Shown: positions 1 through 64,000 of the stretch, one piece after another
Position numbering within the stretch: the first letter of the stretch is position 1
How the letters are laid out: each line of letters begins with the position of its first letter
Source of the DNA: a virus
DNA: 64,000 nucleotides
IMG/VR virus record: IMGVR_UViG_3300020061_000004
Location: 59,281 to 123,280 of that record
Strand: one strand, 5' to 3'
Notes under the pieces: generated by a model
Databases searched by the model: none
Told to the model about the DNA's origin: nothing
Seen by the model: only the letters and a program-made list of their open reading frames with translations
Program-made: the position numbers and the translations under genes

Positions 1-977
1 AACCATGCATCTAATACCTCTCCAAGAGTAAATGTAGAAATACTATCATGATTTCCCGGTATAATTATCACATCTACAGGTGCAATAGTAGATAGTTTTT
101 CTATAGTTTCAATTAATAGAGTCTTTGCAGTCTGGAACATCTTCCCAAAGCGTGAATCACATGATACGGGTGTACCGGCAGTAGTAGTATTACTAGCATT
201 ATCCACATTAATGAGGTCATTACCAACAGGAAGAATGATTTTTGCTACATTTTCCAGATTAACACGAGACAGTAATTCTTCTACTGCCTTTGTATAACGA
301 TCTACAGCAATTTTACTATCATAAGCTTCTCCTGTTTCCTTTCCCCATGCCAGTTTACCAATATGCAAATCAGGAATGTTGATTTCTAATGCATGTACCT
401 TTTCAACCTTAGATGGAACTGCATATTCAATACCAATATTACTATAAGGACTATATCCCTTGATTTCATCAAGAAACTTCTTCTTGTCGAATTCAACTGA
501 GCTTTCCTTTTTATTTTTAACTTTAGCCTTCACCGAATATAGTGGCTTAGACTCGATCTCTCCTTGGTTGTTCTTAATCCAAGCATTGTATGATTTAATC
601 TCATAATCTGATATATTTCCCTTATCAAGATTGATCTTTGCAACACTTATAAGATCATCAAGATTCTCTACTTTATCTTCTGTAGTATGTGTATATACAG
701 ATTCTGCATCTTCTACTTTATATGACCAACCAGTATTAGGAAGAGTTAGTGATCGAGTAGGGTCTTTTACTAAAGACTGATCATAATCTACACTATAATA
801 TCCAATTGTTGCAGTAGTAAGGGGTTTGTTTGTTTTATTTAATTGTCTCCAACGTTTACGAGCTTTTTCAGGATGAATATTAAACTTTGCAGCAATTTTA
901 TTGTAATATCCTACTTCATTTGTCTTTTTAGGATTTGCCATTATATATTCATCAACTAACTTATTCAGTTCACTCAT
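1..977 (-). CDS. Calcineurin-like metallophosphoesterase, C-terminus beyond window
   Basis: About 325 residues are visible and the gene runs off the left edge. The N-terminus (about residues 1-60) is a basic helical region that may bind DNA. A metallophosphoesterase domain follows, with the metal-binding series D-x-H (PDLHIGK, about residue 203), GND (GNDLIN, about 253) and GNHD (PGNHD, about 308). Enzymes of this fold cleave phosphodiesters or phosphomonoesters; the substrate here is unknown. The ATG at 977 lies 17 nt past a consensus promoter, and a terminator separates it from the fibre gene upstream, so it is a separate transcription unit. Confidence 0.85.
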   Translation of the reverse strand, partial: MSELNKLVDEYIMANPKKTNEVGYYNKIAAKFNIHPEKARKRWRQLNKTNKPLTTATIGYYSVDYDQSLVKDPTRSLTLPNTGWSYKVEDAESVYTHTTEDKVENLDDLISVAKINLDKGNISDYEIKSYNAWIKNNQGEIESKPLYSVKAKVKNKKESSVEFDKKKFLDEIKGYSPYSNIGIEYAVPSKVEKVHALEINIPDLHIGKLAWGKETGEAYDSKIAVDRYTKAVEELLSRVNLENVAKIILPVGNDLINVDNASNTTTAGTPVSCDSRFGKMFQTAKTLLIETIEKLSTIAPVDVIIIPGNHDSISTFTLGEVLDAW

Positions 978-993
978 TTTGTTATATTTTACA

Positions 994-1024
994 CAAAAAT
1001 ACACAAAATCTCTGATATATCCAA
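994..1024 (-). promoter_or_regulatory. Bacteroidota-type promoter for metallophosphoesterase gene
   Basis: On the minus strand TTG (1022-1024) is followed by 20 nt and TATTTTTG (994-1001), an exact match to TTG-N20-TAnnTTTG. Confidence 0.75.
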
Positions 1025-1026
1025 AT

Positions 1027-1053
1027 AAAAAATCCCCTCCTAGAAAAGAGGGG
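1027..1053 (-). terminator. Rho-independent terminator after S74 fibre gene
   Basis: On the minus strand a 6-bp CCCCTC/GAGGGG stem with 8-nt loop is followed by a T tract. Confidence 0.85.
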
Positions 1054-1096
1054 ACAGAACCTATCCAAAAACCAACAAAAGCATAGGGTCTTAAAG

Positions 1097-2860
1097 TTAT
1101 TTTAATTCGAGTACTTTTACCTTATCACTCAACTCTTTAACTGCATTTATTAGTGTAAAGATTAGAGTATCTGTATCAAGTTTTTTGAAATCCTCAATAT
1201 TATAATAATGACTTTTTTCAGTAACTACAGCTTCAGGTATAATCTTTTCTATTTCTTGTGCAATTACACCTACACGTTTATCACCAGTAGTATTGTCTTT
1301 AAAATGAAACTTTAATGTATTAATTTTTTCAATTTCATCAAGTCCTCTTGTATAAGATTCAAAACCAGTTTTTACTCTTTCATCTGATGTTACAACAACT
1401 CCTGTAGAGAAACTATTTGTCATAGTGCTACCTTCTTGGAAGATAGCATGTTTATTAGTTATACGTGCTCCATAATCACTTGTAGTAATATCATCAATAT
1501 ATAAACCATAGTAGTCAGCAACAGTTCCTGTATAAACTGCACCAGTTGGTGCTGTATTAATACCTCTTGCTCTTATTGCTGCCCATCTTGATACATTTCC
1601 TGCATCAGATGCAAAAGCAACAAATGTACCATTACTTACTATATTATCTACTGATACACTACCAGCATTTTCTTTAAACATAACACCCACTACACCTGCA
1701 TATCCATCACATCCAGGAGCTAATGTAACTGCACCAGTTGCATTTATTCTCATTTCTCCATGAATCGCAGATTTTATTGAGTTAATAGCATCTGTCTGTG
1801 CTCCACCATCAATTTCTAATAAACCAAATATTCCATTTAATCCTGTAGAAGCAAATGTTCCTGTAGTTGATATAGTTGCAGCACTAGTCTTTCCACCAGA
1901 TACTACATAAGTATTTTCTATCTGAAAGTTAGCTCCAGTACCGGGAGTACCTTCACCCATGTATAATACAGGATTGTCATGATACTTCAAATTAAAAGTA
2001 GCAAAATCAATATCTGTATTCTTAATTAATGGACCACCCATCTGAACTGTATTACCAGTAATGCTAAGACCATTATTAGCAGCATTAACTGTACCGGAAT
2101 TGCCTACGAATAAACCATCACTATTTACAGTAATATTATTACCAGCAGTAACTGATACTTTAACATTAGCAGTTAAGACATTAGGAGTAGTAGTTGAAAG
2201 ATTAAGATCAACTGTAGCTGTATCATTAGCTTGTAAACCTGCTGTTAATAAGCAATTTGCAAGCTGTTCCCTGACACCTAAGTTAGAACTACATAATGCA
2301 CTAGCAAAGCAAGCAGCGTTGAATGTAGGGCGTATTACAAGGGTTCCAGAATTATCTAGGACATCAATAGATATACAACCATCTACAGTAGTGTCTCCTA
2401 CTACCTGATTAAATAAATAATCAGGAGAATCATTAGCATCTACCTTTACAAAGAAATTAGGATTGGGATTAGTGGCAAGGAGTCCATTAGCTGTAGCAGA
2501 TAATAGATTACCAACAGTTGGGTCTATTATTACATTACCACTTAATGTTCTTCCATCAAGGCCAACAGTTAAATCTAATGTGTTTGTATCAAGAGGAATG
2601 ATAGGAGTATTAGCTGTACTACCAAACTTTGCATCTATTGCATCAAATATTGTCTGAGCAGAACTACCATTAGGAAGTCCTAGATTTATTAGATTAGTTG
2701 CAGGAGGGATGAAGCCTGGATATGTAGGATGATAGATAACACAAGCAGAATCCATTTCTGAATTACAGTTTGCATTTTCATTACATTGATCACAATAAGG
2801 AACTACTACACAATTACATCTAAGATGGTCTGGGCCACCACAAGTTGAGCAAATAGGCAT
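1097..2860 (-). CDS. Tail or head fibre with C-terminal Peptidase_S74 chaperone
   Basis: This 587-aa virion fibre has a Cys-rich N-terminus (eight Cys in the first 40 residues). A long Asn/Thr/Gly/Ile-rich region typical of beta-structured fibres follows. The last 96 residues match the intramolecular chaperone domain of endosialidases and tail spikes (Peptidase_S74), starting SDERVK at 492. In that family the Ser-Asp pair drives self-cleavage after trimer assembly. The segment around residue 40 (S-x-C-V-I-Y-H) recurs in the next protein, suggesting a shared virion-attachment module. Its stop-side terminator is at 1027-1053. Receptor specificity cannot be read. Confidence 0.85.
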   Translation of the reverse strand: MPICSTCGGPDHLRCNCVVVPYCDQCNENANCNSEMDSACVIYHPTYPGFIPPATNLINLGLPNGSSAQTIFDAIDAKFGSTANTPIIPLDTNTLDLTVGLDGRTLSGNVIIDPTVGNLLSATANGLLATNPNPNFFVKVDANDSPDYLFNQVVGDTTVDGCISIDVLDNSGTLVIRPTFNAACFASALCSSNLGVREQLANCLLTAGLQANDTATVDLNLSTTTPNVLTANVKVSVTAGNNITVNSDGLFVGNSGTVNAANNGLSITGNTVQMGGPLIKNTDIDFATFNLKYHDNPVLYMGEGTPGTGANFQIENTYVVSGGKTSAATISTTGTFASTGLNGIFGLLEIDGGAQTDAINSIKSAIHGEMRINATGAVTLAPGCDGYAGVVGVMFKENAGSVSVDNIVSNGTFVAFASDAGNVSRWAAIRARGINTAPTGAVYTGTVADYYGLYIDDITTSDYGARITNKHAIFQEGSTMTNSFSTGVVVTSDERVKTGFESYTRGLDEIEKINTLKFHFKDNTTGDKRVGVIAQEIEKIIPEAVVTEKSHYYNIEDFKKLDTDTLIFTLINAVKELSDKVKVLELK

Positions 2861-2861
2861 A

Positions 2862-3647
2862 TTATACAGTTGTTATTGTCTTAACGATTCCGTTTGCCTG
2901 AATCTTAAGAAGGTTTGAAGTGGTATTAAACCAATACTGTCCATCAAGAATTCCTGTAGGATCAGTAGCTAAATTACCAAGATATCCAATTACACCACAA
3001 GCAAGAGCAGCAAGACTTACCGAGTTACCACCTACAATAGATAATGTCTTAGTAGTATTATCAAGTGAAAGTGTCTGAGGAGCAGAAAATATACCATCAG
3101 ATAAAATAGAAGCTCTATTATTAGCTGTAGCTGATATCTTCACCACCCCAGTGATAGTATGGTTCTGAGTACCTGAAACAGTAAAATCAATAGATGTACT
3201 ATCTATAGGAGTAATAGGAATTGTTGCAGCGGCAGTTGCAGCAGCTATAGCAGCACTCTGTGTAGCAAATTCAGTATCAACTGATTGTGCAAACTGTTGT
3301 AGAGTATTTATAGTAAATGGAACAGCTCTAAGAAAGGGAAGAGTGTAGTTTGGTACATTCATTACCTGTCCAATAGGTACTGCAACAGTATCCATAAATA
3401 ACTGAAGAGTAGCTCCATTATTTAAGCCAATAGGTGTAAGATTATTAATTATATCATTATTCTTATGATAGATGACACAATTAGAATCTAACTGAATTGG
3501 GCAACCAGTATTATTACACGTACATACAGGCTGACCACATCCACATCCGCCATATTGCCAACCAGAAGGAGCTATACGAGGATATTGAGGACCAAATGGA
3601 ACAGCATCACTACCACATCCACAACCAGAATAAAGAGGGTTAGGCAT
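2862..3647 (-). CDS. Cys-rich fibre-like virion protein
   Basis: A 261-aa protein encoded 1 nt upstream of the S74 fibre. Its N-terminus has repeated CGCG and CxC motifs, then D-S-N-C-V-I-Y-H and a G-L-N-N-G segment that match the S74 fibre at the same place. The middle is Ala/Thr-rich and the C-terminus resembles short beta-rich fibre tips with a Tyr-Trp-Phe-Asn segment. It probably sits beside the fibre in the virion as adaptor or short fibre. That role is inferred from order and shared module. Confidence 0.6.
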   Translation of the reverse strand: MPNPLYSGCGCGSDAVPFGPQYPRIAPSGWQYGGCGCGQPVCTCNNTGCPIQLDSNCVIYHKNNDIINNLTPIGLNNGATLQLFMDTVAVPIGQVMNVPNYTLPFLRAVPFTINTLQQFAQSVDTEFATQSAAIAAATAAATIPITPIDSTSIDFTVSGTQNHTITGVVKISATANNRASILSDGIFSAPQTLSLDNTTKTLSIVGGNSVSLAALACGVIGYLGNLATDPTGILDGQYWFNTTSNLLKIQANGIVKTITTV

Positions 3648-3658
3648 TTTATTTTAAT

Positions 3659-4117
3659 TTATATTCCTAAGAATGTTTTAATTGTACAAATTTCACTTCT
3701 AAATAAGTTTAGAATAGAAATGAGTGAGTATGTATTAGTTCCAACTTGACAAGGTGCAGCTGAGGCTGAAAGACATTGTAAGTCTATTGTTAGAAGCTGT
3801 GTAGCAATATTCCAAGCATTTACAGTTGATGTTAATGCAGTGAGAGCAGCATCCAGTCCACATATCTTATCTGTGTGAATCTGAAATAATCCCTTTACAT
3901 CTACATCAATAGGAACAGTTGTTAGACACTGGTTATTAAGATTAGTAACATTAATAGCCGTCTGAATATTTAGAATAGCCTGTGATATTAGATCAACAAT
4001 GTCATTGACATTAGCATCACAGTCGGGTTGTTGTTCTGTTGTAAGAAATACTAAATCCTTTCCTGTGTAAGGAACACATTCAGAAGGAATTATATTACCA
4101 CATGAATATCTTCTCAT
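3659..4117 (-). CDS. Hypothetical virion-region protein, helical
   Basis: 152 aa beginning MRRYSCG, with Cys scattered along its length and Leu/Ile-rich helical heptads from about residue 35. The ATG overlaps the TGA of the upstream 53-aa gene (ATGA), which suggests translational coupling. It lies inside the fibre cluster, so a structural or assembly role is likely, but no family is recognised. Confidence 0.6.
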   Translation of the reverse strand: MRRYSCGNIIPSECVPYTGKDLVFLTTEQQPDCDANVNDIVDLISQAILNIQTAINVTNLNNQCLTTVPIDVDVKGLFQIHTDKICGLDAALTALTSTVNAWNIATQLLTIDLQCLSASAAPCQVGTNTYSLISILNLFRSEICTIKTFLGI

Positions 4118-4275
4118 TGTACTTTTTTATAAAGGAGGCTACAAATATATTCTGTTTGTTGTTTATCTTTGAAGAACTTGGCCTTTAGAAAGTCTTCATT
4201 AGGAAGTTCGCAGGTAATATCATAGCGATAGCTATTATATACAGCATTAGCATATTTAAGAAGTATCTTTAACAT
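4114..4275 (-). CDS. Hypothetical 53-aa protein in fibre operon
   Basis: A short ORF (MLKILLKYAN...) that fills the space between two neighbours. Its ATG at 4275 overlaps the 3' end of the 106-aa gene and its TGA overlaps the next ATG. Overlap at both ends supports a real gene. The protein is Lys/Tyr-rich, with no recognised domain. Confidence 0.65.
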   Translation of the reverse strand: MLKILLKYANAVYNSYRYDITCELPNEDFLKAKFFKDKQQTEYICSLLYKKVQ

Positions 4276-4589
4276 TGTCCTGTGCTTAATATTACTGTTA
4301 CAAAACTTTTAATCTCGTCAAGCTGCTTTTTAAAATAGCAGACATTTGTTGGGTAGTTGAGTGTTGAAAGTAATATACCTCTATAGTTTACAAGCTGAGC
4401 TTGTGTGATATTAGGCATAGTTGTATATAACCCTTTATCCTTAAAGCATGTTACTTTTTCCAACCATGAATTTACCTGATCTAAGGTATATACACAATCT
4501 GATTGTTGTGTTTCATCAATGGGAGGAACAGAACGAGTAGCAAATGAGCGTGTAGCTATTGTAGCATTACCCGATGAACATCCACACAT
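4269..4589 (-). CDS. Hypothetical Cys-rich virion-region protein
   Basis: 106 aa beginning MCGCSSGN, echoing the CGCG motif of the fibre-like protein at 2862-3647. The body is predicted helical with four more Cys. Its ATG shares one base with the upstream stop codon (TAATG). Function unknown; a minor virion component is inferred from the neighbours. Confidence 0.6.
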   Translation of the reverse strand: MCGCSSGNATIATRSFATRSVPPIDETQQSDCVYTLDQVNSWLEKVTCFKDKGLYTTMPNITQAQLVNYRGILLSTLNYPTNVCYFKKQLDEIKSFVTVILSTGQC

Positions 4590-5137
4590 TAGTTACAACA
4601 TTTTTCGAGTTTCTTAATTAATCGATCTGTCAACTTAGATGCCAATGCATAAAACTCAGTAGCTTTCTTTTCATTCTGATCTGCAATAAGATGACATCCT
4701 TCTACAAGCATGTGTATCTCAGCAAGATCATTCATTATTGTTAAGTCCTCTTTTCTTGAACAATCTGAAGCTCCTATCTTTTCATAGATAAAAGTAATTC
4801 GTTGTTCTAAGATATTAGTACGACAAAAGCTCTTAAGTTTATAATTGAGATTGTATGGACAGATTTTATACTTTAGTCGATATACTCCATCAGGAAGATC
4901 AATAAGACAATCAGCATTCAATAAGTCTGTAAGTCCTAAAGTATTGGAATTGAAGGTATTAACCTGATTTGCAACAATATTAACTAAGAAATACTTATTG
5001 TATCCCGGCATTAATACTTCAAGTAAGGGTCTATCAGGTTGTCCTATATATACAGAGCTATCTATGAAAACAAGAGTCTTAGGATTTCCCGTAGAAATTA
5101 TTTCGAAATCTATAATATTTTCTCTAAATCCCTTCAT
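4589..5137 (-). CDS. Hypothetical virion-region protein
   Basis: 182 aa. The start at 5137 (MKGFREN) is preferred because a longer reading would run into the terminator at 5142-5178. The N-terminal 100 residues are beta-rich and the C-terminal 80 are a charged helix ending KKLEKCCN. No family is recognised. Similar small proteins link tail or fibre parts in phages of this type, but that is inference. Confidence 0.6.
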   Translation of the reverse strand: MKGFRENIIDFEIISTGNPKTLVFIDSSVYIGQPDRPLLEVLMPGYNKYFLVNIVANQVNTFNSNTLGLTDLLNADCLIDLPDGVYRLKYKICPYNLNYKLKSFCRTNILEQRITFIYEKIGASDCSRKEDLTIMNDLAEIHMLVEGCHLIADQNEKKATEFYALASKLTDRLIKKLEKCCN

Positions 5138-5141
5138 AAAT

Positions 5142-5178
5142 AAAAAAAGGAGCAAGCAAGATTGTACCTGCTTGCTCC
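5142..5178 (-). terminator. Terminator after 640-aa structural gene
   Basis: On the minus strand a perfect 10-bp stem GGAGCAAGCA/TGCTTGCTCC is followed by seven T. The next gene starts 5 nt later, so its expression needs read-through. Confidence 0.9.
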
Positions 5179-5201
5179 AGATTATAAGAGTTACAAAAAA
5201 C

Positions 5202-7124
5202 TTAGTCGAGTATTACATCAACTGGGCTAGACAAACTTTCGATGTATCCCAGAATTGCTGTTTCGAATGCTGTACCTGTACCGGTAGGGAAGTATACAAC
5301 CTGCTGATATGAATCAGTATAGGTTTGAGACCAACCCAACACTTTGTAGGTGAATTCATACTCAAGAGTATATTCATCATAGAAAGCGAAAGGATCAGAG
5401 AAGTATACATAACCTTCAGCTTCACGAACAGCAGGGTCCATAGAGTAGTCCTTCAGGAAGTAACCAAGAGACTTAACTTCTTGATCACGAACATAAGCAC
5501 CAACACCTACAGGATACTGTACGTTCTGAAGTTCAGTGATAGGCCAACGATTTTCACAAGGAGAAGCATCGTAGTCTTCATTGTATTCAGATACCTGAAT
5601 GTGAATTGTATCAGCTTCATAAGGATAGTACAGATATGTACATTCTCCAGTGATACGATTGATAAAGGCCGTTTCTATGATAACACCAGCAGATACTACT
5701 GCACCCGGAGCTGCTGTTACTGGAACCCACTCAGAGTTACCAAAGGCAGGAATCTTACCGAAATCAATTTCATCTACCTGACAATCAATACCAACTACAT
5801 TAGAGAAAGTTGTTACTGCATAACCATGTACACAATCTACAGGACCATCAGCAAGCTGAGTAATCGTGAGAGGCTGTCCATTGATTAAGATACCAGCATA
5901 ATAGTCCTGAAGTTCAGTCAGACGGCTAACACCACAAACATTATCTGAAAGGGTAAGGTTAAGAGTCTGAGGGAACTGCCAAAGAACTGGAGTCTGTGCT
6001 GTCCAAGCAGTAGTTGTAGGAGTAGTGATAGTACATTTAGCACTTACATCTCCAAAAGCTTGAATAGAGTCAGTACCAACAGCAGCCTGATTAGCAACAT
6101 TACTTACAATTACATAAGTAGAAAGTTGATTAGGGCTATCGAAGTTAGTACGAACAATTGACTCACCGGGACCTGCAATAGCATAAGCAGTTGCAGCAGC
6201 CGTAAGAGCAGCAGGATTACCAGCATCAGCACGACGTACTACATACAAGAAACCAGCAGGATTCAATGTATAACCAGCAGGACAAGTAGCACAAGAAGGA
6301 AGTACAACAATACCAGCATTTGTGAATGCAGCAGGAGCACCAGCACTTGTAAGACGAGTCATCTGATATGTACTTACAATACCATCACGAGAAGTGCGAA
6401 TTACCACCATTCCAGGATACTGTACCTGTACAAAAGCCAGAGCAGCATTATGTCCACCATCCGCTACAGATAGGGTATATACTGTGTTTGAGAGAGCACC
6501 CGTTGTGTCAACAGCAGTGCTGAGAACTTTCTTAGCTAAAAGCAAACCGGGAGTATCGAAACTATTAAATTTCAGACGAGGATCATTATTGATCTTATCT
6601 ACAAGCTGATCAGCAAGCTGAGAAGCATTAACAGCAGCACAGTTGTCTGTACCACAATCATCGCAACAGCCCGTATCCAGCCAATACTGGCGAATAAGAC
6701 CCTGAACCGAGTAGAGTTTATCAATAGGATTACCTGTAAGTTTGATAAATACTGAACGCTTTTCACCGCAGTTAGCAGTTAAGGTTTTAGTAACATCAAA
6801 ACCGTCGAAACCGATAGCGACTTTCTGATTCTGTCCTTGATGTGCAGTTTTCTTACGGAACCTTGTAATAAGTTTCCCCTTGATCAGCTTAGAAGCCTGA
6901 TTAGTTTTAGGAATACCGCCCATTAAAGGGATAAAAGACAGATCAGGCATACCTTGCCAGATTTGAATTGCTTTGTTATTTGCATAGGTGGGAGCAGGAG
7001 CAGCAGTATAGGTATTGCCATCGACGATACCAATCTGAGAAATACCCAAGTCCACGGTTGTGCCCGATGCAAGTAAGACAGGAGTTTTCGTTACGAATAC
7101 TTGTCTAAACGATTGATTAAGCAT
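5202..7124 (-). CDS. Major structural protein of unknown family
   Basis: 640 aa. Codon use is more G+C-rich than the neighbours, and a strong terminator follows, as expected for an abundant virion protein. The N-terminal 130 residues include a basic stretch (RFRKKT). Cys-rich spots occur near 153 (CCDDCG) and 277 (CATC). The centre is Ala/Thr/Val-rich and beta-like, and the C-terminus has many aromatic residues. It sits between connector-like genes and the fibres, so a tail or auxiliary capsid role is likely. I cannot place it in a named family. Confidence 0.6.
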   Translation of the reverse strand: MLNQSFRQVFVTKTPVLLASGTTVDLGISQIGIVDGNTYTAAPAPTYANNKAIQIWQGMPDLSFIPLMGGIPKTNQASKLIKGKLITRFRKKTAHQGQNQKVAIGFDGFDVTKTLTANCGEKRSVFIKLTGNPIDKLYSVQGLIRQYWLDTGCCDDCGTDNCAAVNASQLADQLVDKINNDPRLKFNSFDTPGLLLAKKVLSTAVDTTGALSNTVYTLSVADGGHNAALAFVQVQYPGMVVIRTSRDGIVSTYQMTRLTSAGAPAAFTNAGIVVLPSCATCPAGYTLNPAGFLYVVRRADAGNPAALTAAATAYAIAGPGESIVRTNFDSPNQLSTYVIVSNVANQAAVGTDSIQAFGDVSAKCTITTPTTTAWTAQTPVLWQFPQTLNLTLSDNVCGVSRLTELQDYYAGILINGQPLTITQLADGPVDCVHGYAVTTFSNVVGIDCQVDEIDFGKIPAFGNSEWVPVTAAPGAVVSAGVIIETAFINRITGECTYLYYPYEADTIHIQVSEYNEDYDASPCENRWPITELQNVQYPVGVGAYVRDQEVKSLGYFLKDYSMDPAVREAEGYVYFSDPFAFYDEYTLEYEFTYKVLGWSQTYTDSYQQVVYFPTGTGTAFETAILGYIESLSSPVDVILD

Positions 7125-7151
7125 TGTGATTTGTTATTGTTTGTTAAAAAT

Positions 7152-7820
7152 TTACTCTGTTACTATTCTTTCTTTTGCGAGTTGAAATCCATCTGGATTC
7201 TCGTAGCGTCTGATCACTTCTAAAGCACACCTGTCAATCACTTCATCAACATACTGATCTTGAATATCAGGATCAATGTTTGTTGATTGTGTGCCATCTA
7301 ATCTGATGTAACCTTCTATATCAATGTTTATAACAGAACGATAATAGTTTAGGTAACATTCATCAACAGCGAAGTCCTTTTTAAAGACGAATAGGTTTCC
7401 CTCAGACAAATCTACGATAGTTTCTTCAAAATCAAAAGAGGGCTGATTATTTGCGTCCTCTAATAGCATATTTTCGTTTAAGGGCTTGTAGGGAAAGTTG
7501 AATATTCTAACCCCTTTACAATTCCCCGAAGAACATACTGAATAACTACTCGCATAATTAAAGAAGTTGGTCGGCAACTTAAAGATAGCGTAACTATCAT
7601 TCTCATCCAGCTTTTGAAGCTTTTTGAACTTAACTTGGATTTCAGCCAAGTCTTGAACATCAATTACGCTTTCTTTTTCGTTTAACTTCGTCTTCAGCCA
7701 CCTTTTAGCCTGTTCATTAAATAAGAATACAAACTCACCTTTTGATATATCAATATCTGCATTGGTGTCATTCTTATTTACTTTTAATAACAGTCTTTTA
7801 TAGGTTTCAAATGACGTCAT
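7152..7820 (-). CDS. Head-tail connector or ring-like protein
   Basis: 222 aa, with an N-terminal helical region (MTSFETYKRLLLKV) and a short C-terminal helix. It lies between the MCP-proximal gene and the 640-aa protein. Crass-like phages place adaptor/ring proteins of this size here, but the match is positional only. No motif fixes the role. Confidence 0.5.
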   Translation of the reverse strand: MTSFETYKRLLLKVNKNDTNADIDISKGEFVFLFNEQAKRWLKTKLNEKESVIDVQDLAEIQVKFKKLQKLDENDSYAIFKLPTNFFNYASSYSVCSSGNCKGVRIFNFPYKPLNENMLLEDANNQPSFDFEETIVDLSEGNLFVFKKDFAVDECYLNYYRSVINIDIEGYIRLDGTQSTNIDPDIQDQYVDEVIDRCALEVIRRYENPDGFQLAKERIVTE

Positions 7821-7830
7821 TATTATAATT

Positions 7831-8718
7831 TTATCCCAGTGAACGTTTTTCTTCTACTTCTTCTTTTACAGAAGCAAACTCATTTACATTTGCAGGACTA
7901 CTCAGGAACTTTATTACATCCTTCATAGTCTTACCATATGTAGCATTACCTCTCTGGTAATAGCCTTCTCTGATACGAATAACGTGACGCTGGATAGCTT
8001 CATCAATGATAAGCTTATAAGTGAGTTCTTCTACAGTCTTACCCATAGCTTCAGCAAACTTACGCGTTGCAGTACCTTCCTTATCATTAGTAAGTGTATC
8101 CCTAAGAAGGTTATATACACTATCTTTCTTCATTGAATCCTTAACCTTAGAGCCAAGAATGTATTTACCAATGAGATTAAGCTTACGCTCATTATCATAC
8201 AGACCGAAGAGATCAGCAACTGCCTTATCACGTTCACGACTCTTAACAGACTTCTGAGAATCTTCTTCTTCTGAACGGTGCATGTAGAATTTTGTGGAAA
8301 TGTAATCAGGATCACCTTTCGCTTCCAATTCTGGAGCACTAAATCTATTTGCTAGCAAGACATAGTATTTAACCCTGTCAAGCGGAATATCAAAGTTAAG
8401 AGCTAATTTATCTACAATACGAATGTAGAATGTTTCCCAGAAATCTGATTTAGCATGCAGATTAAGACCAGTGAGAGTTTCGAGTTCCAAACGGAGTTCT
8501 TTTTTCTCTGCCTGAATTTTCTCACGAAGTTCACTGTCTTTAATACTTTTGATAGATACTGTCTCGTCATCAAGACCTGTAATCCACCTTCCATCTAAGC
8601 CTTTACCAGCTTGAAGGATTTCAAAAGTTCCAGGAAATTTACTTTTGTCATACTTGTCAAGTCCAAGCATCTGAGCACCTAAGTCAGGAGCCTGTTTGAT
8701 TTCTACAAGAGTAGCCAT
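7831..8718 (-). CDS. Conserved structural-region protein downstream of MCP
   Basis: 295 aa. The start at 8718 (MATLVEIKQ) is chosen because upstream in-frame sequence lies in the MCP terminator. The protein is highly charged and helical throughout, with a Lys/Glu-rich C-terminus (KEEVEEKRSLG). It occupies the slot directly after the capsid gene, where crAss-like phages carry a conserved virion or assembly protein. No enzyme motif is seen. Confidence 0.55.
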   Translation of the reverse strand: MATLVEIKQAPDLGAQMLGLDKYDKSKFPGTFEILQAGKGLDGRWITGLDDETVSIKSIKDSELREKIQAEKKELRLELETLTGLNLHAKSDFWETFYIRIVDKLALNFDIPLDRVKYYVLLANRFSAPELEAKGDPDYISTKFYMHRSEEEDSQKSVKSRERDKAVADLFGLYDNERKLNLIGKYILGSKVKDSMKKDSVYNLLRDTLTNDKEGTATRKFAEAMGKTVEELTYKLIIDEAIQRHVIRIREGYYQRGNATYGKTMKDVIKFLSSPANVNEFASVKEEVEEKRSLG

Positions 8719-8734
8719 TGTGTTTGTTTGTTGG

Positions 8735-8776
8735 TTTAAAAAAGAAAAGTAGGGAGGTGTTTGTGGCACACCTCCC
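8735..8776 (-). terminator. Terminator after major capsid gene
   Basis: On the minus strand a perfect 9-bp GGGAGGTGT/ACACCTCCC stem is followed by a T-rich tract. It separates MCP from the next gene. Confidence 0.9.
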
Positions 8777-8789
8777 GAAGCACTTAAAA

Positions 8790-10424
8790 TTAGAAGCTAG
8801 GCTTGATCTTTTCGATGATGATCGAGCGAGTGGCATCTTTCAGCCAAATGCTGCTCTGATTTTTCATCCAGATCGCATATCCATCACGCTGAGAGCTAGA
8901 GAACATACCCTGAGTTGCTTTAGGACCAAACGGATGTTGAGTACCTAATTCATAACCCCAATATGTATCAGACCAACCTTCAGGTTTAATAAGAACCAGG
9001 TTCGAGTTATCGTTAAAGCCATCTTCAACACGATATTCTACTTCCTTAACCTTTGCGGCTGCATTTGATGTATTATTATCAGTGATATCCAATACCATCA
9101 GAGTGTAAGACTCGATAGGCAGTTCACCTATCAGACCATCCTGAACACGATTGTAGTGATTATCCAGAGCAGGGTTATATTCGAAAGTAACCTCACCAGC
9201 TACAGGGAAACGTTTGCTAGTGAAACGATATCCATACATCAGGTGCATAGCATCTCCTGTTAGATATCCCTTAACATCACCAGCCAGTACCAAGAATGGA
9301 TTAGTATTCTTAAAGTCATCAGCCAGAAGTTTAGAAACTTCAATCATAGCACCAGTACCTACCATGATCTTAGTACGACGCTGTTCAAACGGAATACCAG
9401 AGTTGTAGAACAAGTTAGCCAGAGTTTCTTCGATCAGAGCAAGTGTCAGTCTAGTATACTGAACTCTATTACCTGTACGCAGTTGTTCGTAAAGACCCGT
9501 GTTAACACGTACCGAACGACGACCACTACCAGTAACAATACCACCCTTAGACCACATCAAATCCCTTTCTTCCATCATCTTCATTTCAGCCCATAGCATG
9601 GCTTCGATACGATTCATCCATTTCATGGAGTTAGGTATCGGCTTACCAGCCTGATCTTTATTGAAGAAGACAAGAGTAGAGTTATTTCTACGCAAATCAG
9701 AATACTGATTAAGATAACCATAACGAGGGTCTCCACCGTCGATCTTCAGCATGTCAGCATAAGCAGTAATCCAGTGATATACCGAACGTCCACCACCAAC
9801 TTGCATTTCCAGATCAAGTGATCCCTGACGAAGCCAAACAGAAGATTTCTGAGTGTCATATTCGCCATTAACATTGGTAATTTTCATATACTCAACACCG
9901 GGCTGAAGGAACCTCTTAGGGAAGAAGTTTTTCTTGTTAGCCTGTGGAAGAGTAACAGTATATACCCAACCATCACTTTCTTCATAGATTTCTTCTTCTG
10001 TGATATACAGAGACACACCATCACGATAATCGTAAGTGATAATATCAGTGTTTGTAAAACAGTTTTCAGAAAGCTTAATTTTGAATTTCTGTCCATCAAT
10101 ACCGGGACGCTGGATATCACCAGTCATATCTTCTACCATATAAGGTAGGCCGATGTTGTACGGTACGCTATAACGGAACTTTCCTTCAGCACCATTGATA
10201 TACATAACAGAGTTATTCATCTCAGTCATGCTGATCAGCGGCGTATTCATCAACCTACGCTGATTCCACAAGTGGATCATACCTTTATAGGTAGTGAATG
10301 ATTCTCTCTTGTACAGAGAGTAAAGTGAGTTCAAGTCTGTGTACTTGTTAACATCAAATCTAGTCTGACCAACAACGAGTGAGTTATTTAAACTCGTTAC
10401 GCTTGGTATTTGAACTTGAGCCAT
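8790..10424 (-). CDS. Major capsid protein (HK97-fold, crAss-like)
   Basis: 544 aa, near the usual size of crAss-like capsid proteins. Position supports the call: it follows TerL, portal and an acidic scaffold-like gene and precedes a strong terminator. Codon use is more G+C-rich than the regional background, as for a highly expressed gene. The sequence is rich in Trp, Tyr and Arg. A basic segment near residue 300 (GSGRRSVRVN) and a C-terminal beta-rich region are compatible with an HK97 fold, but the fold is inferred. No promoter is evident just upstream, so it is probably co-transcribed with the scaffold gene. Confidence 0.8.
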   Translation of the reverse strand: MAQVQIPSVTSLNNSLVVGQTRFDVNKYTDLNSLYSLYKRESFTTYKGMIHLWNQRRLMNTPLISMTEMNNSVMYINGAEGKFRYSVPYNIGLPYMVEDMTGDIQRPGIDGQKFKIKLSENCFTNTDIITYDYRDGVSLYITEEEIYEESDGWVYTVTLPQANKKNFFPKRFLQPGVEYMKITNVNGEYDTQKSSVWLRQGSLDLEMQVGGGRSVYHWITAYADMLKIDGGDPRYGYLNQYSDLRRNNSTLVFFNKDQAGKPIPNSMKWMNRIEAMLWAEMKMMEERDLMWSKGGIVTGSGRRSVRVNTGLYEQLRTGNRVQYTRLTLALIEETLANLFYNSGIPFEQRRTKIMVGTGAMIEVSKLLADDFKNTNPFLVLAGDVKGYLTGDAMHLMYGYRFTSKRFPVAGEVTFEYNPALDNHYNRVQDGLIGELPIESYTLMVLDITDNNTSNAAAKVKEVEYRVEDGFNDNSNLVLIKPEGWSDTYWGYELGTQHPFGPKATQGMFSSSQRDGYAIWMKNQSSIWLKDATRSIIIEKIKPSF

Positions 10425-10456
10425 TTTTTACGTGAATTTTAGTTTAGATTAAAAAT

Positions 10457-11734
10457 TTATCTTGAAGGTAAGCCCCAATCTAGGGTTGCTACTTTCTTAT
10501 CTTTATTACGAGAGGATTGTTCATGTTGGCTACCTTTCTTAGTAGAAACAGCACCATTTCCTTTGATGAACTTAAAGGCTTCAGCAGCGGCTTTGGATTT
10601 CTCCTGTGTTGCTACTTTATTAACAAACTTCTGCTTATCCATTACAAACATAACCAAATCAACATAATCTTGAGGGTTAGCTTGCATCTTAGCGAAGTTC
10701 ACATAGAACTTATTAACTAGATTGCCATTTGGAAGGCGCTGATCATAACTAAGAAGATAATCTTCTACAGTACGTTTTTCAGCTAATGAAAGGTCTTTAC
10801 GCTCTTTGATTGTATTACGAATATTACTTTCAAAAGTCTTTTCCTTTTCCTTCTCTTTAGCTACAAAATCTTCCTGATCTTTATTAAGCCTATCAGCTTC
10901 TTTTCCGTAGTAAGATTTCAGAAGGTCTTTAACTTCCTTAGCTTCATTTTCAAGCTCATTAGAAAGTATAAGTCCACCTATCTGCTTTTCAACCCTTTCA
11001 GGTTTCCATCCTAATACTTCAGAATAATAATGCTTAATAAGTTCTTTCTGTCCATCTACACTATCAAGAGGAATTGCTTCTACTTGTTTCTGTTCTTTAA
11101 ACAGATCGATGATCTCATCAGGTTGTCCACCATTCTTTACAAACTCAATGATAGCTTTACCAAAAGGTCCAGTACTATCTACAAGTTCTTCAAACATGCT
11201 ACTAACACGAAGAGAATCTTGCTGAGCTACTAATTTTGCATAAGTGTCTTCATCAATATCTAAGTCTTCACGACCTTCGAAATCCTGCCAAGCACCACTT
11301 TGTATAAGATACTCTACAGTAGATTTAAGAATTCCTTTTACATCACTACTATCACTCTTCTCTTCTTCTTCAGACTCTTCTTCAGATTCTTCAGAAGCTT
11401 CTTCTTTCCTTTTAACAGGAGGCTTTTTCTTTGCTTCTGGATTTTCTTCTTCTTCCTCTACTTCCTCTTCCTCATCTTCTTCATCCAGACTATCCAAATC
11501 TATATTCTGAATGTCATTACGACCAAAGGCTTCAGATATAGGTTGTTCTACACTTTTTTCTTTAGAAGCTAGAGGAGCTTTTTTACTTCCTTTAACTTCA
11601 GATTCTTCTTTTTTAGGGGCTTCTTTTTTTCCACCTACAAGAGAGTCTGCACTTGGTGTACCAGATGGTGTTTCATCAAACAGTCCATTAAGTACATCAT
11701 CGGACATCTCCATGATTTCACTTTGAAATTCCAT
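10457..11734 (-). CDS. Acidic scaffold-like capsid assembly protein
   Basis: 425 aa. Residues about 80-125 are a run of Glu/Asp/Ser broken by a short Lys/Pro-rich patch; the rest is long charged helix with coiled-coil character. The C-terminus is basic (KGSQHEQ...DKKVATLDW). A long, very acidic, helical protein directly upstream of MCP is typical of scaffolding proteins, which guide procapsid assembly and leave. It has its own promoter at 11768-11798. Confidence 0.65.
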   Translation of the reverse strand: MEFQSEIMEMSDDVLNGLFDETPSGTPSADSLVGGKKEAPKKEESEVKGSKKAPLASKEKSVEQPISEAFGRNDIQNIDLDSLDEEDEEEEVEEEEENPEAKKKPPVKRKEEASEESEEESEEEEKSDSSDVKGILKSTVEYLIQSGAWQDFEGREDLDIDEDTYAKLVAQQDSLRVSSMFEELVDSTGPFGKAIIEFVKNGGQPDEIIDLFKEQKQVEAIPLDSVDGQKELIKHYYSEVLGWKPERVEKQIGGLILSNELENEAKEVKDLLKSYYGKEADRLNKDQEDFVAKEKEKEKTFESNIRNTIKERKDLSLAEKRTVEDYLLSYDQRLPNGNLVNKFYVNFAKMQANPQDYVDLVMFVMDKQKFVNKVATQEKSKAAAEAFKFIKGNGAVSTKKGSQHEQSSRNKDKKVATLDWGLPSR

Positions 11735-11767
11735 TGTTGCTTGGTTTTATTAATTTAGAATCTATTA

Positions 11768-11798
11768 CAAAAATAAGTACAAATAAGTAAGTAAGCAA
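11768..11798 (-). promoter_or_regulatory. Promoter for scaffold-MCP genes
   Basis: On the minus strand TTG (11796-11798), 20 nt, then TATTTTTG (11768-11775). It lies 33 nt before the scaffold ATG. Confidence 0.75.
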
Positions 11799-11839
11799 AT
11801 CCTATGTTCATTAGTTGTAATACATAGCATTTCTTATAC

Positions 11840-14515
11840 TTATTTCTTACCATCGTATTTGTTTTTGTTTATTTTGGCTACTTTTAACTTTTCATTCTCT
11901 ACTCTTTCACGAGATTGTAGCTCCTGTTGACGTACTTTTAGATCAGCAGTTTTCATCTGAGCATCTATTACAGCCTTTTCACGAGCTATAGTATTCTTCT
12001 CCCTATCCAATAGCAATTTCTGCTGTCCTACTTCTGCTGCAACAGAAAGCTTATCATATTCCAGAATATCCGGAGTCTGATCAGCGTCTTCATCTTTAAG
12101 ATTATCTGGTTGACGAGAGAAGGTTTGGATATAAGCGATCTTCTCTTTAGAAGCTCTATTCTTATCATTCTCATCAGCTTGGAATGCAAGGTCTGCTTGT
12201 TTCTGCTGAGCTTCACTCTGAATCTGCTGCTGTTGCATATCCATTTGCTGTTGATACTTCTGTTCATTACGAGCCATAGCAACTTCAAGCTGAGCTTTAA
12301 TTTCAGCAGGACTATTAGATGTAATAACAGTAGCAAGATCAACTGGTGATGCTCCAGTATTATTATTAGACATAAATAACTGACGAAGAGATTCAAGTTG
12401 TCTCATATCTTCTTGAGAGTTAGACACATATACGTGAAGATCAGATAATAGGAGTTCTGTGCCATTCATCTTCATGAAAGCTCTACTCATATCTGATTTA
12501 ACATAAGATACTGTTACATCTCTTTCCTTAGACTGTACATACTGTGCAATATCTAAGTTCATCTTTAGTACACGACGCTTATATTCAGAGAACCTAGTAA
12601 AGTAAGATTCTGTCTGAGCATATGACTGAGCAATAGCTTGTTGTGTACCTGTAGCTGTTTCTGAGGCTGCCACTGACCCAAGACGCTGAGGAGTAATACC
12701 TACTTGAGATAGGGCTCTTTGTTCAAAGAACTCCATTATCTTCATTCTGGACATCATCCTTGCAGACTCATCCATATCTACTTCTTTAGGCATCTGTCCA
12801 CCTGGATTAGCACCCTTCATATTCTGGGGTGATGTATCTACAAAGGTGACACCTAAACTCTTAGCAACTAGAAGGAACTTTTCATAGGCATTCTCTCCAC
12901 CCCAGTCTTTAATGTTTGTAAGCATATTCACATCCATGATAAGGAAGCGACCAATTTCACGTTGCATTGTCTGGTAGAGTTGGTTAGCTCCTACATTAAA
13001 TCCAATCTGCCAAGGCTTCATCAAGTCTACAAGAGACATTGATTGAGAGTTTCTAGCATTGAATATCTGTCCACATACTGGTAGCTTCGCATAGTAAGGA
13101 TTGAAATCTCCTCTAAACTGAAATGGAAGAGGACCAGCATTTACATAAATATCTTCTTTTAATTGTGTACCATGTTTACATATCTTAATCCCACGCCAAA
13201 TTTCATTTACCCATGTCCAAGACACAGTATTAATTTGATCATCATTCTCATAGATAGCACTATCAAGTTCTTTAAATCCAGGAGGTACTACAAATGTTTC
13301 ATCTACAAGTTGCTTAGTAACTAAGTTAGTTTCAGGATCGATAAAGGTTACTTTACCTATCTTCTTCTGTGATTTCCAATAGGCTTCTAATACTTTCAGA
13401 TAGCCTCTAGTATTAAGGAAGTATGGATTATGTGTACTAAGTTCTGTAGACATGAAGTCTCCAGTAAAGGTGGGAATATAGGGAGCAGCAGGATTGACAC
13501 CAAAGGTATCAGTCATAAGTTTACCATCTCCATAGTTCTGGTATGGTACTACAGCACCATATGCAATACCCTGTCCATCAGTTCCAGATATCTTACCCAT
13601 TAAGTCCTTAGAGAGTTCCAAGTCTTTAAGGGTAGACTTTTTCATCATATACCCATATCTATCTACAACATCAGATACAGTTAGATATATAATACGTCCT
13701 ACATAGTCACCTTCTTCAGCATGTTCTACTTCAGGACTCTTATGGAAGAATGTATTAACAGGGTTCCAAGTTTCTTGGTTATACCCATTTGATGTCAGAT
13801 AGAAGTGTCTAAATGCACGATCCGCAGTGAGCATATCTTCAAACTCTCTACGTTCTAGTTCAGGAAGATAGAAACGCTGCCTATCAAGTTCAAGTTGGTA
13901 TTGTCCCCATATCTCAGCAGTATCCTGCCAAGAGTATTTCATATACTTCTCTATTTCTGGAGGAGTAAGAGCCTGACGCTGTTGTTCTACTTGTTGTTGA
14001 TATTGCTGTTGTTCTTGAGGAGAATTAAATTGATCCTTATTAGGATTCAATCCCATTTGTGCAAGACGTAAGTTTACTTCATTATTAACCTCTTGCATTA
14101 CATGCTCTAGTAGGAGACGAGTCTTTTCACGAACATAACTATTTGTAGTATTTTCATCATAACCCTTTACTCTAAAGTTATCAGGGCGCTTCTGGTATTC
14201 ACCAGATAAAGTATTGATTACCTGAGAGATAATATCATAGTGACGTAAGTAGTTAGGAATTTCAAATTCTCTGGAAAGCTGATGTACCATATCAGCATAT
14301 TCATCCTGTTCTAGGTAGTGAGAGAAAATGAATTTACCCTTAACCATCTCATAGTTTTCTATAAGACTCATGTTAGAGTAGTATTGAAGAGTTCCTATTC
14401 TCTCCAAAGAGTCCATATTGTCCTTAATCCACTGAGCATTTTTCTTGGTTAAGGGAACCATTTGGGCTGGTAAGGCCACATTAGGGTTCGTATTAATTGC
14501 CGGACTTATATTCAT
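11840..14515 (-). CDS. Portal protein
   Basis: 891 aa, in the range of crAss-like portals. It lies just downstream of TerL, the usual place for the dodecameric ring through which DNA is packaged. The middle is rich in aromatic and acidic residues. From about residue 740 a long Gln/Glu/Lys-rich region (QQQMDMQQQQ) predicts an extended coiled coil, and the C-terminus is basic (KINKNKYDGKK). A weak promoter-like TACATTTG box sits 20 nt upstream, without a proper TTG at -33. Confidence 0.8.
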   Translation of the reverse strand: MNISPAINTNPNVALPAQMVPLTKKNAQWIKDNMDSLERIGTLQYYSNMSLIENYEMVKGKFIFSHYLEQDEYADMVHQLSREFEIPNYLRHYDIISQVINTLSGEYQKRPDNFRVKGYDENTTNSYVREKTRLLLEHVMQEVNNEVNLRLAQMGLNPNKDQFNSPQEQQQYQQQVEQQRQALTPPEIEKYMKYSWQDTAEIWGQYQLELDRQRFYLPELERREFEDMLTADRAFRHFYLTSNGYNQETWNPVNTFFHKSPEVEHAEEGDYVGRIIYLTVSDVVDRYGYMMKKSTLKDLELSKDLMGKISGTDGQGIAYGAVVPYQNYGDGKLMTDTFGVNPAAPYIPTFTGDFMSTELSTHNPYFLNTRGYLKVLEAYWKSQKKIGKVTFIDPETNLVTKQLVDETFVVPPGFKELDSAIYENDDQINTVSWTWVNEIWRGIKICKHGTQLKEDIYVNAGPLPFQFRGDFNPYYAKLPVCGQIFNARNSQSMSLVDLMKPWQIGFNVGANQLYQTMQREIGRFLIMDVNMLTNIKDWGGENAYEKFLLVAKSLGVTFVDTSPQNMKGANPGGQMPKEVDMDESARMMSRMKIMEFFEQRALSQVGITPQRLGSVAASETATGTQQAIAQSYAQTESYFTRFSEYKRRVLKMNLDIAQYVQSKERDVTVSYVKSDMSRAFMKMNGTELLLSDLHVYVSNSQEDMRQLESLRQLFMSNNNTGASPVDLATVITSNSPAEIKAQLEVAMARNEQKYQQQMDMQQQQIQSEAQQKQADLAFQADENDKNRASKEKIAYIQTFSRQPDNLKDEDADQTPDILEYDKLSVAAEVGQQKLLLDREKNTIAREKAVIDAQMKTADLKVRQQELQSRERVENEKLKVAKINKNKYDGKK

Positions 14516-14592
14516 TCTTTGATATTAAATAGCACAAATGTACTTAAAAACGATTAGATTATAAAGTATGTAACCATAATAACATATTATGA

Positions 14593-16665
14593 TTACCTGG
14601 ATTGTTTATTATGCTTGAAGGTGAATGTACTCTGTACCTTTCCAAATCCTTGTCCTATCCTTACAAAGGGTGAAGCAAGCATTGGATCATGTACCTTCTT
14701 AGGCATTAGAGGATCAAAGGGTTGTTCAGCTATATTACTAACAGGATAGTATTTATCCAGATGCTTAGCAAATGCTAAAGCATGCCTGAAGGCCACTATA
14801 CGGTCATAGTTACCATCCTTTGGATCATACTTGATAATCTCCATTAGAAGTACAGGGTCCAGAATTCGGGTTATACCAAGCTTGTAGATGGGTTCTCTTG
14901 TAACAGGATGTGTTCCTATCTGTATCTGTTCCTTACAATATTCTATCATTAAGGACATACAGTAGTTAATATTAGCTACTGTTGGTGATAAGCCATATAC
15001 TTTACCACCTTGGTTAGCTCTAGTCTTAGGATTTATTTCTCTTGCAATATTAAATCCCTGTCCAAGCATATGTCCTTTATTCTTACGCTCAAAATACTGG
15101 ATGAATGTACCTGCTGCATTTTCTGGAAAGCATGTAGCATTATAATAATCCATTAACATCTCAACATCTTCATGCCAAGAATCCATTCTCTCAGGACGAG
15201 ATGCCAAAGATGCCACCACCATATTCTGATAGGTTTCACCAGATACATCTGTCATTCTCTTATAGATGAAGAGTGTCCCTAGAGAGTCAGACCAATCTGA
15301 TATATCATTATTATACGGGTCGGCTCCAGCTACATAAAGCCCCATAGGAGCATTTGTAATAGGTTCTTCCCATATTACTATAGGGCAATCTGTGCCTAAG
15401 TTTCCTTTTGTTGGAAACTCTGAGATTGGTAGATCAGTAGGATCAGCATTTTTCTGAATTACCCTACCATTAGAATCTCTATATAGACGTACATAACGTC
15501 CCTTAATTTGATTAGTTTGTAAGTATTCCAGATGCTGTCTAGCTGCTTCCAAAGGGAACGGATTACTACTACCTGATAGAAAGCATTCCTCTGGTGTCAG
15601 AGGATGATACATTACAGCCTTTAAATACTCTTGTTTATCTGGGTCTTTAGACTTGATGAGTCTTTCTTCTTCTATCTTTAAGCGAGCTTTCTCTTTATCT
15701 GATACCTTAATAGGAATTGTCTTAGCTTCTAATCCAATTCCTGTAAATCCTTTTGATAAGAGATAGTCATATAGATTGGAATCAGTCTTACAATCCATTC
15801 GGTAAAGACCAGACATGAATAAGCCAGTCTTCTTTCCTGTCTCTTCATTTACTACTTCTTGGAAGTTATTAGCTGTGGGATGTTCAAATACACGTTTAGC
15901 ATCATTACCTTTCTCAAAACTACCACCAGTACCCACTAGGATTGGAACACAACGCCAGCCGTATGGTGATAGGAACGCTGGTTTATGTGCTTCAAATACT
16001 GGTGAAAATAGATATTTACCAATTTCATCATATACTGCTGCCTTTGCTGTTGTACCAGCCGCGGCTTCTGTATTTGTACCTTCTTCTGCATTACGAATCA
16101 TTATATAACTCCACACATGGTCTTCATTATTCTTGTCTTTAAAACCAAGACGTAATGTTGGCTTCCTCCAGTCTTTATCTAGTTTAGGGATAGCCAATCC
16201 TTGCCACATATGTTTCCATCCAAAATCAATCTTCTCTGTAAGAAGCTTCATGTCTGCTCCATTACCCGCTACAAGTACACTCTGTGAATTCTCATATAAT
16301 ATAGCTGTCATACCAATATGAGAAGCTTCCCATTCTGATTTACCTCCCTGACGTAATCCCACTTCTATATATCCCTTCTGAGCTACACGAGCTTTCTCAA
16401 AATACTCAGCACGTTCCCATTCATTATCTCTAAGATCAGGTAGGGATGGTGTACGTACAATGTTTCCCCACTTATCCTTCTTATCCACAATAATATGCCA
16501 GTGATTCAAATGCCCATATAAAATTCCAGGAATATGAACACCACCAATAGTAATACCCCCCATGCACTTTTCAATTTCCCACTCTACAAGAGAAGTGAAA
16601 TCATCAGTACCGGGAGGTGGCAAAGTTTTTATATTTCTAAAAAACTCAGTTGTTTTAATCTGCAT
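14593..16665 (-). CDS. terL: Terminase large subunit
   Basis: 690 aa. TerL is the packaging motor: an N-terminal ATPase moves DNA and a C-terminal RNase H-fold nuclease cuts it. Walker A is GLRQGGKSEW (about 103-112) and Walker B is AAVYDEIG (about 209-216). Acidic nuclease candidates include the Asp in GLYVAGADPY and the late segment around DPKDGNYDRI. The gene overlaps the upstream 107-aa ORF by 11 nt and precedes the portal. This is the firmest family marker of the arm. Confidence 0.9.
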   Translation of the reverse strand: MQIKTTEFFRNIKTLPPPGTDDFTSLVEWEIEKCMGGITIGGVHIPGILYGHLNHWHIIVDKKDKWGNIVRTPSLPDLRDNEWERAEYFEKARVAQKGYIEVGLRQGGKSEWEASHIGMTAILYENSQSVLVAGNGADMKLLTEKIDFGWKHMWQGLAIPKLDKDWRKPTLRLGFKDKNNEDHVWSYIMIRNAEEGTNTEAAAGTTAKAAVYDEIGKYLFSPVFEAHKPAFLSPYGWRCVPILVGTGGSFEKGNDAKRVFEHPTANNFQEVVNEETGKKTGLFMSGLYRMDCKTDSNLYDYLLSKGFTGIGLEAKTIPIKVSDKEKARLKIEEERLIKSKDPDKQEYLKAVMYHPLTPEECFLSGSSNPFPLEAARQHLEYLQTNQIKGRYVRLYRDSNGRVIQKNADPTDLPISEFPTKGNLGTDCPIVIWEEPITNAPMGLYVAGADPYNNDISDWSDSLGTLFIYKRMTDVSGETYQNMVVASLASRPERMDSWHEDVEMLMDYYNATCFPENAAGTFIQYFERKNKGHMLGQGFNIAREINPKTRANQGGKVYGLSPTVANINYCMSLMIEYCKEQIQIGTHPVTREPIYKLGITRILDPVLLMEIIKYDPKDGNYDRIVAFRHALAFAKHLDKYYPVSNIAEQPFDPLMPKKVHDPMLASPFVRIGQGFGKVQSTFTFKHNKQSR

Positions 16666-16978
16666 CTCTCTGCATTCTATGAGGAATATTAGTATTCCCT
16701 TTTGCTTCAGCCTTAGTTGCTTCTTTTTCTCTTAATTTATCTATCACTTCCAAAAGAAGAAGATAGTTCTTCATGGTATCTTGTACAGATTTAATCTGTT
16801 GTTCAATAGAAGCCACTACTGTACGCATCATACCACCATTCTTCGTCTCCTTATAGTCCATCCTATCTGTTAGTTGATCTATAGGATTGATGTCAATGTA
16901 ATTACGCCATTTCTTTAATTGCTCTTCAGCCCAATCTAAATCTGATGTTATGTAACTATTAACTTTCTTTGCTGCCAT
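16655..16978 (-). CDS. Small helical protein upstream of TerL, possible small terminase
   Basis: 107 aa. Almost all helical, with coiled-coil heptads from about residue 50 to 90, and its stop overlaps the TerL start. Small terminase subunits are short helical oligomers encoded just before terL, so TerS is a reasonable guess, but no DNA-binding motif is clear. Confidence 0.5.
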   Translation of the reverse strand: MAAKKVNSYITSDLDWAEEQLKKWRNYIDINPIDQLTDRMDYKETKNGGMMRTVVASIEQQIKSVQDTMKNYLLLLEVIDKLREKEATKAEAKGNTNIPHRMQRDAD

Positions 16979-17444
16979 CTATTTGGTTTTGAGCACTAGG
17001 TTGGATTTGAACCAACGGTTGTACGGTTTTGCAGACCGGTGCCTTGGACCCCTCAGCCACTAGTGCAGGTTTCTGTGCGAAATCTAAATACTTTGATATT
17101 AAAATCTTATTCTTAAGAACGTAATCAAATATCTTCTCCACTATATATCCTGTTATATATGCTCTTGTCTCACCTAGTTTCTCTACTTCAGTCTTCTCGA
17201 TGATGTAGTCTACAATGTGGGACACTTCATGTACAATGCAGTTGGGAGTGAGTCCATGTAACTGATAGAAGATGAAGTATTTATGATCAGGTGTATCTAG
17301 TGATAAACCATAATAGCCTCCTTCTGCAAGAGGCTCCATACCATACTTCTTAAGATATCTTGGTACTATCTTTTCAATCTCTTCATCTATAATAATAGTG
17401 AGGTTGAACTCAAAGATAGGTATCTTTATAGTTGTCTTATACAT
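16959..17444 (-). CDS. HExxH putative zinc peptidase-like protein, reads through tRNA-Cys
   Basis: 161 aa. The centre has IVHEVSHIVDY (about residues 70-80), an HExxH zinc-peptidase signature, with a later Glu (GETRAYITGY) as possible third ligand. Substrate unknown. The last about 37 codons are the tRNA-Cys gene (16992-17066) read on the same strand, so the C-terminal tail is tRNA-derived. Excision of that tRNA would remove the stop codon from the mRNA. It also overlaps the next gene by 20 nt. Either the tRNA was inserted into the gene end or the two coexist as alternative products. Confidence 0.6.
   Translation of the reverse strand: MYKTTIKIPIFEFNLTIIIDEEIEKIVPRYLKKYGMEPLAEGGYYGLSLDTPDHKYFIFYQLHGLTPNCIVHEVSHIVDYIIEKTEVEKLGETRAYITGYIVEKIFDYVLKNKILISKYLDFAQKPALVAEGSKAPVCKTVQPLVQIQPSAQNQIDGSKES
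16992..17066 (-). tRNA. tRNA-Cys(GCA)
   Basis: 75 nt with acceptor GCACTAG/CTAGTGC, T arm with TTCAAAT loop, and anticodon loop CTGCAAA giving GCA. It lies within the 3' end of the HExxH gene. Confidence 0.9.
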
Positions 17445-17457
17445 AGAAGATATTTGG

Positions 17458-17529
17458 AAGCGGGAGCGGGATTTGAACCCGCGACCTTTGAGTTATGAGC
17501 CCAACGAGCTACCTCTGCTCTACCCCGCT
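17458..17529 (-). tRNA. tRNA-Met(CAT)
   Basis: 72 nt with acceptor AGCGGGG/TCCCGCT and anticodon loop CTCATAA giving CAT. Initiator, elongator or Ile2 identity cannot be told by eye. Confidence 0.9.
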
Positions 17530-17535
17530 ATATTA

Positions 17536-17763
17536 TTAATCTTCTATTTGTGTTGCCTTATCAGCTAGATCAGTCTCAAGTTCATCACGATAGTTTTCAA
17601 ACTTCTTGAGAAGTTCTTCATCACTCCAGTTATAATTACCTGTTTGGGGGCGCATCACATGCACAATATGCTGTGAGATACTATACTGGGGAAACAACTC
17701 TACTATCTCTACGAAATGATGAAAAATCTGTTGCTTGATCTGAGTTTTTTGTTTATTGCTCAT
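17536..17763 (-). CDS. Hypothetical 75-aa protein
   Basis: A Gln/His-rich short helical protein whose ATG overlaps the end of the Cys-rich gene upstream by 11 nt. Its stop lies 6 nt before tRNA-Met. No domain recognised. Confidence 0.6.
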   Translation of the reverse strand: MSNKQKTQIKQQIFHHFVEIVELFPQYSISQHIVHVMRPQTGNYNWSDEELLKKFENYRDELETDLADKATQIED

Positions 17764-18181
17764 TGGTTTTTGTTTTGTATGCTGTCCATTTAAGTTCCAT
17801 ATTGATGTTGTTATTCTGATTAAAGGCTAACAACTCTTTATCCTTGCAAGTACAATTTGATAAGTTATCAAAATTGCAACAATCAATTCCACAATTTGCT
17901 TCTAGTGAAGCTGTCTTTCTAGTGATTGTACATCCACACATAATACAATGTTCATCAAATCTATCTGTCTTATATCCAGTAGATACTGCATTTGAACTAT
18001 TGAATGGACACGTTGCACATATAAATCTTCTTCTTGCTATTTCTGCTTGTTCATCTTCAGGAAGGATATCATATTGCAATTTCACTTGATTCACTATCCC
18101 CTCCACTATCAAGTCTGCATTCTGTACTACTGTCGGCAGTAGTTTTACATATTCTATTAGTCCTTTTAGCATAAGCTTCAT
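17753..18181 (-). CDS. Zinc-ribbon-like Cys-rich protein
   Basis: 142 aa. Residues about 55-110 contain CATCPF, CIMCGCT, CGIDCCN and CTCKDKE, about ten Cys arranged as CxxC knuckles, so it very likely binds one or two zinc ions. The N-terminus is helical. It overlaps the preceding IHF-like ORF by 113 nt, large but possible for a phage. The role may be DNA binding or packaging-related; that is inference from place. Confidence 0.6.
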   Translation of the reverse strand: MKLMLKGLIEYVKLLPTVVQNADLIVEGIVNQVKLQYDILPEDEQAEIARRRFICATCPFNSSNAVSTGYKTDRFDEHCIMCGCTITRKTASLEANCGIDCCNFDNLSNCTCKDKELLAFNQNNNINMELKWTAYKTKTNEQ

Positions 18182-18512
18182 AATACTGTGTTGCTAATGT
18201 ATTCCTCTGTATTAAGGCTTTTCTAAGTTTGCCATAGTTTACTTCGAGGAGCAGGTCTTTTGTTGATTCTTTATACCTGATAGACTTCTTTATATTCCTA
18301 ATCTTATTAATTGTGGACTTTATAAAGTAGTCTATCTTACGTTTACTTGTTGTTATTGTTCCTAAGTACTTGATACTCACCGATGTAGACTCAAGGCCAC
18401 TTAGTTTTTTCCTTACTTCTTTCCAATAAAAATCATTCACACTATCAACAATCTTCTCTTCTATTCCCATCTCACGGGATACTATCTTGCTGATTACTTG
18501 AATAGTTTTCAT
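18069..18512 (-). CDS. HU/IHF-like DNA-binding protein
   Basis: 147 aa. The first about 80 residues (helical start, VDSVNDFYWKEVRKKL, then SVSIKYLGTITTSKRK) look like the N-terminal half of an HU/IHF-type protein as annotated near terminase genes of crAss-like phages. The basic part ends about residue 115 and the tail is Ser/Asp-rich. Probably DNA-bending or packaging-related; fold assignment is by eye. Confidence 0.5.
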   Translation of the reverse strand: MKTIQVISKIVSREMGIEEKIVDSVNDFYWKEVRKKLSGLESTSVSIKYLGTITTSKRKIDYFIKSTINKIRNIKKSIRYKESTKDLLLEVNYGKLRKALIQRNTLATQYYEAYAKRTNRICKTTADSSTECRLDSGGDSESSEIAI

Positions 18513-18853
18513 TAGCTATTATCTATTTTAATCAGTACACCAATCACAGGATTAACAGGAAAGTCTAAGTCTGCATTAAGTGTGTAGTCTTTAGAATCTA
18601 CAGGACGCACTAACATTCCAAACTTCTTAAGTTTACTCATTGTATTCTTCAGACTATCCTCTGTTTTGAGAATATTTGAAGAAAGAATAAGGTCTTTAGT
18701 TTTTCTATTAATCCTATATACCATGAAATAAGCAAGGACTGTGAGTTCAGTATCAGAAAGTCGTATATTCTTGAGTAAACAAAAGATACCAATTACTTTC
18801 TTTGCCTGTTCCACCTTGCTATTGGTTTTAAGTTTGATTTTTACAAGCTGCAT
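18512..18853 (-). CDS. Hypothetical protein, first gene of TerL operon
   Basis: 113 aa from the ATG at 18853 (MQLVKIKL), 16 nt after a consensus promoter; an upstream in-frame TTG is rejected. Predicted helices around residues 15-75 resemble a winged-helix or replication-initiator-type regulator, but no motif settles it. It shares one base with the next gene, so packaging genes probably start here. Confidence 0.55.
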   Translation of the reverse strand: MQLVKIKLKTNSKVEQAKKVIGIFCLLKNIRLSDTELTVLAYFMVYRINRKTKDLILSSNILKTEDSLKNTMSKLKKFGMLVRPVDSKDYTLNADLDFPVNPVIGVLIKIDNS

Positions 18854-18869
18854 TTCCTTAATTTCTACA

Positions 18870-18900
18870 CAAAGATAAGTAATTGATTTCAATTAACCAA
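18870..18900 (-). promoter_or_regulatory. Promoter of the terminase-side operon
   Basis: On the minus strand TTG (18898-18900), 20 nt, TATCTTTG (18870-18877). Confidence 0.75.
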
Positions 18901-18910
18901 ATCTTTTTCA

Positions 18911-19396
18911 CTAATTATGATTATTTGCTGTAATTAAGTCTCTATATCTCTCATTTACAATCTTAGCCTGAGCTGATGAAGGTATTCTTCCTGATTCTAA
19001 TAGGGAAAGGATACTTCTGAAGTAAGGAGCAGGGGATATTTGTAATATCTTCTTACAACGCTTCTTATATTCCTCTATAACTCCTTGTATTCTAGTGGTA
19101 TCCTTTGATTTATTCTTCTTTACTCTTCTGGTTGATGAAGGTTTCTTCATGAAAGAAGCTATTGTTCTTTTCTCATGTGCTTTTGAATGACAATCTGCAC
19201 AAAGAGTAACTAAAGCTTTCAAAGGATATTCCCAAGGACTCTTATCTTTGATGTAATAGAGATGATGAACATGCAACATACAATTTGTAGCCTTACAATT
19301 CCTGCATGTATACTTATCACGGTTTAAAACCTGAACCCTAACTACATCAACCCAGCGTGTATCAAGTAATAATATTTTATATTCTTCTTTTGTCAT
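18911..19396 (-). CDS. HNH endonuclease
   Basis: 161 aa from ATG at 19396 (MTKEEYK). An HNH domain spans about residues 20-70: CRNC, then LHVHHLYYI and CADCHSKAHE, the two Cys pairs and the His-Asn-like active centre of the fold. The C-terminal half is basic and may contact DNA. It stands alone between the packaging operon and the tRNA array, typical of a free-standing homing endonuclease, though a packaging-linked HNH is also possible. A longer reading from 19510 crosses a terminator and is rejected. Confidence 0.75.
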   Translation of the reverse strand: MTKEEYKILLLDTRWVDVVRVQVLNRDKYTCRNCKATNCMLHVHHLYYIKDKSPWEYPLKALVTLCADCHSKAHEKRTIASFMKKPSSTRRVKKNKSKDTTRIQGVIEEYKKRCKKILQISPAPYFRSILSLLESGRIPSSAQAKIVNERYRDLITANNHN

Positions 19397-19478
19397 AATA
19401 TTCTCTGTTGAGTATGCAATACTACGGAAAATTATTGACATTATGCCACTTTTTTCAATATTTATTTTTATATAATAT

Positions 19479-19500
19479 AAAAACCCCTCACTTGGAGGGG
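19479..19500 (-). terminator. Terminator after 48-aa membrane protein
   Basis: On the minus strand CCCCTC/GAGGGG with 5-nt loop and a T tract. Confidence 0.85.
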
Positions 19501-19524
19501 CTTGCAACAAAAGAAGGTAGCAGA

Positions 19525-19671
19525 TTAGACTTTTTTAGCATCTGCTTCGACAGTAGAAGCTACTTCTTCAACCTTTTCAATAATCGGCTCGATCTTTTCC
19601 TTGTTATTACGGTAAATTAATATACCTGCAATGAACAAACCAAGAGATACAATAGCAACGAGTGGAACCAT
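19525..19671 (-). CDS. Small single-pass membrane protein
   Basis: 48 aa. Residues 2-20 are a hydrophobic segment; the rest is an acidic/basic amphipathic helix ending DAKKV. It has its own promoter (19690-19720) and terminator (19479-19500), so it is a one-gene unit. Small phage proteins of this form include holins and superinfection factors; neither can be shown here. Confidence 0.75.
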   Translation of the reverse strand: MVPLVAIVSLGLFIAGILIYRNNKEKIEPIIEKVEEVASTVEADAKKV

Positions 19672-19689
19672 ATGTTTCAAATTTAGATA

Positions 19690-19720
19690 CAAAGATAATA
19701 ACTTCTTAGGAAATTACCAA
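19690..19720 (-). promoter_or_regulatory. Promoter for small membrane protein
   Basis: On the minus strand TTG (19718-19720), 20 nt, TATCTTTG (19690-19697). Confidence 0.75.
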
Positions 19721-19724
19721 ATGG

Positions 19725-19795
19725 CACGGGAGGCTTGATTCGAACAAACATCAAAGGTTTTGGAGACCTCTATTCTACCATTGAACTACTCCCGT
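19725..19795 (-). tRNA. tRNA-Trp(CCA)
   Basis: 71 nt. Acceptor ACGGGAG/CTCCCGT, anticodon loop CTCCAAA, T loop TTCGAAT. Confidence 0.9.
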
Positions 19796-19799
19796 ATGG

Positions 19800-19871
19800 G
19801 GTGAAAGGACGGTAATGATCCGTCTTCTATGCCTTCACAGGGCACCGCATCACCTTAATGCTTCAGACACC
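19800..19871 (-). tRNA. tRNA-His(GTG), poorly paired acceptor
   Basis: D stem GCAT/ATGC, anticodon arm GTGCC-CTGTGAA-GGCAT and T arm pair well, with a 5' extra G as in His tRNAs. The acceptor GTGTCTG/CTTTCAC has three mismatches, so it may be decayed or need editing. Confidence 0.65.
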
Positions 19872-19880
19872 ATGTATTAT

Positions 19881-19953
19881 GTACCCGATCATGGGAACGA
19901 TCCACATTCTCCTGCTTCAAAGGCAGGCATAATACCTTTATACTACTCGGGTA
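19881..19953 (-). tRNA. tRNA-Gln(TTG)
   Basis: 73 nt. Acceptor TACCCGA/TCGGGTA, anticodon arm CCTGC-CTTTGAA-GCAGG. Confidence 0.85.
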
Positions 19954-19957
19954 TAAG

Positions 19958-20028
19958 TTGGGGAAGATTGAATCGAACAACCACCAAAGGTGTCAGAGAC
20001 CTTTGTACTACCATTATACGATTCCCCA
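19958..20028 (-). tRNA. tRNA-Gln(CTG)
   Basis: 71 nt. Acceptor TGGGGAA/TTCCCCA, anticodon loop CTCTGAC giving CTG, the second Gln tRNA of the array. Confidence 0.85.
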
Positions 20029-20074
20029 AAATGAAGGTTCCTTACTCAATGAAGTATGCCTACAACCCAAAATG

Positions 20075-20147
20075 TGGTACAGGTTAGTTATGATCTAACT
20101 CCTCGGGATTTTCAGTCCCGCGCTTCTACCAAGTTAGCTTCTGTACC
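20075..20147 (-). tRNA. tRNA-Phe(GAA)
   Basis: 73 nt. Acceptor GGTACAG/CTG TACC, anticodon arm CGGGA-CTGAAAA-TCCCG. Confidence 0.9.
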
Positions 20148-20152
20148 ATAAG

Positions 20153-20226
20153 AGCCCTAGCCGGAACTCGAAGCCGGTCTGTTCCGCATTACAAGTGCGG
20201 CGCTGCACCATATCAGCATCTCGGGC
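20153..20226 (-). tRNA. tRNA-Thr(TGT)
   Basis: 74 nt. Anticodon arm CCGCA-CTTGTAA-TGCGG; acceptor GCCCGAG/CTAGGGC with one mismatch. Confidence 0.85.
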
Positions 20227-20275
20227 AGTTGACATTTGATTTTCACATAAAACAAAGTTTCCAAACAAAACATCG

Positions 20276-20376
20276 CTAATGGGGTACGATTCGAACGTAC
20301 ATGCAGAGGTTATTAATTCCCTATATCTGCACCACCGAGAAAAGGAGGCGAGTCTGCCAAGTTCCAACACCCATTA
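20276..20376 (-). tRNA. Unusual long class II tRNA-like gene, isotype unclear
   Basis: 101 nt between a perfect 7-bp acceptor TAATGGG/CCCATTA. T arm is standard (GTACG-TTCGAAT-CGTAC). The anticodon arm CCTCC/GGTGG has a central T-T mismatch and loop TTTTCTC, nominally reading TTC. The variable arm is about 30 nt with a long TGCAGA/TCTGCA stem. A regular Glu(TTC) tRNA exists elsewhere, so this is an odd or decayed member. Confidence 0.5.
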
Positions 20377-20381
20377 ATCTG

Positions 20382-20453
20382 CGGGGAAGGTATGGATCGA
20401 ACATACGACCTGAGAGTTAACAGCTCCCTGCTCTACCGCTGAGCTACTTCCCC
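20382..20453 (-). tRNA. tRNA-Asn(GTT)
   Basis: 72 nt. Acceptor GGGGAAG/CTTCCCC, anticodon loop CTGTTAA. Confidence 0.9.
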
Positions 20454-20510
20454 AAAATAGGGTGTAAGGGTTCTTCCTTACACAGGGTGCGCTTACCCCA
20501 CTTCCTATTG
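20454..20510 (-). other. Structured spacer in tRNA array
   Basis: No tRNA fits here. It contains a perfect 8-bp hairpin (20462-20469 with 20476-20483), so the precursor transcript carries a stable stem between tRNAs. Function unknown. Confidence 0.4.
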
Positions 20511-20586
20511 CCGGCAATACGGGATTTGAACCCGTGGTCTTCCCGTAGACAGCGGGACAGGGACAACCAGACTCCCCTAAATGCCG
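20511..20586 (-). tRNA. tRNA-Asp(GTC)
   Basis: 76 nt. Anticodon arm TCCCG-CTGTCTA-CGGGA, T arm ACGGG-TTCAAAT-CCCGT. Confidence 0.9.
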
Positions 20587-20594
20587 AATAAAAG

Positions 20595-20665
20595 TCTAGC
20601 TTGTCTGAATCGAACAGCTCTTCATGCTTCCAAGGCACGGGTGCTACCATCACACCCCAAACTAG
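20595..20665 (-). tRNA. tRNA-Pro(TGG)
   Basis: 71 nt. Acceptor CTAGTTT/AAGCTAG, anticodon arm CGTGC-CTTGGAA-GCATG. First tRNA of the left block; a terminator sits directly upstream. Confidence 0.9.
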
Positions 20666-20668
20666 AAA

Positions 20669-20694
20669 TAAAAAACCCTCCTTTAAGGGGAGGG
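20669..20694 (-). terminator. Terminator between leader ORF and tRNA-Pro block
   Basis: On the minus strand CCCTCC/GGAGGG with 7-nt loop and a six-T tract ends 4 nt before tRNA-Pro, so the left tRNA block depends on read-through or an unseen promoter. Confidence 0.85.
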
Positions 20695-20721
20695 CTTGTA
20701 TGAACACGCTTGAAAATTTAG

Positions 20722-20802
20722 TTATCGTGATATAATATAGCCTCTCCCAACGATTGTATCGGGTTGAAAATTAAAGGTATTATTATGCCAATTCTGAATC
20801 AT
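20722..20802 (-). CDS. Possible 26-aa leader peptide upstream of tRNA block
   Basis: MIQNWHNN... to ...YIISR. The ATG lies 4 nt after a perfect promoter box, and a terminator follows. It is either a small protein, a leader peptide in an attenuator, or chance coding in a short RNA. No family. Confidence 0.4.
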   Translation of the reverse strand: MIQNWHNNTFNFQPDTIVGRGYIISR

Positions 20803-20806
20803 ACAG

Positions 20807-20837
20807 CAAAGATAAGAAGAATATTTGATATTACCAA
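20807..20837 (-). promoter_or_regulatory. Promoter of left tRNA block leader
   Basis: On the minus strand TTG (20835-20837), 20 nt, TATCTTTG (20807-20814). Confidence 0.8.
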
Positions 20838-20857
20838 ATTTCTTATAAAAATAAATG

Positions 20858-20940
20858 TGGGAGCTGATGGAGTTGAACCACCCGAGTCCTAAGACAGCAG
20901 ATTTACAGTCTGCCCCGCTACCCCTACGGTATAAACTCCC
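20858..20940 (-). tRNA. tRNA-Tyr(GTA)
   Basis: 83 nt, long variable arm. Acceptor GGGAGTT/AGCTCCC, anticodon arm GCAGA-CTGTAAA-TCTGC. Confidence 0.9.
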
Positions 20941-21025
20941 AAATAGCTACCCTCGGTATTTCCGAGACCAGCTTACAATATAGGGTCACTCACTTAAGAG
21001 GCTCACTAGTTTCCTAGTTACTTTA
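20941..21025 (-). other. Structured spacer in tRNA array
   Basis: 85 nt without a canonical tRNA. Two perfect 5-bp hairpins (20952-20966 and 21005-21018, the latter with a GAAA loop) suggest a folded RNA, maybe a tRNA relic. Confidence 0.35.
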
Positions 21026-21114
21026 GAGGAAGGTGTGGGATTTGAACCCACGGAACTTTTACATCCTCCGGTTTTCAAGACCGGTGCAATCAGCCAGACT
21101 CTGCCAACCTTCCT
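21026..21114 (-). tRNA. tRNA-Ser(TGA)
   Basis: 89 nt. Acceptor AGGAAGG/CCTTCCT, anticodon arm CCGGT-CTTGAAA-ACCGG. Confidence 0.9.
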
Positions 21115-21187
21115 AAAGCTCACCCCGTAGGTGAGCAGCGCAATTAAGGCTTTGCGATGCCATTACAGCCACCCTTTGGGCAGTGTG
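21115..21187 (-). other. Structured spacer in tRNA array
   Basis: 73 nt with a perfect 7-bp hairpin (21118-21124 with 21130-21136). No anticodon arm found. Confidence 0.35.
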
Positions 21188-21272
21188 AGGAGAGTAGAAG
21201 ATTCGAACTTCTGGGGCTTTAACACCCAACACTTTAGCAAAGTGTTACGATAAACCTCTCTGACAACTCTCC
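21188..21272 (-). tRNA. tRNA-Ser(GCT)
   Basis: 85 nt. Acceptor GGAGAGT/ACTCTCC, anticodon arm ACACT-TTGCTAA-AGTGT. Confidence 0.9.
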
Positions 21273-21276
21273 TTAT

Positions 21277-21358
21277 GTATCCCTAACATGATTTGAACAT
21301 GCACCCCGAAGGAGCAGATTTTAAGTCTGCCGCGTCTACCAGTTTCGCCATAGAGATA
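21277..21358 (-). tRNA. tRNA-Leu(TAA)
   Basis: 82 nt, class II. Anticodon arm GCAGA-CTTAAAA-TCTGC. Confidence 0.9.
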
Positions 21359-21363
21359 AGTTG

Positions 21364-21448
21364 TAGGTATAGTAAGAGTCGAACTTACACGCCCATTACA
21401 GGCATCAGTTTCTAAGACTGACGTGTCTACCAATTCCACCATATACCC
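21364..21448 (-). tRNA. tRNA-Leu(TAG)
   Basis: 85 nt, class II. Anticodon arm TCAGT-CTTAGAA-ACTGA. First tRNA of the middle block. Confidence 0.9.
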
Positions 21449-21455
21449 ATAAAAT

Positions 21456-21485
21456 AAAAACCCCCGCTATCCGAATTAGCAGGGG
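21456..21485 (-). terminator. Terminator between leader and tRNA-Leu block
   Basis: On the minus strand CCCC-(T)GCTA pairs with TAGCGGGG around a 7-nt loop, then a T tract. It ends 7 nt before tRNA-Leu(TAG). Confidence 0.85.
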
Positions 21486-21528
21486 AGTGACGATATTGTC
21501 TTTTACGAACGCTTCTTTATCACATACT

Positions 21529-21657
21529 TTACCCCTTACTATCGAGTGATAGATAACTTAAGGAGAGCAAATATGAGTTTAAATTCTTCATTTTAATTAG
21601 GGGTCTCAGGAAAGATATAGAAACAATCGTGTGTACAATAAATCTATATCTATCCAT
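21529..21657 (-). CDS. Possible 42-aa leader ORF upstream of tRNA-Leu block
   Basis: MDRYRFIVHT... to ...SLDSKG, hydrophobic in the middle. It starts 8 nt after a perfect promoter box and is followed by a terminator, like the leaders at 20722 and 22376. May be a real small protein or chance. Confidence 0.35.
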   Translation of the reverse strand: MDRYRFIVHTIVSISFLRPLIKMKNLNSYLLSLSYLSLDSKG

Positions 21658-21665
21658 CAACACAA

Positions 21666-21696
21666 CAAAGGTAATACAAATAATTGATATTACCAA
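21666..21696 (-). promoter_or_regulatory. Promoter of middle tRNA block leader
   Basis: On the minus strand TTG (21694-21696), 20 nt, TACCTTTG (21666-21673). Confidence 0.8.
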
Positions 21697-21705
21697 ATTT
21701 AAGTG

Positions 21706-21778
21706 TAGTAATGATGGGAGTTGAACCCACTACCCCGGAGGTATCAGCTCCGTACTCTAACCGTTGAGCTACACTACT
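21706..21778 (-). tRNA. tRNA-Ile(GAT)
   Basis: 73 nt. Anticodon arm CGGAG-CTGATAC-CTCCG. Confidence 0.9.
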
Positions 21779-21779
21779 A

Positions 21780-21853
21780 GTGGACTGAGATGGAATTGAA
21801 CCATCGACTTGCACATTATGAGTGTGCTGCTCTACCCCTGAGCTATCAGTCCA
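21780..21853 (-). tRNA. tRNA-Met(CAT), second copy
   Basis: 74 nt. Acceptor TGGACTG/CAGTCCA, anticodon arm GCACA-CTCATAA-TGTGC. It differs from the copy at 17458, so the two may be initiator, elongator or Ile2 types. Confidence 0.9.
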
Positions 21854-21859
21854 TAAAAG

Positions 21860-21931
21860 TACTCTGTGACGGTTACGATCCGTCTTCCACGCTTTGAAGG
21901 AGCGTTATCCTAGCCACTAGACGAACAGAGC
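21860..21931 (-). tRNA. tRNA-Glu(TTC) with C33
   Basis: 72 nt. Acceptor GCTCTGT/ACAGAGT. Anticodon arm ACGCT-CCTTCAA-AGCGT has C where U33 is nearly universal. Confidence 0.8.
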
Positions 21932-21938
21932 ATATATG

Positions 21939-22010
21939 AGCACCAGTGGGTAATCGAAACCCAATCCGCGCATTGGAAGTGCGCTATAATAGCCGTTATA
22001 CGACTGATGC
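21939..22010 (-). tRNA. tRNA-Gly(TCC)
   Basis: 72 nt. Acceptor GCATCAG/CTGGTGC, anticodon arm GCGCA-CTTCCAA-TGCGC. Confidence 0.9.
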
Positions 22011-22014
22011 ATTG

Positions 22015-22088
22015 GTAGAGATACCAAGAATCAAACTTGGGTCTAGGGATTAGAAGGCCCTCGTTCTATTCATTGAACTACATCTCTA
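22015..22088 (-). tRNA. tRNA-Arg(TCT)
   Basis: 74 nt. Acceptor TAGAGAT/ATCTCTA, anticodon loop CTTCTAA. Confidence 0.85.
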
Positions 22089-22090
22089 TG

Positions 22091-22165
22091 GAGGACACAG
22101 AAAGAGTCAAACTTTCGTTCCCTGCTTCGTAGGCAGGAGTTCTATTCAGCTGAACTATGCGTCCT
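22091..22165 (-). tRNA. tRNA-Arg(ACG)
   Basis: 75 nt. Acceptor AGGACGC/GTGTCCT, anticodon arm CCTGC-CTACGAA-GCAGG. Confidence 0.9.
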
Positions 22166-22168
22166 AAT

Positions 22169-22226
22169 ACTGGGCCAGAGTATACAGGTTACTGTCCCTC
22201 TATGAATTTCACATAGTTACCCCAGT
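22169..22226 (-). other. tRNA-like remnant or structured spacer
   Basis: 58 nt closed by ACTGGG/CCCAGT with an inner CTATG/CATAG hairpin whose loop lacks U33. Resembles a tRNA that lost an arm. Confidence 0.4.
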
Positions 22227-22235
22227 AGAATACTG

Positions 22236-22308
22236 TCTCCCCGTTCGGAATCGAACCGAACCCCACGGTTTAAAAGACCGTTGCCTACAACCAGTTTGCT
22301 ACAAGGAG
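22236..22308 (-). tRNA. tRNA-Lys(TTT)
   Basis: 73 nt. Acceptor CTCCTTG/CGGGGAG, anticodon arm ACGGT-CTTTTAA-ACCGT. First tRNA of the right block. Confidence 0.9.
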
Positions 22309-22313
22309 TTTGT

Positions 22314-22351
22314 AAAAACAAAAACCCGAAGCTGCTAGTTGCGGCTCCGGG
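22314..22351 (-). terminator. Terminator between leader and tRNA-Lys block
   Basis: On the minus strand CCCGGAGCCGC pairs with GCAGCTTCGGG (one mismatch) around 5 nt, then five T, ending 6 nt before tRNA-Lys. Confidence 0.85.
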
Positions 22352-22375
22352 CTCTGTTAAAAGAAATTGTTAGTA

Positions 22376-22477
22376 TTATCCTAAATCAATATCTTGTAGA
22401 CATATAGCTCCGGAGCCAGGTTTTCTTCCTGCCTCGCGAATAATTTCTATGCCACCGATATTGATAACTAAATTCAT
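22376..22477 (-). CDS. Possible 33-aa leader or small protein upstream of tRNA-Lys block
   Basis: MNLVINIGGI... to ...LQDIDLG, balanced composition. ATG is 4 nt after a perfect promoter box and the terminator follows 24 nt after the stop. The protein-like composition makes it the most convincing of the three leader ORFs. Confidence 0.5.
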   Translation of the reverse strand: MNLVINIGGIEIIREAGRKPGSGAICLQDIDLG

Positions 22478-22481
22478 AATG

Positions 22482-22512
22482 CAAAGATATGTTAAATATT
22501 TGAAACTACCAA
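22482..22512 (-). promoter_or_regulatory. Promoter of right tRNA block leader
   Basis: On the minus strand TTG (22510-22512), 20 nt, TATCTTTG (22482-22489). It overlaps the end of the 84-aa gene. Confidence 0.8.
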
Positions 22513-22746
22513 ATCTTGTTTTAAAAAGGCTATTACTTCTTTAAGTTCTTGTTCAGGAGTAGATGGCCTTATCATAAATTCTCTTTCCCGATTTGTTACC
22601 ATATATCCAAAAACATTTGAGGATGCTAGGAAACCCTTTGAAATATTAAGAAATGATGGAAGGTGTGTTCCAGACATAAATCCATAATCTCCTCTACTAT
22701 GAGAGAGTCCTGTCTCCTTATCTATATAAGCTAATACAGCATTCAT
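22492..22746 (-). CDS. Hypothetical 84-aa protein
   Basis: Last gene of the ATP-grasp operon; its ATG shares one base with the upstream stop. It contains Ser/Gly/Phe-rich short segments and ends in an acidic helix (EQELKEVIAF). No family recognised. Confidence 0.6.
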   Translation of the reverse strand: MNAVLAYIDKETGLSHSRGDYGFMSGTHLPSFLNISKGFLASSNVFGYMVTNREREFMIRPSTPEQELKEVIAFLKQDLVVSNI

Positions 22747-23030
22747 TATACAAAGATTAAACTACACAATGCTTTTGATATCCATACAATCTCACCTTTA
22801 ACTGGTTCTTGATCAATCTCAATAGATATATGAGTGCCATCAATCCCTGCAAACTCTCCATTATCTAAGGGTGTCATATTCCAATGGCTTATCTCACGTT
22901 TATCATTGAGGATGGTATAATAGCTACCATCCTCTTTTATTAATCTTATGCCGGGACAGAGATATTTCTTTGGAATATATCTATCCCTCCAATCTCCCTG
23001 TATCATCAGAGTCACTCGTGTGGGTCTCAT
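22746..23030 (-). CDS. Hypothetical 94-aa protein
   Basis: Beta-rich composition with Asp/Gly turns (DNGEFAGIDGTH) and a hydrophobic C-terminus. Part of the eight-gene operon with the ATP-grasp enzyme. Function unknown. Confidence 0.6.
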   Translation of the reverse strand: MRPTRVTLMIQGDWRDRYIPKKYLCPGIRLIKEDGSYYTILNDKREISHWNMTPLDNGEFAGIDGTHISIEIDQEPVKGEIVWISKALCSLIFV

Positions 23031-23054
23031 AACTAAAAAAAATTCGTTCGTACG

Positions 23055-23456
23055 TTAACTCAAATTATCACTATCCATACCAAGCCCGAAATCATCAATC
23101 GAATCTGGTTTGATGATAGTGTCATTAGACGCGCCTTCTCCAGATTTTTCTGTTATGAATCCGTGTATACTATACCCTGTAGCGGCTGTATAGATACGCT
23201 GAAACTCACTATAAGGCAATGCCACTACAAAACTATCCCCGTCCTTAAAACGCACCGTTGTCGATTTTTTATCCTGGCTACGATTGAATCGAGAGATATC
23301 ATTGATATCAAACGTCATAGGAGCATAGTCATAAAAGAACTCTGGTTGGAAGTTGTTCTGCTCTTCACCACTCAGAAGCTTCTTTAGTTGAAGTTCCTGA
23401 TCGTCCTCTTTCTTAACACGCATCTCTGTCCATCTCACCTGCATTTCTACTATCAT
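23055..23456 (-). CDS. Hypothetical 133-aa protein
   Basis: Acidic protein with a helical N-terminal third and a disordered Ser/Asp-rich end (DSIDDFGLGM). It lies 1 nt after the 71-aa gene in the ATP-grasp operon. No domain recognised. Confidence 0.6.
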   Translation of the reverse strand: MIVEMQVRWTEMRVKKEDDQELQLKKLLSGEEQNNFQPEFFYDYAPMTFDINDISRFNRSQDKKSTTVRFKDGDSFVVALPYSEFQRIYTAATGYSIHGFITEKSGEGASNDTIIKPDSIDDFGLGMDSDNLS

Positions 23457-23457
23457 A

Positions 23458-23673
23458 TTAATATACTTCTCCTATAAGTTTGTTTATTTTCTTCCTATCA
23501 CCATTTGTTTTAGTTACAATCTCCACTAAGGTTTCAAACCTGGAGCTTCTCAATACTAGAGGGGAAGTTCTATTAGAGAATAACAAGGGATAATGATCCC
23601 TTTCTACGGCTGCCCATTCCATCTTATAGGCATTGTAGTTAAATACCCAATTGTGTAAATTACTTAGTTCCAT
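23458..23673 (-). CDS. Hypothetical 71-aa protein
   Basis: Begins MELSNLHNWVFNYNA, Trp/Tyr-rich at first and helical at the end. The ATG overlaps the preceding gene's 3' end by 14 nt. Function unknown. Confidence 0.6.
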   Translation of the reverse strand: MELSNLHNWVFNYNAYKMEWAAVERDHYPLLFSNRTSPLVLRSSRFETLVEIVTKTNGDRKKINKLIGEVY

Positions 23674-23839
23674 TTATATCTACTTTTGTTGTTGCTTTTA
23701 AATTCTCTACTGTCTTTATATCTGCATCAGCTAACTCAGGGTGTTCTCGTAATGCTTTCTGCATTGCTTCTTCCCATTGTGCTGCTGTAAAGTTAACTCT
23801 TTTTTGTTTAGTAAACAAATATTTTTGCTTAATTTTCAT
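23660..23839 (-). CDS. Hypothetical 59-aa basic protein
   Basis: MKIKQKYLFTKQKRVNF, then helical residues. It overlaps both neighbours (14 and 11 nt), which supports it as a real operon member. No family. Confidence 0.6.
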   Translation of the reverse strand: MKIKQKYLFTKQKRVNFTAAQWEEAMQKALREHPELADADIKTVENLKATTKVDINGTK

Positions 23840-23990
23840 GTTTATATTTTTCGTTTAAATTATCTACAAACTCCTTTAATATCTTCTTAGGTATTTTAGG
23901 CCCATATTTTATATATAGTGCCCCCATACCTTCTAGCCATTCTGCTGTTAGTTTGGCTTCTTCAATACTTAGCCAAGATGTTTCATCCAT
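23829..23990 (-). CDS. Hypothetical 53-aa protein
   Basis: Begins MDETSWLSIEEAKLTAEW and ends basic. Its ATG lies inside the 3' end of the ATP-grasp gene in another frame and its stop overlaps the next start. Helical, unknown role. Confidence 0.6.
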   Translation of the reverse strand: MDETSWLSIEEAKLTAEWLEGMGALYIKYGPKIPKKILKEFVDNLNEKYKHEN

Positions 23991-24724
23991 TTTACTTCTT
24001 TTATAATTTCCCTCCAGCGTGTAGCTAAGAGGTTTGAATAAATACTATCATCAAGTCCATAGTTCCCAAGAGACCATCCATCATTACACTCTACCAATAC
24101 TGTCTCTCCTGTAGATAGAACACCAACATCCAGACTATATCCAGAAGGAGCTTCTGTATAAGCTGCTATCATCTTCATCACCTTCTCCTTATTGGGAGCT
24201 ATAAAAGGATCACCAAGATAGTGCTTCATTCCCTTTAATACTCCATTGATGATATAGCATCTATATTCAGAAACGAAGTCTACCACTTCACTATAGAATA
24301 TCTTTGTATCCTGAGGAATCTTACTGAAGTAAATAAGAGCATCTGTTGGTGTTTTAACTACTCCTGCTATAAACTCCTTAGCTTTTCCATCTGGCTTTAC
24401 AAATAGAGGCCATTTACGCTGCTCACTATACCAAGTAATATCCTCCATTTTACCATTTCCTACTTCTCTTTTAAGGAACTCTTCTTTCCATAATTGGTAG
24501 GGAACATTAATAGCCTGCTTTGGTGGTAGTCCTATCTTCTCGAAATACTTATTGGTGGTTTCTATATAAGCTACAAGAATTACCCAAGGAGCTACAGGTA
24601 CTTCATCAATATCCTCAAAGAATACTATATTAGCTTGCTTCCCTTTAAACCCCATATAGGCAGATACCATCCAGTCTGCGATTGGGAAGTTATTAAGACT
24701 CTCTATGTATATTTTATAATCCAT
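23969..24724 (-). CDS. ATP-grasp enzyme, R2K/CDC123-like clade (DUF4343-like)
   Basis: 251 aa. ATP-grasp enzymes join an acid to an amine or thiol through an acyl-phosphate. The C-terminal motif around 200-230 (SLDVGVL...VECNDGWSLGNYG) matches the divergent R2K clade related to CDC123, which comparative work predicts to modify proteins or peptides and which is common in phages. A mid-protein LFVKPDGK supplies the ATP-binding Lys. It is the only recognisable enzyme in an operon of small unknown genes, which may be partners or substrates. The substrate cannot be read from sequence. Confidence 0.75.
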   Translation of the reverse strand: MDYKIYIESLNNFPIADWMVSAYMGFKGKQANIVFFEDIDEVPVAPWVILVAYIETTNKYFEKIGLPPKQAINVPYQLWKEEFLKREVGNGKMEDITWYSEQRKWPLFVKPDGKAKEFIAGVVKTPTDALIYFSKIPQDTKIFYSEVVDFVSEYRCYIINGVLKGMKHYLGDPFIAPNKEKVMKMIAAYTEAPSGYSLDVGVLSTGETVLVECNDGWSLGNYGLDDSIYSNLLATRWREIIKEVKWMKHLG

Positions 24725-24738
24725 TCTTTCTCAATATT

Positions 24739-25038
24739 TTATTTTCCATATCTCTGTTCATCTGGTGTTACTATAACTGTAAAGTTATTATATCTCAATG
24801 ACTTAGATTCTATAGGAGCATTAGTAGCCATCGCTCCATAATTATAATGTCGTTCTCCCTTAGTCATAATGTGCTCTATAAAGTCTGCTACAGAAGGCAT
24901 ATTCTTAGTAATAGTACTAAGCCTTGTCTGTATACTATCAAACACATTCTTGGAAATAATTTCCTGATGGGTGAGTGTATTAAGAACCAGTTGTATTTCT
25001 GTTACAGTCTGGTTGAGTTTATCATATTTTGCTTGCAT
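24739..25038 (-). CDS. Hypothetical 99-aa protein, first gene of ATP-grasp operon
   Basis: Start at 25038 (MQAKYDKLNQ), 4 nt after a perfect promoter box, so the transcript may be nearly leaderless; an upstream TTG at 25053 lies inside the promoter and is rejected. Helical first half, then a Thr/Val-rich end. Unknown. Confidence 0.65.
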   Translation of the reverse strand: MQAKYDKLNQTVTEIQLVLNTLTHQEIISKNVFDSIQTRLSTITKNMPSVADFIEHIMTKGERHYNYGAMATNAPIESKSLRYNNFTVIVTPDEQRYGK

Positions 25039-25042
25039 GTGG

Positions 25043-25073
25043 CAAAAATACAATAATAAGACATACTTTCCAA
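25043..25073 (-). promoter_or_regulatory. Leftward promoter at the divergence point
   Basis: On the minus strand TTG (25071-25073), 20 nt, TATTTTTG (25043-25050). Confidence 0.8.
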
Positions 25074-25217
25074 ATTTTTTACTACCTATTTTTTAACAAG
25101 TATGGATGTAATACCTCTACCTCACCAAGTGTATGGGTGCATATACCCAGTCTCAACAGCTCCCCCCCTTAAATCTAGCGGAGCGATAGTGCCCCGTACT
25201 TACACTAATACGTAATT
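25074..25217. other. Intergenic divergence point between the two arms
   Basis: 144 nt where leftward and rightward transcription part. It holds a C-rich run (nine C near 25164) in AT-rich surroundings. No TTG-N20-TAnnTTTG box is seen rightward. An origin or special early promoter is possible but unproven. Confidence 0.35.
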
Positions 25218-25499
25218 ATGAACACGAAATTCACAGTCGTTGCATCTACAGCTAATCAGAAAGGTGGCTTTGTTTGGAAACTTACAGCTAATCAGGAAGT
25301 CACTGTCTTCGGTGTTAAGAAGCTCATCAGTCGCACATACTACATTGGTGGCATGCCTTCTGCTGCTGCTATTGGTGCTGTCATCGAGGAAGACATGGCG
25401 AAATTCGACGTCATTGAACGCGAGTTTCAGTTCCCTAATAAGGACACTGGCGAAGTGGAAACGATCAACCTGAAGTGGCTACACGCGAAAGCGATGTAG
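25218..25499 (+). CDS. Hypothetical 93-aa protein with high-expression codon use
   Basis: First rightward gene. Its base composition is clearly more G+C-rich than neighbours, as in the capsid gene and the gene at 28647, so it is probably highly expressed. The sequence is beta-like with a central Gly/Ala patch (GGMPSAAAIGA). No family recognised; single-strand DNA or host-factor binding is conceivable only. Confidence 0.6.
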   Translation: MNTKFTVVASTANQKGGFVWKLTANQEVTVFGVKKLISRTYYIGGMPSAAAIGAVIEEDMAKFDVIEREFQFPNKDTGEVETINLKWLHAKAM

Positions 25500-25934
25500 C
25501 ATCCCTTCGGGGAGGCTGCTTATACAATACCTCAGACTAGTGTGAGATATTTATAGGGTATTGCTCTATAAATACCTCATATCTGGGTGATGTATATACG
25601 CAGTATTTATACACTATTCAATACCAGCTTGATTCTTTACGAGGACAGAAGTAGACAGCTTGACTGCGCATACCGTTAGTAAATACACTTATATATATGT
25701 ATACAATCATCAATGGCTGCTTAATTCCTACTAAGGATGCAGCTGAATGGGACAAGAAATGACTAATATAATACACACATGATGAGAATTGTGTGTGTAT
25801 TTTTCTTATTTCTATTGTCATAACCAATTGATTGTCAGTGTGTTGATGAGATAGGTAGGTAAAATAGTATGTATTTGAGGATATATTTAACATTAGTATA
25901 AAACACATTCCTAATATTTAATACTATTGCATTT
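25500..25934 (+). other. 435-nt stretch with hairpins and no convincing large gene
   Basis: Contains a 13-bp hairpin (25544-25556 with 25566-25578, one mismatch), a smaller CTCA/TGAG stem inside 25531-25546, and a 21-codon ORF at 25697-25762 that is too short to trust. A terminator lies at 25769-25805. Most likely untranslated RNA or leader. Confidence 0.4.
25769..25805 (+). terminator. Terminator
   Basis: ATACACACA/TGTGTGTAT stem (25771-25779 with 25792-25800) followed by TTTTC. Confidence 0.75.
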
Positions 25935-26141
25935 ATGTCACAACATAACATTAATTGTCCTAAGTGTCATACTACTCATGAAGTAGATGTTCTTAGAAAT
26001 GGTGGGATTGCTGGAGTTATAGTTTCAGAACAATGTGGCTTTCAGACTAATAATAAAGCAGAGATTATGAAGTTATTAGGATTGGAAGAGATACATAGGC
26101 AGCGTGTTCGTGGTTATGAGATACCAGCACAAGACTACTAA
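25935..26141 (+). CDS. Small zinc-ribbon-like protein
   Basis: 68 aa. N-terminal CPKCHTTHE gives one CxxC; a single later Cys (EQCGFQ) makes a full zinc site uncertain. The C-terminus is helical and basic. Its own terminator (26186-26218) follows, so it is a one-gene unit. Confidence 0.6.
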   Translation: MSQHNINCPKCHTTHEVDVLRNGGIAGVIVSEQCGFQTNNKAEIMKLLGLEEIHRQRVRGYEIPAQDY

Positions 26142-26185
26142 GATATTTCAGGATCAGGTATTCATAGAGGATTTTATTGGACTTA

Positions 26186-26218
26186 AAGAGAGGGTATTTC
26201 TATACTCTCTCTATTTTT
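26186..26218 (+). terminator. Terminator
   Basis: AGAGAG/CTCTCT stem with inner TAT/ATA pairs and a following ATTTTTA tract. Confidence 0.7.
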
Positions 26219-26269
26219 ACCTTCTTACATAGCATTTATTATCTTTTAATATCTAATACACACTTACAC

Positions 26270-26677
26270 ATGAACAAGGAATTTACACTTCAAAAGACCA
26301 ATGATTTGAAAGCTGTTGAAATAGTATTGATTGAGAATATCTATCTTGTATTAAAGAGGAGAGATGAACTCATCAAGCGAATTGTTAATCATGCAGATGA
26401 TTACAAGAAGGTATTAGAAGCAGCTGAAGAATTGAGGCATATTGATCGCTATAATGGCACAATGGATAACATGAAGAATCAATTATTTGAATATGCTTCT
26501 GTTGAGACATTGAGAAAGATAGTATATGAGGAGAAATTTGCTTCAGTATATAACTTTCAAGATCCATTTACTATTTCTAAGCTTGTGCTCAAAGAGTTTG
26601 GATATGGAAGTGAAATCAAGCAGAGCCATCCAAAAGCAGAAATAGCTAAGAAATTGGGTGCTAAAATAGTTATCTAA
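26270..26677 (+). CDS. Hypothetical helical protein
   Basis: 135 aa from ATG 26270 (MNKEFTLQK); a longer reading would start in the terminator. Nearly all helical, Lys/Glu-rich, with a long heptad-like stretch around residues 15-70. Unknown. Confidence 0.55.
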   Translation: MNKEFTLQKTNDLKAVEIVLIENIYLVLKRRDELIKRIVNHADDYKKVLEAAEELRHIDRYNGTMDNMKNQLFEYASVETLRKIVYEEKFASVYNFQDPFTISKLVLKEFGYGSEIKQSHPKAEIAKKLGAKIVI

Positions 26678-26684
26678 GGCATTA

Positions 26685-26714
26685 AATAGAGGGCTTGTCC
26701 CTCTATTCCTTTTG
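26685..26714 (+). terminator. Terminator
   Basis: Perfect 9-bp AATAGAGGG/CCCTCTATT stem, then CCTTTTG. Confidence 0.8.
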
Positions 26715-26732
26715 TAATCAAACGTTTACATC

Positions 26733-26948
26733 ATGAAACGTATTATATATAAGATTGGTGGTAGCCATATTGGCCATATGGATACAACAATGTATCATTA
26801 TTGGATATCATACAATAATGGAGCTTATTTCTATCCTGTTCATTGTTCACATGAGCATTTTGCAATGCATATGCTGAATGTCTGGGATATGGCAGGATAT
26901 AAGGTAGAATACATTGAACATGGCATTCTAGCCACAGAAAAAGATTGA
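26733..26948 (+). CDS. Hypothetical 71-aa His/Tyr-rich protein
   Basis: A short protein with seven His and many Tyr (IGHMDTTMYHYW, VHCSHEHFAMHM), possibly metal-binding. One-gene unit flanked by terminators. No family. Confidence 0.55.
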   Translation: MKRIIYKIGGSHIGHMDTTMYHYWISYNNGAYFYPVHCSHEHFAMHMLNVWDMAGYKVEYIEHGILATEKD

Positions 26949-26967
26949 TTTCGGCCATCAATTCACA

Positions 26968-27008
26968 AGCATGTATTATTCCAGAAATGGTATAATATAT
27001 GCTTTTAC
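26968..27008 (+). terminator. Terminator
   Basis: Long stem AGCAT...ATGCT with inner TATTAT/ATAATA pairs around a CCAGAAATGG loop, then TTTT. Confidence 0.65.
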
Positions 27009-27030
27009 ACTGTACACTAATACTTAACAT

Positions 27031-27105
27031 ATGAATCCAAAACGCATTCTTGGATTGGCTTTCTTGGTATTATTCGTTTATTGGATAATATGCATGATGG
27101 CATAA
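27031..27105 (+). CDS. 24-aa single-pass membrane peptide
   Basis: MNPKRILG followed by a 14-residue hydrophobic helix (about 9-22). It lies alone between two terminators, which supports a real mini-gene. Confidence 0.5.
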   Translation: MNPKRILGLAFLVLFVYWIICMMA

Positions 27106-27137
27106 TCAGGACATTTGGGCGGACATCAACAGGACAG

Positions 27138-27182
27138 GGGAGGAAATGGCTATAAGCCGCAATAGTTTCCTCCCTATTTTTA
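27138..27182 (+). terminator. Terminator
   Basis: Perfect 9-bp GGGAGGAAA/TTTCCTCCC stem with 19-nt loop and ATTTTT. Confidence 0.85.
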
Positions 27183-27199
27183 ACTTTAAACTTTTAATC

Positions 27200-27529
27200 G
27201 TGATAATTATAAAGATTCAATTGTTTTTTAATATTCTTTTTACTGTGTTAGTAGCTCTTGGTATTTATGTAGATATTCAGCATATTACATATATGTTGAT
27301 ATTTGATGCTATTATGGCAGGTATTTGTGTTTATAAATGGGTAGCTTATTCCAGGGATATTGCAGAGATTGAATTGGAGGCTGAGATGAATAAGTGTATG
27401 GTAAGCTTATTGGAAGATCAACTTGCTATCACTGAGCGAATGTACAGGAATAAGTTTGAGGTATTTAAATCCTCTTTTAACCACAAAGAAAATTGTGGCT
27501 GTATTGTTTGTGCTATAGTAAAAGAGTAA
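27200..27529 (+). CDS. Two-pass membrane protein
   Basis: 109 aa from a GTG start; an earlier reading would overlap the terminator. Two hydrophobic segments (about 5-22 and 28-46) precede a charged helix and a Cys pair (CGCIVCAIV). The pattern of two TM segments joined by a short loop recurs in the 56-aa gene at 27732. Possible inner-membrane effector; unknown. Confidence 0.6.
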   Translation: MIIIKIQLFFNILFTVLVALGIYVDIQHITYMLIFDAIMAGICVYKWVAYSRDIAEIELEAEMNKCMVSLLEDQLAITERMYRNKFEVFKSSFNHKENCGCIVCAIVKE

Positions 27530-27544
27530 TTAATTACACTTTAT

Positions 27545-27637
27545 ATGATCAAGGTACAATCTAGTACTTACCCTTCTCAGACTCTATCATTTAATGAGTG
27601 GATGCAACACATCTATAAGCTCTTAAATAATAGATAA
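27545..27637 (+). CDS. Possible 30-aa peptide
   Basis: MIKVQSSTYP... to ...KLLNNR. It follows the membrane gene closely. Short and without a motif, so low confidence. Confidence 0.35.
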   Translation: MIKVQSSTYPSQTLSFNEWMQHIYKLLNNR

Positions 27638-27643
27638 ATCATT

Positions 27644-27716
27644 GATAGTTAGTATATTATAAGGATATTACCGTTTGGTATGATCAAATAATATGCTGAC
27701 TATTATATTTTTAACT
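27644..27716 (+). terminator. Long imperfect hairpin, possible terminator
   Basis: ATAGT..TATATTA pairs imperfectly with TAATATG..ACTAT and is followed by TATTTTT. Confidence 0.4.
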
Positions 27717-27731
27717 CTAAATTATTAGATC

Positions 27732-27902
27732 GTGTTAACAAAAATATTCATGTTTCTCATATTCTTAGGTATAGCTATTGCATTATGGCCAATTGCTAAG
27801 GATAATGGTGATGTTTGTGCTGTTCTTATTGTGGATGGTATTATTGATGCTTGTTTTCTCTATTTTATATTAGAGAGCATCGAGAAGAGATTTAAAATTT
27901 AA
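27732..27902 (+). CDS. 56-aa two-pass membrane protein
   Basis: GTG start. Two hydrophobic segments (about 5-20 and 28-47) with a loop of charged residues; the second (LIVDGIIDACFLYF) resembles the matching segment of the 109-aa gene at 27200. Probably a diverged relative. Confidence 0.5.
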   Translation: MLTKIFMFLIFLGIAIALWPIAKDNGDVCAVLIVDGIIDACFLYFILESIEKRFKI

Positions 27903-27936
27903 GACATTCTATTTTTTCATATAACAATTTAATTTC

Positions 27937-28167
27937 ATGCCAGTCATTAAACAGGATCGTGTGATGCCATTTGCTTTTGTACATGCTAATGCTCCATTTG
28001 CATTTACCACTACTATTTACAGTAAGTCTGAAGGTGTTGAAGAACCTAAAGAACACATCTTCTTTAAGAAGGGTGTTAATAAGGCTATTACATCAGACAA
28101 GCGTGTAGTAGTATATTTTGCACCTAATGATAATGTACAATTGTGCAAGTTGGAAAGGAACCAATAA
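27937..28167 (+). CDS. Hypothetical 76-aa protein
   Basis: Beta-like sequence with PFAFVHANAPFAF and basic central residues. No motif or family. ATG at 27937 has an AT-rich leader and no Shine-Dalgarno site. Confidence 0.55.
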   Translation: MPVIKQDRVMPFAFVHANAPFAFTTTIYSKSEGVEEPKEHIFFKKGVNKAITSDKRVVVYFAPNDNVQLCKLERNQ

Positions 28168-28197
28168 TTTCTTAACAATCTAAAATACCCAAAAGTC

Positions 28198-28338
28198 ATG
28201 AAAAAGCTTTTAATCTTTGTTATTATTGGCGTATTATTCACATCGTGTTATAGTTCAAAAAAGGACTATCGCTACACACCCATGCCCAGAAGTGGTAGAA
28301 TGTGTGATTATGTTCATAAACATTGGGTAGGTTTTTGA
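28198..28338 (+). CDS. 46-aa lipoprotein
   Basis: MKKLLIFVIIGVLFTSC is a lipoprotein signal with a lipobox ending in Cys at about residue 17. The mature part is basic (SSKKDYRYTPMPRSGRM). Likely an outer or inner membrane-anchored peptide, possibly for superinfection exclusion; that role is inference. Confidence 0.7.
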   Translation: MKKLLIFVIIGVLFTSCYSSKKDYRYTPMPRSGRMCDYVHKHWVGF

Positions 28339-28386
28339 TAAACTCGCGCCTAGAGTAAATCAATCTCTTACATCAATTTCTTTTTA

Positions 28387-28602
28387 ATGAACTATCATCC
28401 ATCAACCGAAAAGGTGAGTAATAACCCTAATTTAGGGTTTGCAATTAGTAAAGCATCACGGCAGCTTCATCCATGCAGAGTATATACAAAGGATGAATAT
28501 CCATCATTACCTGAAACAATGGTAAAGATTATATCTCAGGATGGGCGGAATATATTTCTGCCAGCGTCTAAGTTCAGCGAAATAAGCACAATGGACTTTT
28601 AA
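28387..28602 (+). CDS. Hypothetical 71-aa protein
   Basis: Starts MNYHPSTEK. Mixed composition with a central basic patch (KASRQLHPCRVY). No family recognised. Confidence 0.55.
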   Translation: MNYHPSTEKVSNNPNLGFAISKASRQLHPCRVYTKDEYPSLPETMVKIISQDGRNIFLPASKFSEISTMDF

Positions 28603-28646
28603 ACCTTATCCAATCATTTATTTAATTTAAAACAAAAAACAAGAAC

Positions 28647-29216
28647 ATGGAAGCGACAAAATCATTATCGGCTCTTTTGAATAAGACAACCCCTGTAATT
28701 CTGGTAGCAAACGAAAACATCGAAGGAAGTCCTCTGGTTACTCCTCTGATGGATAGCGTCACTAATCTGCCCAAAACGGATATGATGGGTAAAGCACTCG
28801 GCAGTATTCGTGTACAGCAGGAAACCACCTCTTTGGCTAATGGCTCTTTCTTGAATGTACGCAAGCGTGTTGCATTCATCAGCGGCTCTGTTGAACTGCT
28901 CACCGCTATTATCTCTGGTAATGGCTTGAAAGCTGGTAGTGCATTGCCTGGAAAGATTGTTATCACTGAATCTCTGGAACCCTTCTGGAATGGCCAGAAT
29001 CATAAGATCAACCCGCAGACTGATGAACCCATTGGTGTTACCATCAATGACAAGTTCTATCCCGTCTATATGCGTATGTTGTATCAGGAAGATGGCAGCG
29101 GCAAGGATGTATTCATCCGCACACCTGAAGAAGCTGTTAATTGGTTTGCATCCCGTACAGCACTCACTGCTCAGACAGCAGGAACTGTTGAAACGGCTAG
29201 CATGCCACAGGCTTAA
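28647..29216 (+). CDS. Hypothetical 189-aa protein with high-expression codon use
   Basis: More G+C-rich than neighbours, like the gene at 25218, and followed by a perfect terminator (29251-29287). Sequence is mixed alpha/beta, with PLMDSVTNLPKTD and ALPGKIVITESLEP segments. Probably made in large amounts; function unknown. Confidence 0.6.
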   Translation: MEATKSLSALLNKTTPVILVANENIEGSPLVTPLMDSVTNLPKTDMMGKALGSIRVQQETTSLANGSFLNVRKRVAFISGSVELLTAIISGNGLKAGSALPGKIVITESLEPFWNGQNHKINPQTDEPIGVTINDKFYPVYMRMLYQEDGSGKDVFIRTPEEAVNWFASRTALTAQTAGTVETASMPQA

Positions 29217-29250
29217 TTGATATAAAATAAAGAACGTTCCGGCGGCATGG

Positions 29251-29287
29251 AGAAGAGCTAAGAAATTAGCTCTTCTTCTATTTTTTA
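29251..29287 (+). terminator. Strong terminator
   Basis: Perfect 11-bp AGAAGAGCTAA/TTAGCTCTTCT stem with GAAA loop and a T tract. Confidence 0.9.
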
Positions 29288-29304
29288 ATTCGTAACAAAA
29301 ACAA

Positions 29305-30033
29305 ATGAAAAAAGCAATTTTTCTTATATCCTTGTTGATAGGATCAATAATTGGATATTCTCAGACTATCACTACTGATAGTATCTTTACAGGTACTTCA
29401 ATGAATGGTAGTATTATTACCATCAAATCAGGTATTACTCTTACTTTCACTAAAGCAGTAGATATTACCGGCTGTACATTTACAATAGAACCAGGCGCTA
29501 CTCTTACTTCTAACAATGCTCTTACACTCAATGGATCAACCTTATTTATTAGTGGTACATTACAAGCTACTAATACAACAATAAAGAGTAGTACAGTAAC
29601 ATTAGCAGGTTGTGCATTTATTAATATTAAAAATCTTACAACTAATAGTAGTGATCAGTTAAGTGGGAGTGGATTGATAGTTGTTGCTAACGAATACAAG
29701 AATACTTCAAATCAAGGTCTTACTTTTAGTTCTACTATTTATATCAATACTAGTAATACTACGAATCTTGGAAATGCACAGCCTACTAATCAGACTATAC
29801 CTGCCTGTAGTGTCACCACACCTGTAGTATTTAGTGCAAGTCCTAAAGTAACAGCTATCTATGAGAACTATGTAACAGTAGAATTCAAGGTAGCTAATGA
29901 GGATCAGATTGCACGCTATAATGTACAGTTTAGTCGGGATGGTGGTAAGACATGGGAAACAGTAGCCGTAGTAATACCTAATAATACCACATTGAACAAA
30001 ACCTACTCTATTAACGTAAATTTATACAAATAA
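29305..30033 (+). CDS. Secreted repeat-rich surface protein
   Basis: 242 aa. Residues 1-20 are a Sec signal (MKKAIFLISLLIGSIIGYSQ). Residues 21-150 are short beta-strand repeats rich in Thr/Asn/Ser, like a small beta-helix. The last about 65 residues (SPKVTAIYENYVTVEF) resemble an Ig/fibronectin-like end. It is co-transcribed with a lipoprotein that starts on its stop codon. An exported phage protein of this kind may alter the host surface; target unknown. Confidence 0.65.
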   Translation: MKKAIFLISLLIGSIIGYSQTITTDSIFTGTSMNGSIITIKSGITLTFTKAVDITGCTFTIEPGATLTSNNALTLNGSTLFISGTLQATNTTIKSSTVTLAGCAFINIKNLTTNSSDQLSGSGLIVVANEYKNTSNQGLTFSSTIYINTSNTTNLGNAQPTNQTIPACSVTTPVVFSASPKVTAIYENYVTVEFKVANEDQIARYNVQFSRDGGKTWETVAVVIPNNTTLNKTYSINVNLYK

Positions 30034-30224
30034 TGTCACGTAAGACAAAACTCATCGCAGCAGCAGTAATCATCATTGCAATACTTTTTACAATGGCTTC
30101 CTGCTCTAAAAAGACTTCAAGACCCAATGTGGGTACAACAACAATATTGGTACGAATACAGGCAATAAACTCTGTGGATACTAGCTCTGCTGGTTATTCT
30201 ACGCAGGCAGCCTTTAAGTACTAA
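30033..30224 (+). CDS. 63-aa lipoprotein partnered with the secreted protein
   Basis: Its ATG overlaps the TAA of the upstream gene. The N-terminal helix ending FTMASC is a lipobox (Cys about residue 24). The mature part is small and Thr/Ser-rich. The pair suggests a surface-anchored complex. Confidence 0.65.
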   Translation: MSRKTKLIAAAVIIIAILFTMASCSKKTSRPNVGTTTILVRIQAINSVDTSSAGYSTQAAFKY

Positions 30225-30241
30225 TGACGGCAAACTACCGG

Positions 30242-30274
30242 GGGAGTGGTATCAATGACCACTCCCTTTTATTT
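30242..30274 (+). terminator. Terminator
   Basis: Perfect 9-bp GGGAGTGGT/ACCACTCCC stem, then TTTTATTT. Confidence 0.85.
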
Positions 30275-30328
30275 CTGTCAAAGATATTTTGTTCATTGCG
30301 TAACAAAGTGTAAGTGTAATTGTCATAC

Positions 30329-30361
30329 AAGCTGGATGTTTCTACATCCGGCTTATTTTTA
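30329..30361 (+). terminator. Second terminator before the 200-aa membrane gene
   Basis: AAGCTGGATG/CATCCGGCTT stem followed by ATTTTTA. Confidence 0.75.
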
Positions 30362-30383
30362 ATTTCATTAAACATTATTTTAT

Positions 30384-30986
30384 ATGAAGGTAGAAATATC
30401 ACTTCTGTCATGGCATGTTAAGGTATATAAATGGTTTTACCATACACATTCTGTGCCAGTATCTCTTTGTAAGTATTTTTGGAAAACAGCTTTTGCTACA
30501 ATCATAGCGCCTTTTCTGCTACTGCTATCATTACCAAACTTTGTAATAATACATTATTTCAAAGGATGGAGATGGTTTATTCATCAGGTAGATAGAGTAT
30601 CTCCTAAGCATTTTGCTTTTGCTGGTGCTTTATTGTATGGTGCAGCGTGGATATTTACACACACTATCTTTTTCATTCTGGCTCTCATTCAGCATCATCA
30701 TATCACCACCAATCAGACAGTATCTTTTGCAATGACTGTAGTATCTACTATTATGATAATAGTAATATTTGTAGCTAATAAGTTTTATAATTATAAAACT
30801 GATCAAGAAAATCGGCTTTATACTCAATTTCGCCGTGCAAATCCTGAATTGGGATGGAGAGAATTCTATGAAGAATCCAAAAAGCGCAAATGGTATAGGA
30901 GATTTAATCTTCCCAATTCGCTACTTGTTAAAGCCATTATAGCATGGTATAACAAAAGTTGCCCTATTATTGAGTGGACACGTTAA
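30384..30986 (+). CDS. Multi-pass membrane protein
   Basis: 200 aa with three hydrophobic spans (about 32-58, 73-98 and 110-130) and a basic C-terminal third (SKKRKWYRRF). Unknown family; likely in the host inner membrane. It is followed directly by the structured RNA region. Confidence 0.6.
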   Translation: MKVEISLLSWHVKVYKWFYHTHSVPVSLCKYFWKTAFATIIAPFLLLLSLPNFVIIHYFKGWRWFIHQVDRVSPKHFAFAGALLYGAAWIFTHTIFFILALIQHHHITTNQTVSFAMTVVSTIMIIVIFVANKFYNYKTDQENRLYTQFRRANPELGWREFYEESKKRKWYRRFNLPNSLLVKAIIAWYNKSCPIIEWTR

Positions 30987-30989
30987 CTC

Positions 30990-31625
30990 TGCCCTAAGAA
31001 TATAGGCGGTTCCTATTAACTAAGTGGGTGATAACCAAAGATTACAAGATGTAGGTCTTCTTATAATCCTAATAATACACCTTCTGAATACTCATAGTGT
31101 AGAAGACCACAGCTATTGTGAGAGCTAAGATGCCGATAGTGATACGGCTTTAATGCTGGGAATACCTTCGAGAAGTGGGCAACGGGGAAACTTCTCATTT
31201 TTGATACTCAGGTTATATTCAATAGGCTGCATGTATAAGGCGTCAGTTCATGAGCTGTTTATACTTGCAGGGAAATAGTACTAACCAAGTGCCGGATATA
31301 CTATCAGTTATATACTGTATAATCTGGGTATCATTAACTTATTAAAGATTATATAGTATCATTCTGTTGGATTCAGATAAGCTCAGGTAAACAGATAACG
31401 CTGGCCTTTCTTTCAAGGGCTATATAATCTTTAACTTCTTAAGCTCCTATACACCTTATTGATATATTAAGCCCATAGCATGAGGATGGTCAGGCTAAGC
31501 ACATACAACGCTTGAATAGGTAAATGGGACATGTAATCAAGTTGTGATAGTTACATGTTGGGTAGTGCTTAGGATGGATTAATAAGTGAGGCCAGATTGC
31601 CCTCTGTATAGGAGCTTATTTTAAA
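30990..31625 (+). ncRNA. Large highly structured non-coding RNA candidate
   Basis: About 640 nt with no credible ORF and many exact inverted repeats: 15 bp (31342-31356 with 31420-31434), 13 bp (31440-31452 with 31606-31618), 8 bp (31495-31502 with 31565-31572), 8 bp (31529-31536 with 31551-31558), 8 bp (31054-31061 with 31101-31108), 7 bp (31170-31176 with 31190-31196), 6 bp plus TGCA ends (31228-31038-type arm spanning 31228-31269). The helices are nested, as in the giant ornate phage RNAs GOLLD and ROOL. Family unassigned. A long helix then ATTTTAAA ends it. Confidence 0.8.
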
Positions 31626-31635
31626 CTTTATTATT

Positions 31636-31881
31636 ATGAAAACAATAGATACTACAATAGGTAAAATTCCTGAAATACAGCATTTGTTTGTAAAACTAAT
31701 AGCTGACAATGGCAATGGAATCAAAGGAGATATGAATATACTCAAAGATTCTACTGAATCTAAGGATGATAAAATCATATTCATGTATCCAAATGAATAT
31801 GGAGGATTTTCTCGTGGATCAATAAGTAAAGATCATGTATTATTTATTGATGGTAAAACCTTAAAAGAATTAAATTTTTAA
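31636..31881 (+). CDS. Hypothetical 81-aa protein
   Basis: Begins 18 nt after the structured RNA, with start MKTIDTTIGK. Mixed composition and an acidic Asp/Lys-rich middle. No family. Confidence 0.55.
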   Translation: MKTIDTTIGKIPEIQHLFVKLIADNGNGIKGDMNILKDSTESKDDKIIFMYPNEYGGFSRGSISKDHVLFIDGKTLKELNF

Positions 31882-31899
31882 CTCTTTAAACCAATCGGT

Positions 31900-32187
31900 A
31901 TGGATAAAATAGACTTAGATGCATTATTAAAAGAGTTCGTATTTGAAGATGAATATGGAGATGATTGTATTACTGTTAATACTGCCAAAGAATGTATGCG
32001 AAAACTTGTTCATCAAGCTCTTGTATTAGCTACTGAGAAAGCTCAGCTTGTTGGTACATGCGTTCATCAAGCATGGAGACCTGATGTATCTGATGATTCT
32101 GTTTATGTGGCTAATTCAAATGGACCAGATTATATTTATAGAGTAGATAAACAATCTATTCTTGACATTGAAAAATTGATTATATGA
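31900..32187 (+). CDS. Hypothetical protein, paralogue of next gene
   Basis: 95 aa. Shares KIDL at the start, a central A/K-x-x-C-M helix followed by HQALVLATEKA, and the end DKQSILDIEKL with the 81-aa gene at 32184, so the two are tandem duplicates. Function unknown; helical, acidic. Confidence 0.6.
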   Translation: MDKIDLDALLKEFVFEDEYGDDCITVNTAKECMRKLVHQALVLATEKAQLVGTCVHQAWRPDVSDDSVYVANSNGPDYIYRVDKQSILDIEKLII

Positions 32188-32429
32188 ATAACAAGATAGA
32201 CTTAAATAGTATTATAGCTGAGGTAAATAAGCTTCCTAAATTCAATGGGGGAGTATATACTGAGGCTCAATATGCTAAAAAATGTATGGAAATAGCTATC
32301 CATAAAACTTTACTATTGGCTAGTGAGAATGCTAAAATGAAGGCACAGAAAGGTGGAGGAATTGATGATATATTCTGGGTAATAGATAAACAATCTATTC
32401 TGGACATAGATAAACTTATTGTCGATTAA
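32184..32429 (+). CDS. Hypothetical protein, paralogue of previous gene
   Basis: 81 aa, overlapping the previous stop by 4 nt. Same layout: KIDL start, central KKCM helix with HKTLLLASENA, and end DKQSILDIDKL. The middle is shorter than in its relative. Function unknown. Confidence 0.6.
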   Translation: MNNKIDLNSIIAEVNKLPKFNGGVYTEAQYAKKCMEIAIHKTLLLASENAKMKAQKGGGIDDIFWVIDKQSILDIDKLIVD

Positions 32430-32449
32430 CTTTTTAAAAAATATCAATT

Positions 32450-32599
32450 ATGATACATTACAATTTGAGTAAAAAACAGTTAAGAGAATTGGGAAACAAT
32501 CGTGTAAATGCACGTTGCCCTAATCGTCAGTCTCGCTTGACAGTAAAGGGTAAAGCGCATCTCTTTTTGAGGTTAAACCCTGTAAAAAATGTGGAATAA
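32450..32599 (+). CDS. 49-aa basic protein
   Basis: MIHYNLSKKQ then Arg/Lys-rich residues (RCPNRQSRL). May bind nucleic acid; no family. It overlaps the following gene by 11 nt. Confidence 0.5.
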   Translation: MIHYNLSKKQLRELGNNRVNARCPNRQSRLTVKGKAHLFLRLNPVKNVE

Positions 32600-32744
32600 C
32601 AAATATCGATTTGTTGATAAACTCATTGCAGAGATGTTTGGACCAGCATTTCATAGCCCTGAGCATGATAAAGTATCATCATCAATTAAGATTACTATAG
32701 TCTTAATTGTAATGGGAATTGCTTATCTGCTTTATATCAAGTAA
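32589..32744 (+). CDS. 51-aa tail-anchored membrane protein
   Basis: Soluble charged N-terminal 30 residues and a C-terminal hydrophobic helix (about 33-50). A terminator follows. Unknown role. Confidence 0.55.
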   Translation: MWNNKYRFVDKLIAEMFGPAFHSPEHDKVSSSIKITIVLIVMGIAYLLYIK

Positions 32745-32759
32745 CCATATTTAATTACA

Positions 32760-32798
32760 AGAAGCTCATAGTAATATGGGCTTCTTTCACATTTTAAA
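32760..32798 (+). terminator. Terminator
   Basis: AGAAGCTCAT pairs with ATGGGCTTCT (one G-T), then TTCACATTTT. Confidence 0.7.
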
Positions 32799-32807
32799 TC
32801 ACTAATT

Positions 32808-33023
32808 GTGCGTGAATTCGATCAAGAAGAACAGGAAGAAATGGATGAGCAAATAGAAATGCTTATTCGTACCACTAAGAGTACTATTAAAGGAATGGAT
32901 GAAGAATTTCATCAACTCCAAGCTGAGAATGCAATGCGTGCCTATAATGCTTACCAGAAGGTAGGATTTACTGCTCAGCATTGCTTTGATCTTGTTGTAG
33001 CTTCTATGAAAGCTATAAAATAA
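32808..33023 (+). CDS. Acidic helical 71-aa protein
   Basis: GTG start. Begins with a Glu/Asp/Gln run (EFDQEEQEEMDEQ) and continues as one long helix. May mimic DNA or form a coiled coil; unproven. Confidence 0.55.
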   Translation: MREFDQEEQEEMDEQIEMLIRTTKSTIKGMDEEFHQLQAENAMRAYNAYQKVGFTAQHCFDLVVASMKAIK

Positions 33024-33031
33024 GCTTTAAA

Positions 33032-33127
33032 GTGGGCATGGTAGCATTGGTGGCGCTAATGTAACTCCCTCAACAGAAAAGCGCAAGCGGGATTAGATCG
33101 CTGGTTCGAAACCAGTCATGTCCCCAC
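33032..33127 (+). ncRNA. tRNA-like structured RNA
   Basis: A GGGCATG/CATGTCC acceptor-like stem and perfect T arm (GCTGG-TTCGAAA-CCAGT) are tRNA-like, as is an AGC/GCT D stem, but the 42 nt between D and T arms holds no 5-bp anticodon arm. Instead CTAA/TTAG and TCCC/GGGA pair. It is the only tRNA-like gene on the plus strand. Confidence 0.55.
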
Positions 33128-33150
33128 ATTTTAATCATTAAAACAGTTTT

Positions 33151-33540
33151 ATGTATAAGAAACTTTTAATTCTTATTCCAAGTATTATTCTGTTCTTTGT
33201 AGGACTAAATCTACTTGTAACTCTTGCGAGTATTGGAGTATGGTATTCTTATACCACTCCTATATTAGCACTCTTATTGTGCTATGGGTTTGCTAAACTC
33301 TGGCGATATACCTTTAAAACCTGGTATGAATGGCTTGATGCTACAAGCTATAAGCGTAATGAAGCTATTAAGGAACGTATAAGAGCATCTGCCAAGCTCT
33401 TATCTACTACATCAAATCTGGAATCTGTACAAAAATTAGCTAAAATGCAAGCTAATAAAGTATGTCCTTATGGTGATTCCTCTGTTGCTCGTGTTACTAT
33501 TGTCATACCTAAAATTGATAGCGATGCGAAAAGCGTATAG
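33151..33540 (+). CDS. Membrane protein with cytoplasmic helix
   Basis: 129 aa. Two hydrophobic spans (about 5-28 and 33-50), then an amphipathic charged helix and a basic tail. The next gene overlaps its end by 17 nt, suggesting a two-gene unit of membrane proteins. Confidence 0.6.
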   Translation: MYKKLLILIPSIILFFVGLNLLVTLASIGVWYSYTTPILALLLCYGFAKLWRYTFKTWYEWLDATSYKRNEAIKERIRASAKLLSTTSNLESVQKLAKMQANKVCPYGDSSVARVTIVIPKIDSDAKSV

Positions 33541-33757
33541 ATTCCTCACCTATCTAAGTACATGGATTCAAAATACTGGATTCTTTGGTGATACCCCATG
33601 TGGTGGATATTTCTGTGGAAATATTGATAGTGAACATAAATGGGGAAGTAGACATTATTGGTATTTCTTCATGGGAGTATTATTATTCCTTCTATCAATT
33701 GTAAGAGTAATAGTTTGGGCATTTTGGTATTGGGAGCCTGATCATTTAAAAAAATAA
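33524..33757 (+). CDS. Small membrane protein
   Basis: 77 aa from ATG 33524 (MRKAYRFL); a longer reading from 33470 is inside the previous gene. Aromatic N-terminus with Cys/Gly motif (CGGYFCGN), then one hydrophobic helix (about 48-68). Unknown. Confidence 0.55.
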   Translation: MRKAYRFLTYLSTWIQNTGFFGDTPCGGYFCGNIDSEHKWGSRHYWYFFMGVLLFLLSIVRVIVWAFWYWEPDHLKK

Positions 33758-33766
33758 GTTTAATAC

Positions 33767-34306
33767 ATGAAAACAATTCTGTTTTTATTGATATTTATTC
33801 ATCAACCATTTCATTGGGAAGATCACAAACTATCGTGGATAGATTTTGAAGGAGTATATGATAAATCAGAAGCTTCGGCTTCATCGTGTACAGAGCTTTA
33901 TATGGATATGAACCTGGATTCAATCGGTGGAGTAGTATTCAATGTAAAAGCTATATTTCATCCTGAGTCATCTTTTATAGCACCTTTCTGTTCAAAGAGT
34001 AGTAGAGCGTTAAAGCATGAACAATTACACTTCGATATTACTGAAGTATATGCAAGACAATTACGTATACTTTTAGCCCCGCTTCAACATACTCATAATC
34101 AGAATAGTGTACAGATGTCAGAATACTATTATGAATTTGTGAGTAAGCAATGGAATAATACGGAGAGAGATTACGATTGTGAAACAGATCATGCAAATAA
34201 GCTCGTAGTTCAACAGATGTGGGAGATTCGTGTAGCGAATGCTCTTATAAAACCATTAAAGTATGCAAACAAATCTAGCCCCAGACTACGTAAAGTTCGT
34301 AGATAA
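33767..34306 (+). CDS. DUF922-like secreted zinc peptidase
   Basis: 179 aa. An N-terminal hydrophobic segment (about 1-14) suggests export. HEQLHFD (84-90) is an HExxH zinc-peptidase signature with a nearby Glu (VYAR context) as expected in the DUF922 family of predicted secreted proteases. Substrate unknown; host envelope processing or lysis support is possible. Confidence 0.7.
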   Translation: MKTILFLLIFIHQPFHWEDHKLSWIDFEGVYDKSEASASSCTELYMDMNLDSIGGVVFNVKAIFHPESSFIAPFCSKSSRALKHEQLHFDITEVYARQLRILLAPLQHTHNQNSVQMSEYYYEFVSKQWNNTERDYDCETDHANKLVVQQMWEIRVANALIKPLKYANKSSPRLRKVRR

Positions 34307-34544
34307 TGGAGAGCGAATAGATCATCTTGTACAAGAAGTAATTGATAGAGCCCAGTATCATGCTGGATTTCTTGATTTCTTAGAGATGTTGTTAAAAGAT
34401 TATGAATCTCCTTTCGAATGGCTTGACACACCAGATGGAAGAGTAAGAACATTAAAACCTCATTTCGTTAAAACAAATTCAAATGGCAATAATATTGAAT
34501 CTGAGACCGGGACTGATAACGGATCAGAATTACAAAGCCTTTAA
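34263..34544 (+). CDS. Hypothetical 93-aa protein
   Basis: Overlaps the DUF922 gene by 44 nt and the PRPP-synthetase gene by 62 nt. Helical middle (RIDHLVQEVIDRAQYH). No family recognised; the second large overlap makes the exact end uncertain. Confidence 0.5.
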   Translation: MQTNLAPDYVKFVDNGERIDHLVQEVIDRAQYHAGFLDFLEMLLKDYESPFEWLDTPDGRVRTLKPHFVKTNSNGNNIESETGTDNGSELQSL

Positions 34545-35394
34545 GTTTCCGGGTGGTGAACTACATTTCATCTTAAGCGATTCATTCAAATATATTCTGA
34601 ATGAGAGCAATGATGATATTCATGTTTATGCAGGAGTAAATTCTGCTGAGGACCTTATTCTGTTGTGTATTGCTGTAGAGACAATAGCAAAGACCTATAC
34701 TAATGAAATTCATGTAGTATTTGCTTATATGCCCTATCAGCAAGCAGATAGAGACTTCTCTGAAGGTGAAAGTTTTAGTCTTAAAACCATAACAAACATT
34801 CTTAATGGACTACCGGTACAGTCGTTCACCATTTATGATCCGCATTCTGATGTATCTCCTGCATTGCTGCGTAATTGTCAGGTTATTACTAACCATAACT
34901 ACATCAAAGAAGTAGTAGATAGTATTGTACATGAGGATTTTCAGGAGGAACTTGTTATTCTTTCTCCGGATGCTGGAGCATACAAGAAGATATTCAAACT
35001 TGCTGAAGCAATTAAGTTTGATGGTGGGATTGAAACTGCCAATAAATATCGTGATATAAGAAGTGGAGACCTTAAAGTGAGGTTCTCCTGTGACGATTTT
35101 AATGGCAGAGATGTTCTCATCGTTGATGACATCTGTATCGGCGGTGCTACATTTATTGCTCTTGCGGAAGAGCTTTTGGATAAGAATGTGGGAAAACTGT
35201 ATTTAGCAGTATCTCATGGTATATTCTCCAGAGGATTTGGAGAACTCGGTAACTATTTTTCGAAGATATATACTACCAATTCACGGCACTCTGAATATGG
35301 TGATCTTATTGATGATTGGAATATTAATCATGCTCCTCGCACCAATAAATATCACACAGATGAGTTTGAGCTGGCAGTACATTCCATTATTTAA
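34483..35394 (+). CDS. PRPP-synthetase-family enzyme (Prs, possible ADPR-pyrophosphate synthetase)
   Basis: 303 aa, near the family norm. Prs enzymes transfer pyrophosphate from ATP to ribose 5-phosphate. Motifs: PYQQADRD (84-91), DPHSD (119-123), SPDAG (161-165) and the PRPP loop VDDICIGGAT (214-223). The cassette also encodes a NAMPT-family enzyme. In phages such a pair has been shown to be NARP1, where the Prs-like partner (Adps) pyrophosphorylates ADP-ribose and the NAMPT-like partner (Namat) adds nicotinamide to remake NAD+. Which substrate is used cannot be read here. Confidence 0.85.
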   Translation: MAIILNLRPGLITDQNYKAFKFPGGELHFILSDSFKYILNESNDDIHVYAGVNSAEDLILLCIAVETIAKTYTNEIHVVFAYMPYQQADRDFSEGESFSLKTITNILNGLPVQSFTIYDPHSDVSPALLRNCQVITNHNYIKEVVDSIVHEDFQEELVILSPDAGAYKKIFKLAEAIKFDGGIETANKYRDIRSGDLKVRFSCDDFNGRDVLIVDDICIGGATFIALAEELLDKNVGKLYLAVSHGIFSRGFGELGNYFSKIYTTNSRHSEYGDLIDDWNINHAPRTNKYHTDEFELAVHSII

Positions 35395-35405
35395 AACTTT
35401 TTACA

Positions 35406-35861
35406 ATGTTTTTTTTAAATCCGGAAAACTTCACACAGCGTCTTCGAACAGAATGGGAGACATATGGCGGGTTAATTCTTGCTGTAGACTATGATAGTAC
35501 TCTTGTTCCTTATTGGCAATATGAGATGAAAGACTCATATGAACCCATTCAACAACTCATCAGAGAATGTAAAGAATGGGGATGTACCATTATCATCAAT
35601 ACGGCTGCTGCTGAGGAGAGACATGAGAGTATTAAGCTTAAATTAGCTGAATTGAATATTCGTTGGGATTATTTCAACGAGTCTCCCTCTTATATCCCCG
35701 GCATCGGTAAAGGTGGTAAAGTATATGCCAATGTATATATTGATAACAGAGGAGGACTCTGGCAGGTATATACCACTCTTAAACAACTTCTTCTGGAGAG
35801 GCAAACTATCCTACTGAAAAAGCAGGTAAAAGCTCTTGACAGGTACATCACAAAATTATAA
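35406..35861 (+). CDS. HAD-family phosphatase-like protein
   Basis: 151 aa. Motif I is VDYDSTL (Asp28, Asp30, Thr32), motif II lies in IINTAA, and a later GGKVYANVYIDNRG fits the Lys and acidic motif III/IV. HAD enzymes remove phosphate from small molecules. Inside the NAD/nucleotide cassette it may act on a nucleotide or sugar phosphate; substrate unknown. Confidence 0.7.
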   Translation: MFFLNPENFTQRLRTEWETYGGLILAVDYDSTLVPYWQYEMKDSYEPIQQLIRECKEWGCTIIINTAAAEERHESIKLKLAELNIRWDYFNESPSYIPGIGKGGKVYANVYIDNRGGLWQVYTTLKQLLLERQTILLKKQVKALDRYITKL

Positions 35862-35865
35862 AACT

Positions 35866-36357
35866 ATGGTAGAGGTACATTATCCACCCGCCAAGCCTTT
35901 TATTAACAAAAGATCATTTAAGATTTTCTTAGCTGGTACAATTGATCAGGGTAATTCCATTGATTGGCAAAAGCTAATGATTAAGGAAATTGAAAAGCAC
36001 TTTCCTGAAGGTAATATTGATATTATGAATCCCCGGCGACCTGATTGGGATTCATCATGGGAGAATGATCCTTGTCATCCTATGTTCAAAGCTCAGGTAA
36101 ACTGGGAATTGGATCAATTGGATAATGCGGACTTAATCATCATGGTATTATTGGAAGAAAGTATAAGTCCTGTTTCTATGTTGGAACTTGGATATCTCAA
36201 GGATCGTAGGATGCTTGTTTTTAATCCGGAAGAGTTCCATTTATACGGAAATGTAGAAATATTCTGTCGTAGAAATAATATACCAAGCTTTCACGATTGG
36301 GATGACTATTTGATTTCTATTAACCGTTATATTCGTACTTCACTTTTAAACTATTAA
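35866..36357 (+). CDS. Nucleoside 2-deoxyribosyltransferase-like protein
   Basis: 163 aa from ATG 35866 (MVEVHYPP). FLAGTID (21-27), MNPRRPDW (54-61) and SPVSMLELG with candidate nucleophile Glu107 match the deoxyribosyltransferase fold. This family exchanges bases on nucleosides, and relatives act on other N-glycosides including NAD-type molecules. It may edit nucleosides or degrade a defence signal; that is inference from place. Confidence 0.7.
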   Translation: MVEVHYPPAKPFINKRSFKIFLAGTIDQGNSIDWQKLMIKEIEKHFPEGNIDIMNPRRPDWDSSWENDPCHPMFKAQVNWELDQLDNADLIIMVLLEESISPVSMLELGYLKDRRMLVFNPEEFHLYGNVEIFCRRNNIPSFHDWDDYLISINRYIRTSLLNY

Positions 36358-36365
36358 AACTTACG

Positions 36366-37979
36366 ATGTCTAACGCAGCACACAAAATCGACTTTTATAA
36401 ATCTGGACACAAAGTCCAGTATCCTGAAAATACAACACTCATCTATTCCAATCTTACTCCTCGAACGAGTAGAATACCCGGAATTGATCATGTTGTGTTC
36501 TTTGGGATGCAAGCAGTTATCCTTAAATTTCTCATTTACGATTGGAGAAAAGGATTTTTTAATCGTGATAAAGAATCTGTATTACATTCCTATAAACGTA
36601 GGCTTGATAATGCATTGGGTAAGGATGTAGTAGATATTAGCCACATAGCTGCTCTTTACGATCTGGGCTATCTTCCATTGGAAATTAAAGCCCTGCCTGA
36701 AGGAACTCTGGTGCCTATTAAGGTTCCTGTATTCACTATTAAGAATACCAAGCCTGAGTTCTTCTGGCTGGTAAACTATCTTGAAAGTGCTATATCAAAT
36801 CTGATATGGAAGCCTATCACTTCTGCAACATTAGCCTTCAACTTTCGCAAGAACTTTGAGGACTTTTATGCACAGACAATAGGAGAAAATATTCCTGATG
36901 GTCCTGTTATGTTTCAAGGACATGATTTTTCCTATCGTGGTATGTCAGGTGATTGGGATGCTGAAGCATCTGGTGCGGGTCATCTACTATCCTTCTGGGG
37001 AACTGATACTGTACCTGCAATTGATTTCCTCGAAGACTATTACTTTGCTGATAGTGATAAGGAAATGATTGGTTGTAGTGTTCCGGCAACAGAGCATTCT
37101 GTTATGTGTATGGGAGGTAAGGAAGATGAAATTACTACCTTCCGTAAGCTCATCACTGAGACATACCCTTCCGGTATTGTTTCCATTGTCTCTGACACAT
37201 GGGACTTCTGGAAGGTAGTAACGGAATATCTGCCTATTCTGAAGGATGAAATAACCAATCGTAAAGGTAAAGTAGTAATTCGTCCTGATAGTGGCGATCC
37301 TTATCGTATTATTTGTGGCTATATGCCTGAAGAACTTGTGGAAAGAGACGGAAAGTTATATTTTACTGAAGAGGTATGGAATGAAGAACATACAGAATCA
37401 AGATACAAAACTGATTCTAAATCATTAGAAATCTGGCAAGTAAGGGGACTTATCCAGTGCTTATGGGATACATTTGGTGGTAGTATGAGTACTCTGGGAT
37501 ATCGTATCTTATCTGAGAAGATAGGCGCTATCTATGGTGACTCTATAAACCTCACCAATCAGGTACAAATCTTACAGGGATTGAAGCGTAAAGGCTTTGC
37601 ATCTACTAACATTGTACTTGGTATTGGTTCCTATACTTATGAGTATCAGACTCGTGATACCTTTGGGTTTGCAATGAAGGCTACTTATGGTGAAGTAGAA
37701 GAAGCGGAAGCTAGGGAAGATATGGGTTCAGGATATACAGTAAAAACTGTAGGTCGTGAAATCTTCAAAGACCCCAAGACTGATAGTGGTATGAAGAAGT
37801 CTGCTCGTGGCTTGCTTCAGGTATTCGAAGACGAGAACAATGAACTACACCTGAAAGACCAGTGTACTTGGGAAGAAGAACAGCAGGGATTGTTGCAAAC
37901 CGTCTTTCTGGACGGACAGCTAATAGCTCCTATATCTCTCTCAGAGATACGCAATCGTGTTAATTCGTATATCATTTAA
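36366..37979 (+). CDS. Nicotinamide phosphoribosyltransferase family (NAMPT/Namat)
   Basis: 537 aa, somewhat longer than usual (about 480). The N-terminal DFYKSGHK (9-16), TDTVPAIDFL, SVPATEHSV and PDSGDPYRI motifs are all NAMPT hallmarks. NAMPT joins nicotinamide to PRPP to give NMN; the NARP1 variant (Namat) uses ADPR-pyrophosphate to give NAD+ directly. No NMN adenylyltransferase is seen in the window, which favours the direct route. A terminator follows. Confidence 0.85.
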   Translation: MSNAAHKIDFYKSGHKVQYPENTTLIYSNLTPRTSRIPGIDHVVFFGMQAVILKFLIYDWRKGFFNRDKESVLHSYKRRLDNALGKDVVDISHIAALYDLGYLPLEIKALPEGTLVPIKVPVFTIKNTKPEFFWLVNYLESAISNLIWKPITSATLAFNFRKNFEDFYAQTIGENIPDGPVMFQGHDFSYRGMSGDWDAEASGAGHLLSFWGTDTVPAIDFLEDYYFADSDKEMIGCSVPATEHSVMCMGGKEDEITTFRKLITETYPSGIVSIVSDTWDFWKVVTEYLPILKDEITNRKGKVVIRPDSGDPYRIICGYMPEELVERDGKLYFTEEVWNEEHTESRYKTDSKSLEIWQVRGLIQCLWDTFGGSMSTLGYRILSEKIGAIYGDSINLTNQVQILQGLKRKGFASTNIVLGIGSYTYEYQTRDTFGFAMKATYGEVEEAEAREDMGSGYTVKTVGREIFKDPKTDSGMKKSARGLLQVFEDENNELHLKDQCTWEEEQQGLLQTVFLDGQLIAPISLSEIRNRVNSYII

Positions 37980-37987
37980 GACTGTGA

Positions 37988-38068
37988 GGGATAGAGAATA
38001 GACCACACTGAAATGGCAGACCTATAGAGTGGCGACAAGTTTGCTTCTCTATCCCTTCTTTATTTTTT
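37988..38068 (+). terminator. Terminator with large structured loop after NAMPT-like gene
   Basis: Perfect 11-bp GGGATAGAGAA/TTCTCTATCCC stem (37988-37998 with 38045-38055) enclosing 46 nt, then TTCTTTATTTTTT. A 19-codon ORF at 38096-38155 downstream is not trusted. Confidence 0.8.
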
Positions 38069-38205
38069 AAACAATCATTATTTTTATGTATCAAGGAGAT
38101 TTTTGTGGGTATGGTATGAGGATATATACTCCTTTACTAGGATGATGAGATGCAACAGCATACCTATCCGTTAGCTGAACAATTTTTATTTTTAAACATG
38201 AAATA

Positions 38206-38562
38206 ATGGAAAACATCTGGCCTAGAAGGGTAGGAGTTACACAGGAGCAAGCAACTAAATTAAATTCTTTAATTCAAGAGTTTGCTCCTCTTTTTACAAA
38301 GTATTCTGAAGAAAATGGTATGTTGTTTAACACAAAAGAACCATATTCATACGCTTCAGGAATTCATTGGTTTGAATTTTGTTTTACTGTATTAGCACCA
38401 AATGTTGCTATACACTATACAAAACATCATATGGATAGTACACAAGGTTGGGCTAGAAGAATGATATTGCAGAAGCTAGCTCATGAAGTATTTATTAATA
38501 ATCCTATAGATACATTGTATTCTATATGGACTGATCCACAACTTTATAAACAAGGATTATGA
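38206..38562 (+). CDS. Hypothetical 118-aa protein
   Basis: Begins MENIWPRRVG. Contains a helix-rich first half and an aromatic segment (SGIHWFEFCFTVLA). Its stop overlaps the next start (ATGA). No family. Confidence 0.55.
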   Translation: MENIWPRRVGVTQEQATKLNSLIQEFAPLFTKYSEENGMLFNTKEPYSYASGIHWFEFCFTVLAPNVAIHYTKHHMDSTQGWARRMILQKLAHEVFINNPIDTLYSIWTDPQLYKQGL

Positions 38563-38744
38563 CAATATCAATTCCTATATTAGTAACTATTATCTTTATA
38601 ATAGCTTTAATAGTAACATTCTTTATTCTTAATCAGAGTGATGATTGTTTTGCGGGATTTTATCTTCTTGTTGTATGGCTTCTTGAAATATTAGGCTATG
38701 CAGTTTTTTGGATTATTTGGTTAGCTATTCATTATCATGCCTAA
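38559..38744 (+). CDS. Two-pass small membrane protein
   Basis: 61 aa almost wholly hydrophobic, two spans (about 3-23 and 29-58) with a short polar loop. Overlaps both neighbours by a few bases. Unknown role; a holin-like size but no proof. Confidence 0.6.
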   Translation: MTISIPILVTIIFIIALIVTFFILNQSDDCFAGFYLLVVWLLEILGYAVFWIIWLAIHYHA

Positions 38745-39120
38745 GATTTGTAATGTTTGTAGTAATCCTGTCTTTGGCGGGGGGTATTGTAAATCACATC
38801 AATATCTAAGACAGGATAAGAAAGCGCCCAAACCCGTCACACATACTCCTATTAGTAGGATGAGCAAAAAACTGAGAAATAATACTCAGCAATATAACTT
38901 TCAGAGAGGTAAATATCTCGTACTGAATCCGTTATGTAAAGCGAGGATATCTATAAATTGCTCTCGTCAAGCTAATGATATTCATCACATAAAGGGACGA
39001 GGAATCTACCTTCTAAGAGAGGATACATGGCTACCAGTATGCAGAACATGCCACTATTGGATTGAAATGCATCCAAAAGAAGCAAAAGAATTAAATTTTT
39101 CACAATCAAGACTAAGTTAA
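38737..39120 (+). CDS. HNH/NinG-like endonuclease
   Basis: 127 aa. CNVCSNPVFGGGYCKSH begins with a CxxC knuckle; residues about 70-110 have NDIHHIKGRG and CRTCHYWIEMH, the His-His and Cys-His pattern of HNH/Holliday-junction-type nucleases such as phage NinG. Likely acts in recombination or homing. Sits in an overlapping operon of small genes. Confidence 0.65.
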   Translation: MPKICNVCSNPVFGGGYCKSHQYLRQDKKAPKPVTHTPISRMSKKLRNNTQQYNFQRGKYLVLNPLCKARISINCSRQANDIHHIKGRGIYLLREDTWLPVCRTCHYWIEMHPKEAKELNFSQSRLS

Positions 39121-39680
39121 TGGATAAGCTTAAAGTATATCCGATTATGATCCCTACTACAGATATTTCATCTCCTTTATTCAAAGGAAGAAAGACGGGT
39201 ACAGTTGGATTGACGGGCGGTAGTCTATCAGGGGATCAGCATCTCTATTTAGTCTCTGACAGAGAGATAAAAGAAGGTGACTGCTATTACAATAGTATCA
39301 ACGGCAGAATATATAAGGATGCAGGTGCAGGGGTATATGATAAAATATTCAAGAAGGTAGAAGCAACCACCAATCTTTTATTAGGATTACCTATTATCCC
39401 TAAGTCATTTATTGAAGAGTATGTGCAGAAACAAGGGAAGATTGAGACTGTATACATTCAACAATATTTGTGGGAGGATAAAAGTAGATATACTCCAGAT
39501 ATAAGATATGGAGAAGTAATAATCCTCCCTGTAAAGGATAGCTGGAATAGAGAGGAGCACAAGAAAGGTGCCTTGGATGCAATTAATTGGTATATAGGTC
39601 TAAGGTGGCCGGGAAAAAATCTTGCTTTGACTTATCTCAATATACTAGACTTCAACGAATGGTTCGATAAAAACTATTAA
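39120..39680 (+). CDS. Hypothetical 186-aa protein
   Basis: Shares one base with the HNH-like gene. Middle contains EGDCYYNSINGRIYKD and the C-terminus is aromatic. Shares a DREIKEGD/DIQVGDK-like pattern with the 170-aa gene at 39955, a possible relative. Function unknown. Confidence 0.55.
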   Translation: MDKLKVYPIMIPTTDISSPLFKGRKTGTVGLTGGSLSGDQHLYLVSDREIKEGDCYYNSINGRIYKDAGAGVYDKIFKKVEATTNLLLGLPIIPKSFIEEYVQKQGKIETVYIQQYLWEDKSRYTPDIRYGEVIILPVKDSWNREEHKKGALDAINWYIGLRWPGKNLALTYLNILDFNEWFDKNY

Positions 39681-39683
39681 ATA

Positions 39684-39794
39684 ATGGTAAGAGAAAAACA
39701 ACCGGGAGAAATAGATATGTCTAAAGTTCCTGTTATAAAGACAGCTTTTCCTAAGCCAAAAGGCTTCATTCCTTCTACTCATCCTGAAGCATAA
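39684..39794 (+). CDS. 36-aa small protein
   Basis: MVREKQPGEIDM then Pro-rich basic end. Its stop overlaps the next ATG. Likely real by overlap; unknown. Confidence 0.5.
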   Translation: MVREKQPGEIDMSKVPVIKTAFPKPKGFIPSTHPEA

Positions 39795-39958
39795 TGAAAA
39801 TTATATCTCGTAATGGTAGCTCTGTTATCATCGAGAGAGATAATGGACAAATATGGTTAACTAGACGTAAAAAGCGTCGTCATGACAGTAGAAGAAGGGT
39901 TTTTAATAAAACCAATAAATCTTCAGTGATTTACATACCTATTAAACATTTATCATGA
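39794..39958 (+). CDS. 54-aa very basic protein
   Basis: Contains RRKKRRHDSRRRVFNK, strongly cationic, so it may bind nucleic acid. Start and stop both overlap neighbours (TAATG and ATGA). Confidence 0.55.
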   Translation: MKIISRNGSSVIIERDNGQIWLTRRKKRRHDSRRRVFNKTNKSSVIYIPIKHLS

Positions 39959-40467
39959 AAACATATTTTGCTAAATATCTCCCAGTAGAAGGAGAAGTGA
40001 AAGAGGGGGATAAGTTTGTGGATAATTGGACTATAGATAAATCAGTTAGAACCTGTATCTCCTTTGGTAGTGTGAAGGGATTCATCGATCCTCTTATTAC
40101 TGATAGTAAACATTTACGTTCATCGCCTAAAAACACTAAAAAGGTACAACTCTTCCTCTGTAGTAGAGATATACAGGTTGGTGATAAAGCTTATTTAAGA
40201 CCAGATTTACAACTGGTTCCTACTAAAGTTACCTCTATAGGAGGTAGAGGAAGTGAAATGATTATACAAGGCGAAGATGGTACAGATTGTTATTTAGGAG
40301 AAGATAATTATTTTAAAGTAATAGGTCATATTTCTCTGGATGCTACATGGGTAAAAGATGGAGATAATTTTGAGGAAACCAGTATTAAAATACCTTCTCG
40401 TAATAATAAGTTTTGTAATCTCAATACTGACATCCTTATAAAGGGACCCTGTGGACATTTTCACTAA
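39955..40467 (+). CDS. Hypothetical 170-aa protein
   Basis: Beta-rich, with repeated G-D-K-x-Y/F turns (EGDKFVDN, VGDKAYLRP, DGDNFEE). May be a small beta-barrel. Resembles the 186-aa gene at 39120 in its DIQVGDK motif. No family. Confidence 0.55.
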   Translation: MKTYFAKYLPVEGEVKEGDKFVDNWTIDKSVRTCISFGSVKGFIDPLITDSKHLRSSPKNTKKVQLFLCSRDIQVGDKAYLRPDLQLVPTKVTSIGGRGSEMIIQGEDGTDCYLGEDNYFKVIGHISLDATWVKDGDNFEETSIKIPSRNNKFCNLNTDILIKGPCGHFH

Positions 40468-40476
40468 ATCTTATAT

Positions 40477-40860
40477 ATGGCGAAATTTCATCAATTATTA
40501 GATAAGAAGAATGGAACTATCACTTACAATAAAGAGAATGTAAAAAACATTCTTGATATATTATTTGATGGTCGCTATCTTGTTACTCTACAAAGAATTG
40601 ATCCTAAGAGTGATGTGAAGGATTATCGCCGCTGCTATTTTGCCAAGCTTGATGAGCTTGCAAGAGATGCTGGTGAAGATCGATATTCTCTTCATGCTAT
40701 TATTAAGGATCAGGTAATGCTTCCTATGATGGAAGAAACTCCTGAATTATTTGCCGATGGTGCAATTAGTACAGGCTCTTTAACCCTCGAAGGCTGGACT
40801 GTATTCATAGAACGATTCGATCTATGGTCTTTCACAGAGTACGGGATAATACTTCAATAA
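40477..40860 (+). CDS. Hypothetical 127-aa protein
   Basis: Helical N-terminal half with LFDGRYLVTLQRID and an acidic end. Stop overlaps the next ATG. Unknown. Confidence 0.55.
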   Translation: MAKFHQLLDKKNGTITYNKENVKNILDILFDGRYLVTLQRIDPKSDVKDYRRCYFAKLDELARDAGEDRYSLHAIIKDQVMLPMMEETPELFADGAISTGSLTLEGWTVFIERFDLWSFTEYGIILQ

Positions 40861-41321
40861 TGAATACAAAACAGTTTATCACAGAACTTAATAAGGTTGG
40901 TTATACTACAAATGTTAATCATCCAGCCTATATTGTAAAAATCGATGGAGCTGAAGATGAGGAATACAGCTTCGATTTTGATGTAGCAAATACAAACTTC
41001 TGCTGTGGTATGTATGAAATAGGAGATGTAAGTATTTCTGGAAAAAGTAATTTTAATGTTGTTTTTTCATCAAGAAAGAAAGAAGATAAAAATCTCATCC
41101 GAGCTCTTGTTTTACTTATATCTTTCCAAATACTGAATGATATAGGTATTAATAAGAAAGGAAAAACTCCTCAATCATATCAATATATCTTTACAGGAAA
41201 TGGACTACCTGTATCAAAGTTAGTTGGTATGGGACTTCTCCATACTGGAAGATTCAAAGAAGTATGTAAAAGTATTAATCCTGGGAGTAAACGTGAACTC
41301 ACTACATACATTGGTGTATAG
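40860..41321 (+). CDS. Hypothetical 153-aa protein
   Basis: Start at 40860 (MNTKQFITELN) preferred over an upstream alternative because of the TAATG overlap. Alpha/beta composition with central FVANTNFCCGMYE. It precedes the polymerase promoter. No family. Confidence 0.55.
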   Translation: MNTKQFITELNKVGYTTNVNHPAYIVKIDGAEDEEYSFDFDVANTNFCCGMYEIGDVSISGKSNFNVVFSSRKKEDKNLIRALVLLISFQILNDIGINKKGKTPQSYQYIFTGNGLPVSKLVGMGLLHTGRFKEVCKSINPGSKRELTTYIGV

Positions 41322-41348
41322 AATTTATAATAATTTTTAAACTTAAAT

Positions 41349-41379
41349 TTGGAGGAACCTATGCTATTTAGTATTTTTG
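41349..41379 (+). promoter_or_regulatory. Promoter of the polymerase gene
   Basis: TTG (41349-41351), 20 nt, TATTTTTG (41372-41379), 3 nt before the polymerase ATG, so the mRNA may be leaderless. Confidence 0.75.
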
Positions 41380-41382
41380 CAG

Positions 41383-43368
41383 ATGGCTAATCAGGAACGT
41401 TACACAGTATATGATCTTGAAACTCTCTGTAATCTAATTACAGGTTGTTTTATGGATTGGGAGACCAAAAAGCGTAAACAGTTTATTATACATGAATCTC
41501 AGAATGATTTTGAAGAACTATATAAGTTCTTATGTGCTCTACAAGAGCATAGATATTATCTGGTAGGATATAATAATCTGGACTTTGACTCTCAGGTGAT
41601 TCACTTTATAATGGTGAATTATAAGAGTCTTAGGAAGCTTAATGGCGAAGAACTAGCTAAAGTACTTTATACTAAAGCACAGGAAGTGTTACAGACTCGT
41701 GAAGAAGAACGTTATTTAAATAATGTTCCAGAATACAAGCTGTCTCACTTACAATTAGATGTTTATAAGCAAAAGCACTATGATGGTAAAGCTAAACGTA
41801 CTAGCCTGAAATGGCTAGAGTTCACCATGAGAATGCCTAATATTGAGGAAATGCCTATTGCTCACGACATGCCTGTCACAAAAGAGCAAATCCCCGGTAT
41901 TCTCGCATATAACTGGAATGACGTAGAAGCAACTTTAGAATTCTTTATTCGCAATAAATTTGAGACCGATCTACGTCTAAAATTATCAGGGCAGTTTAAT
42001 ATCAATCTTCTCAACGCCTCTGAGCCACGTATGGCTAGAGAAATATTAGCTAAGCTATTAGCAGAAGATATGGGTATTCCACTGCGGGATTTAAAAGATA
42101 AGAAGACTTTCCGTAAGGAAATACATCTAGGCAAGTGCATCATACCAATAGTGAAGTTTGAGGATCAAGCATTCAAGGATTTGCATACTTTTTTCAAGAA
42201 GACAACAGTAAATGCCTTAAACACTAAAGAGTGTTTTAAATATCCCGTAAGATATAAAGGTATAGATATTGAGTATGGTGTAGGAGGTGTACATGGAACT
42301 AGTGGAAGTGGAGTATATACCTCTGATGAAGACTATGTAATATGGACAGTGGATGTGAAGTCTTTTTATCCGAATATGATCATTAATTACGGATTTACGC
42401 CCGCACACCTTGGGCAGAGTTTCTCCAATAGATATAGATGGTTCTATACTGAACGTAGTAAATACGGTAAGAAAGACCCCATCAATTACATCTATAAAAT
42501 TATTCTTAATAGTACATATGGTCTGTCCAATGATAAAAACTCTTTCTTGTATGACACGCTTGTCACAATGAAGACTACTATCAATGGCCAGCTACTCCTT
42601 AGTATGCTAGCAGAAAGCTTATCGGGAATCCCAGACAGCCAGCTTATTATGATGAATACAGATGGTTTAGAAATAAGATTTCCAAGAAAGTATGAGGCCC
42701 TACTGACTGAACGCTGTAAAGCGTGGGAAACACTTACTAAACTTGAACTAGAGTATGACCAGTATGACAAGATTATTTTAGCAGATGTAAATAACTATAT
42801 TGGAATTTTCAGCAAAAGGAAAGCAAAAACTCAAGAAGAATGGCTTAATCTGAAAAAAACAGAACCCTACTATGTGTTTGAACAGGATGGTGAAGACTAT
42901 TACTATTCACCTACAAAGCTAAAGGGACGATTCGAGATTAAGATGGATTGGCATAAGAATCCTAGTGGTATAATCATCACTCAGGCAGTCTTCAACGAAC
43001 TTGTACGGGGTATTCCCGTTAAGGAAACGATTGAAGCAGGTGACAATATTCTTGATTTTTGCTATGGTGTCAAAAAGAAATATGATTTTAACCTCATTCT
43101 CCACAGAGTAGCATTTGGCGAACATCTTCGCGAAACACAGCAAAAGGTGACTCGCTATTATATGTCGAATAAGGGAGGTAAACTTGTAAAAGAGTATCAT
43201 GATGGTAGAATCGTATCAGTGAGTGCTTCCACTCCAGTGACACCGCTGAACCGTATTAATGACAATTCAATCCCTGATAATTTAGATCGTAGTTTCTATA
43301 TCGCAGAAGCGAATAAGGAAATTCAAAGTGTTATCGGACATAAGAGCACACAATTAGTAATGTTCTAA
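41383..43368 (+). CDS. Family B DNA polymerase, compact form
   Basis: 661 aa, short for PolB. It copies phage DNA and proofreads. Exonuclease motifs: YDLE (Asp11, Glu13), NNLDFD (64-69) and YNWND (176-180). Polymerase motif A is DVKSFYP (324-330), motif B KIILNSTYG (372-380) and motif C NTDG (425-428) where DTD is usual. Only about 40 residues lie between motifs A and B, so the fingers are small. ATG at 41383 is used; an earlier TTG in the same frame lies inside the promoter. Confidence 0.85.
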   Translation: MANQERYTVYDLETLCNLITGCFMDWETKKRKQFIIHESQNDFEELYKFLCALQEHRYYLVGYNNLDFDSQVIHFIMVNYKSLRKLNGEELAKVLYTKAQEVLQTREEERYLNNVPEYKLSHLQLDVYKQKHYDGKAKRTSLKWLEFTMRMPNIEEMPIAHDMPVTKEQIPGILAYNWNDVEATLEFFIRNKFETDLRLKLSGQFNINLLNASEPRMAREILAKLLAEDMGIPLRDLKDKKTFRKEIHLGKCIIPIVKFEDQAFKDLHTFFKKTTVNALNTKECFKYPVRYKGIDIEYGVGGVHGTSGSGVYTSDEDYVIWTVDVKSFYPNMIINYGFTPAHLGQSFSNRYRWFYTERSKYGKKDPINYIYKIILNSTYGLSNDKNSFLYDTLVTMKTTINGQLLLSMLAESLSGIPDSQLIMMNTDGLEIRFPRKYEALLTERCKAWETLTKLELEYDQYDKIILADVNNYIGIFSKRKAKTQEEWLNLKKTEPYYVFEQDGEDYYYSPTKLKGRFEIKMDWHKNPSGIIITQAVFNELVRGIPVKETIEAGDNILDFCYGVKKKYDFNLILHRVAFGEHLRETQQKVTRYYMSNKGGKLVKEYHDGRIVSVSASTPVTPLNRINDNSIPDNLDRSFYIAEANKEIQSVIGHKSTQLVMF

Positions 43369-43479
43369 AGGCCACAAATGACACAACTATTAAATAGTGT
43401 AAACAAGCTCCGCAACAATATTGTCCTCTAGCGAGCTTTGATAATATCATCAGTTTACGTTGTAAAATGTATACTATTG

Positions 43480-44607
43480 ATGATCAATGAGGAGCGGCGA
43501 AAGCTGCAAATGGAAGCTCTACAAGCCCTGAGAAGTAATGACTTCCGGGGCATTGTTATCTTACCTACTGGAACAGGCAAAAGTTATGTTTTAATTGAAG
43601 CTCTAAAAGAGCTATATCAACCGGGCATGAGTATATTATATACTTGTGACAGTATACGTTTAAGAGACATTGATTTTGATAAAGAACTTCAGAAGTGGGA
43701 TGCTCAAGAGTATTCTGAATTAATGGAAAAGGAATGTTATGCTACAGCATACAAATATGGAGGAAAGCATTATAACATCTTGTTAGCAGATGAAGGTGAT
43801 TATGGACTTACTCCTTCCTATTCCAAACTATTCACAGAGAATACATTTGATCATATTATATTTGTTAGTGCAACCCTTGATAAGAAGAAGCGAAAACTCG
43901 CTGAAAGTATAGTACCAATTGTGTACGAGAAGAAGATCGATGAGATCGAAGAAAAGGGTGTAATTAATAAATGTGATATATTCTATGTTCCCTACCTTCT
44001 AAACAAGGAGGAGAACGACCAATATCTGAAATTCAATCAACGTTTTCATCATCTTCTACAAGACATGAATCCTGCTAATCAAAAAAGATTAGAGTTTTTA
44101 ACCTTCGAAAGATTACATTTTCTTGCTGGATTGAAAAGTTCTGCGTACATTTGTAGAGAATTAATGAAAGATTTGTATTCAAAAGATGCAAATACTAAAA
44201 TGTTAATTTTCTGTGGTAGTACAGAGCAAGCGGATAATGTATGTAAATACTCCTATCATACTAAGTCAGAGACAGACTGGTTGGATATCTTCAACAAAGG
44301 AGAAATTCCTGCCTTAGCAGTATGTGGAAAGGTAGATAGAGGTATTAATCTGGAAGGTGTAAATACTATCATCATGGAATTCACCACAGCAAGTGAGACC
44401 AAGATGATTCAGAAGAGTGGACGAGGTAGAAGATTGAAGGTGGGAGAAGTATTAAGATTATTCTTCTTGCTTCCATACTACAAGCAGATGAAAACGAATA
44501 AGATGCAGCAATATCCTACAATAGTTCTTGATAAGATCAAGAAGGCTTGTAAGAACATCGGCATCGAGAATGCAAAAACGTATATTTTAAAACTGGAAAA
44601 TGGCTAA
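43480..44607 (+). CDS. SF2 DEAD-box-like helicase
   Basis: 375 aa from ATG 43480. Walker A GTGKS (31-35), motif II ADEGD (103-107), motif III SAT (130-132) and a C-terminal QKSGRGRRL motif VI. ATP-driven unwinding or remodelling in replication or repair. An upstream TTG at 43438 is not used. The next gene overlaps by 8 nt. Confidence 0.8.
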   Translation: MINEERRKLQMEALQALRSNDFRGIVILPTGTGKSYVLIEALKELYQPGMSILYTCDSIRLRDIDFDKELQKWDAQEYSELMEKECYATAYKYGGKHYNILLADEGDYGLTPSYSKLFTENTFDHIIFVSATLDKKKRKLAESIVPIVYEKKIDEIEEKGVINKCDIFYVPYLLNKEENDQYLKFNQRFHHLLQDMNPANQKRLEFLTFERLHFLAGLKSSAYICRELMKDLYSKDANTKMLIFCGSTEQADNVCKYSYHTKSETDWLDIFNKGEIPALAVCGKVDRGINLEGVNTIIMEFTTASETKMIQKSGRGRRLKVGEVLRLFFLLPYYKQMKTNKMQQYPTIVLDKIKKACKNIGIENAKTYILKLENG

Positions 44608-45331
44608 CTTAGAGATTCAATTAAACGCTAGCATTATTAAAAAAGTTAAATCGCTAAACTTTCAGGTAGATCAGATTGGGTCTGTACTGTTTATTCTTTT
44701 TGCTCTATATGAAGATAGAATCGATTTGTTAGATGCATTTGATGACTTCAATAGGCAGAAGCGTGCATTCCTCTTATATACAGAGTTGCAGAATAGGGAC
44801 TTAGTACAGTATAACAGTGATACCGATAAGGATAGCCCATTCTACATACTCACCAAAGCAGGAATTGAATTTGTTGAATATGTAAAATCTGAATTTGCTA
44901 ATACCTATCAGCAAGTGGATAGTGCTAAAATAGCGGTGACAGGTATTGAAGAAGACCAGCTTAGCAAAGTAGTTAATCCCGATGATCTTGACGTTTGGAT
45001 TGATGAATGGATAGATATTTTTCCAAGGGGCGTGAAGTCAGGTGGTCGTCTTATCAGAGGAGATAAACAATCATGTTTACGCAAAATGCGCGTATTCATG
45101 AAAGAATATCAGTATGATAAACAGACCATCCTCAACGCTACCAGAAAATATATCGAATCTAAAAAAGCTGAAGGTTTTCAATACACAAGATGCGCCGTCT
45201 ATTTTATATATCGTGTAGATAGCTCTCAGAAAGATAAAGTTTCTGATCTAGCTTCATGGTGTGATCAATCTATTCACGAAGCATCAGAAGGTCCACAGAA
45301 TACTAGTAATAACCTCGAAATCATGGCATAA
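44600..45331 (+). CDS. Hypothetical replication-region protein, possible helicase loader
   Basis: 243 aa. N-terminal helical region of winged-helix type (about 1-90) and a C-terminal half with basic patches (QDKVSDLASWCDQ). It lies between an SF2 helicase and the DnaB-like ATPase, where loaders sit in other phages. No signature proves that role. Confidence 0.55.
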   Translation: MANLEIQLNASIIKKVKSLNFQVDQIGSVLFILFALYEDRIDLLDAFDDFNRQKRAFLLYTELQNRDLVQYNSDTDKDSPFYILTKAGIEFVEYVKSEFANTYQQVDSAKIAVTGIEEDQLSKVVNPDDLDVWIDEWIDIFPRGVKSGGRLIRGDKQSCLRKMRVFMKEYQYDKQTILNATRKYIESKKAEGFQYTRCAVYFIYRVDSSQKDKVSDLASWCDQSIHEASEGPQNTSNNLEIMA

Positions 45332-46452
45332 TGAATCTGTTTGACTCAACTCTTAGTAACATCGAACAGAAAGCCGAGATTAAGAGGGTTGGTGGCTTTA
45401 ACGGCATTCCCTATCCATATCCAAGACTTGCAGAATATGTTCCAAGTATTGATAGAGAAACTGTTATTGGACTCACTTCTTATACTGGGGCAGCAAAATC
45501 GAAGTTTTTACGGTATACCTATGTAATGCATCCTTATGAGTTCTCTTTAATTAATGATTATAATGTTCTTATAGATTATTATTCTCTGGAAGATAGTGCA
45601 ATGAAGGTATATAAAAATATCCTTTGTCACTATCTATTCATGAAGAGTAAAATACGTGTGTCTACATTTGATCTTGATAGTAAGTTTAAAGCTCTTCCTG
45701 CTGATGTGATGAAGCACTTGAAAGGTGCTGAAAAGTACATGCAGGATTTTAGTAATAAAGTACGAATCAAGGATGGATTAACACGTCCCTTTGCTATCTA
45801 TACGGATGTTTTAAAGACAGCAGCAGAACTAGGTGAAGTAGTTACTAAAGAAGTTGAGTGGGGAGGAGAGAAACGTCAGCAGATCGTAGACTTTAAACCA
45901 AAGGATAATACCCATTGGATATTGCTCTGCGATAACTTGAATAATATAGATAAAGAGAAGCAACATCACGATAAGAAAGAAGCTATGGATAGCTTTGTTC
46001 AACGTGATTGTAGACTTATCTTTTCTAAAATATTCAAGATGACTTGTGTAATCGTTCATCAACAGGCATTAGAAGCTGAAAGACAACAATTTACAAACAC
46101 CGGAGGAAGTATCCTTGAAAAGATTATGCCATCATTAGCAAATCTAGGAGGAACCAAAGAGGTTGTAAGAAGTTATCATCTAGTATTTTCACTGTTTAAT
46201 CCACATAAATTTAAAGTAGAGAACTATAAGGGATATAACGTAAGTCATATCTCCAACAATTTTAGAGAACTTCAGGTATTAAAGAATAATGATGGCTTTG
46301 ACAATGTGTCAGTTCCATTATATTTCGATGGTGCTGCTGAGTTCTTTAGAGAAATTCCACATGCTGATAAACAAAAAGAGGAACTGCAAAAGTTCTATGA
46401 TTGGTTGACAGAAGAACGCCTCAAACAGAAAAATAAAATTCTATTATTCTAA
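45331..46452 (+). CDS. DnaB-like RecA-fold replicative ATPase
   Basis: 373 aa. The N-terminal loop GLTSYTGAAKSKF is a degenerate Walker A (GAAKS instead of GxGKS/T), IDYYSLEDS resembles the DnaB H1a strand, and ILLCDNLNNI a Walker-B-like strand ending in Asp-Asn. Fits a short DnaB-type helicase core. Whether it hydrolyses ATP needs testing because key residues differ. Confidence 0.65.
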   Translation: MNLFDSTLSNIEQKAEIKRVGGFNGIPYPYPRLAEYVPSIDRETVIGLTSYTGAAKSKFLRYTYVMHPYEFSLINDYNVLIDYYSLEDSAMKVYKNILCHYLFMKSKIRVSTFDLDSKFKALPADVMKHLKGAEKYMQDFSNKVRIKDGLTRPFAIYTDVLKTAAELGEVVTKEVEWGGEKRQQIVDFKPKDNTHWILLCDNLNNIDKEKQHHDKKEAMDSFVQRDCRLIFSKIFKMTCVIVHQQALEAERQQFTNTGGSILEKIMPSLANLGGTKEVVRSYHLVFSLFNPHKFKVENYKGYNVSHISNNFRELQVLKNNDGFDNVSVPLYFDGAAEFFREIPHADKQKEELQKFYDWLTEERLKQKNKILLF

Positions 46453-46462
46453 AACTTTTCAA

Positions 46463-46942
46463 GTGAAAAAATATTATTTCGCATACGGTTCCAACCTTGA
46501 TCAAAACCGGTTGGAAGCAAGGGTTGGAAAAGTAGTTAATCTAGGAGTCCATACATTATATGGATATAGGTTATCATTCAACGCTGGATTTGAAATGAGT
46601 CAACATGCATTTGCTAATCTTATTCCCACAGGTAGTATGAAAGATAGTGTCGAGGGAGTAGTATATCAAATGTCTATGATGCAAATCAAACTGCTTGATA
46701 ATTGTGAGGTTGCTCCTCATCTCTATACCCGCTGTATTCACTATTATAAGGATAAAGACTTACAGGTATATATATCCTTTAATCCTGCCTATACTGGGAA
46801 AGGACATCAAGGTGTTATACCCACTCAGGAATATATGCGTTTTGTAGTAGATGGAGCATTCAAAAATAATGTTAAATCCACTTTGGATATTATTACAACA
46901 GAATATCCACGTCTTTGGAACAAGTTAATGAATAAAAAATAA
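46463..46942 (+). CDS. Gamma-glutamylcyclotransferase-like protein (first copy)
   Basis: 159 aa, GTG start. YFAYGSNL at residues 5-12 is the GGCT/AIG2 start motif, and CEVAPHLY carries the catalytic Glu. GGCT enzymes split gamma-glutamyl-amines to pyroglutamate and the free amine. Encoded apart from the amidoligase genes but likely in the same metabolism; a second copy lies at 52511. Confidence 0.75.
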   Translation: MKKYYFAYGSNLDQNRLEARVGKVVNLGVHTLYGYRLSFNAGFEMSQHAFANLIPTGSMKDSVEGVVYQMSMMQIKLLDNCEVAPHLYTRCIHYYKDKDLQVYISFNPAYTGKGHQGVIPTQEYMRFVVDGAFKNNVKSTLDIITTEYPRLWNKLMNKK

Positions 46943-46956
46943 AAGTAACAATTATG

Positions 46957-46987
46957 TTGATTGTTTATCAGTTTTTGCATATCTTTG
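46957..46987 (+). promoter_or_regulatory. Promoter of Sak4-SSB-like genes
   Basis: TTG (46957-46959), 20 nt, TATCTTTG (46980-46987), 18 nt before the ATG at 47006. Confidence 0.8.
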
Positions 46988-47005
46988 TAAAAACTAAACA
47001 TCAAT

Positions 47006-47725
47006 ATGTCAAGAGTTGCGCTTATTTTAGGTGAAGCTGGAGCAGGTAAATCTACTTCAGTTCGTACCTTAAACCCTAAAGAAACTTTCGTTATTAACTC
47101 TTTAGGTAAGGACCTTCCTTTTAAAGGATCAGGCAAGCTGTATACATATTGGGATAAAGACAAGAATCCCAATGGTAATATGGTGAAGACTACAGCAGGA
47201 GCTGCTGTTATACAATGGTTACAATTTATCGATCAGAAACGTCCCGAAATCAAGAACATCATTATAGATGACAATACCCATCAGTCTTCTATGGAATACA
47301 TCCGTAGAATACGCGAAACAACATGGGATAAGTTCAATGATATCGCGTACAATATGGTGACAATTGTTAATCTTTGTGGCTCATTACGTGATGATCTTAC
47401 TGTATTTATTATGCACCATGTCACTACAGAAGGTGATGGTATATTAACAGATAAGAAAGTCAAAGCACAAACATTAGGTAAACTCGTAGATCAAAAGCTT
47501 TCCTCTTTTGAATCATTCTTCACTATTGTATTCCTTGCTGAAAAAAGTAAGACTGATACAGGTGACGTAGAACATTATTTCTTGACGAGAGATGCTAATT
47601 CAACAGCAAAAACACCCAATGGGATGTTTGAAGACCAGAAAATACCGAATGATTTAGCCTATATAAAAAAGGCAATTGAAGGGTATTATAATGGAGAAGT
47701 AGAAACAAAACAAGAAAATAAGTAA
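47006..47725 (+). CDS. Sak4-like RecA-fold ATPase
   Basis: 239 aa. Walker A GEAGAGKS (9-16), Walker B NIIIDDN, and an IMHHVT segment match phage Sak4-type single-strand annealing ATPases, which help recombination with an SSB. The next gene starts 2 nt later and is SSB-like, the usual pairing. Confidence 0.75.
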   Translation: MSRVALILGEAGAGKSTSVRTLNPKETFVINSLGKDLPFKGSGKLYTYWDKDKNPNGNMVKTTAGAAVIQWLQFIDQKRPEIKNIIIDDNTHQSSMEYIRRIRETTWDKFNDIAYNMVTIVNLCGSLRDDLTVFIMHHVTTEGDGILTDKKVKAQTLGKLVDQKLSSFESFFTIVFLAEKSKTDTGDVEHYFLTRDANSTAKTPNGMFEDQKIPNDLAYIKKAIEGYYNGEVETKQENK

Positions 47726-47727
47726 GA

Positions 47728-48303
47728 ATGTACAACGAAGAAGCAATTGATTTTGGTAGTGTATCTGCTGCCGCAGAAAGTAAGTTCCTTGAGCCTGGTA
47801 TGTATCGGTTGAAGTTTGACAAGGAGGGTATTGTGCTATTCACACCGGATGGCAAAACACCATATCTGTCTGCTCGCCTGTATAGTCAGGATGGAGGAGC
47901 TATTAATGAGAAGTTTTTCCTCACTGCAAAAGCCCTACCAAGGTTGCAGTATTTGCATGAAGCATTGCTTGATAAGAAGCTGGATAAGAAATTTACCAGT
48001 TTTATTCAGGTAGGAGAATATTTCAAAGCGGTGTTGAGTGCTCTCACCAAGTCTTATCCTGTAGTAACAGCCGGTAAGATTACTCCTGACGGTAAGTTCT
48101 ATAGTGGTCTTCCTTATACAGGATTTATTGTTAAAGATGAATCCTTGTTTGAAGAAGGACCTTTCGACAAAGACAGTGACCAGTACAAGCGTTTGGTAAA
48201 GGTTGAAAAGCCTAATCCTATGGTTGCAGGAACTGATAGTAGTATTCTCCCTGAAATGGGTGGTCCTTCTATGCCTGTAGCTGGTGGTCCTACGCCTTGG
48301 TAA
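47728..48303 (+). CDS. Single-strand DNA-binding-like protein
   Basis: 191 aa. Beta-rich N-terminal region consistent with an OB fold, and a Gly/Pro-rich tail (GGPSMPVAGGPTPW). It partners the Sak4-like ATPase by order. A strong terminator follows at 48338-48370. Fold is inferred. Confidence 0.6.
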   Translation: MYNEEAIDFGSVSAAAESKFLEPGMYRLKFDKEGIVLFTPDGKTPYLSARLYSQDGGAINEKFFLTAKALPRLQYLHEALLDKKLDKKFTSFIQVGEYFKAVLSALTKSYPVVTAGKITPDGKFYSGLPYTGFIVKDESLFEEGPFDKDSDQYKRLVKVEKPNPMVAGTDSSILPEMGGPSMPVAGGPTPW

Positions 48304-48337
48304 GATTAAAATTTTAGGCGCGAGTTTTAGTTTATGA

Positions 48338-48370
48338 AGCCCCTTGCATTCGTGTAAGGGGCTATTTTTT
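48338..48370 (+). terminator. Terminator after SSB-like gene
   Basis: Perfect 8-bp AGCCCCTT/AAGGGGCT stem, then ATTTTTT. Confidence 0.9.
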
Positions 48371-48384
48371 AAAACCATCTTGTT

Positions 48385-48645
48385 ATGCAACTATACAACA
48401 ATCGTATAACAGTTCCACAAGCAAAAGTGTTAATAACTCAATTGCCACTTAGTGGAAGATTTACAAAGGATCATATCTTTATGTTAGCTGCTAAGAGGAA
48501 TAACTATATCTTTGGATATAAACTTAGAGAATGTGTAACAAAAGCACTCAAAGAGTTGGTAATTGAGGGAAGTATGACTGAAAGCTATGGACAACTGAAG
48601 AAAAGTGATGGAAGCATAACAGAAACCTTTTATAGTTGGAAATAG
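48385..48645 (+). CDS. Hypothetical 86-aa protein
   Basis: Helical, basic, with LKELVIEGSMTES. It overlaps the primase start by 10 nt. No family. Confidence 0.55.
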   Translation: MQLYNNRITVPQAKVLITQLPLSGRFTKDHIFMLAAKRNNYIFGYKLRECVTKALKELVIEGSMTESYGQLKKSDGSITETFYSWK

Positions 48646-49658
48646 ATTTTACCAAAGTAGTAGGAGCCTACAATATAACAACTGATTTTCTTCTTTCGAA
48701 ATTATCGGAGGAACAGATATTCTTTTATTATTTTGGACGCTTTGAATTAGGTAGGTCCTATCCTTCTAAATTCAGGAAGGATGGAACGCCTAGCACTGGA
48801 TTTTATGTTAATCGTACAGGAAATATCATTCTAAATGATCTCCGTACTGGTGAAAAGCTTAATTGCTTTCGCTTTGTAGCAAAGCTTTATCAACTCAGCT
48901 ACACAGAAGCTCTTAATAAGATTGCTGCTGATTTTGGTTTATTAGCTAATACAGATGCTAAACCATTAGCACAATCAATTATCAATCAAGGAATAGAATT
49001 TGATAGGGAATTAAAGAAGAATACTCTTATTCAATTTGTTCCGGGACAATGGACTACTAATAGAAGAATGTATTGGAATCAGTATGGATTAGGAAATCTA
49101 AACTTCACCAAAGCAGATATATATCCAGTAGATAAGTTGTTTCTCAACAAGAATGAAATAAGAAATCTTGATGAATTATGTTTTGCATATGTAGTGAGAG
49201 AGAAAGTAGATGGAAAGGAACAAATATATGTAAAGATATATTCCCCCTACTCAGAGAATATGAAATGGCTTTCTAATATTCCCCTTACTGTTCCCTTTGG
49301 ATTAAACACATTGAATTACAACAGTGATCATGTAATAGTGACAAAGGCAAAGAAGGATATGGAAGTATTAAAGCTGTTATTTCCTTCGGTAATCGGCACT
49401 CAAAATGAGTCTACATCAGCTCTTACAGATAAAATGGTGAAACATCTTTGCCATAATTTCACCAGAAGAACCATTATCTGGGATGCTGATGAAACAGGTG
49501 TAGAAGCCTGTAAGAAGTTCAATACGAGAGGATTCGATTATTTTAATACACCAAAGGAACTCCTTGAAAGAGATATTAAGGATGTTTCTGATTTTGTAGC
49601 TGCATTTGGATTAAAAGCACTCGAAGACCTTCTTCGACAAAAGAGAATATTATGGTAA
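48636..49658 (+). CDS. DnaG-type primase-like protein
   Basis: 340 aa, TTG start overlapping the previous gene (TTGGAAATAG). The N-terminal part (about 35-95) resembles a CHC2-type domain without its Cys. A Toprim region follows, with TKAKKDMEVL near residue 230 and WDADETG near 286. Primases make RNA primers for replication. Loss of the zinc ligands is notable. Confidence 0.7.
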   Translation: MEIDFTKVVGAYNITTDFLLSKLSEEQIFFYYFGRFELGRSYPSKFRKDGTPSTGFYVNRTGNIILNDLRTGEKLNCFRFVAKLYQLSYTEALNKIAADFGLLANTDAKPLAQSIINQGIEFDRELKKNTLIQFVPGQWTTNRRMYWNQYGLGNLNFTKADIYPVDKLFLNKNEIRNLDELCFAYVVREKVDGKEQIYVKIYSPYSENMKWLSNIPLTVPFGLNTLNYNSDHVIVTKAKKDMEVLKLLFPSVIGTQNESTSALTDKMVKHLCHNFTRRTIIWDADETGVEACKKFNTRGFDYFNTPKELLERDIKDVSDFVAAFGLKALEDLLRQKRILW

Positions 49659-49846
49659 AGTATGCACGATTTAAGATTGAAAGGCTTGTATTAAACTTCA
49701 ATTCCTTACAGCAAGTATTAGATAATCCTCAGTATTATAAATATACTCTGGATGAAGCTAGAACTATGCGAAAAAATCTGGAATCCATAAGAAATGCTCT
49801 ACGGATACGAATATTAGAACTAAAAAGTTTAATTGGAGAAGCATGA
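49652..49846 (+). CDS. Small basic helical protein
   Basis: 64 aa, Arg/Lys/Leu-rich, overlapping both neighbours (7 and 4 nt). No family; possible nucleic-acid binder. Confidence 0.55.
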   Translation: MVKYARFKIERLVLNFNSLQQVLDNPQYYKYTLDEARTMRKNLESIRNALRIRILELKSLIGEA

Positions 49847-50124
49847 GTATTTGGAAAGATAAACCAGACCTTATCACTTTAATTCACGACACTAACAATT
49901 CTCTTAGCTTATTAGGAGCACGTCTAAGACAATTAGATGCTTACAATAAAGAGAATGTAGCTAAAATGAGAGATGCTGGTATTAATGATACTAAATCATT
50001 TATCATAGCTGAAAGTTTTAGAGCTGAATTAAAAAGAATTGAAGGGGTAATTGACATTTATTACGAAAAGGAAAAAGCAAAATATGAGCAAGAAGTTAAA
50101 GCAGGAACTAATAACACCAAGTGA
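49843..50124 (+). CDS. Coiled-coil 93-aa protein
   Basis: Helical with a charged C-terminal coil (EKAKYEQEVKAGTNNTK). Overlaps the next gene's start by about 41 nt. Unknown. Confidence 0.5.
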   Translation: MSIWKDKPDLITLIHDTNNSLSLLGARLRQLDAYNKENVAKMRDAGINDTKSFIIAESFRAELKRIEGVIDIYYEKEKAKYEQEVKAGTNNTK

Positions 50125-50242
50125 TTATCTGGTAGCATGGGCTAATGGTGAACTCACCTTTGAAGAAGCATTGAGTGATTATGCTGCTAAGGCATATGCA
50201 ACTGGATTATCTGAAGGTATTGCATCAGCACAGGAGGCATAA
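50084..50242 (+). CDS. 52-aa acidic protein
   Basis: Start at 50084 (MSKKLKQEL). Helical, with acidic DYAAKAYATG segment; stop overlaps the UNG start. Unknown. Confidence 0.5.
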   Translation: MSKKLKQELITPSDYLVAWANGELTFEEALSDYAAKAYATGLSEGIASAQEA

Positions 50243-50940
50243 TGGCATTACAAGATCATTTTGAAGAAGGGTGGTGGCAAAAGCTATCACCCTTCCTCCT
50301 TTCTGATCAGTTCACAGTCATTGGACAAAGACTGATGAGAGAGAAATCAATGGGTATTGAAGTCACACCTAAGTTTGATGATATGTTCAGAGCCTTTAAG
50401 GAATGTCCTTATAAGGATTTGAAAGTAGTATTTATGGGTCTTGATCCCTATCCTTCTAAAGGAATAGCAGATGGTCTTTCATTCTCTTCTAAATATACTC
50501 CATATGATGAGCCAATATCTTTAAGATATATCTTTGACGCAATGGAGAAAGATGCTTATGGAGGCTTTGGAATAGGATTTAACCAAGAGTATAGAAATAC
50601 TGATTTAACTCGTTGGGCTAATCAGGGAGTTCTTCTCATAAATACTGCTCTAAGTACTCAAATAGGTAAGACAGGAACCCATTTGGAATTATGGCAACCG
50701 TTTATTCGCAATCTCATGATACAACTTGCATCATTCAATACAGGTATAATTTATGTGTTCTTTGGAGCAGTGGCTAAACAATGGTCTGTAGCCATACCAA
50801 AGGAACAGAATTATATCTATAGTGTTGTACATCCTGTATACAGTAACTATCAAAATCTAAAAGAATGGGATTGCGAAGATATTTTCTCTAAGATTAATAA
50901 AATCTTAGAGAGTAATAATAAAACAAAGATTTTATGGTAA
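50242..50940 (+). CDS. ung: Uracil-DNA glycosylase
   Basis: 232 aa. UNG removes uracil from DNA. The catalytic loop GLDPYPSKGIADGLSFS (66-82) matches the GQDPYH motif with Asp68, and HPVYSNY replaces HPSPLS keeping the His. Loop NTALSTQIGKTGTH also fits. It may repair deaminated C or keep uracil out of the genome. Confidence 0.85.
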   Translation: MALQDHFEEGWWQKLSPFLLSDQFTVIGQRLMREKSMGIEVTPKFDDMFRAFKECPYKDLKVVFMGLDPYPSKGIADGLSFSSKYTPYDEPISLRYIFDAMEKDAYGGFGIGFNQEYRNTDLTRWANQGVLLINTALSTQIGKTGTHLELWQPFIRNLMIQLASFNTGIIYVFFGAVAKQWSVAIPKEQNYIYSVVHPVYSNYQNLKEWDCEDIFSKINKILESNNKTKILW

Positions 50941-51164
50941 AGAGAATATTTCTCATTTTTCTACTATCTTATTTTCTGGAAGGATGTAACCAACCTGAAG
51001 AGATTAAGGTTCCTCATGGACACATCACTCAGGTAAGACTGATACAAGGAACTACTTATATAGAAGTAGAATTCCAAAGTGAATGTACCACTTGTTCTTC
51101 TTCTACTGAGTGGTTTGTAGGGAGTGATACTTGTAGAGTAGGGCAAAAAATATTAGTAAAATAA
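50934..51164 (+). CDS. 76-aa lipoprotein
   Basis: N-terminal signal ending YFLEGC is a lipobox (Cys about residue 18). Mature part is beta-like with a Cys pair (CTTCSSST). Overlaps UNG by 7 nt. Possibly surface exclusion or lysis; inference. Confidence 0.65.
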   Translation: MVKRIFLIFLLSYFLEGCNQPEEIKVPHGHITQVRLIQGTTYIEVEFQSECTTCSSSTEWFVGSDTCRVGQKILVK

Positions 51165-51171
51165 TATAAAT

Positions 51172-51414
51172 ATGAAGCAACTTGATTTTCCTACAGCTCA
51201 GGAAATAAGATCAATTAATCCTATTGCGGATATTGATCAATATCTTGGTAATCTTTCCTATGTAATGAAAAAAGCTAGGGCGGAAGGACAGGATAGAGTT
51301 ATATCACATCATGCTAACAATGCTGCTGAACGTGTAGCTCTTATACAATTTTTAAAAAGTAAAGGGTTTACTGTTTTAACAAGTGGTCATTACAGCATTG
51401 AAATTCAATGGTAA
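51172..51414 (+). CDS. Hypothetical 80-aa protein
   Basis: Helical protein with NNAAERVALIQFL and a beta C-terminus; close spacing to neighbours. No family. Confidence 0.55.
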   Translation: MKQLDFPTAQEIRSINPIADIDQYLGNLSYVMKKARAEGQDRVISHHANNAAERVALIQFLKSKGFTVLTSGHYSIEIQW

Positions 51415-51417
51415 TTT

Positions 51418-51642
51418 ATGACAAACTCATATGTAACACTAACAAAATATACTCCTACTCTCAATTCTAACTATAAAATGAGGAGTTTCTTTGAAACTAA
51501 TGTAGATGGAACGAAAGCTATGGAAATATTTCAATACTTGTTCAGTGAATCTGTCAAGAATTTTAAAGGAGGTTTTCCACAGTTTTCACATCTATCAGAT
51601 ACGGCTTTTGATGTACAGATCACTCTTCTAAAATCAGTGTAA
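51418..51642 (+). CDS. Hypothetical 74-aa protein
   Basis: Begins MTNSYVTLTKY; Phe-rich centre (SVKNFKGGFPQFSH). Stop overlaps the next start. Unknown. Confidence 0.55.
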   Translation: MTNSYVTLTKYTPTLNSNYKMRSFFETNVDGTKAMEIFQYLFSESVKNFKGGFPQFSHLSDTAFDVQITLLKSV

Positions 51643-52469
51643 TGAGAAACTTAGCACACATGCCGATTGAAAAGCTAGAGGAAATACCAACTCATCTTAG
51701 TATGAAATGGAATCCTCATAGCGGATGGACATTGAAGCCTTACGATCGCTACTATAGAGATAATTGGGCATATCTTAGGCTTTACAACAAATTAGATAGG
51801 ATTGTCAAGGCAAGTATTGGAAAAAATTGGAATGATATTTATTCTAAGTTAACAGTGCTTACCAGAAATATATCCTACGGCTTCAAACTTGATCACTTCC
51901 TAAGTAATGAGGTAGAAATACCTCATTGGAGTACTAAGGATCAGAGATGGAAATTCATGGGTGGATATAATTCCTATGAAGTTGATCTTGAATATCATAT
52001 AGCCAATTTAAAGCGAACATATGGTAATAGTACAATTAACTTCTATTATGTTTGTCCAGTCAGTGGTGTGCTTCGTTTAGTGAAATCGAGAATCTGGCCA
52101 TATAAGAAGAGAGATCATGCAGAGTTCTGGAGGAGACATTATAAATTTGCCTCTGAAAGAAAGAAGAAAAAGAAAAAAGAGCATATTCCTGAAGCTATAT
52201 ACACAATGATTAATAATCGTGAATTATTCAAGTTTTATACTGAGATAAAGAGCAATTATACTAATCGTCTGAAAGTATTAGCTAAAGGCTTAAAACCTAT
52301 TCCAAAAGACTATTGGAGTAAGTGGAATGTGTATACTCACAATAGTAACTACAAAAAGTTTAGTGAAGATCAAGTAACGCTTCAGAGTATGAAAGATCAA
52401 ATAGAAGAACTCGAAAAAGGAAACTTTGACGGATTCTTTGAAAGTGCAGTGTATTTATATTCGAAATAA
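51642..52469 (+). CDS. Hypothetical 275-aa basic protein
   Basis: Trp/Tyr-rich first half and a Lys/Arg block (SERKKKKKKEH) near residue 175. The end is a charged helix (QSMKDQIEELEKG). It precedes the amide-ligase cluster and may belong to it. No family. Confidence 0.55.
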   Translation: MRNLAHMPIEKLEEIPTHLSMKWNPHSGWTLKPYDRYYRDNWAYLRLYNKLDRIVKASIGKNWNDIYSKLTVLTRNISYGFKLDHFLSNEVEIPHWSTKDQRWKFMGGYNSYEVDLEYHIANLKRTYGNSTINFYYVCPVSGVLRLVKSRIWPYKKRDHAEFWRRHYKFASERKKKKKKEHIPEAIYTMINNRELFKFYTEIKSNYTNRLKVLAKGLKPIPKDYWSKWNVYTHNSNYKKFSEDQVTLQSMKDQIEELEKGNFDGFFESAVYLYSK

Positions 52470-52510
52470 AAAGAATGTCATCATTTCGAACAACCATAAT
52501 AAAAAATAAC

Positions 52511-52909
52511 ATGGAACAATCGCAAGACCCACAGGGTCCTTTATATGCAGTGTATGGTACATTGCGTCAGGGATTTGGCAACTATCAAAGGCTACTCAAC
52601 AATGAATTTTGCACCTATCTTGGTACAGAGCGCACAGAGCCTAATTTTCATATGGTAAGTCTTGGAGGTTTTCCCGGTGTAATTCCCGGTGGTAATCAGG
52701 CTATCACCATCGAAGTATTTCAGGTAAATTCTCCTAAAGTTGAGCAAGGTCTCGATTGGCTGGAAGGATATCCAAGCTTCTATGGTAAGATGGAAATTAA
52801 GACTAAATGGGGAATGGCTAATATGTATATCCTTGATGAGTCTTATTTGGGTCGTACAATTGTACCTAGTGGTGACTGGGCAGAACATATCGGCAGAAAA
52901 ATTCATTAA
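52511..52909 (+). CDS. GGCT/AIG2-like protein (second copy)
   Basis: 132 aa from ATG 52511. YAVYGTLRQG starts the GGCT/AIG2 fold; GLDWLEGYP holds the catalytic Glu. Comparative genomics links AIG2-like proteins with phage amidoligases, where they may release or trim gamma-glutamyl amides. First gene of that cluster here. Confidence 0.75.
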   Translation: MEQSQDPQGPLYAVYGTLRQGFGNYQRLLNNEFCTYLGTERTEPNFHMVSLGGFPGVIPGGNQAITIEVFQVNSPKVEQGLDWLEGYPSFYGKMEIKTKWGMANMYILDESYLGRTIVPSGDWAEHIGRKIH

Positions 52910-52924
52910 CAAAAAATACAAGAA

Positions 52925-53989
52925 ATGTTTCCTAAAGATTTTGTAAAGTCAATTCCGGGCTATCATGTAAATTCTCATATGGGTGTATCTTTCTCAACAA
53001 ATAAGTCTAAGATTCAGACTCTTAATGCAATTAAGAAGATGGGTATAGGAAACTTTTTGCAGGAAGATAACCCTATTAAGTATAATAGTTTTGAGTATAA
53101 CTATGGTAAAAATAAGACGAAGCTGTATAACGATGATCGTATCGTTGGCTCACCTATTCTTCATAGTATGACTCAATGTTGCTCATGGACTAAGGCATCT
53201 GATAGATGGTTCTTATTCCCATTTCCGGAAAGTAATTTCAAAGCCGTAGGTATTACTATTGATGATGCTTTGCATTATATCAAAAGTTTGAATGATCTCA
53301 ATGTAGGGTTTAAATATCTCTATCTTGGACTTCAGGAAGGCGGAGAAAGACTAAAACCAATTAGGGCAACTGGAGAATTTCATTGGTTTGCTGTTCCCAA
53401 GACAGCTAATAAGGATGGTAATCATCCTCCCTATCATATAATGTATTTACATTGGATATTCCTACGAATGCTTGTAAATACTCATTATAATGATGGTTTT
53501 CATATACAATCTCTTCCATATTTCAACTTTCCAAGGATATTTATGTATATGATGGAGGATTTGAAAGTGGCTCCTTGGAAGGCATTCTTATATACTCATG
53601 CCACTACCGCATGGTATAATTATTACAGTATGACTCATGCTCATGCTGATATTAATAATCCACTTCATAAATTTATGGTTCCTGATCTTGGAATAACTAA
53701 GAAGGATTTTAAAGCTGTATGGACTTCTGGAACTACAAACATGAATGATGCTTTCACCGCAGGAAGTAATGAGTTTTTCAAAACTAAAAAGTTGAATATT
53801 ACTCTTGAAGGTAAGCATGATGTTAATACCTGTATAAGTCTCTGGAGTGGAAAGCAATACCATGAGTTTGTACAGTATATGGACAGTGTTTACTCTTCTG
53901 AATCAAAAAAGAAAGCAGATAGTTCTAAAGCTAAACTAATTACACGTGGCAAAAAATCAGCAACCAAAAAATCAGCTAAAGCCAATTAA
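52925..53989 (+). CDS. Hypothetical 354-aa protein with Lys-rich tail
   Basis: Aromatic and His-rich body (THATTAWYNYYSM, MTHAHADI) and a tail from about 330 rich in Lys/Ser/Ala (GKKSATKKSAKAN). It sits between the GGCT-like gene and a COOH-NH2 ligase, so the tail may be a modified substrate; that is a guess. The ligase overlaps it by 44 nt. Confidence 0.5.
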   Translation: MFPKDFVKSIPGYHVNSHMGVSFSTNKSKIQTLNAIKKMGIGNFLQEDNPIKYNSFEYNYGKNKTKLYNDDRIVGSPILHSMTQCCSWTKASDRWFLFPFPESNFKAVGITIDDALHYIKSLNDLNVGFKYLYLGLQEGGERLKPIRATGEFHWFAVPKTANKDGNHPPYHIMYLHWIFLRMLVNTHYNDGFHIQSLPYFNFPRIFMYMMEDLKVAPWKAFLYTHATTAWYNYYSMTHAHADINNPLHKFMVPDLGITKKDFKAVWTSGTTNMNDAFTAGSNEFFKTKKLNITLEGKHDVNTCISLWSGKQYHEFVQYMDSVYSSESKKKADSSKAKLITRGKKSATKKSAKAN

Positions 53990-54776
53990 TAACCCCACAA
54001 TTGGGGCTGATATTGAGCTTTTTCTTAAGAATTATGTTAATGATGAGATAGTATCAGCTGAAGGTATCATCAAAGGAACAAAGTTTGCTCCGTTCCAGTT
54101 TGATGAACACAATCAGTATTTCAGTACATCTCTGGATAATGTAATGGCAGAGTTCACTATTCCGCCTGCAAGAGAATCTCTTCAGTTTGCAAATAACATC
54201 AAGTATGCAATAGGATGGATTAATGGATTCATTCCTAAAGAGCTTCAGACTGTTACACTAGCAGCAGCAAGGGTAAATCCTAAATATCTGGAAACAGAGA
54301 ATGCTAAACTGTTTGGATGTGAACCTGACTATAATGCATGGTTGATGGGAGATATGAATCCTAAACCTGAATGTGATAGTAACCTGAGAAGTGCAGGTGG
54401 ACATATTCATATAGGATATGATAAACCTGATTATGATATATCTATGGCCCTAATAAGGGCTATGGATATATTTATCGGTTTACCGTCTGTAATTCAGGAG
54501 CCTGACAATGAGCGTAAACAGCTCTATGGAAAGGCAGGGGCATTTCGCCATAAACCATATGGTGTAGAATATCGAACAGTTTCAAATTATTATGTAGAAA
54601 GTGATTCCCTAATGGAATGGGCTTTCAATAATACTCTTGAAGCAATCGATTTTGTAAACAACAACTCTCCTCTTACAGGTGAACATGCAAAGTCCATCAT
54701 CACTGCTATTAATACAGCAGATAAAGAACTTGCCAGTACAATCTGTAAGTATTTTGGAGTAAAACTTGCAGCATAA
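53946..54776 (+). CDS. Phage COOH-NH2 ligase type 2 (glutamine-synthetase-like fold)
   Basis: 276 aa, GTG start. GADIELF (20-26), a MAEFTIPP segment, SAGGHIHIGYD and GVEYRTVSNYY match the type-2 COOH-NH2 ligase family predicted to form amide bonds by an acyl-phosphate route. Substrate pair unknown. It lies between the Lys-rich-tail protein and a 57-aa gene, then an ATP-grasp ligase. Confidence 0.75.
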   Translation: MAKNQQPKNQLKPINNPTIGADIELFLKNYVNDEIVSAEGIIKGTKFAPFQFDEHNQYFSTSLDNVMAEFTIPPARESLQFANNIKYAIGWINGFIPKELQTVTLAAARVNPKYLETENAKLFGCEPDYNAWLMGDMNPKPECDSNLRSAGGHIHIGYDKPDYDISMALIRAMDIFIGLPSVIQEPDNERKQLYGKAGAFRHKPYGVEYRTVSNYYVESDSLMEWAFNNTLEAIDFVNNNSPLTGEHAKSIITAINTADKELASTICKYFGVKLAA

Positions 54777-54949
54777 TGAAATTGGTAACGTATATCGAAG
54801 TTTCTGAAAAGGAAGTATTACAAGCACTTGAGGAAAAGTACAACAGGGATAATAATACAAATCATCAGTTGGGTTGGTATGGTCTTAATTCGACATCCAA
54901 TATTACTGTTAGGGTTGTGAAACATAATAAAGAAGAGGAAACTCATTAA
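54776..54949 (+). CDS. 57-aa protein between the two ligases
   Basis: Overlaps the ligase stop (TAATG). Acidic helix with EKEVLQALEEKY and end KEEETH. Small size and place make it a candidate peptide substrate or subunit; unproven. Confidence 0.6.
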   Translation: MKLVTYIEVSEKEVLQALEEKYNRDNNTNHQLGWYGLNSTSNITVRVVKHNKEEETH

Positions 54950-54958
54950 AAGTAGTAT

Positions 54959-55897
54959 ATGATAAAAATTCTTGTTGGAAAGGACGGTCGTCCCTCAATG
55001 AAGAAAGTATTTGTTCTAATGAATAGTGAAGCAAATTTAGTAGTAAGGCGTATTCCTCCTAAAACGAAGAAGCCTTATTTACGTGTATTCGATGTACCAA
55101 AATCTGAAACATTCAAAAAAGCACCAATCAATGAACTCACTTTGGCAGGTAGTAAGATTATCCGATGGGGTAATCGAATTGAAGCAGAAACAGATAAGAC
55201 TACGATTGTCTACAACAAATCCGAGGCTATTGCGAAAGCTACGAACAAAAAGCTTAGTCGGGAACTCTTCATTGCGGGAAAGGTCCGTACTCCACTCTTG
55301 GTGATACCTCAAACAGTAAAGAATGAACAATTCCCTATTATCGCACGACCAAGTACTCATGCCAAGGGTAAGAACTTCGTTATACTTAAAAATGGTGCAG
55401 AGTTCGGTACACATTTCACTGCGAATGAAAAGAGTGGTTGGTATTACTCTGAGTACATCAACAAAGAAAGAGAGTTTCGTGTACATTGTGCGCATGGTAA
55501 GATTCTGGCGGTTATGGAAAAGACAAGAGGTGGCGATAAAATCGCGTGGAATCGTGCCGTTACAGGTGAACCCTTTACAAGGCTCACTCAGGATGCTTAT
55601 CCTTTCTCCGTCTGCTTTCAAGCTCTTAAAGCTGTTCGAACACTTGGACTTGATTTTGCAGGCGTAGATGTGATGCTCCTGGGGAAGGAAGGTATTGTTC
55701 TTGAAGTAAATACGAGTCCAACCTTGAACTCTAGTGATCATGTAAGTAATCAGTATGCAATGTATTTTGATTGGCTTAATCGGTCTGAAAAGCGTCGTGA
55801 ACATTGGGATTTCACCAAGTTCAAGCAAGCAGAAAGTTTCTCTTGGAAGAATTTCCAATTGAATGAAACTCCTAATCCAAAAGTAACAGCTCAATAA
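54959..55897 (+). CDS. ATP-grasp ligase (RimK-like)
   Basis: 312 aa. Residues about 120-285 form an ATP-grasp domain: FPIIARPSTHAKGKNF for ATP binding, YYSEYINKEREFRVH, and GVDVMLLGKEGIVLEVNTSP with the Asp/Glu/Asn metal ligands. RimK-like enzymes add amino acids to proteins or build peptides. It ends 16 nt before the remnant start of the amidotransferase. Confidence 0.8.
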   Translation: MIKILVGKDGRPSMKKVFVLMNSEANLVVRRIPPKTKKPYLRVFDVPKSETFKKAPINELTLAGSKIIRWGNRIEAETDKTTIVYNKSEAIAKATNKKLSRELFIAGKVRTPLLVIPQTVKNEQFPIIARPSTHAKGKNFVILKNGAEFGTHFTANEKSGWYYSEYINKEREFRVHCAHGKILAVMEKTRGGDKIAWNRAVTGEPFTRLTQDAYPFSVCFQALKAVRTLGLDFAGVDVMLLGKEGIVLEVNTSPTLNSSDHVSNQYAMYFDWLNRSEKRREHWDFTKFKQAESFSWKNFQLNETPNPKVTAQ

Positions 55898-55913
55898 CTA
55901 AAACCAAACAATT

Positions 55914-55928
55914 ATGTGCGGAAATTAA
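55914..55928 (+). other. Separated 5' end of amidotransferase gene
   Basis: ATG-TGC-GGA-AAT-TAA: Met-Cys-Gly is the exact start expected for a class II amidotransferase (catalytic Cys after Met), then a stop. The remaining gene begins CGIFG at 56572. Shows the original start, displaced by the inserted HNH gene. Confidence 0.7.
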
Positions 55929-55929
55929 T

Positions 55930-55960
55930 TTGTTTAACTCACATATTTTATATAGTTTTG
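55930..55960 (+). promoter_or_regulatory. Promoter of the inserted HNH gene
   Basis: TTG (55930-55932), 20 nt, TAGTTTTG (55953-55960), 4 nt before the HNH ATG. Confidence 0.75.
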
Positions 55961-55964
55961 CACT

Positions 55965-56531
55965 ATGAAAATATGTAAAAATTGCAAGGTTCCAAAACCA
56001 TTCTCTGATTTCTATAATGATAAAATGTATGCTGATAGTCATTATCCCTATTGTAAAATTTGTAAATCTCAGTATGATAAAAAGTATAGAGAACTAAACA
56101 AAACTAAGTATTCGAGTAAAGAATATAAAGAATATAATAGAGAAAGAATGAAAGTATATAGACATAATAACCCTGAGTTAATATTACTTAAAGGAGCAAG
56201 AAGTCGGGCTAAAAGGGACACTTTGCCCTTTAATATATCTATAGAAGATATTAATATACCAAAAACATGTCCTATATTAGGAATTCCTATTGTATTAAGT
56301 TCTGAAAGAATGGAAAAGAAATATCATAGTGGCTCTCCATCTATAGATAAGATAGTTCCTAAATTAGGATATGTAAAGGGTAATATACAAGTAATATCAA
56401 TGAGAGCAAATATAATGAAATCAAATGCAAGTTTAGATGAATTAGAGAGATTTTGCACGAATATTTTAAAATTAATTTCTAATGTTAGAAACAGTGATAA
56501 TTCAATTATGGATAGTGGGGCTATTAATTAG
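55965..56531 (+). CDS. HNH homing endonuclease inserted in amidotransferase gene
   Basis: 188 aa. N-terminal CxxC pairs (CKNC, CKIC) form a zinc knuckle, and the C-terminal half has the HNH-type region with GSPSIDKIVPKLGYVKGN and a DNA-binding helix (SLDELERF). It has its own promoter and lies between the split start and body of the next gene. A 5+4-bp hairpin (GATAG/CTATC, inner GCTA/TAGC) overlaps its end at 56511-56538. Confidence 0.8.
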   Translation: MKICKNCKVPKPFSDFYNDKMYADSHYPYCKICKSQYDKKYRELNKTKYSSKEYKEYNRERMKVYRHNNPELILLKGARSRAKRDTLPFNISIEDINIPKTCPILGIPIVLSSERMEKKYHSGSPSIDKIVPKLGYVKGNIQVISMRANIMKSNASLDELERFCTNILKLISNVRNSDNSIMDSGAIN

Positions 56532-59088
56532 CTCTATCTTGAACTTTAGAAAGAAGCAAACAGTTTTATTCTGTGGTATTTTTGGGGCATCTCTTAATCC
56601 AAAACTAATGGATAAGGGAATGTCTAAGGCAGCTATCGCCAAGTTCAAGATGTTAGGAATGTATAATGTGGATAGAGGTAAGCATTCGTGTGGAGTATTT
56701 GTTGGGAATACTATCCAGAAAGGTATTGACAAAGAAAAGATATTTACTGATTTCATCGTAGAACAAAACTTCAACGATCCAATGGAATCTGGTAACTTTA
56801 CTATGATCGGTCATACCCGGATGGCAACCCAAGGAAACCATACAGCGGATAATGCTCATCCATTTATAGTTGATGATGATTTTATTCTTGCTCATAATGG
56901 TGTTATACGTAATGTATGGACACTCTGTAACAAATATGAGATTAACCATACTCATATTCATGTTGATAGTCTGGGCTTGGCAAATCTCATCAACAAGAAA
57001 GGATTTACTATTCTTAATGAGTATGAAGGGTTTGCAGCCCTTCTTATGACTAAGAAGAGTGAGCCTAATTCTATGTATGTCTATCGCGGTGTTTCTAAAA
57101 GAAGCTATGATGGAAAGTATGAAGAAGAAAGGCCATTATACTATCTGAAAACAGAAGAAGGTATTTATTTCTCCAGTCTTGAGAGTTCTTTGCTCGCTAT
57201 CTCTGATAGTAGCACTGATAAACTCTATCAATTAGAAGGAAATACTGTATTCAAAGTAACCAATGGTGTTTTCACTAAGGTTAAGACAGTAGTTAATCGT
57301 GATTCTGTAAATGTAGGTATCACCACTAATACACACGGGGGGAGTGCATCTGCTAACTACCCAAAACCGAATGGAGTGGGGGCAGCGAACAAGACTACTG
57401 GGACTTCTACTACACCAAGTATGGGCGCTATCCTGTCAGGGACTAATTCACATATTGGTGCTTCTCACTCCAATCCTGCTGCGATATTTCAAAAGGATCA
57501 AATTCCTGCTATCTGGTATGAAACTCTTCCATCAAGAATGAAGGCTTTTACCAAAGATAAGAAAGGAATTATCTTTAATCAAGGAAGATATTGGATTGTT
57601 GAAGATGACGCTCTGGAATTAGCACATGGTTCTTATTATATCAATAAGAAGGGTCATGTTAATCGCTATAAAGAGCGTACAAACCATAACTGGTATTTCT
57701 TCAAGGGTGTAATGATGAAAAGCTTTGTCGCTTATCAGGAAGCTCTGAAGGATGAAGGTCTTCGTAGTGATGAATGGAATCTGGCAATGCATCTTTCAAA
57801 ATATGCAGATTATCCAATCTGTAATAGTAAGGAAGATTGTACTACACGCTGTAAGGGAGCATCTGATTTTGTAAAATTCCGTTGGTATCAAAACCAGACA
57901 ATGTGTACTAATACAGGTTTTACACCAAGATTTAGTAACAGAAACTATGTTATTCATGATGGTCTTCTTCACAGTATCACCTCTCAAAAAGATTGTGGTA
58001 TTATAGAAAAGACTATTGACAATGAAGAACTAGCAAAAGCAAGGTCTCGATCAATGGATACTACTGTAGAAAAAGTAACTCCTCCAGCGGTTATAATGCC
58101 ACTACTTCCTATTCTTGCAGGACAACCTGTTGAGTCTGGAATAAGCAATGAACTTCCTTTTCCTGAACCTCCTGTAACAGTAGTGGATGGTGATAATACA
58201 AATTATGAGGTGGCTCATTTTTATCAACCATTTGAGACTGTTCTTCAGGCAAGAGAAACTCTCACTGATCTGGAAACTAATGCCTTACGGTATTATGTTG
58301 CTGATGTGATGATGGCAGAGATGAATGTACAACCTGTGTCTATTTTTGATGAGCAAGTGGATGTTCAACTGAATATCTTCTTGTCTGTGTGTGTGGAAAT
58401 GGGTACAAACATCATTGAAAATTGGGATGATAAGAACTATTCTGATATTCTCGAATATCTTGTAATAGCAGAAGATAATCCCGATGGTGGCCTTTATGAG
58501 ACTGTAACATCTCCCGTGAAAGATAATATTGAAGAAGCGGAAAAGAATGAGGTATGTGAATATGTTCCCAAACCTAATACTGCTCCCGAATTCTCAGCTA
58601 AAGAGACTTTAGAAGAACTTAATGCGCATGTTGAAGGAATTGAAGTAAAACTCAAGGAAATGCACATGCAAGTGGTAGCTAAAAATCTCAATAGTATTAT
58701 CACAAGGGGTGAAAACAAACTCTATGCTAAGGATGAAACAGCAACTGTTCCAACAGTAGTAGAGAAAGAGTTTACTACATCTACTTATAGTAAAGAAGAT
58801 GAGAGAGACTTTGCATTTCAGGATGCAGTAGATTATCTCAATGTAGTACGCTCTAATGCAGATGAGTTACAAGCTCATGAAGATGATGATCTTGCACAGC
58901 ATGCTGCAAGTATTCTATATAAGGCAGTTGATCCTGCCTTTGAAGAGTTAAAAGATTTAGCAACCAAGTATAGTGAACCCGATTTGTTACGTCATATAAA
59001 CAGAACTTATGGCAAAAGAACTAATAACAGTACGATACAAGGACAATCCGGAATTAAAGTACAAGACGGTGAAGACCGTATCCGGTAA
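56482..59088 (+). CDS. Class II glutamine amidotransferase (split 5' end)
   Basis: The reading frame from 56482 is 868 aa; the catalytic domain starts CGIFG at 56572. Class II GATases need Cys right after the start Met and release ammonia from glutamine. SCGVFVGN, GHTRMATQGNHT, NAHPF and LAHNGVI motifs follow. Residue -1 here is Phe, not Met, and the true Met-Cys-Gly is 650 nt upstream across the HNH gene. It needs RNA splicing, processing of a 30-residue lead or a lost function. Central Cys cluster (CNSKEDCTTRC) and long acidic tail. Supplies ammonia for the amidoligases. Confidence 0.8.
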   Translation: MLETVIIQLWIVGLLISSILNFRKKQTVLFCGIFGASLNPKLMDKGMSKAAIAKFKMLGMYNVDRGKHSCGVFVGNTIQKGIDKEKIFTDFIVEQNFNDPMESGNFTMIGHTRMATQGNHTADNAHPFIVDDDFILAHNGVIRNVWTLCNKYEINHTHIHVDSLGLANLINKKGFTILNEYEGFAALLMTKKSEPNSMYVYRGVSKRSYDGKYEEERPLYYLKTEEGIYFSSLESSLLAISDSSTDKLYQLEGNTVFKVTNGVFTKVKTVVNRDSVNVGITTNTHGGSASANYPKPNGVGAANKTTGTSTTPSMGAILSGTNSHIGASHSNPAAIFQKDQIPAIWYETLPSRMKAFTKDKKGIIFNQGRYWIVEDDALELAHGSYYINKKGHVNRYKERTNHNWYFFKGVMMKSFVAYQEALKDEGLRSDEWNLAMHLSKYADYPICNSKEDCTTRCKGASDFVKFRWYQNQTMCTNTGFTPRFSNRNYVIHDGLLHSITSQKDCGIIEKTIDNEELAKARSRSMDTTVEKVTPPAVIMPLLPILAGQPVESGISNELPFPEPPVTVVDGDNTNYEVAHFYQPFETVLQARETLTDLETNALRYYVADVMMAEMNVQPVSIFDEQVDVQLNIFLSVCVEMGTNIIENWDDKNYSDILEYLVIAEDNPDGGLYETVTSPVKDNIEEAEKNEVCEYVPKPNTAPEFSAKETLEELNAHVEGIEVKLKEMHMQVVAKNLNSIITRGENKLYAKDETATVPTVVEKEFTTSTYSKEDERDFAFQDAVDYLNVVRSNADELQAHEDDDLAQHAASILYKAVDPAFEELKDLATKYSEPDLLRHINRTYGKRTNNSTIQGQSGIKVQDGEDRIR

Positions 59089-60541
59089 TACCGAATATCG
59101 AAGAAATTGTCGTAAAATAAAAGATAAGTATTATGTATCTGGTGAAGAATGTTTTCTCATAGGAGATACATGGTATGCCAATACATCAAAGCTTATCACT
59201 TATGATTATGAGAAGGAGATATATGTTCTGATAAAGGACACTCCTCTCGTATATGGTGTAGTGGGTTTTAAGGAAGATGGGGTTCACGAGATGGGATATT
59301 TTACAGAGAATAAGTATAACAATATTCTCGTAAATATTCATGGCTATGGTTCTATATGGTGCTTTAATCAAGCAACATTGGAAAAAGGAGGATTTGTAGA
59401 AAATCTTTCTGATGGTCTGTGGTATTATAAAAAGAACCATTCAGCTTCTGCACTTGCTGGTTTTAAAAAGATCACAAGTAAGAAGGTGTATCGGGATAAA
59501 GGTTATAATATTGAGGACAACAAACAAGAGTTTGATCAGAAGATAAAGTCTTTTGCTGCAAGTCCCTTTGAAATACCTACAAAAGCCCACAGAATGGCTA
59601 AGTATTTAGGGAATACGACTTTTGGAATGGAAATAGAAACTGCACTTGGATATCTTCCTGAACATATACAATCCCGTCATGGGGTTGTTATATGTCGGGA
59701 TGGAAGTATTGATAATGCAGAATTTGTAACTGTTCCAATGCAAGGTGCAAGAGGTTTAGCTAATATCAAACATCTTAGCACTGAACTTTGTAAAAGGACT
59801 ATTCCTGATATCAAGTGTTCTTTTCATATCCATCTTGGAACTCTTCCTGATCATAGGCTATTTATCGTAGCATTATGGGCATTGTCTATAAAAATTCAGG
59901 ATGAACTCTATACAATGTTTCCTGGTTTCAAGACACATTGGGAAAAGTTCAAAAAGAAGGATTATAATCAGAAGACAAGAAAGCTTGGATTTACTACTCT
60001 TAAACCCTCTTTCACCAAAGATCAGTATTTGGCATATATTGATGATGCATATTATCGTATATCTAAGTTTCTGAATGAAGGAAATGAACCTGATGACCGC
60101 TTTAATAGGCAGAATCATCAGCATGTGAGAACTGCAAAGTGGGAAAGGGCACAAAGGTATTATTGGATCAATTTCATGAATATGTTCTTTAGTGAGAGGA
60201 AGACGATTGAGTTTAGACTCCATCAAGCCACCACTAATGGACAGAAGATGACTAATTGGTTGTTTATCTGTAATGCTATTGTAAAATATGCACAACAGAA
60301 TCCTAGGAAAATATTGTCTTCTCCTGACACTATTTCTCTTAACGAAGTGATGGATTATTACAAAGACACTTTCAAATCTGAAGAAGCGGGATTTCTCTCC
60401 GACTATATGAAAGCTTATATTGCTGACAGAAAGGCATATTTTGCTAATGATATAGCCAAAGGAGATTATGAAAGCAAAAAAGAGCTTCAAACAGACAAGG
60501 ATTATGTCTTTGAGTATAAAGGAGTTTTGTGGCTTTTCTAA
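59009..60541 (+). CDS. Amidoligase (Amidoligase_2-like, glutamine-synthetase fold)
   Basis: 510 aa. Residues about 208 onward have FGMEIETALG, SIDNAEFVTVPM, CSFHIHLGT and TIEFRLHQATT, signature of the putative amidoligase family. It overlaps the amidotransferase by 80 nt. With the ATP-grasp and COOH-NH2 ligases it forms a three-ligase amide-making set. The first about 190 residues are unassigned. A terminator follows. Confidence 0.8.
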   Translation: MAKELITVRYKDNPELKYKTVKTVSGNTEYRRNCRKIKDKYYVSGEECFLIGDTWYANTSKLITYDYEKEIYVLIKDTPLVYGVVGFKEDGVHEMGYFTENKYNNILVNIHGYGSIWCFNQATLEKGGFVENLSDGLWYYKKNHSASALAGFKKITSKKVYRDKGYNIEDNKQEFDQKIKSFAASPFEIPTKAHRMAKYLGNTTFGMEIETALGYLPEHIQSRHGVVICRDGSIDNAEFVTVPMQGARGLANIKHLSTELCKRTIPDIKCSFHIHLGTLPDHRLFIVALWALSIKIQDELYTMFPGFKTHWEKFKKKDYNQKTRKLGFTTLKPSFTKDQYLAYIDDAYYRISKFLNEGNEPDDRFNRQNHQHVRTAKWERAQRYYWINFMNMFFSERKTIEFRLHQATTNGQKMTNWLFICNAIVKYAQQNPRKILSSPDTISLNEVMDYYKDTFKSEEAGFLSDYMKAYIADRKAYFANDIAKGDYESKKELQTDKDYVFEYKGVLWLF

Positions 60542-60556
60542 AAATAATTGACATAA

Positions 60557-60590
60557 AATAGGGAATATTCAAATATATTCCCTATTTTTG
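60557..60590 (+). terminator. Terminator or operator inverted repeat
   Basis: Perfect 12-bp AATAGGGAATAT/ATATTCCCTATT (60557-60568 with 60575-60586) with 6-nt loop, then TTTG. It also spans a TATTTTTG box 5 nt before the HNH ATG, so it could regulate that gene. Confidence 0.65.
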
Positions 60591-60595
60591 TCTTT

Positions 60596-60988
60596 ATGGC
60601 AAAATCGAAAAGAATATTAATTCCAAGAACAAGAGCCAGTCTTACTATGACTGAATCACAATACTGGTCCTTCATCAGATCAGCTCTTAGGAATAAGAGT
60701 AGATTCTGGAAACCAATTCAGGATGCAAAAGTATTAGCACGTAGAAATAATGAAAGCTCCAATAAGCGACTCAAATATGAATACAAATGTGCTATTTGTG
60801 GAGATTGGTTTCCTGAGAAGCTAGTAGAAGTTGATCATTTAGAGCAAGTGGGGTCTTTACGTTCTGGGGATGATTTAAAAGGATTCGTAGCAAATCTATT
60901 TTGTGAAGTGGATAAGCTAAGAGTATTATGCGAACCATGTCATTCACAAGTAACAAAAGAACAAGCCGATGCAAAGGACCGAGTATAA
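60596..60988 (+). CDS. HNH endonuclease
   Basis: 130 aa. CAICGDWF and CEPCHSQVTKE give the two Cys pairs; VEVDHLEQVG contains the HNH-centre His. Probably free-standing homing endonuclease. Stop overlaps the nuclease gene by 20 nt. Confidence 0.75.
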   Translation: MAKSKRILIPRTRASLTMTESQYWSFIRSALRNKSRFWKPIQDAKVLARRNNESSNKRLKYEYKCAICGDWFPEKLVEVDHLEQVGSLRSGDDLKGFVANLFCEVDKLRVLCEPCHSQVTKEQADAKDRV

Positions 60989-62057
60989 GAATGTATTTGC
61001 TATAAGTCAGAGTGCAATGAAGGCTTTTCGAAAGAAGACTCTTCATGATTTTCATAATCTCTACATCAACCAGATTGAGGACGATGAGGATGATTCTGAT
61101 TATGCCTTTGGAAGTCTAGCTGATACATTAGCCTTTCAACCTGAATTGATGGATGAAAGATTTTATATTCCTGAACATGCAATTTCAATACCCGGTGATA
61201 AGGTAAAGATAATTGTAGATAAGGTATATAAAGAAGCCTCAAAGATAGTTGAAACTAAGATGCTTCTTAATGAGAAAGGAAATCTTCCCGAACCTATTCA
61301 TGTTCCTTCATTGGAAGATTTATATGATTGGGAAGATGTTATTATGAAGTATGCCAAAGAGATTAAATATGGCGGAGATACATGGAGTCGTCCAAGAATT
61401 TTGGATAAGGTTGTTGATGAAGGGCAAGCTTATTTCAGGATGATGTCTAATGCTAATGGACGCTATATCATAAGCTCAATGGATAATGCTGATGCTATAG
61501 AGGTAGTGGATAATCTTCGTAAGGATATTAATACCCGTAAGTATTTTGTTCAACAGGAAGGTGAAACACTTCTATTTCAGCAGGAGATTTTTGTGGATCA
61601 TATTTATCAGGATAACTTGATGATTCCTCTCAAAGGTGCTCTTGATATTATACACTTCGACCACAAGAAGCGTACAGTACGGGTAGTTGATCTAAAAACA
61701 ACTCATACTTGTGAATTCTTTCCAAAGATAGCAAAAGAGTTGTTTTACATTGTTCAAGTATCATTCTATCAGTATATCCTATCTGAATGGCTTAAAACCT
61801 ATGAAGAAGGTAAATATGCAGGATATGAATTTGAGATTCCAATTAATATTGCAATAGACAGAAGGACTAAAATCCCTTATATCTATCAATATTTTGCGGA
61901 AGACCTTGAAATCGCAGAATACGGCTCGAAAGAGAAGAATATTCAGGGATGGAGAGAGACTCTCGATACAATATCTTGGCATGTTTCTACAGGAATATGG
62001 GATAGATCAAGAGAACTCTATGAAAATGGGTTTATCAGGATGAAGATTTACAAATGA
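60969..62057 (+). CDS. PD-(D/E)XK exonuclease-like (RecB/Cas4-type)
   Basis: 362 aa. GALDIIHFDHKKRTV..VVDLKTT carries the D-x(n)-D-x-K core, and QVSFYQYIL a QxxxY motif of RecB-type nucleases. Ends duplex DNA for recombination, perhaps with Sak4. Overlaps the next gene by 4 nt. Confidence 0.75.
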   Translation: MQRTEYKNVFAISQSAMKAFRKKTLHDFHNLYINQIEDDEDDSDYAFGSLADTLAFQPELMDERFYIPEHAISIPGDKVKIIVDKVYKEASKIVETKMLLNEKGNLPEPIHVPSLEDLYDWEDVIMKYAKEIKYGGDTWSRPRILDKVVDEGQAYFRMMSNANGRYIISSMDNADAIEVVDNLRKDINTRKYFVQQEGETLLFQQEIFVDHIYQDNLMIPLKGALDIIHFDHKKRTVRVVDLKTTHTCEFFPKIAKELFYIVQVSFYQYILSEWLKTYEEGKYAGYEFEIPINIAIDRRTKIPYIYQYFAEDLEIAEYGSKEKNIQGWRETLDTISWHVSTGIWDRSRELYENGFIRMKIYK

Positions 62058-62719
62058 CAAAAACAACTGAAGTAAGTATTGTTAATCTATTAGGGGAAGA
62101 GTATGTTAGCCCGGAGTCCGTCTTTGATACAAAGAGGACTAAAACCTCGCATTATATGCTTAACACCATCTTCCATAATAGTTCTCTGATGAGTACAGAG
62201 TATTTTGTAAATGCCTATCTGGATGATGAGGAACTTTCTCATAAGTTCTTTAGGCCATTATTCTTAGTATTCAAAGTAACCCCAAAAGATACTAAATGGA
62301 ATACAATTGCTCCTCGTTTGAGAGCAAAACCTGAATATCTGATGGAGTACTTTGTAGGAGTACAGGACACCAAACACTTAATTGTAATGGTTTTCCAAAT
62401 TCCTGACAAATATGCTAAGGATTATATCAATTTTAAACAAGGAAAGTATTCATTATTTACTCCGGAGTATAAGAAACTATTTGCTCGATATACTGCCAAT
62501 GAACGTGCCCAACCAGTGGAAAGCAAGATTTGGCAGGTAATCCACAAAACCAAAGAACTCAAGGCAGAATTGGAGAAGTATTTTACTGTAAATGTAAAAG
62601 ACCCCTTCCAATTTGGTCCTAATGATGAACTTTGGGGAATTCCGGAACCTAAATATGAACATTTTCGACACAAAACTACAGAAGAAGATGAACGAAAAGG
62701 GTGGTGGCTCTCGATTTAA
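62054..62719 (+). CDS. Hypothetical 221-aa protein
   Basis: Mixed alpha/beta with basic and aromatic C-terminus (HFRHKTTEEDER). It follows the RecB-like nuclease with a 4-nt overlap, so may act with it. No family. Confidence 0.55.
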   Translation: MTKTTEVSIVNLLGEEYVSPESVFDTKRTKTSHYMLNTIFHNSSLMSTEYFVNAYLDDEELSHKFFRPLFLVFKVTPKDTKWNTIAPRLRAKPEYLMEYFVGVQDTKHLIVMVFQIPDKYAKDYINFKQGKYSLFTPEYKKLFARYTANERAQPVESKIWQVIHKTKELKAELEKYFTVNVKDPFQFGPNDELWGIPEPKYEHFRHKTTEEDERKGWWLSI

Positions 62720-63488
62720 TGCAGGAAAAACAAGATATGATCTTGCTCCAGCATTTGCTCAGGATGTATATGCTCAAGTATTAACTTTTGGAAAAGATAA
62801 ATATGGAGAGCGTAACTAGGAAAAAGGAATGGCTTGGAGTAAAATAATTGCATCATTAGAGAGACATCTATGGGCTATCAAGAGAGGAGAAGATTATGAT
62901 CCTGAAACAGGCTTATTACATGATGGACATATTATGTGTAATGCTGCCTTTTTGACAGAGTATTATAAGATTTTCCCTCAAGGAGATGACAGACCTCTGC
63001 CATATCTACACCAAAAGAGAATTGGCACAGATATTGATGATGTATTAGCAGATTTCATTCCTGCATTTAGTAGAAGGTGTAATATACCCTCTGCTAAACA
63101 TTGGAATTATCATACGGATTTTATGAATGATTATAATAATCTTGAAGATTTCTTCTTTGAAAATCTTCCTTGCATAATTCATCCAAATGAAATTCCTTTT
63201 GAACCTGTTGTCTATATTACTTCAAGAAGAGCTAATCTCGCAGAGGCTACACATAAATGGTTATTTGAAAATAATAACTATCCTGTAGCTCCTCTAGTAT
63301 TTGCAAATGATAAATTAGATGCATGTAGAGAATATAATCTTGATGTTTTTATAGATGATAAGTATGAAACCTTCATACATCTCAATAAAAATGGAGTTCT
63401 GTGCTATCTCTTTGATGCCCCACATAATCGAAAGTATAATGTAGGCCATAAACGCATCACCAAGGATACAATTAACAGAATTTTATGA
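62688..63488 (+). pseudogene. DUF5664-HAD fusion interrupted by in-frame TAG
   Basis: One frame from ATG 62688 to 63488, broken only by TAG at 62817-62819. The N-part (TRYDLAPAFAQDVYAQVL, FGKDKYGERN) and the part after the stop (EKGMAWSKII...RHLWAIKRGEDYDPETGLLH) together fit the DUF5664 dNTP-hydrolase-like domain, in which Trp stands at the TAG site (TGG to TAG). A 3' HAD-like 5' nucleotidase domain has GTDIDDVLADF. Translation may restart at ATG 62829 after AGGAAAAAGGA. Confidence 0.75.
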
Positions 63489-63685
63489 ACTATGTAGAAA
63501 TAATTAAAGCTCTCATAGGAATTCTTAGTGTAGCTATTTGTTATTTCCTAATATTCTATGGACTATTCGAAATTCATTTAGACTGGACAGAGACAGATGA
63601 ATTACTTCTATGGTATAGCAAATACCAAAAAGATGGAAGTATTAAACGAAAGTTCATAGTATTGTATAAAAGAAACCAACGTTAA
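63485..63685 (+). CDS. Small membrane protein
   Basis: 66 aa, one N-terminal hydrophobic helix (about 5-28) and a basic C-terminus (KRKFIVLYKRNQR). Overlaps the preceding stop. A terminator follows at 63695-63722. Confidence 0.6.
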   Translation: MNYVEIIKALIGILSVAICYFLIFYGLFEIHLDWTETDELLLWYSKYQKDGSIKRKFIVLYKRNQR

Positions 63686-63694
63686 ACCAACAAT

Positions 63695-63722
63695 AAGGCT
63701 CAGAGAAATCTGGGCCTTTTTT
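63695..63722 (+). terminator. Terminator
   Basis: AAGGCTCAGA/TCTGGGCCTT stem with GAAA loop and T tract. Confidence 0.85.
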
Positions 63723-63853
63723 ATTACTATACTCAAGAAACGGCGGGTGGCAGACCGCGTAAGTCCACCCTAGATGCTCAAAGCGGTTCGAAACGCGACA
63801 CAGCCCTAATCGAAAACGGTAGGGGTTTATTGGCGACACCCTAGTATAGTAAT
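63723..63853 (+). ncRNA. Structured RNA closed by an 11-bp helix
   Basis: 131 nt. Perfect outer helix (63723-63733 with 63843-63853) encloses GGGTGG/CCACCC (63745-63750 with 63765-63770), GCG-GTTCGAAA-CGC (63783-63796) and CCCTA/TAGGG (63804-63808 with 63820-63824). It precedes the phosphatase gene; it may be a leader RNA or free RNA. A GGTTCGAAAC segment recurs in the RNA at 33032. Confidence 0.65.
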
Positions 63854-63868
63854 TAATTTATTTATATC

Positions 63869-64000
63869 ATGAGAACTCTAGTAGTCGGAGATATTCATGG
63901 TGCTCATTTAGCTCTTGAACAAGTATTAAAGAGGTCATCCTTTAATAAGAAGGAAGATACTCTAATTACTCTGGGAGATGTAGCTGATGGGTGGCCCTAC
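63869..64000 (+). CDS. PP1-like phosphatase, C-terminus beyond window
   Basis: 44 residues visible. VGDIHGAHLAL and LGDVADGWP are the metal-binding GDIHG and GDxxDRG-type motifs of PPP phosphatases. It may reverse host protein phosphorylation. Runs off the right edge. Confidence 0.75.
   Translation, partial: MRTLVVGDIHGAHLALEQVLKRSSFNKKEDTLITLGDVADGWPY

Follow-up and report, generated by a model that had tools for sequence, protein, structure and literature searches.

A candidate orphan large structured RNA in the early arm of a crAss-like phage genome

In the tightly packed early arm of the phage genome studied here, 649 bases separate a stop codon (30986) from the next start codon (31636). 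What, if anything, does this gap encode? Unless another genome is named, positions are those of the window, i.e. the whole stretch of 64,000 bases that was analysed, which covers bases 59281 to 123280 of a virus record 123,280 bases long. The portal protein of this phage (genome G000) matches phrog_6547, and similar portals are found in crAss-like phages of Bacteroides, Flavobacterium, Cellulophaga, and others. The source genome is that of a large crAss-like phage; among annotated phages, Leptolyngbya phage Lbo-JY46 comes closest in its portal protein (45%; MCP 55%). Late genes run leftward and early genes rightward from ∼25 kb. A series of strong plus-strand terminator-like hairpins occurs between early genes at 25770-25801, 26187-26212, 29249-29278, 30240-30268, and 30329-30354; the scanned region contains 17 terminator-like sites, versus 7.8 in shuffles. 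Elsewhere in the window, genes for PRPP synthetase and nicotinamide phosphoribosyltransferase lie near each other (34483-35394 and 36366-37979), a pair that suggests a NAD salvage pathway, possibly serving in counter-defence.

An earlier note had described ∼640 nt without an ORF at 30990-31625, and this was borne out. No ORF of at least 60 aa is present on the plus strand between 30986 and 31636, and the sole ORF overlapping the gap is a 71-aa ORF on the minus strand, whose end enters from the next gene. Because recoding is frequent among crAss-like phages, it matters that stop codons occur throughout all six frames of the gap even when TAG or TGA is taken as a sense codon. Long frames are absent under both TAG=Q and TGA=W, so that a protein gene with such recoding was rejected. 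Period-3 power within the gap is 0.13-0.62; in 63 CDS windows from the same arm, the median is 2.32 and the lowest value 0.79. A pseudogene was rejected on this missing periodicity, together with the absence of tblastx similarity to any relative. A group I or group II intron was also rejected, since no gene is interrupted: the upstream protein aligns to the last residues of its ortholog, and the downstream ORF starts afresh. In addition, the group II intron D1-D4 and D5/D6 models show no match, either at gathering or at E<=10. The stretch 30990-31625 is therefore non-coding.

What the gap does contain is a set of long helices, formed by strands designated S1 to S6 (Table 1). Two of these are perfect, with 15 bp (S3:S4) and 14 bp (S5:S6), and a third (S1:S2) runs continuously for 16 bp with two G.U pairs. 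In dinucleotide-preserving shuffles, helices of at least 11 bp occurred 0.02 times on average, and helices of at least 12 bp were found in 0 of 100. When 636-nt windows were ranked across the whole 123-kb genome, the region came first of 386 for helices of at least 13 bp. As assessed by a whole-genome scan, it is also the sole site with at least two helices of at least 14 bp containing no more than two G.U pairs each. The perfect helices of up to 15 bp that had been reported are thus present, but the description of them as nested holds only in part, because the 15-bp and 14-bp helices sit next to each other, each in a domain of its own.

Inverted repeats of this kind, perfect over 14 and 15 bp, would also fit an element acting at the DNA level, i.e. 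a replication origin, a packaging signal, or an inverted-repeat transposable element. We find this improbable. GC skew reaches its minimum and turns at ∼25 kb, not at 30990-31625, which argues against an origin, there is no obvious target-site duplication, and no second copy of the region was found within its own genome. Moreover, the 16-bp S1:S2 helix relies on two G.U pairs that are formed only by plus-strand RNA. These pairs, together with the fact that all neighbouring genes lie on the plus strand, are the reason why this strand is preferred for the candidate RNA.

Folding energy is not what supports the case for a structured RNA, which is made by the long helices and the missing coding signal. 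The whole region has a minimum free energy (MFE) of −176 kcal/mol, with a z score of −3.1 for the plus strand and an approximately equal −3.3 for the reverse strand against its own shuffles (20 shuffles each), and a 649-nt version of the region gives −2.2. Windows of 300 nt within the region have z scores of −0.7 to −2.5, which is ordinary given an arm mean of −1.85. The folding energy of the region is thus only modestly unusual, and unexceptional beside the rest of the arm.

Table 1. Predicted features of the candidate RNA and its flanking genes (window coordinates)
Feature	Position	Strand	Basis
Upstream gene, 200-aa membrane protein, phrog_944	30384..30986	+	ORF list, family match
Candidate orphan large structured RNA, two domains	30990..31622	+	ORF-free, no period-3, helix enrichment, z −3.1
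5' domain, ∼445 nt	30990..31437	+	MFE model, z −3.15
Helix 31050-31060/31102-31111, 10 bp plus bulge	31050..31111	+	mean pair probability 0.96
7-bp hairpin GAGAAGT/ACTTCTC	31170..31196	+	mean pair probability 0.98
S1:S2 helix 31202-31217/31318-31333	31202..31333	+	probability 0.98; helix alone −19.3 kcal/mol
11-bp stem inside S1:S2	31227-31238/31259-31270	+	pairing model
Alternative S2:S3 helix, 14 bp, one G.U	31312-31325/31346-31359	+	helix scan, ensemble folding
S3:S4 perfect 15-bp helix, 63-nt loop	31342-31356/31420-31434	+	helix search
3' domain of 179 nt; closing helix S5:S6, 14 bp, perfect (31440-31453/31605-31618, 151-nt loop)	31440..31618	+	helix search, MFE
Inner helices of 3' domain	31455-31462/31579-31586 and 31496-31502/31565-31571	+	pairing model
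Downstream gene, 81 aa, without family	31636..31881	+	ORF list

In the predicted fold, the 5' domain is closed by pairs 30991-30995/31416-31420 and 31004-31007/31404-31407. S3:S4 is absent from this minimum-energy fold (probability ∼0.02) and costs 4.1 kcal/mol to force, whereas an ensemble in which both S1:S2 and S3:S4 are forced lies 2.8 kcal/mol above the free ensemble; in our view, these costs do not exceed the error of the energy model. S3 is complementary both to S4 and to S2, which also pairs with S1, and S2:S3 is mutually exclusive with both S1:S2 and S3:S4. As an observation on the sequence, this layout resembles an attenuator and would also suit an exchange, in cis or in trans, between copies of the RNA. 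In the model, mutually exclusive long helices would permit switch-like or intermolecular use.

Such exclusive pairing is also what would be expected of a cis-acting element, either a long leader or a control region between cistrons, in which S1:S2 plus S3:S4 on the one hand, and S2:S3 on the other, would switch the gene at 31636 and later genes. Alternatively, the element would protect the 3' end of the membrane-protein message; in either case, no separate RNA would accumulate. The gap lies between two same-strand genes, a T-rich stretch follows S6, and we saw no convincing promoter or terminator belonging to the region itself, promoter-like matches in the arm being no more frequent than in shuffles. 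However, 640 nt is long for an element of this kind, neither S3:S4 nor S5:S6 is a terminator hairpin in view of the size of their loops, and folding with S2:S3 lies 6.5 kcal/mol above the free ensemble. Furthermore, the genes downstream have no known function pointing to a need for such control. We therefore consider this explanation unlikely, if credible. Two adjoining small genes just downstream (31900-32429) have the look of tandem paralogues, with common ends (e.g. DKQSILDI.KLI).

Is the region found in other genomes? No homologue was detected by blastn in 50,697 phage records or in plasmids, by nhmmer --max in ∼3.2 Mb of viral contigs that were either related or pattern-matched, in protein-anchored or 15-mer pattern scans of IMG/VR, or when GTDB was scanned with an 18-mer. 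GTDB also returned nothing for the MCP, and no second copy was picked up by covariance models built from the single sequence, either for the 3' domain or for the S1:S2 domain. There was no homologue either in 396 genomes of one bacterial phylum, the nine matches of 23-45 nt obtained there (E 0.001-0.01 per genome) being at chance level. The searched collections may omit records very near the window, so that close relatives may exist unseen. Since a second member was not found, a new family is not demonstrable.

A detectable copy of the candidate RNA was seen neither in any of seven viral contigs of the same group that were fetched whole (G001-G007) nor in Lbo-JY46. One of the contigs, G007 (L003), is syntenic across the site. 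Its ortholog of the membrane protein (2075-2671) ends at the same aligned residue as the window protein (IIEWTR* / FIEWKH*) and is directly followed by unrelated small ORFs, the RNA being absent there, which makes the boundary sharp. In the matching interval of G001 and G003, there is neither a detectable membrane-protein counterpart nor a long ORF-free gap. Because it is absent from the matching site in these three contigs, the RNA looks like a lineage-specific cassette.

A site that varies between relatives, with no conserved copy in those searched and a folding energy ordinary for the genome, could also hold decayed or hypervariable filler DNA, the remnant of a replaced gene cassette that makes no product. 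We regard this as doubtful, because coding periodicity is entirely gone, the relatives offer no tblastx similarity, and the long helices are strongly above chance and would not be produced by decay.

Long ORF-free gaps were also seen in related phages. Lbo-JY46 (L085) has an unannotated 593-nt gap without period-3 signal in its early arm (8411-9003), which is a candidate counterpart of the window RNA without sequence similarity. Another stretch suspected by its size and place (12195-12841) was dropped because its sequence seemed repetitive and rich in AT and might hold small ORFs. G004 (L133) has a 796-nt ORF-free gap on the minus strand (4758-3963), which folds strongly (z −5.9) and has four GCATTAAC boxes, all on one strand. 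After one short ORF, it is followed by a Pistol ribozyme (RF02679, 44.6 bits; 3536-3479, minus strand). Neither the G004 gap nor the 8411-9003 gap has detectable sequence in common with the window RNA. Large non-coding RNAs may recur across this phage group, for which these gaps are leads only. In G005 (L137), an ORF-free gap contains a tRNA-like gene (11883-11754, minus strand) with >50 extra nt in its D loop, according to the cmscan alignment.

Does the candidate belong to a known RNA family? ROOL and GOLLD are phage RNAs of a similar size class (PMC12286853), and membership of one of them had been raised as a possibility. When the window was scanned against Rfam at gathering thresholds, nothing but tRNAs elsewhere in the window was found, and at E<=10 there were only four chance matches to unrelated families, far below threshold. 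The ROOL covariance model (RF03087, gathering 99.1 bits) gave no match in G000 at E<=10, even with the whole genome and permissive filters, although in the same pipeline it recognised the ROOL known from plasmid pMP118, with 130.4 bits. The GOLLD model (RF02032, 416 positions, gathering 150 bits), which was run without a true positive control, gave no match in the whole genome at E<=10 either. Because there is no covariance-model match, we file the candidate under neither ROOL nor GOLLD. That it is a ROOL or GOLLD diverged beyond the Rfam models would agree with its size (∼633 nt), its phage setting, and the tRNA island in the same phage, but is highly improbable given these searches and an architecture that was matched to neither family, with two domains of which the 3' one is short and closed.

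Taken together, these findings show that the region is real, non-coding, helix-rich, and single-copy. Judging from its sequence, it probably serves as the gene for a large, structured, orphan RNA. Hence, of what the earlier note had proposed, a large structured non-coding RNA in the early arm of a phage stands as the best reading, whereas membership of ROOL or GOLLD is not supported. Such an RNA would probably be transcribed within the early transcript, because neither a terminator nor a gap parts the region, which begins 3 nt past the upstream stop codon, from the preceding gene. It would then be released from that transcript by processing and persist in a folded form with two domains. Finally, it may work in the manner of ROOL and GOLLD, i.e. 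as a stable and abundant folded particle and not as a message. In this proposal, orientation and folding are predictions from sequence, and transcription, processing, stability, and function are argued by analogy. We give an even chance to the full proposal, namely a single-copy plus-strand gene for a ∼630-nt large structured non-coding RNA that works in a ROOL/GOLLD-like way.

A bolder idea, which we put forward tentatively, is that this RNA represents the first member of a new class of large RNAs in phages, unrelated to ROOL and GOLLD, in which S1-S4 would form two exclusive folds, or pair in cis and in trans to enable assembly. In the same arm, other phages of the lineage might have large RNAs that are not homologous to it, such as in the Lbo-JY46 and G004 gaps. 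Both ROOL and GOLLD assemble into cages that exceed the ribosome in size; what these large RNAs do for the phage is unknown, and whether caging is common among large natural RNAs is an open question (PMC12286853). If the idea is true, cage behaviour could be tested independently in a crAss-like phage, on a large RNA unrelated to these two. The gap of similar size in Lbo-JY46, a cultured relative with a named laboratory host, is a possible laboratory entry point, although without detectable common sequence.

How does the candidate compare with known systems? An ORF-less group II intron of ∼600 nt, also in a phage setting (PMC12350094), is similar in size, in setting, and in having no ORF. The most abundant transcript of phage ICP1 is a ∼800-nt non-coding RNA (PMC7567579), which likewise comes from a lytic phage and from a locus for a large RNA that is unclassified and has no ORF. 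The ICP1 RNA is a demonstrated transcript, whereas that of the window is a prediction from sequence, and the two were compared only through the search of the phage collection. GOLLD resembles the candidate in being large, phage-borne, and divided into a 5' and a 3' region. However, many GOLLDs exceed 800 nt, whereas the candidate is shorter (∼633 nt in a gap of 649 nt), with a 3' domain of just 179 nt that has no detectable relatives. GOLLD, for its part, forms a 14-mer nanocage and increases during lysis. ROOL is found in phages and prophages, measures about 570-660 nt, adopts an elaborate fold, and often lies near tRNA islands (PMC12286853). The candidate differs from it in having no model match and no known homologues. 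The tRNA island of this phage (22 tRNAs with small ORFs interspersed, 16991-22308) is ∼8.7 kb away on the minus, i.e. opposite, strand. The candidate is ORF-free, phage-borne, and within the length range used for ROOL (near 574-660 nt), whose own hallmarks are an octameric RNA nanocage and high abundance.
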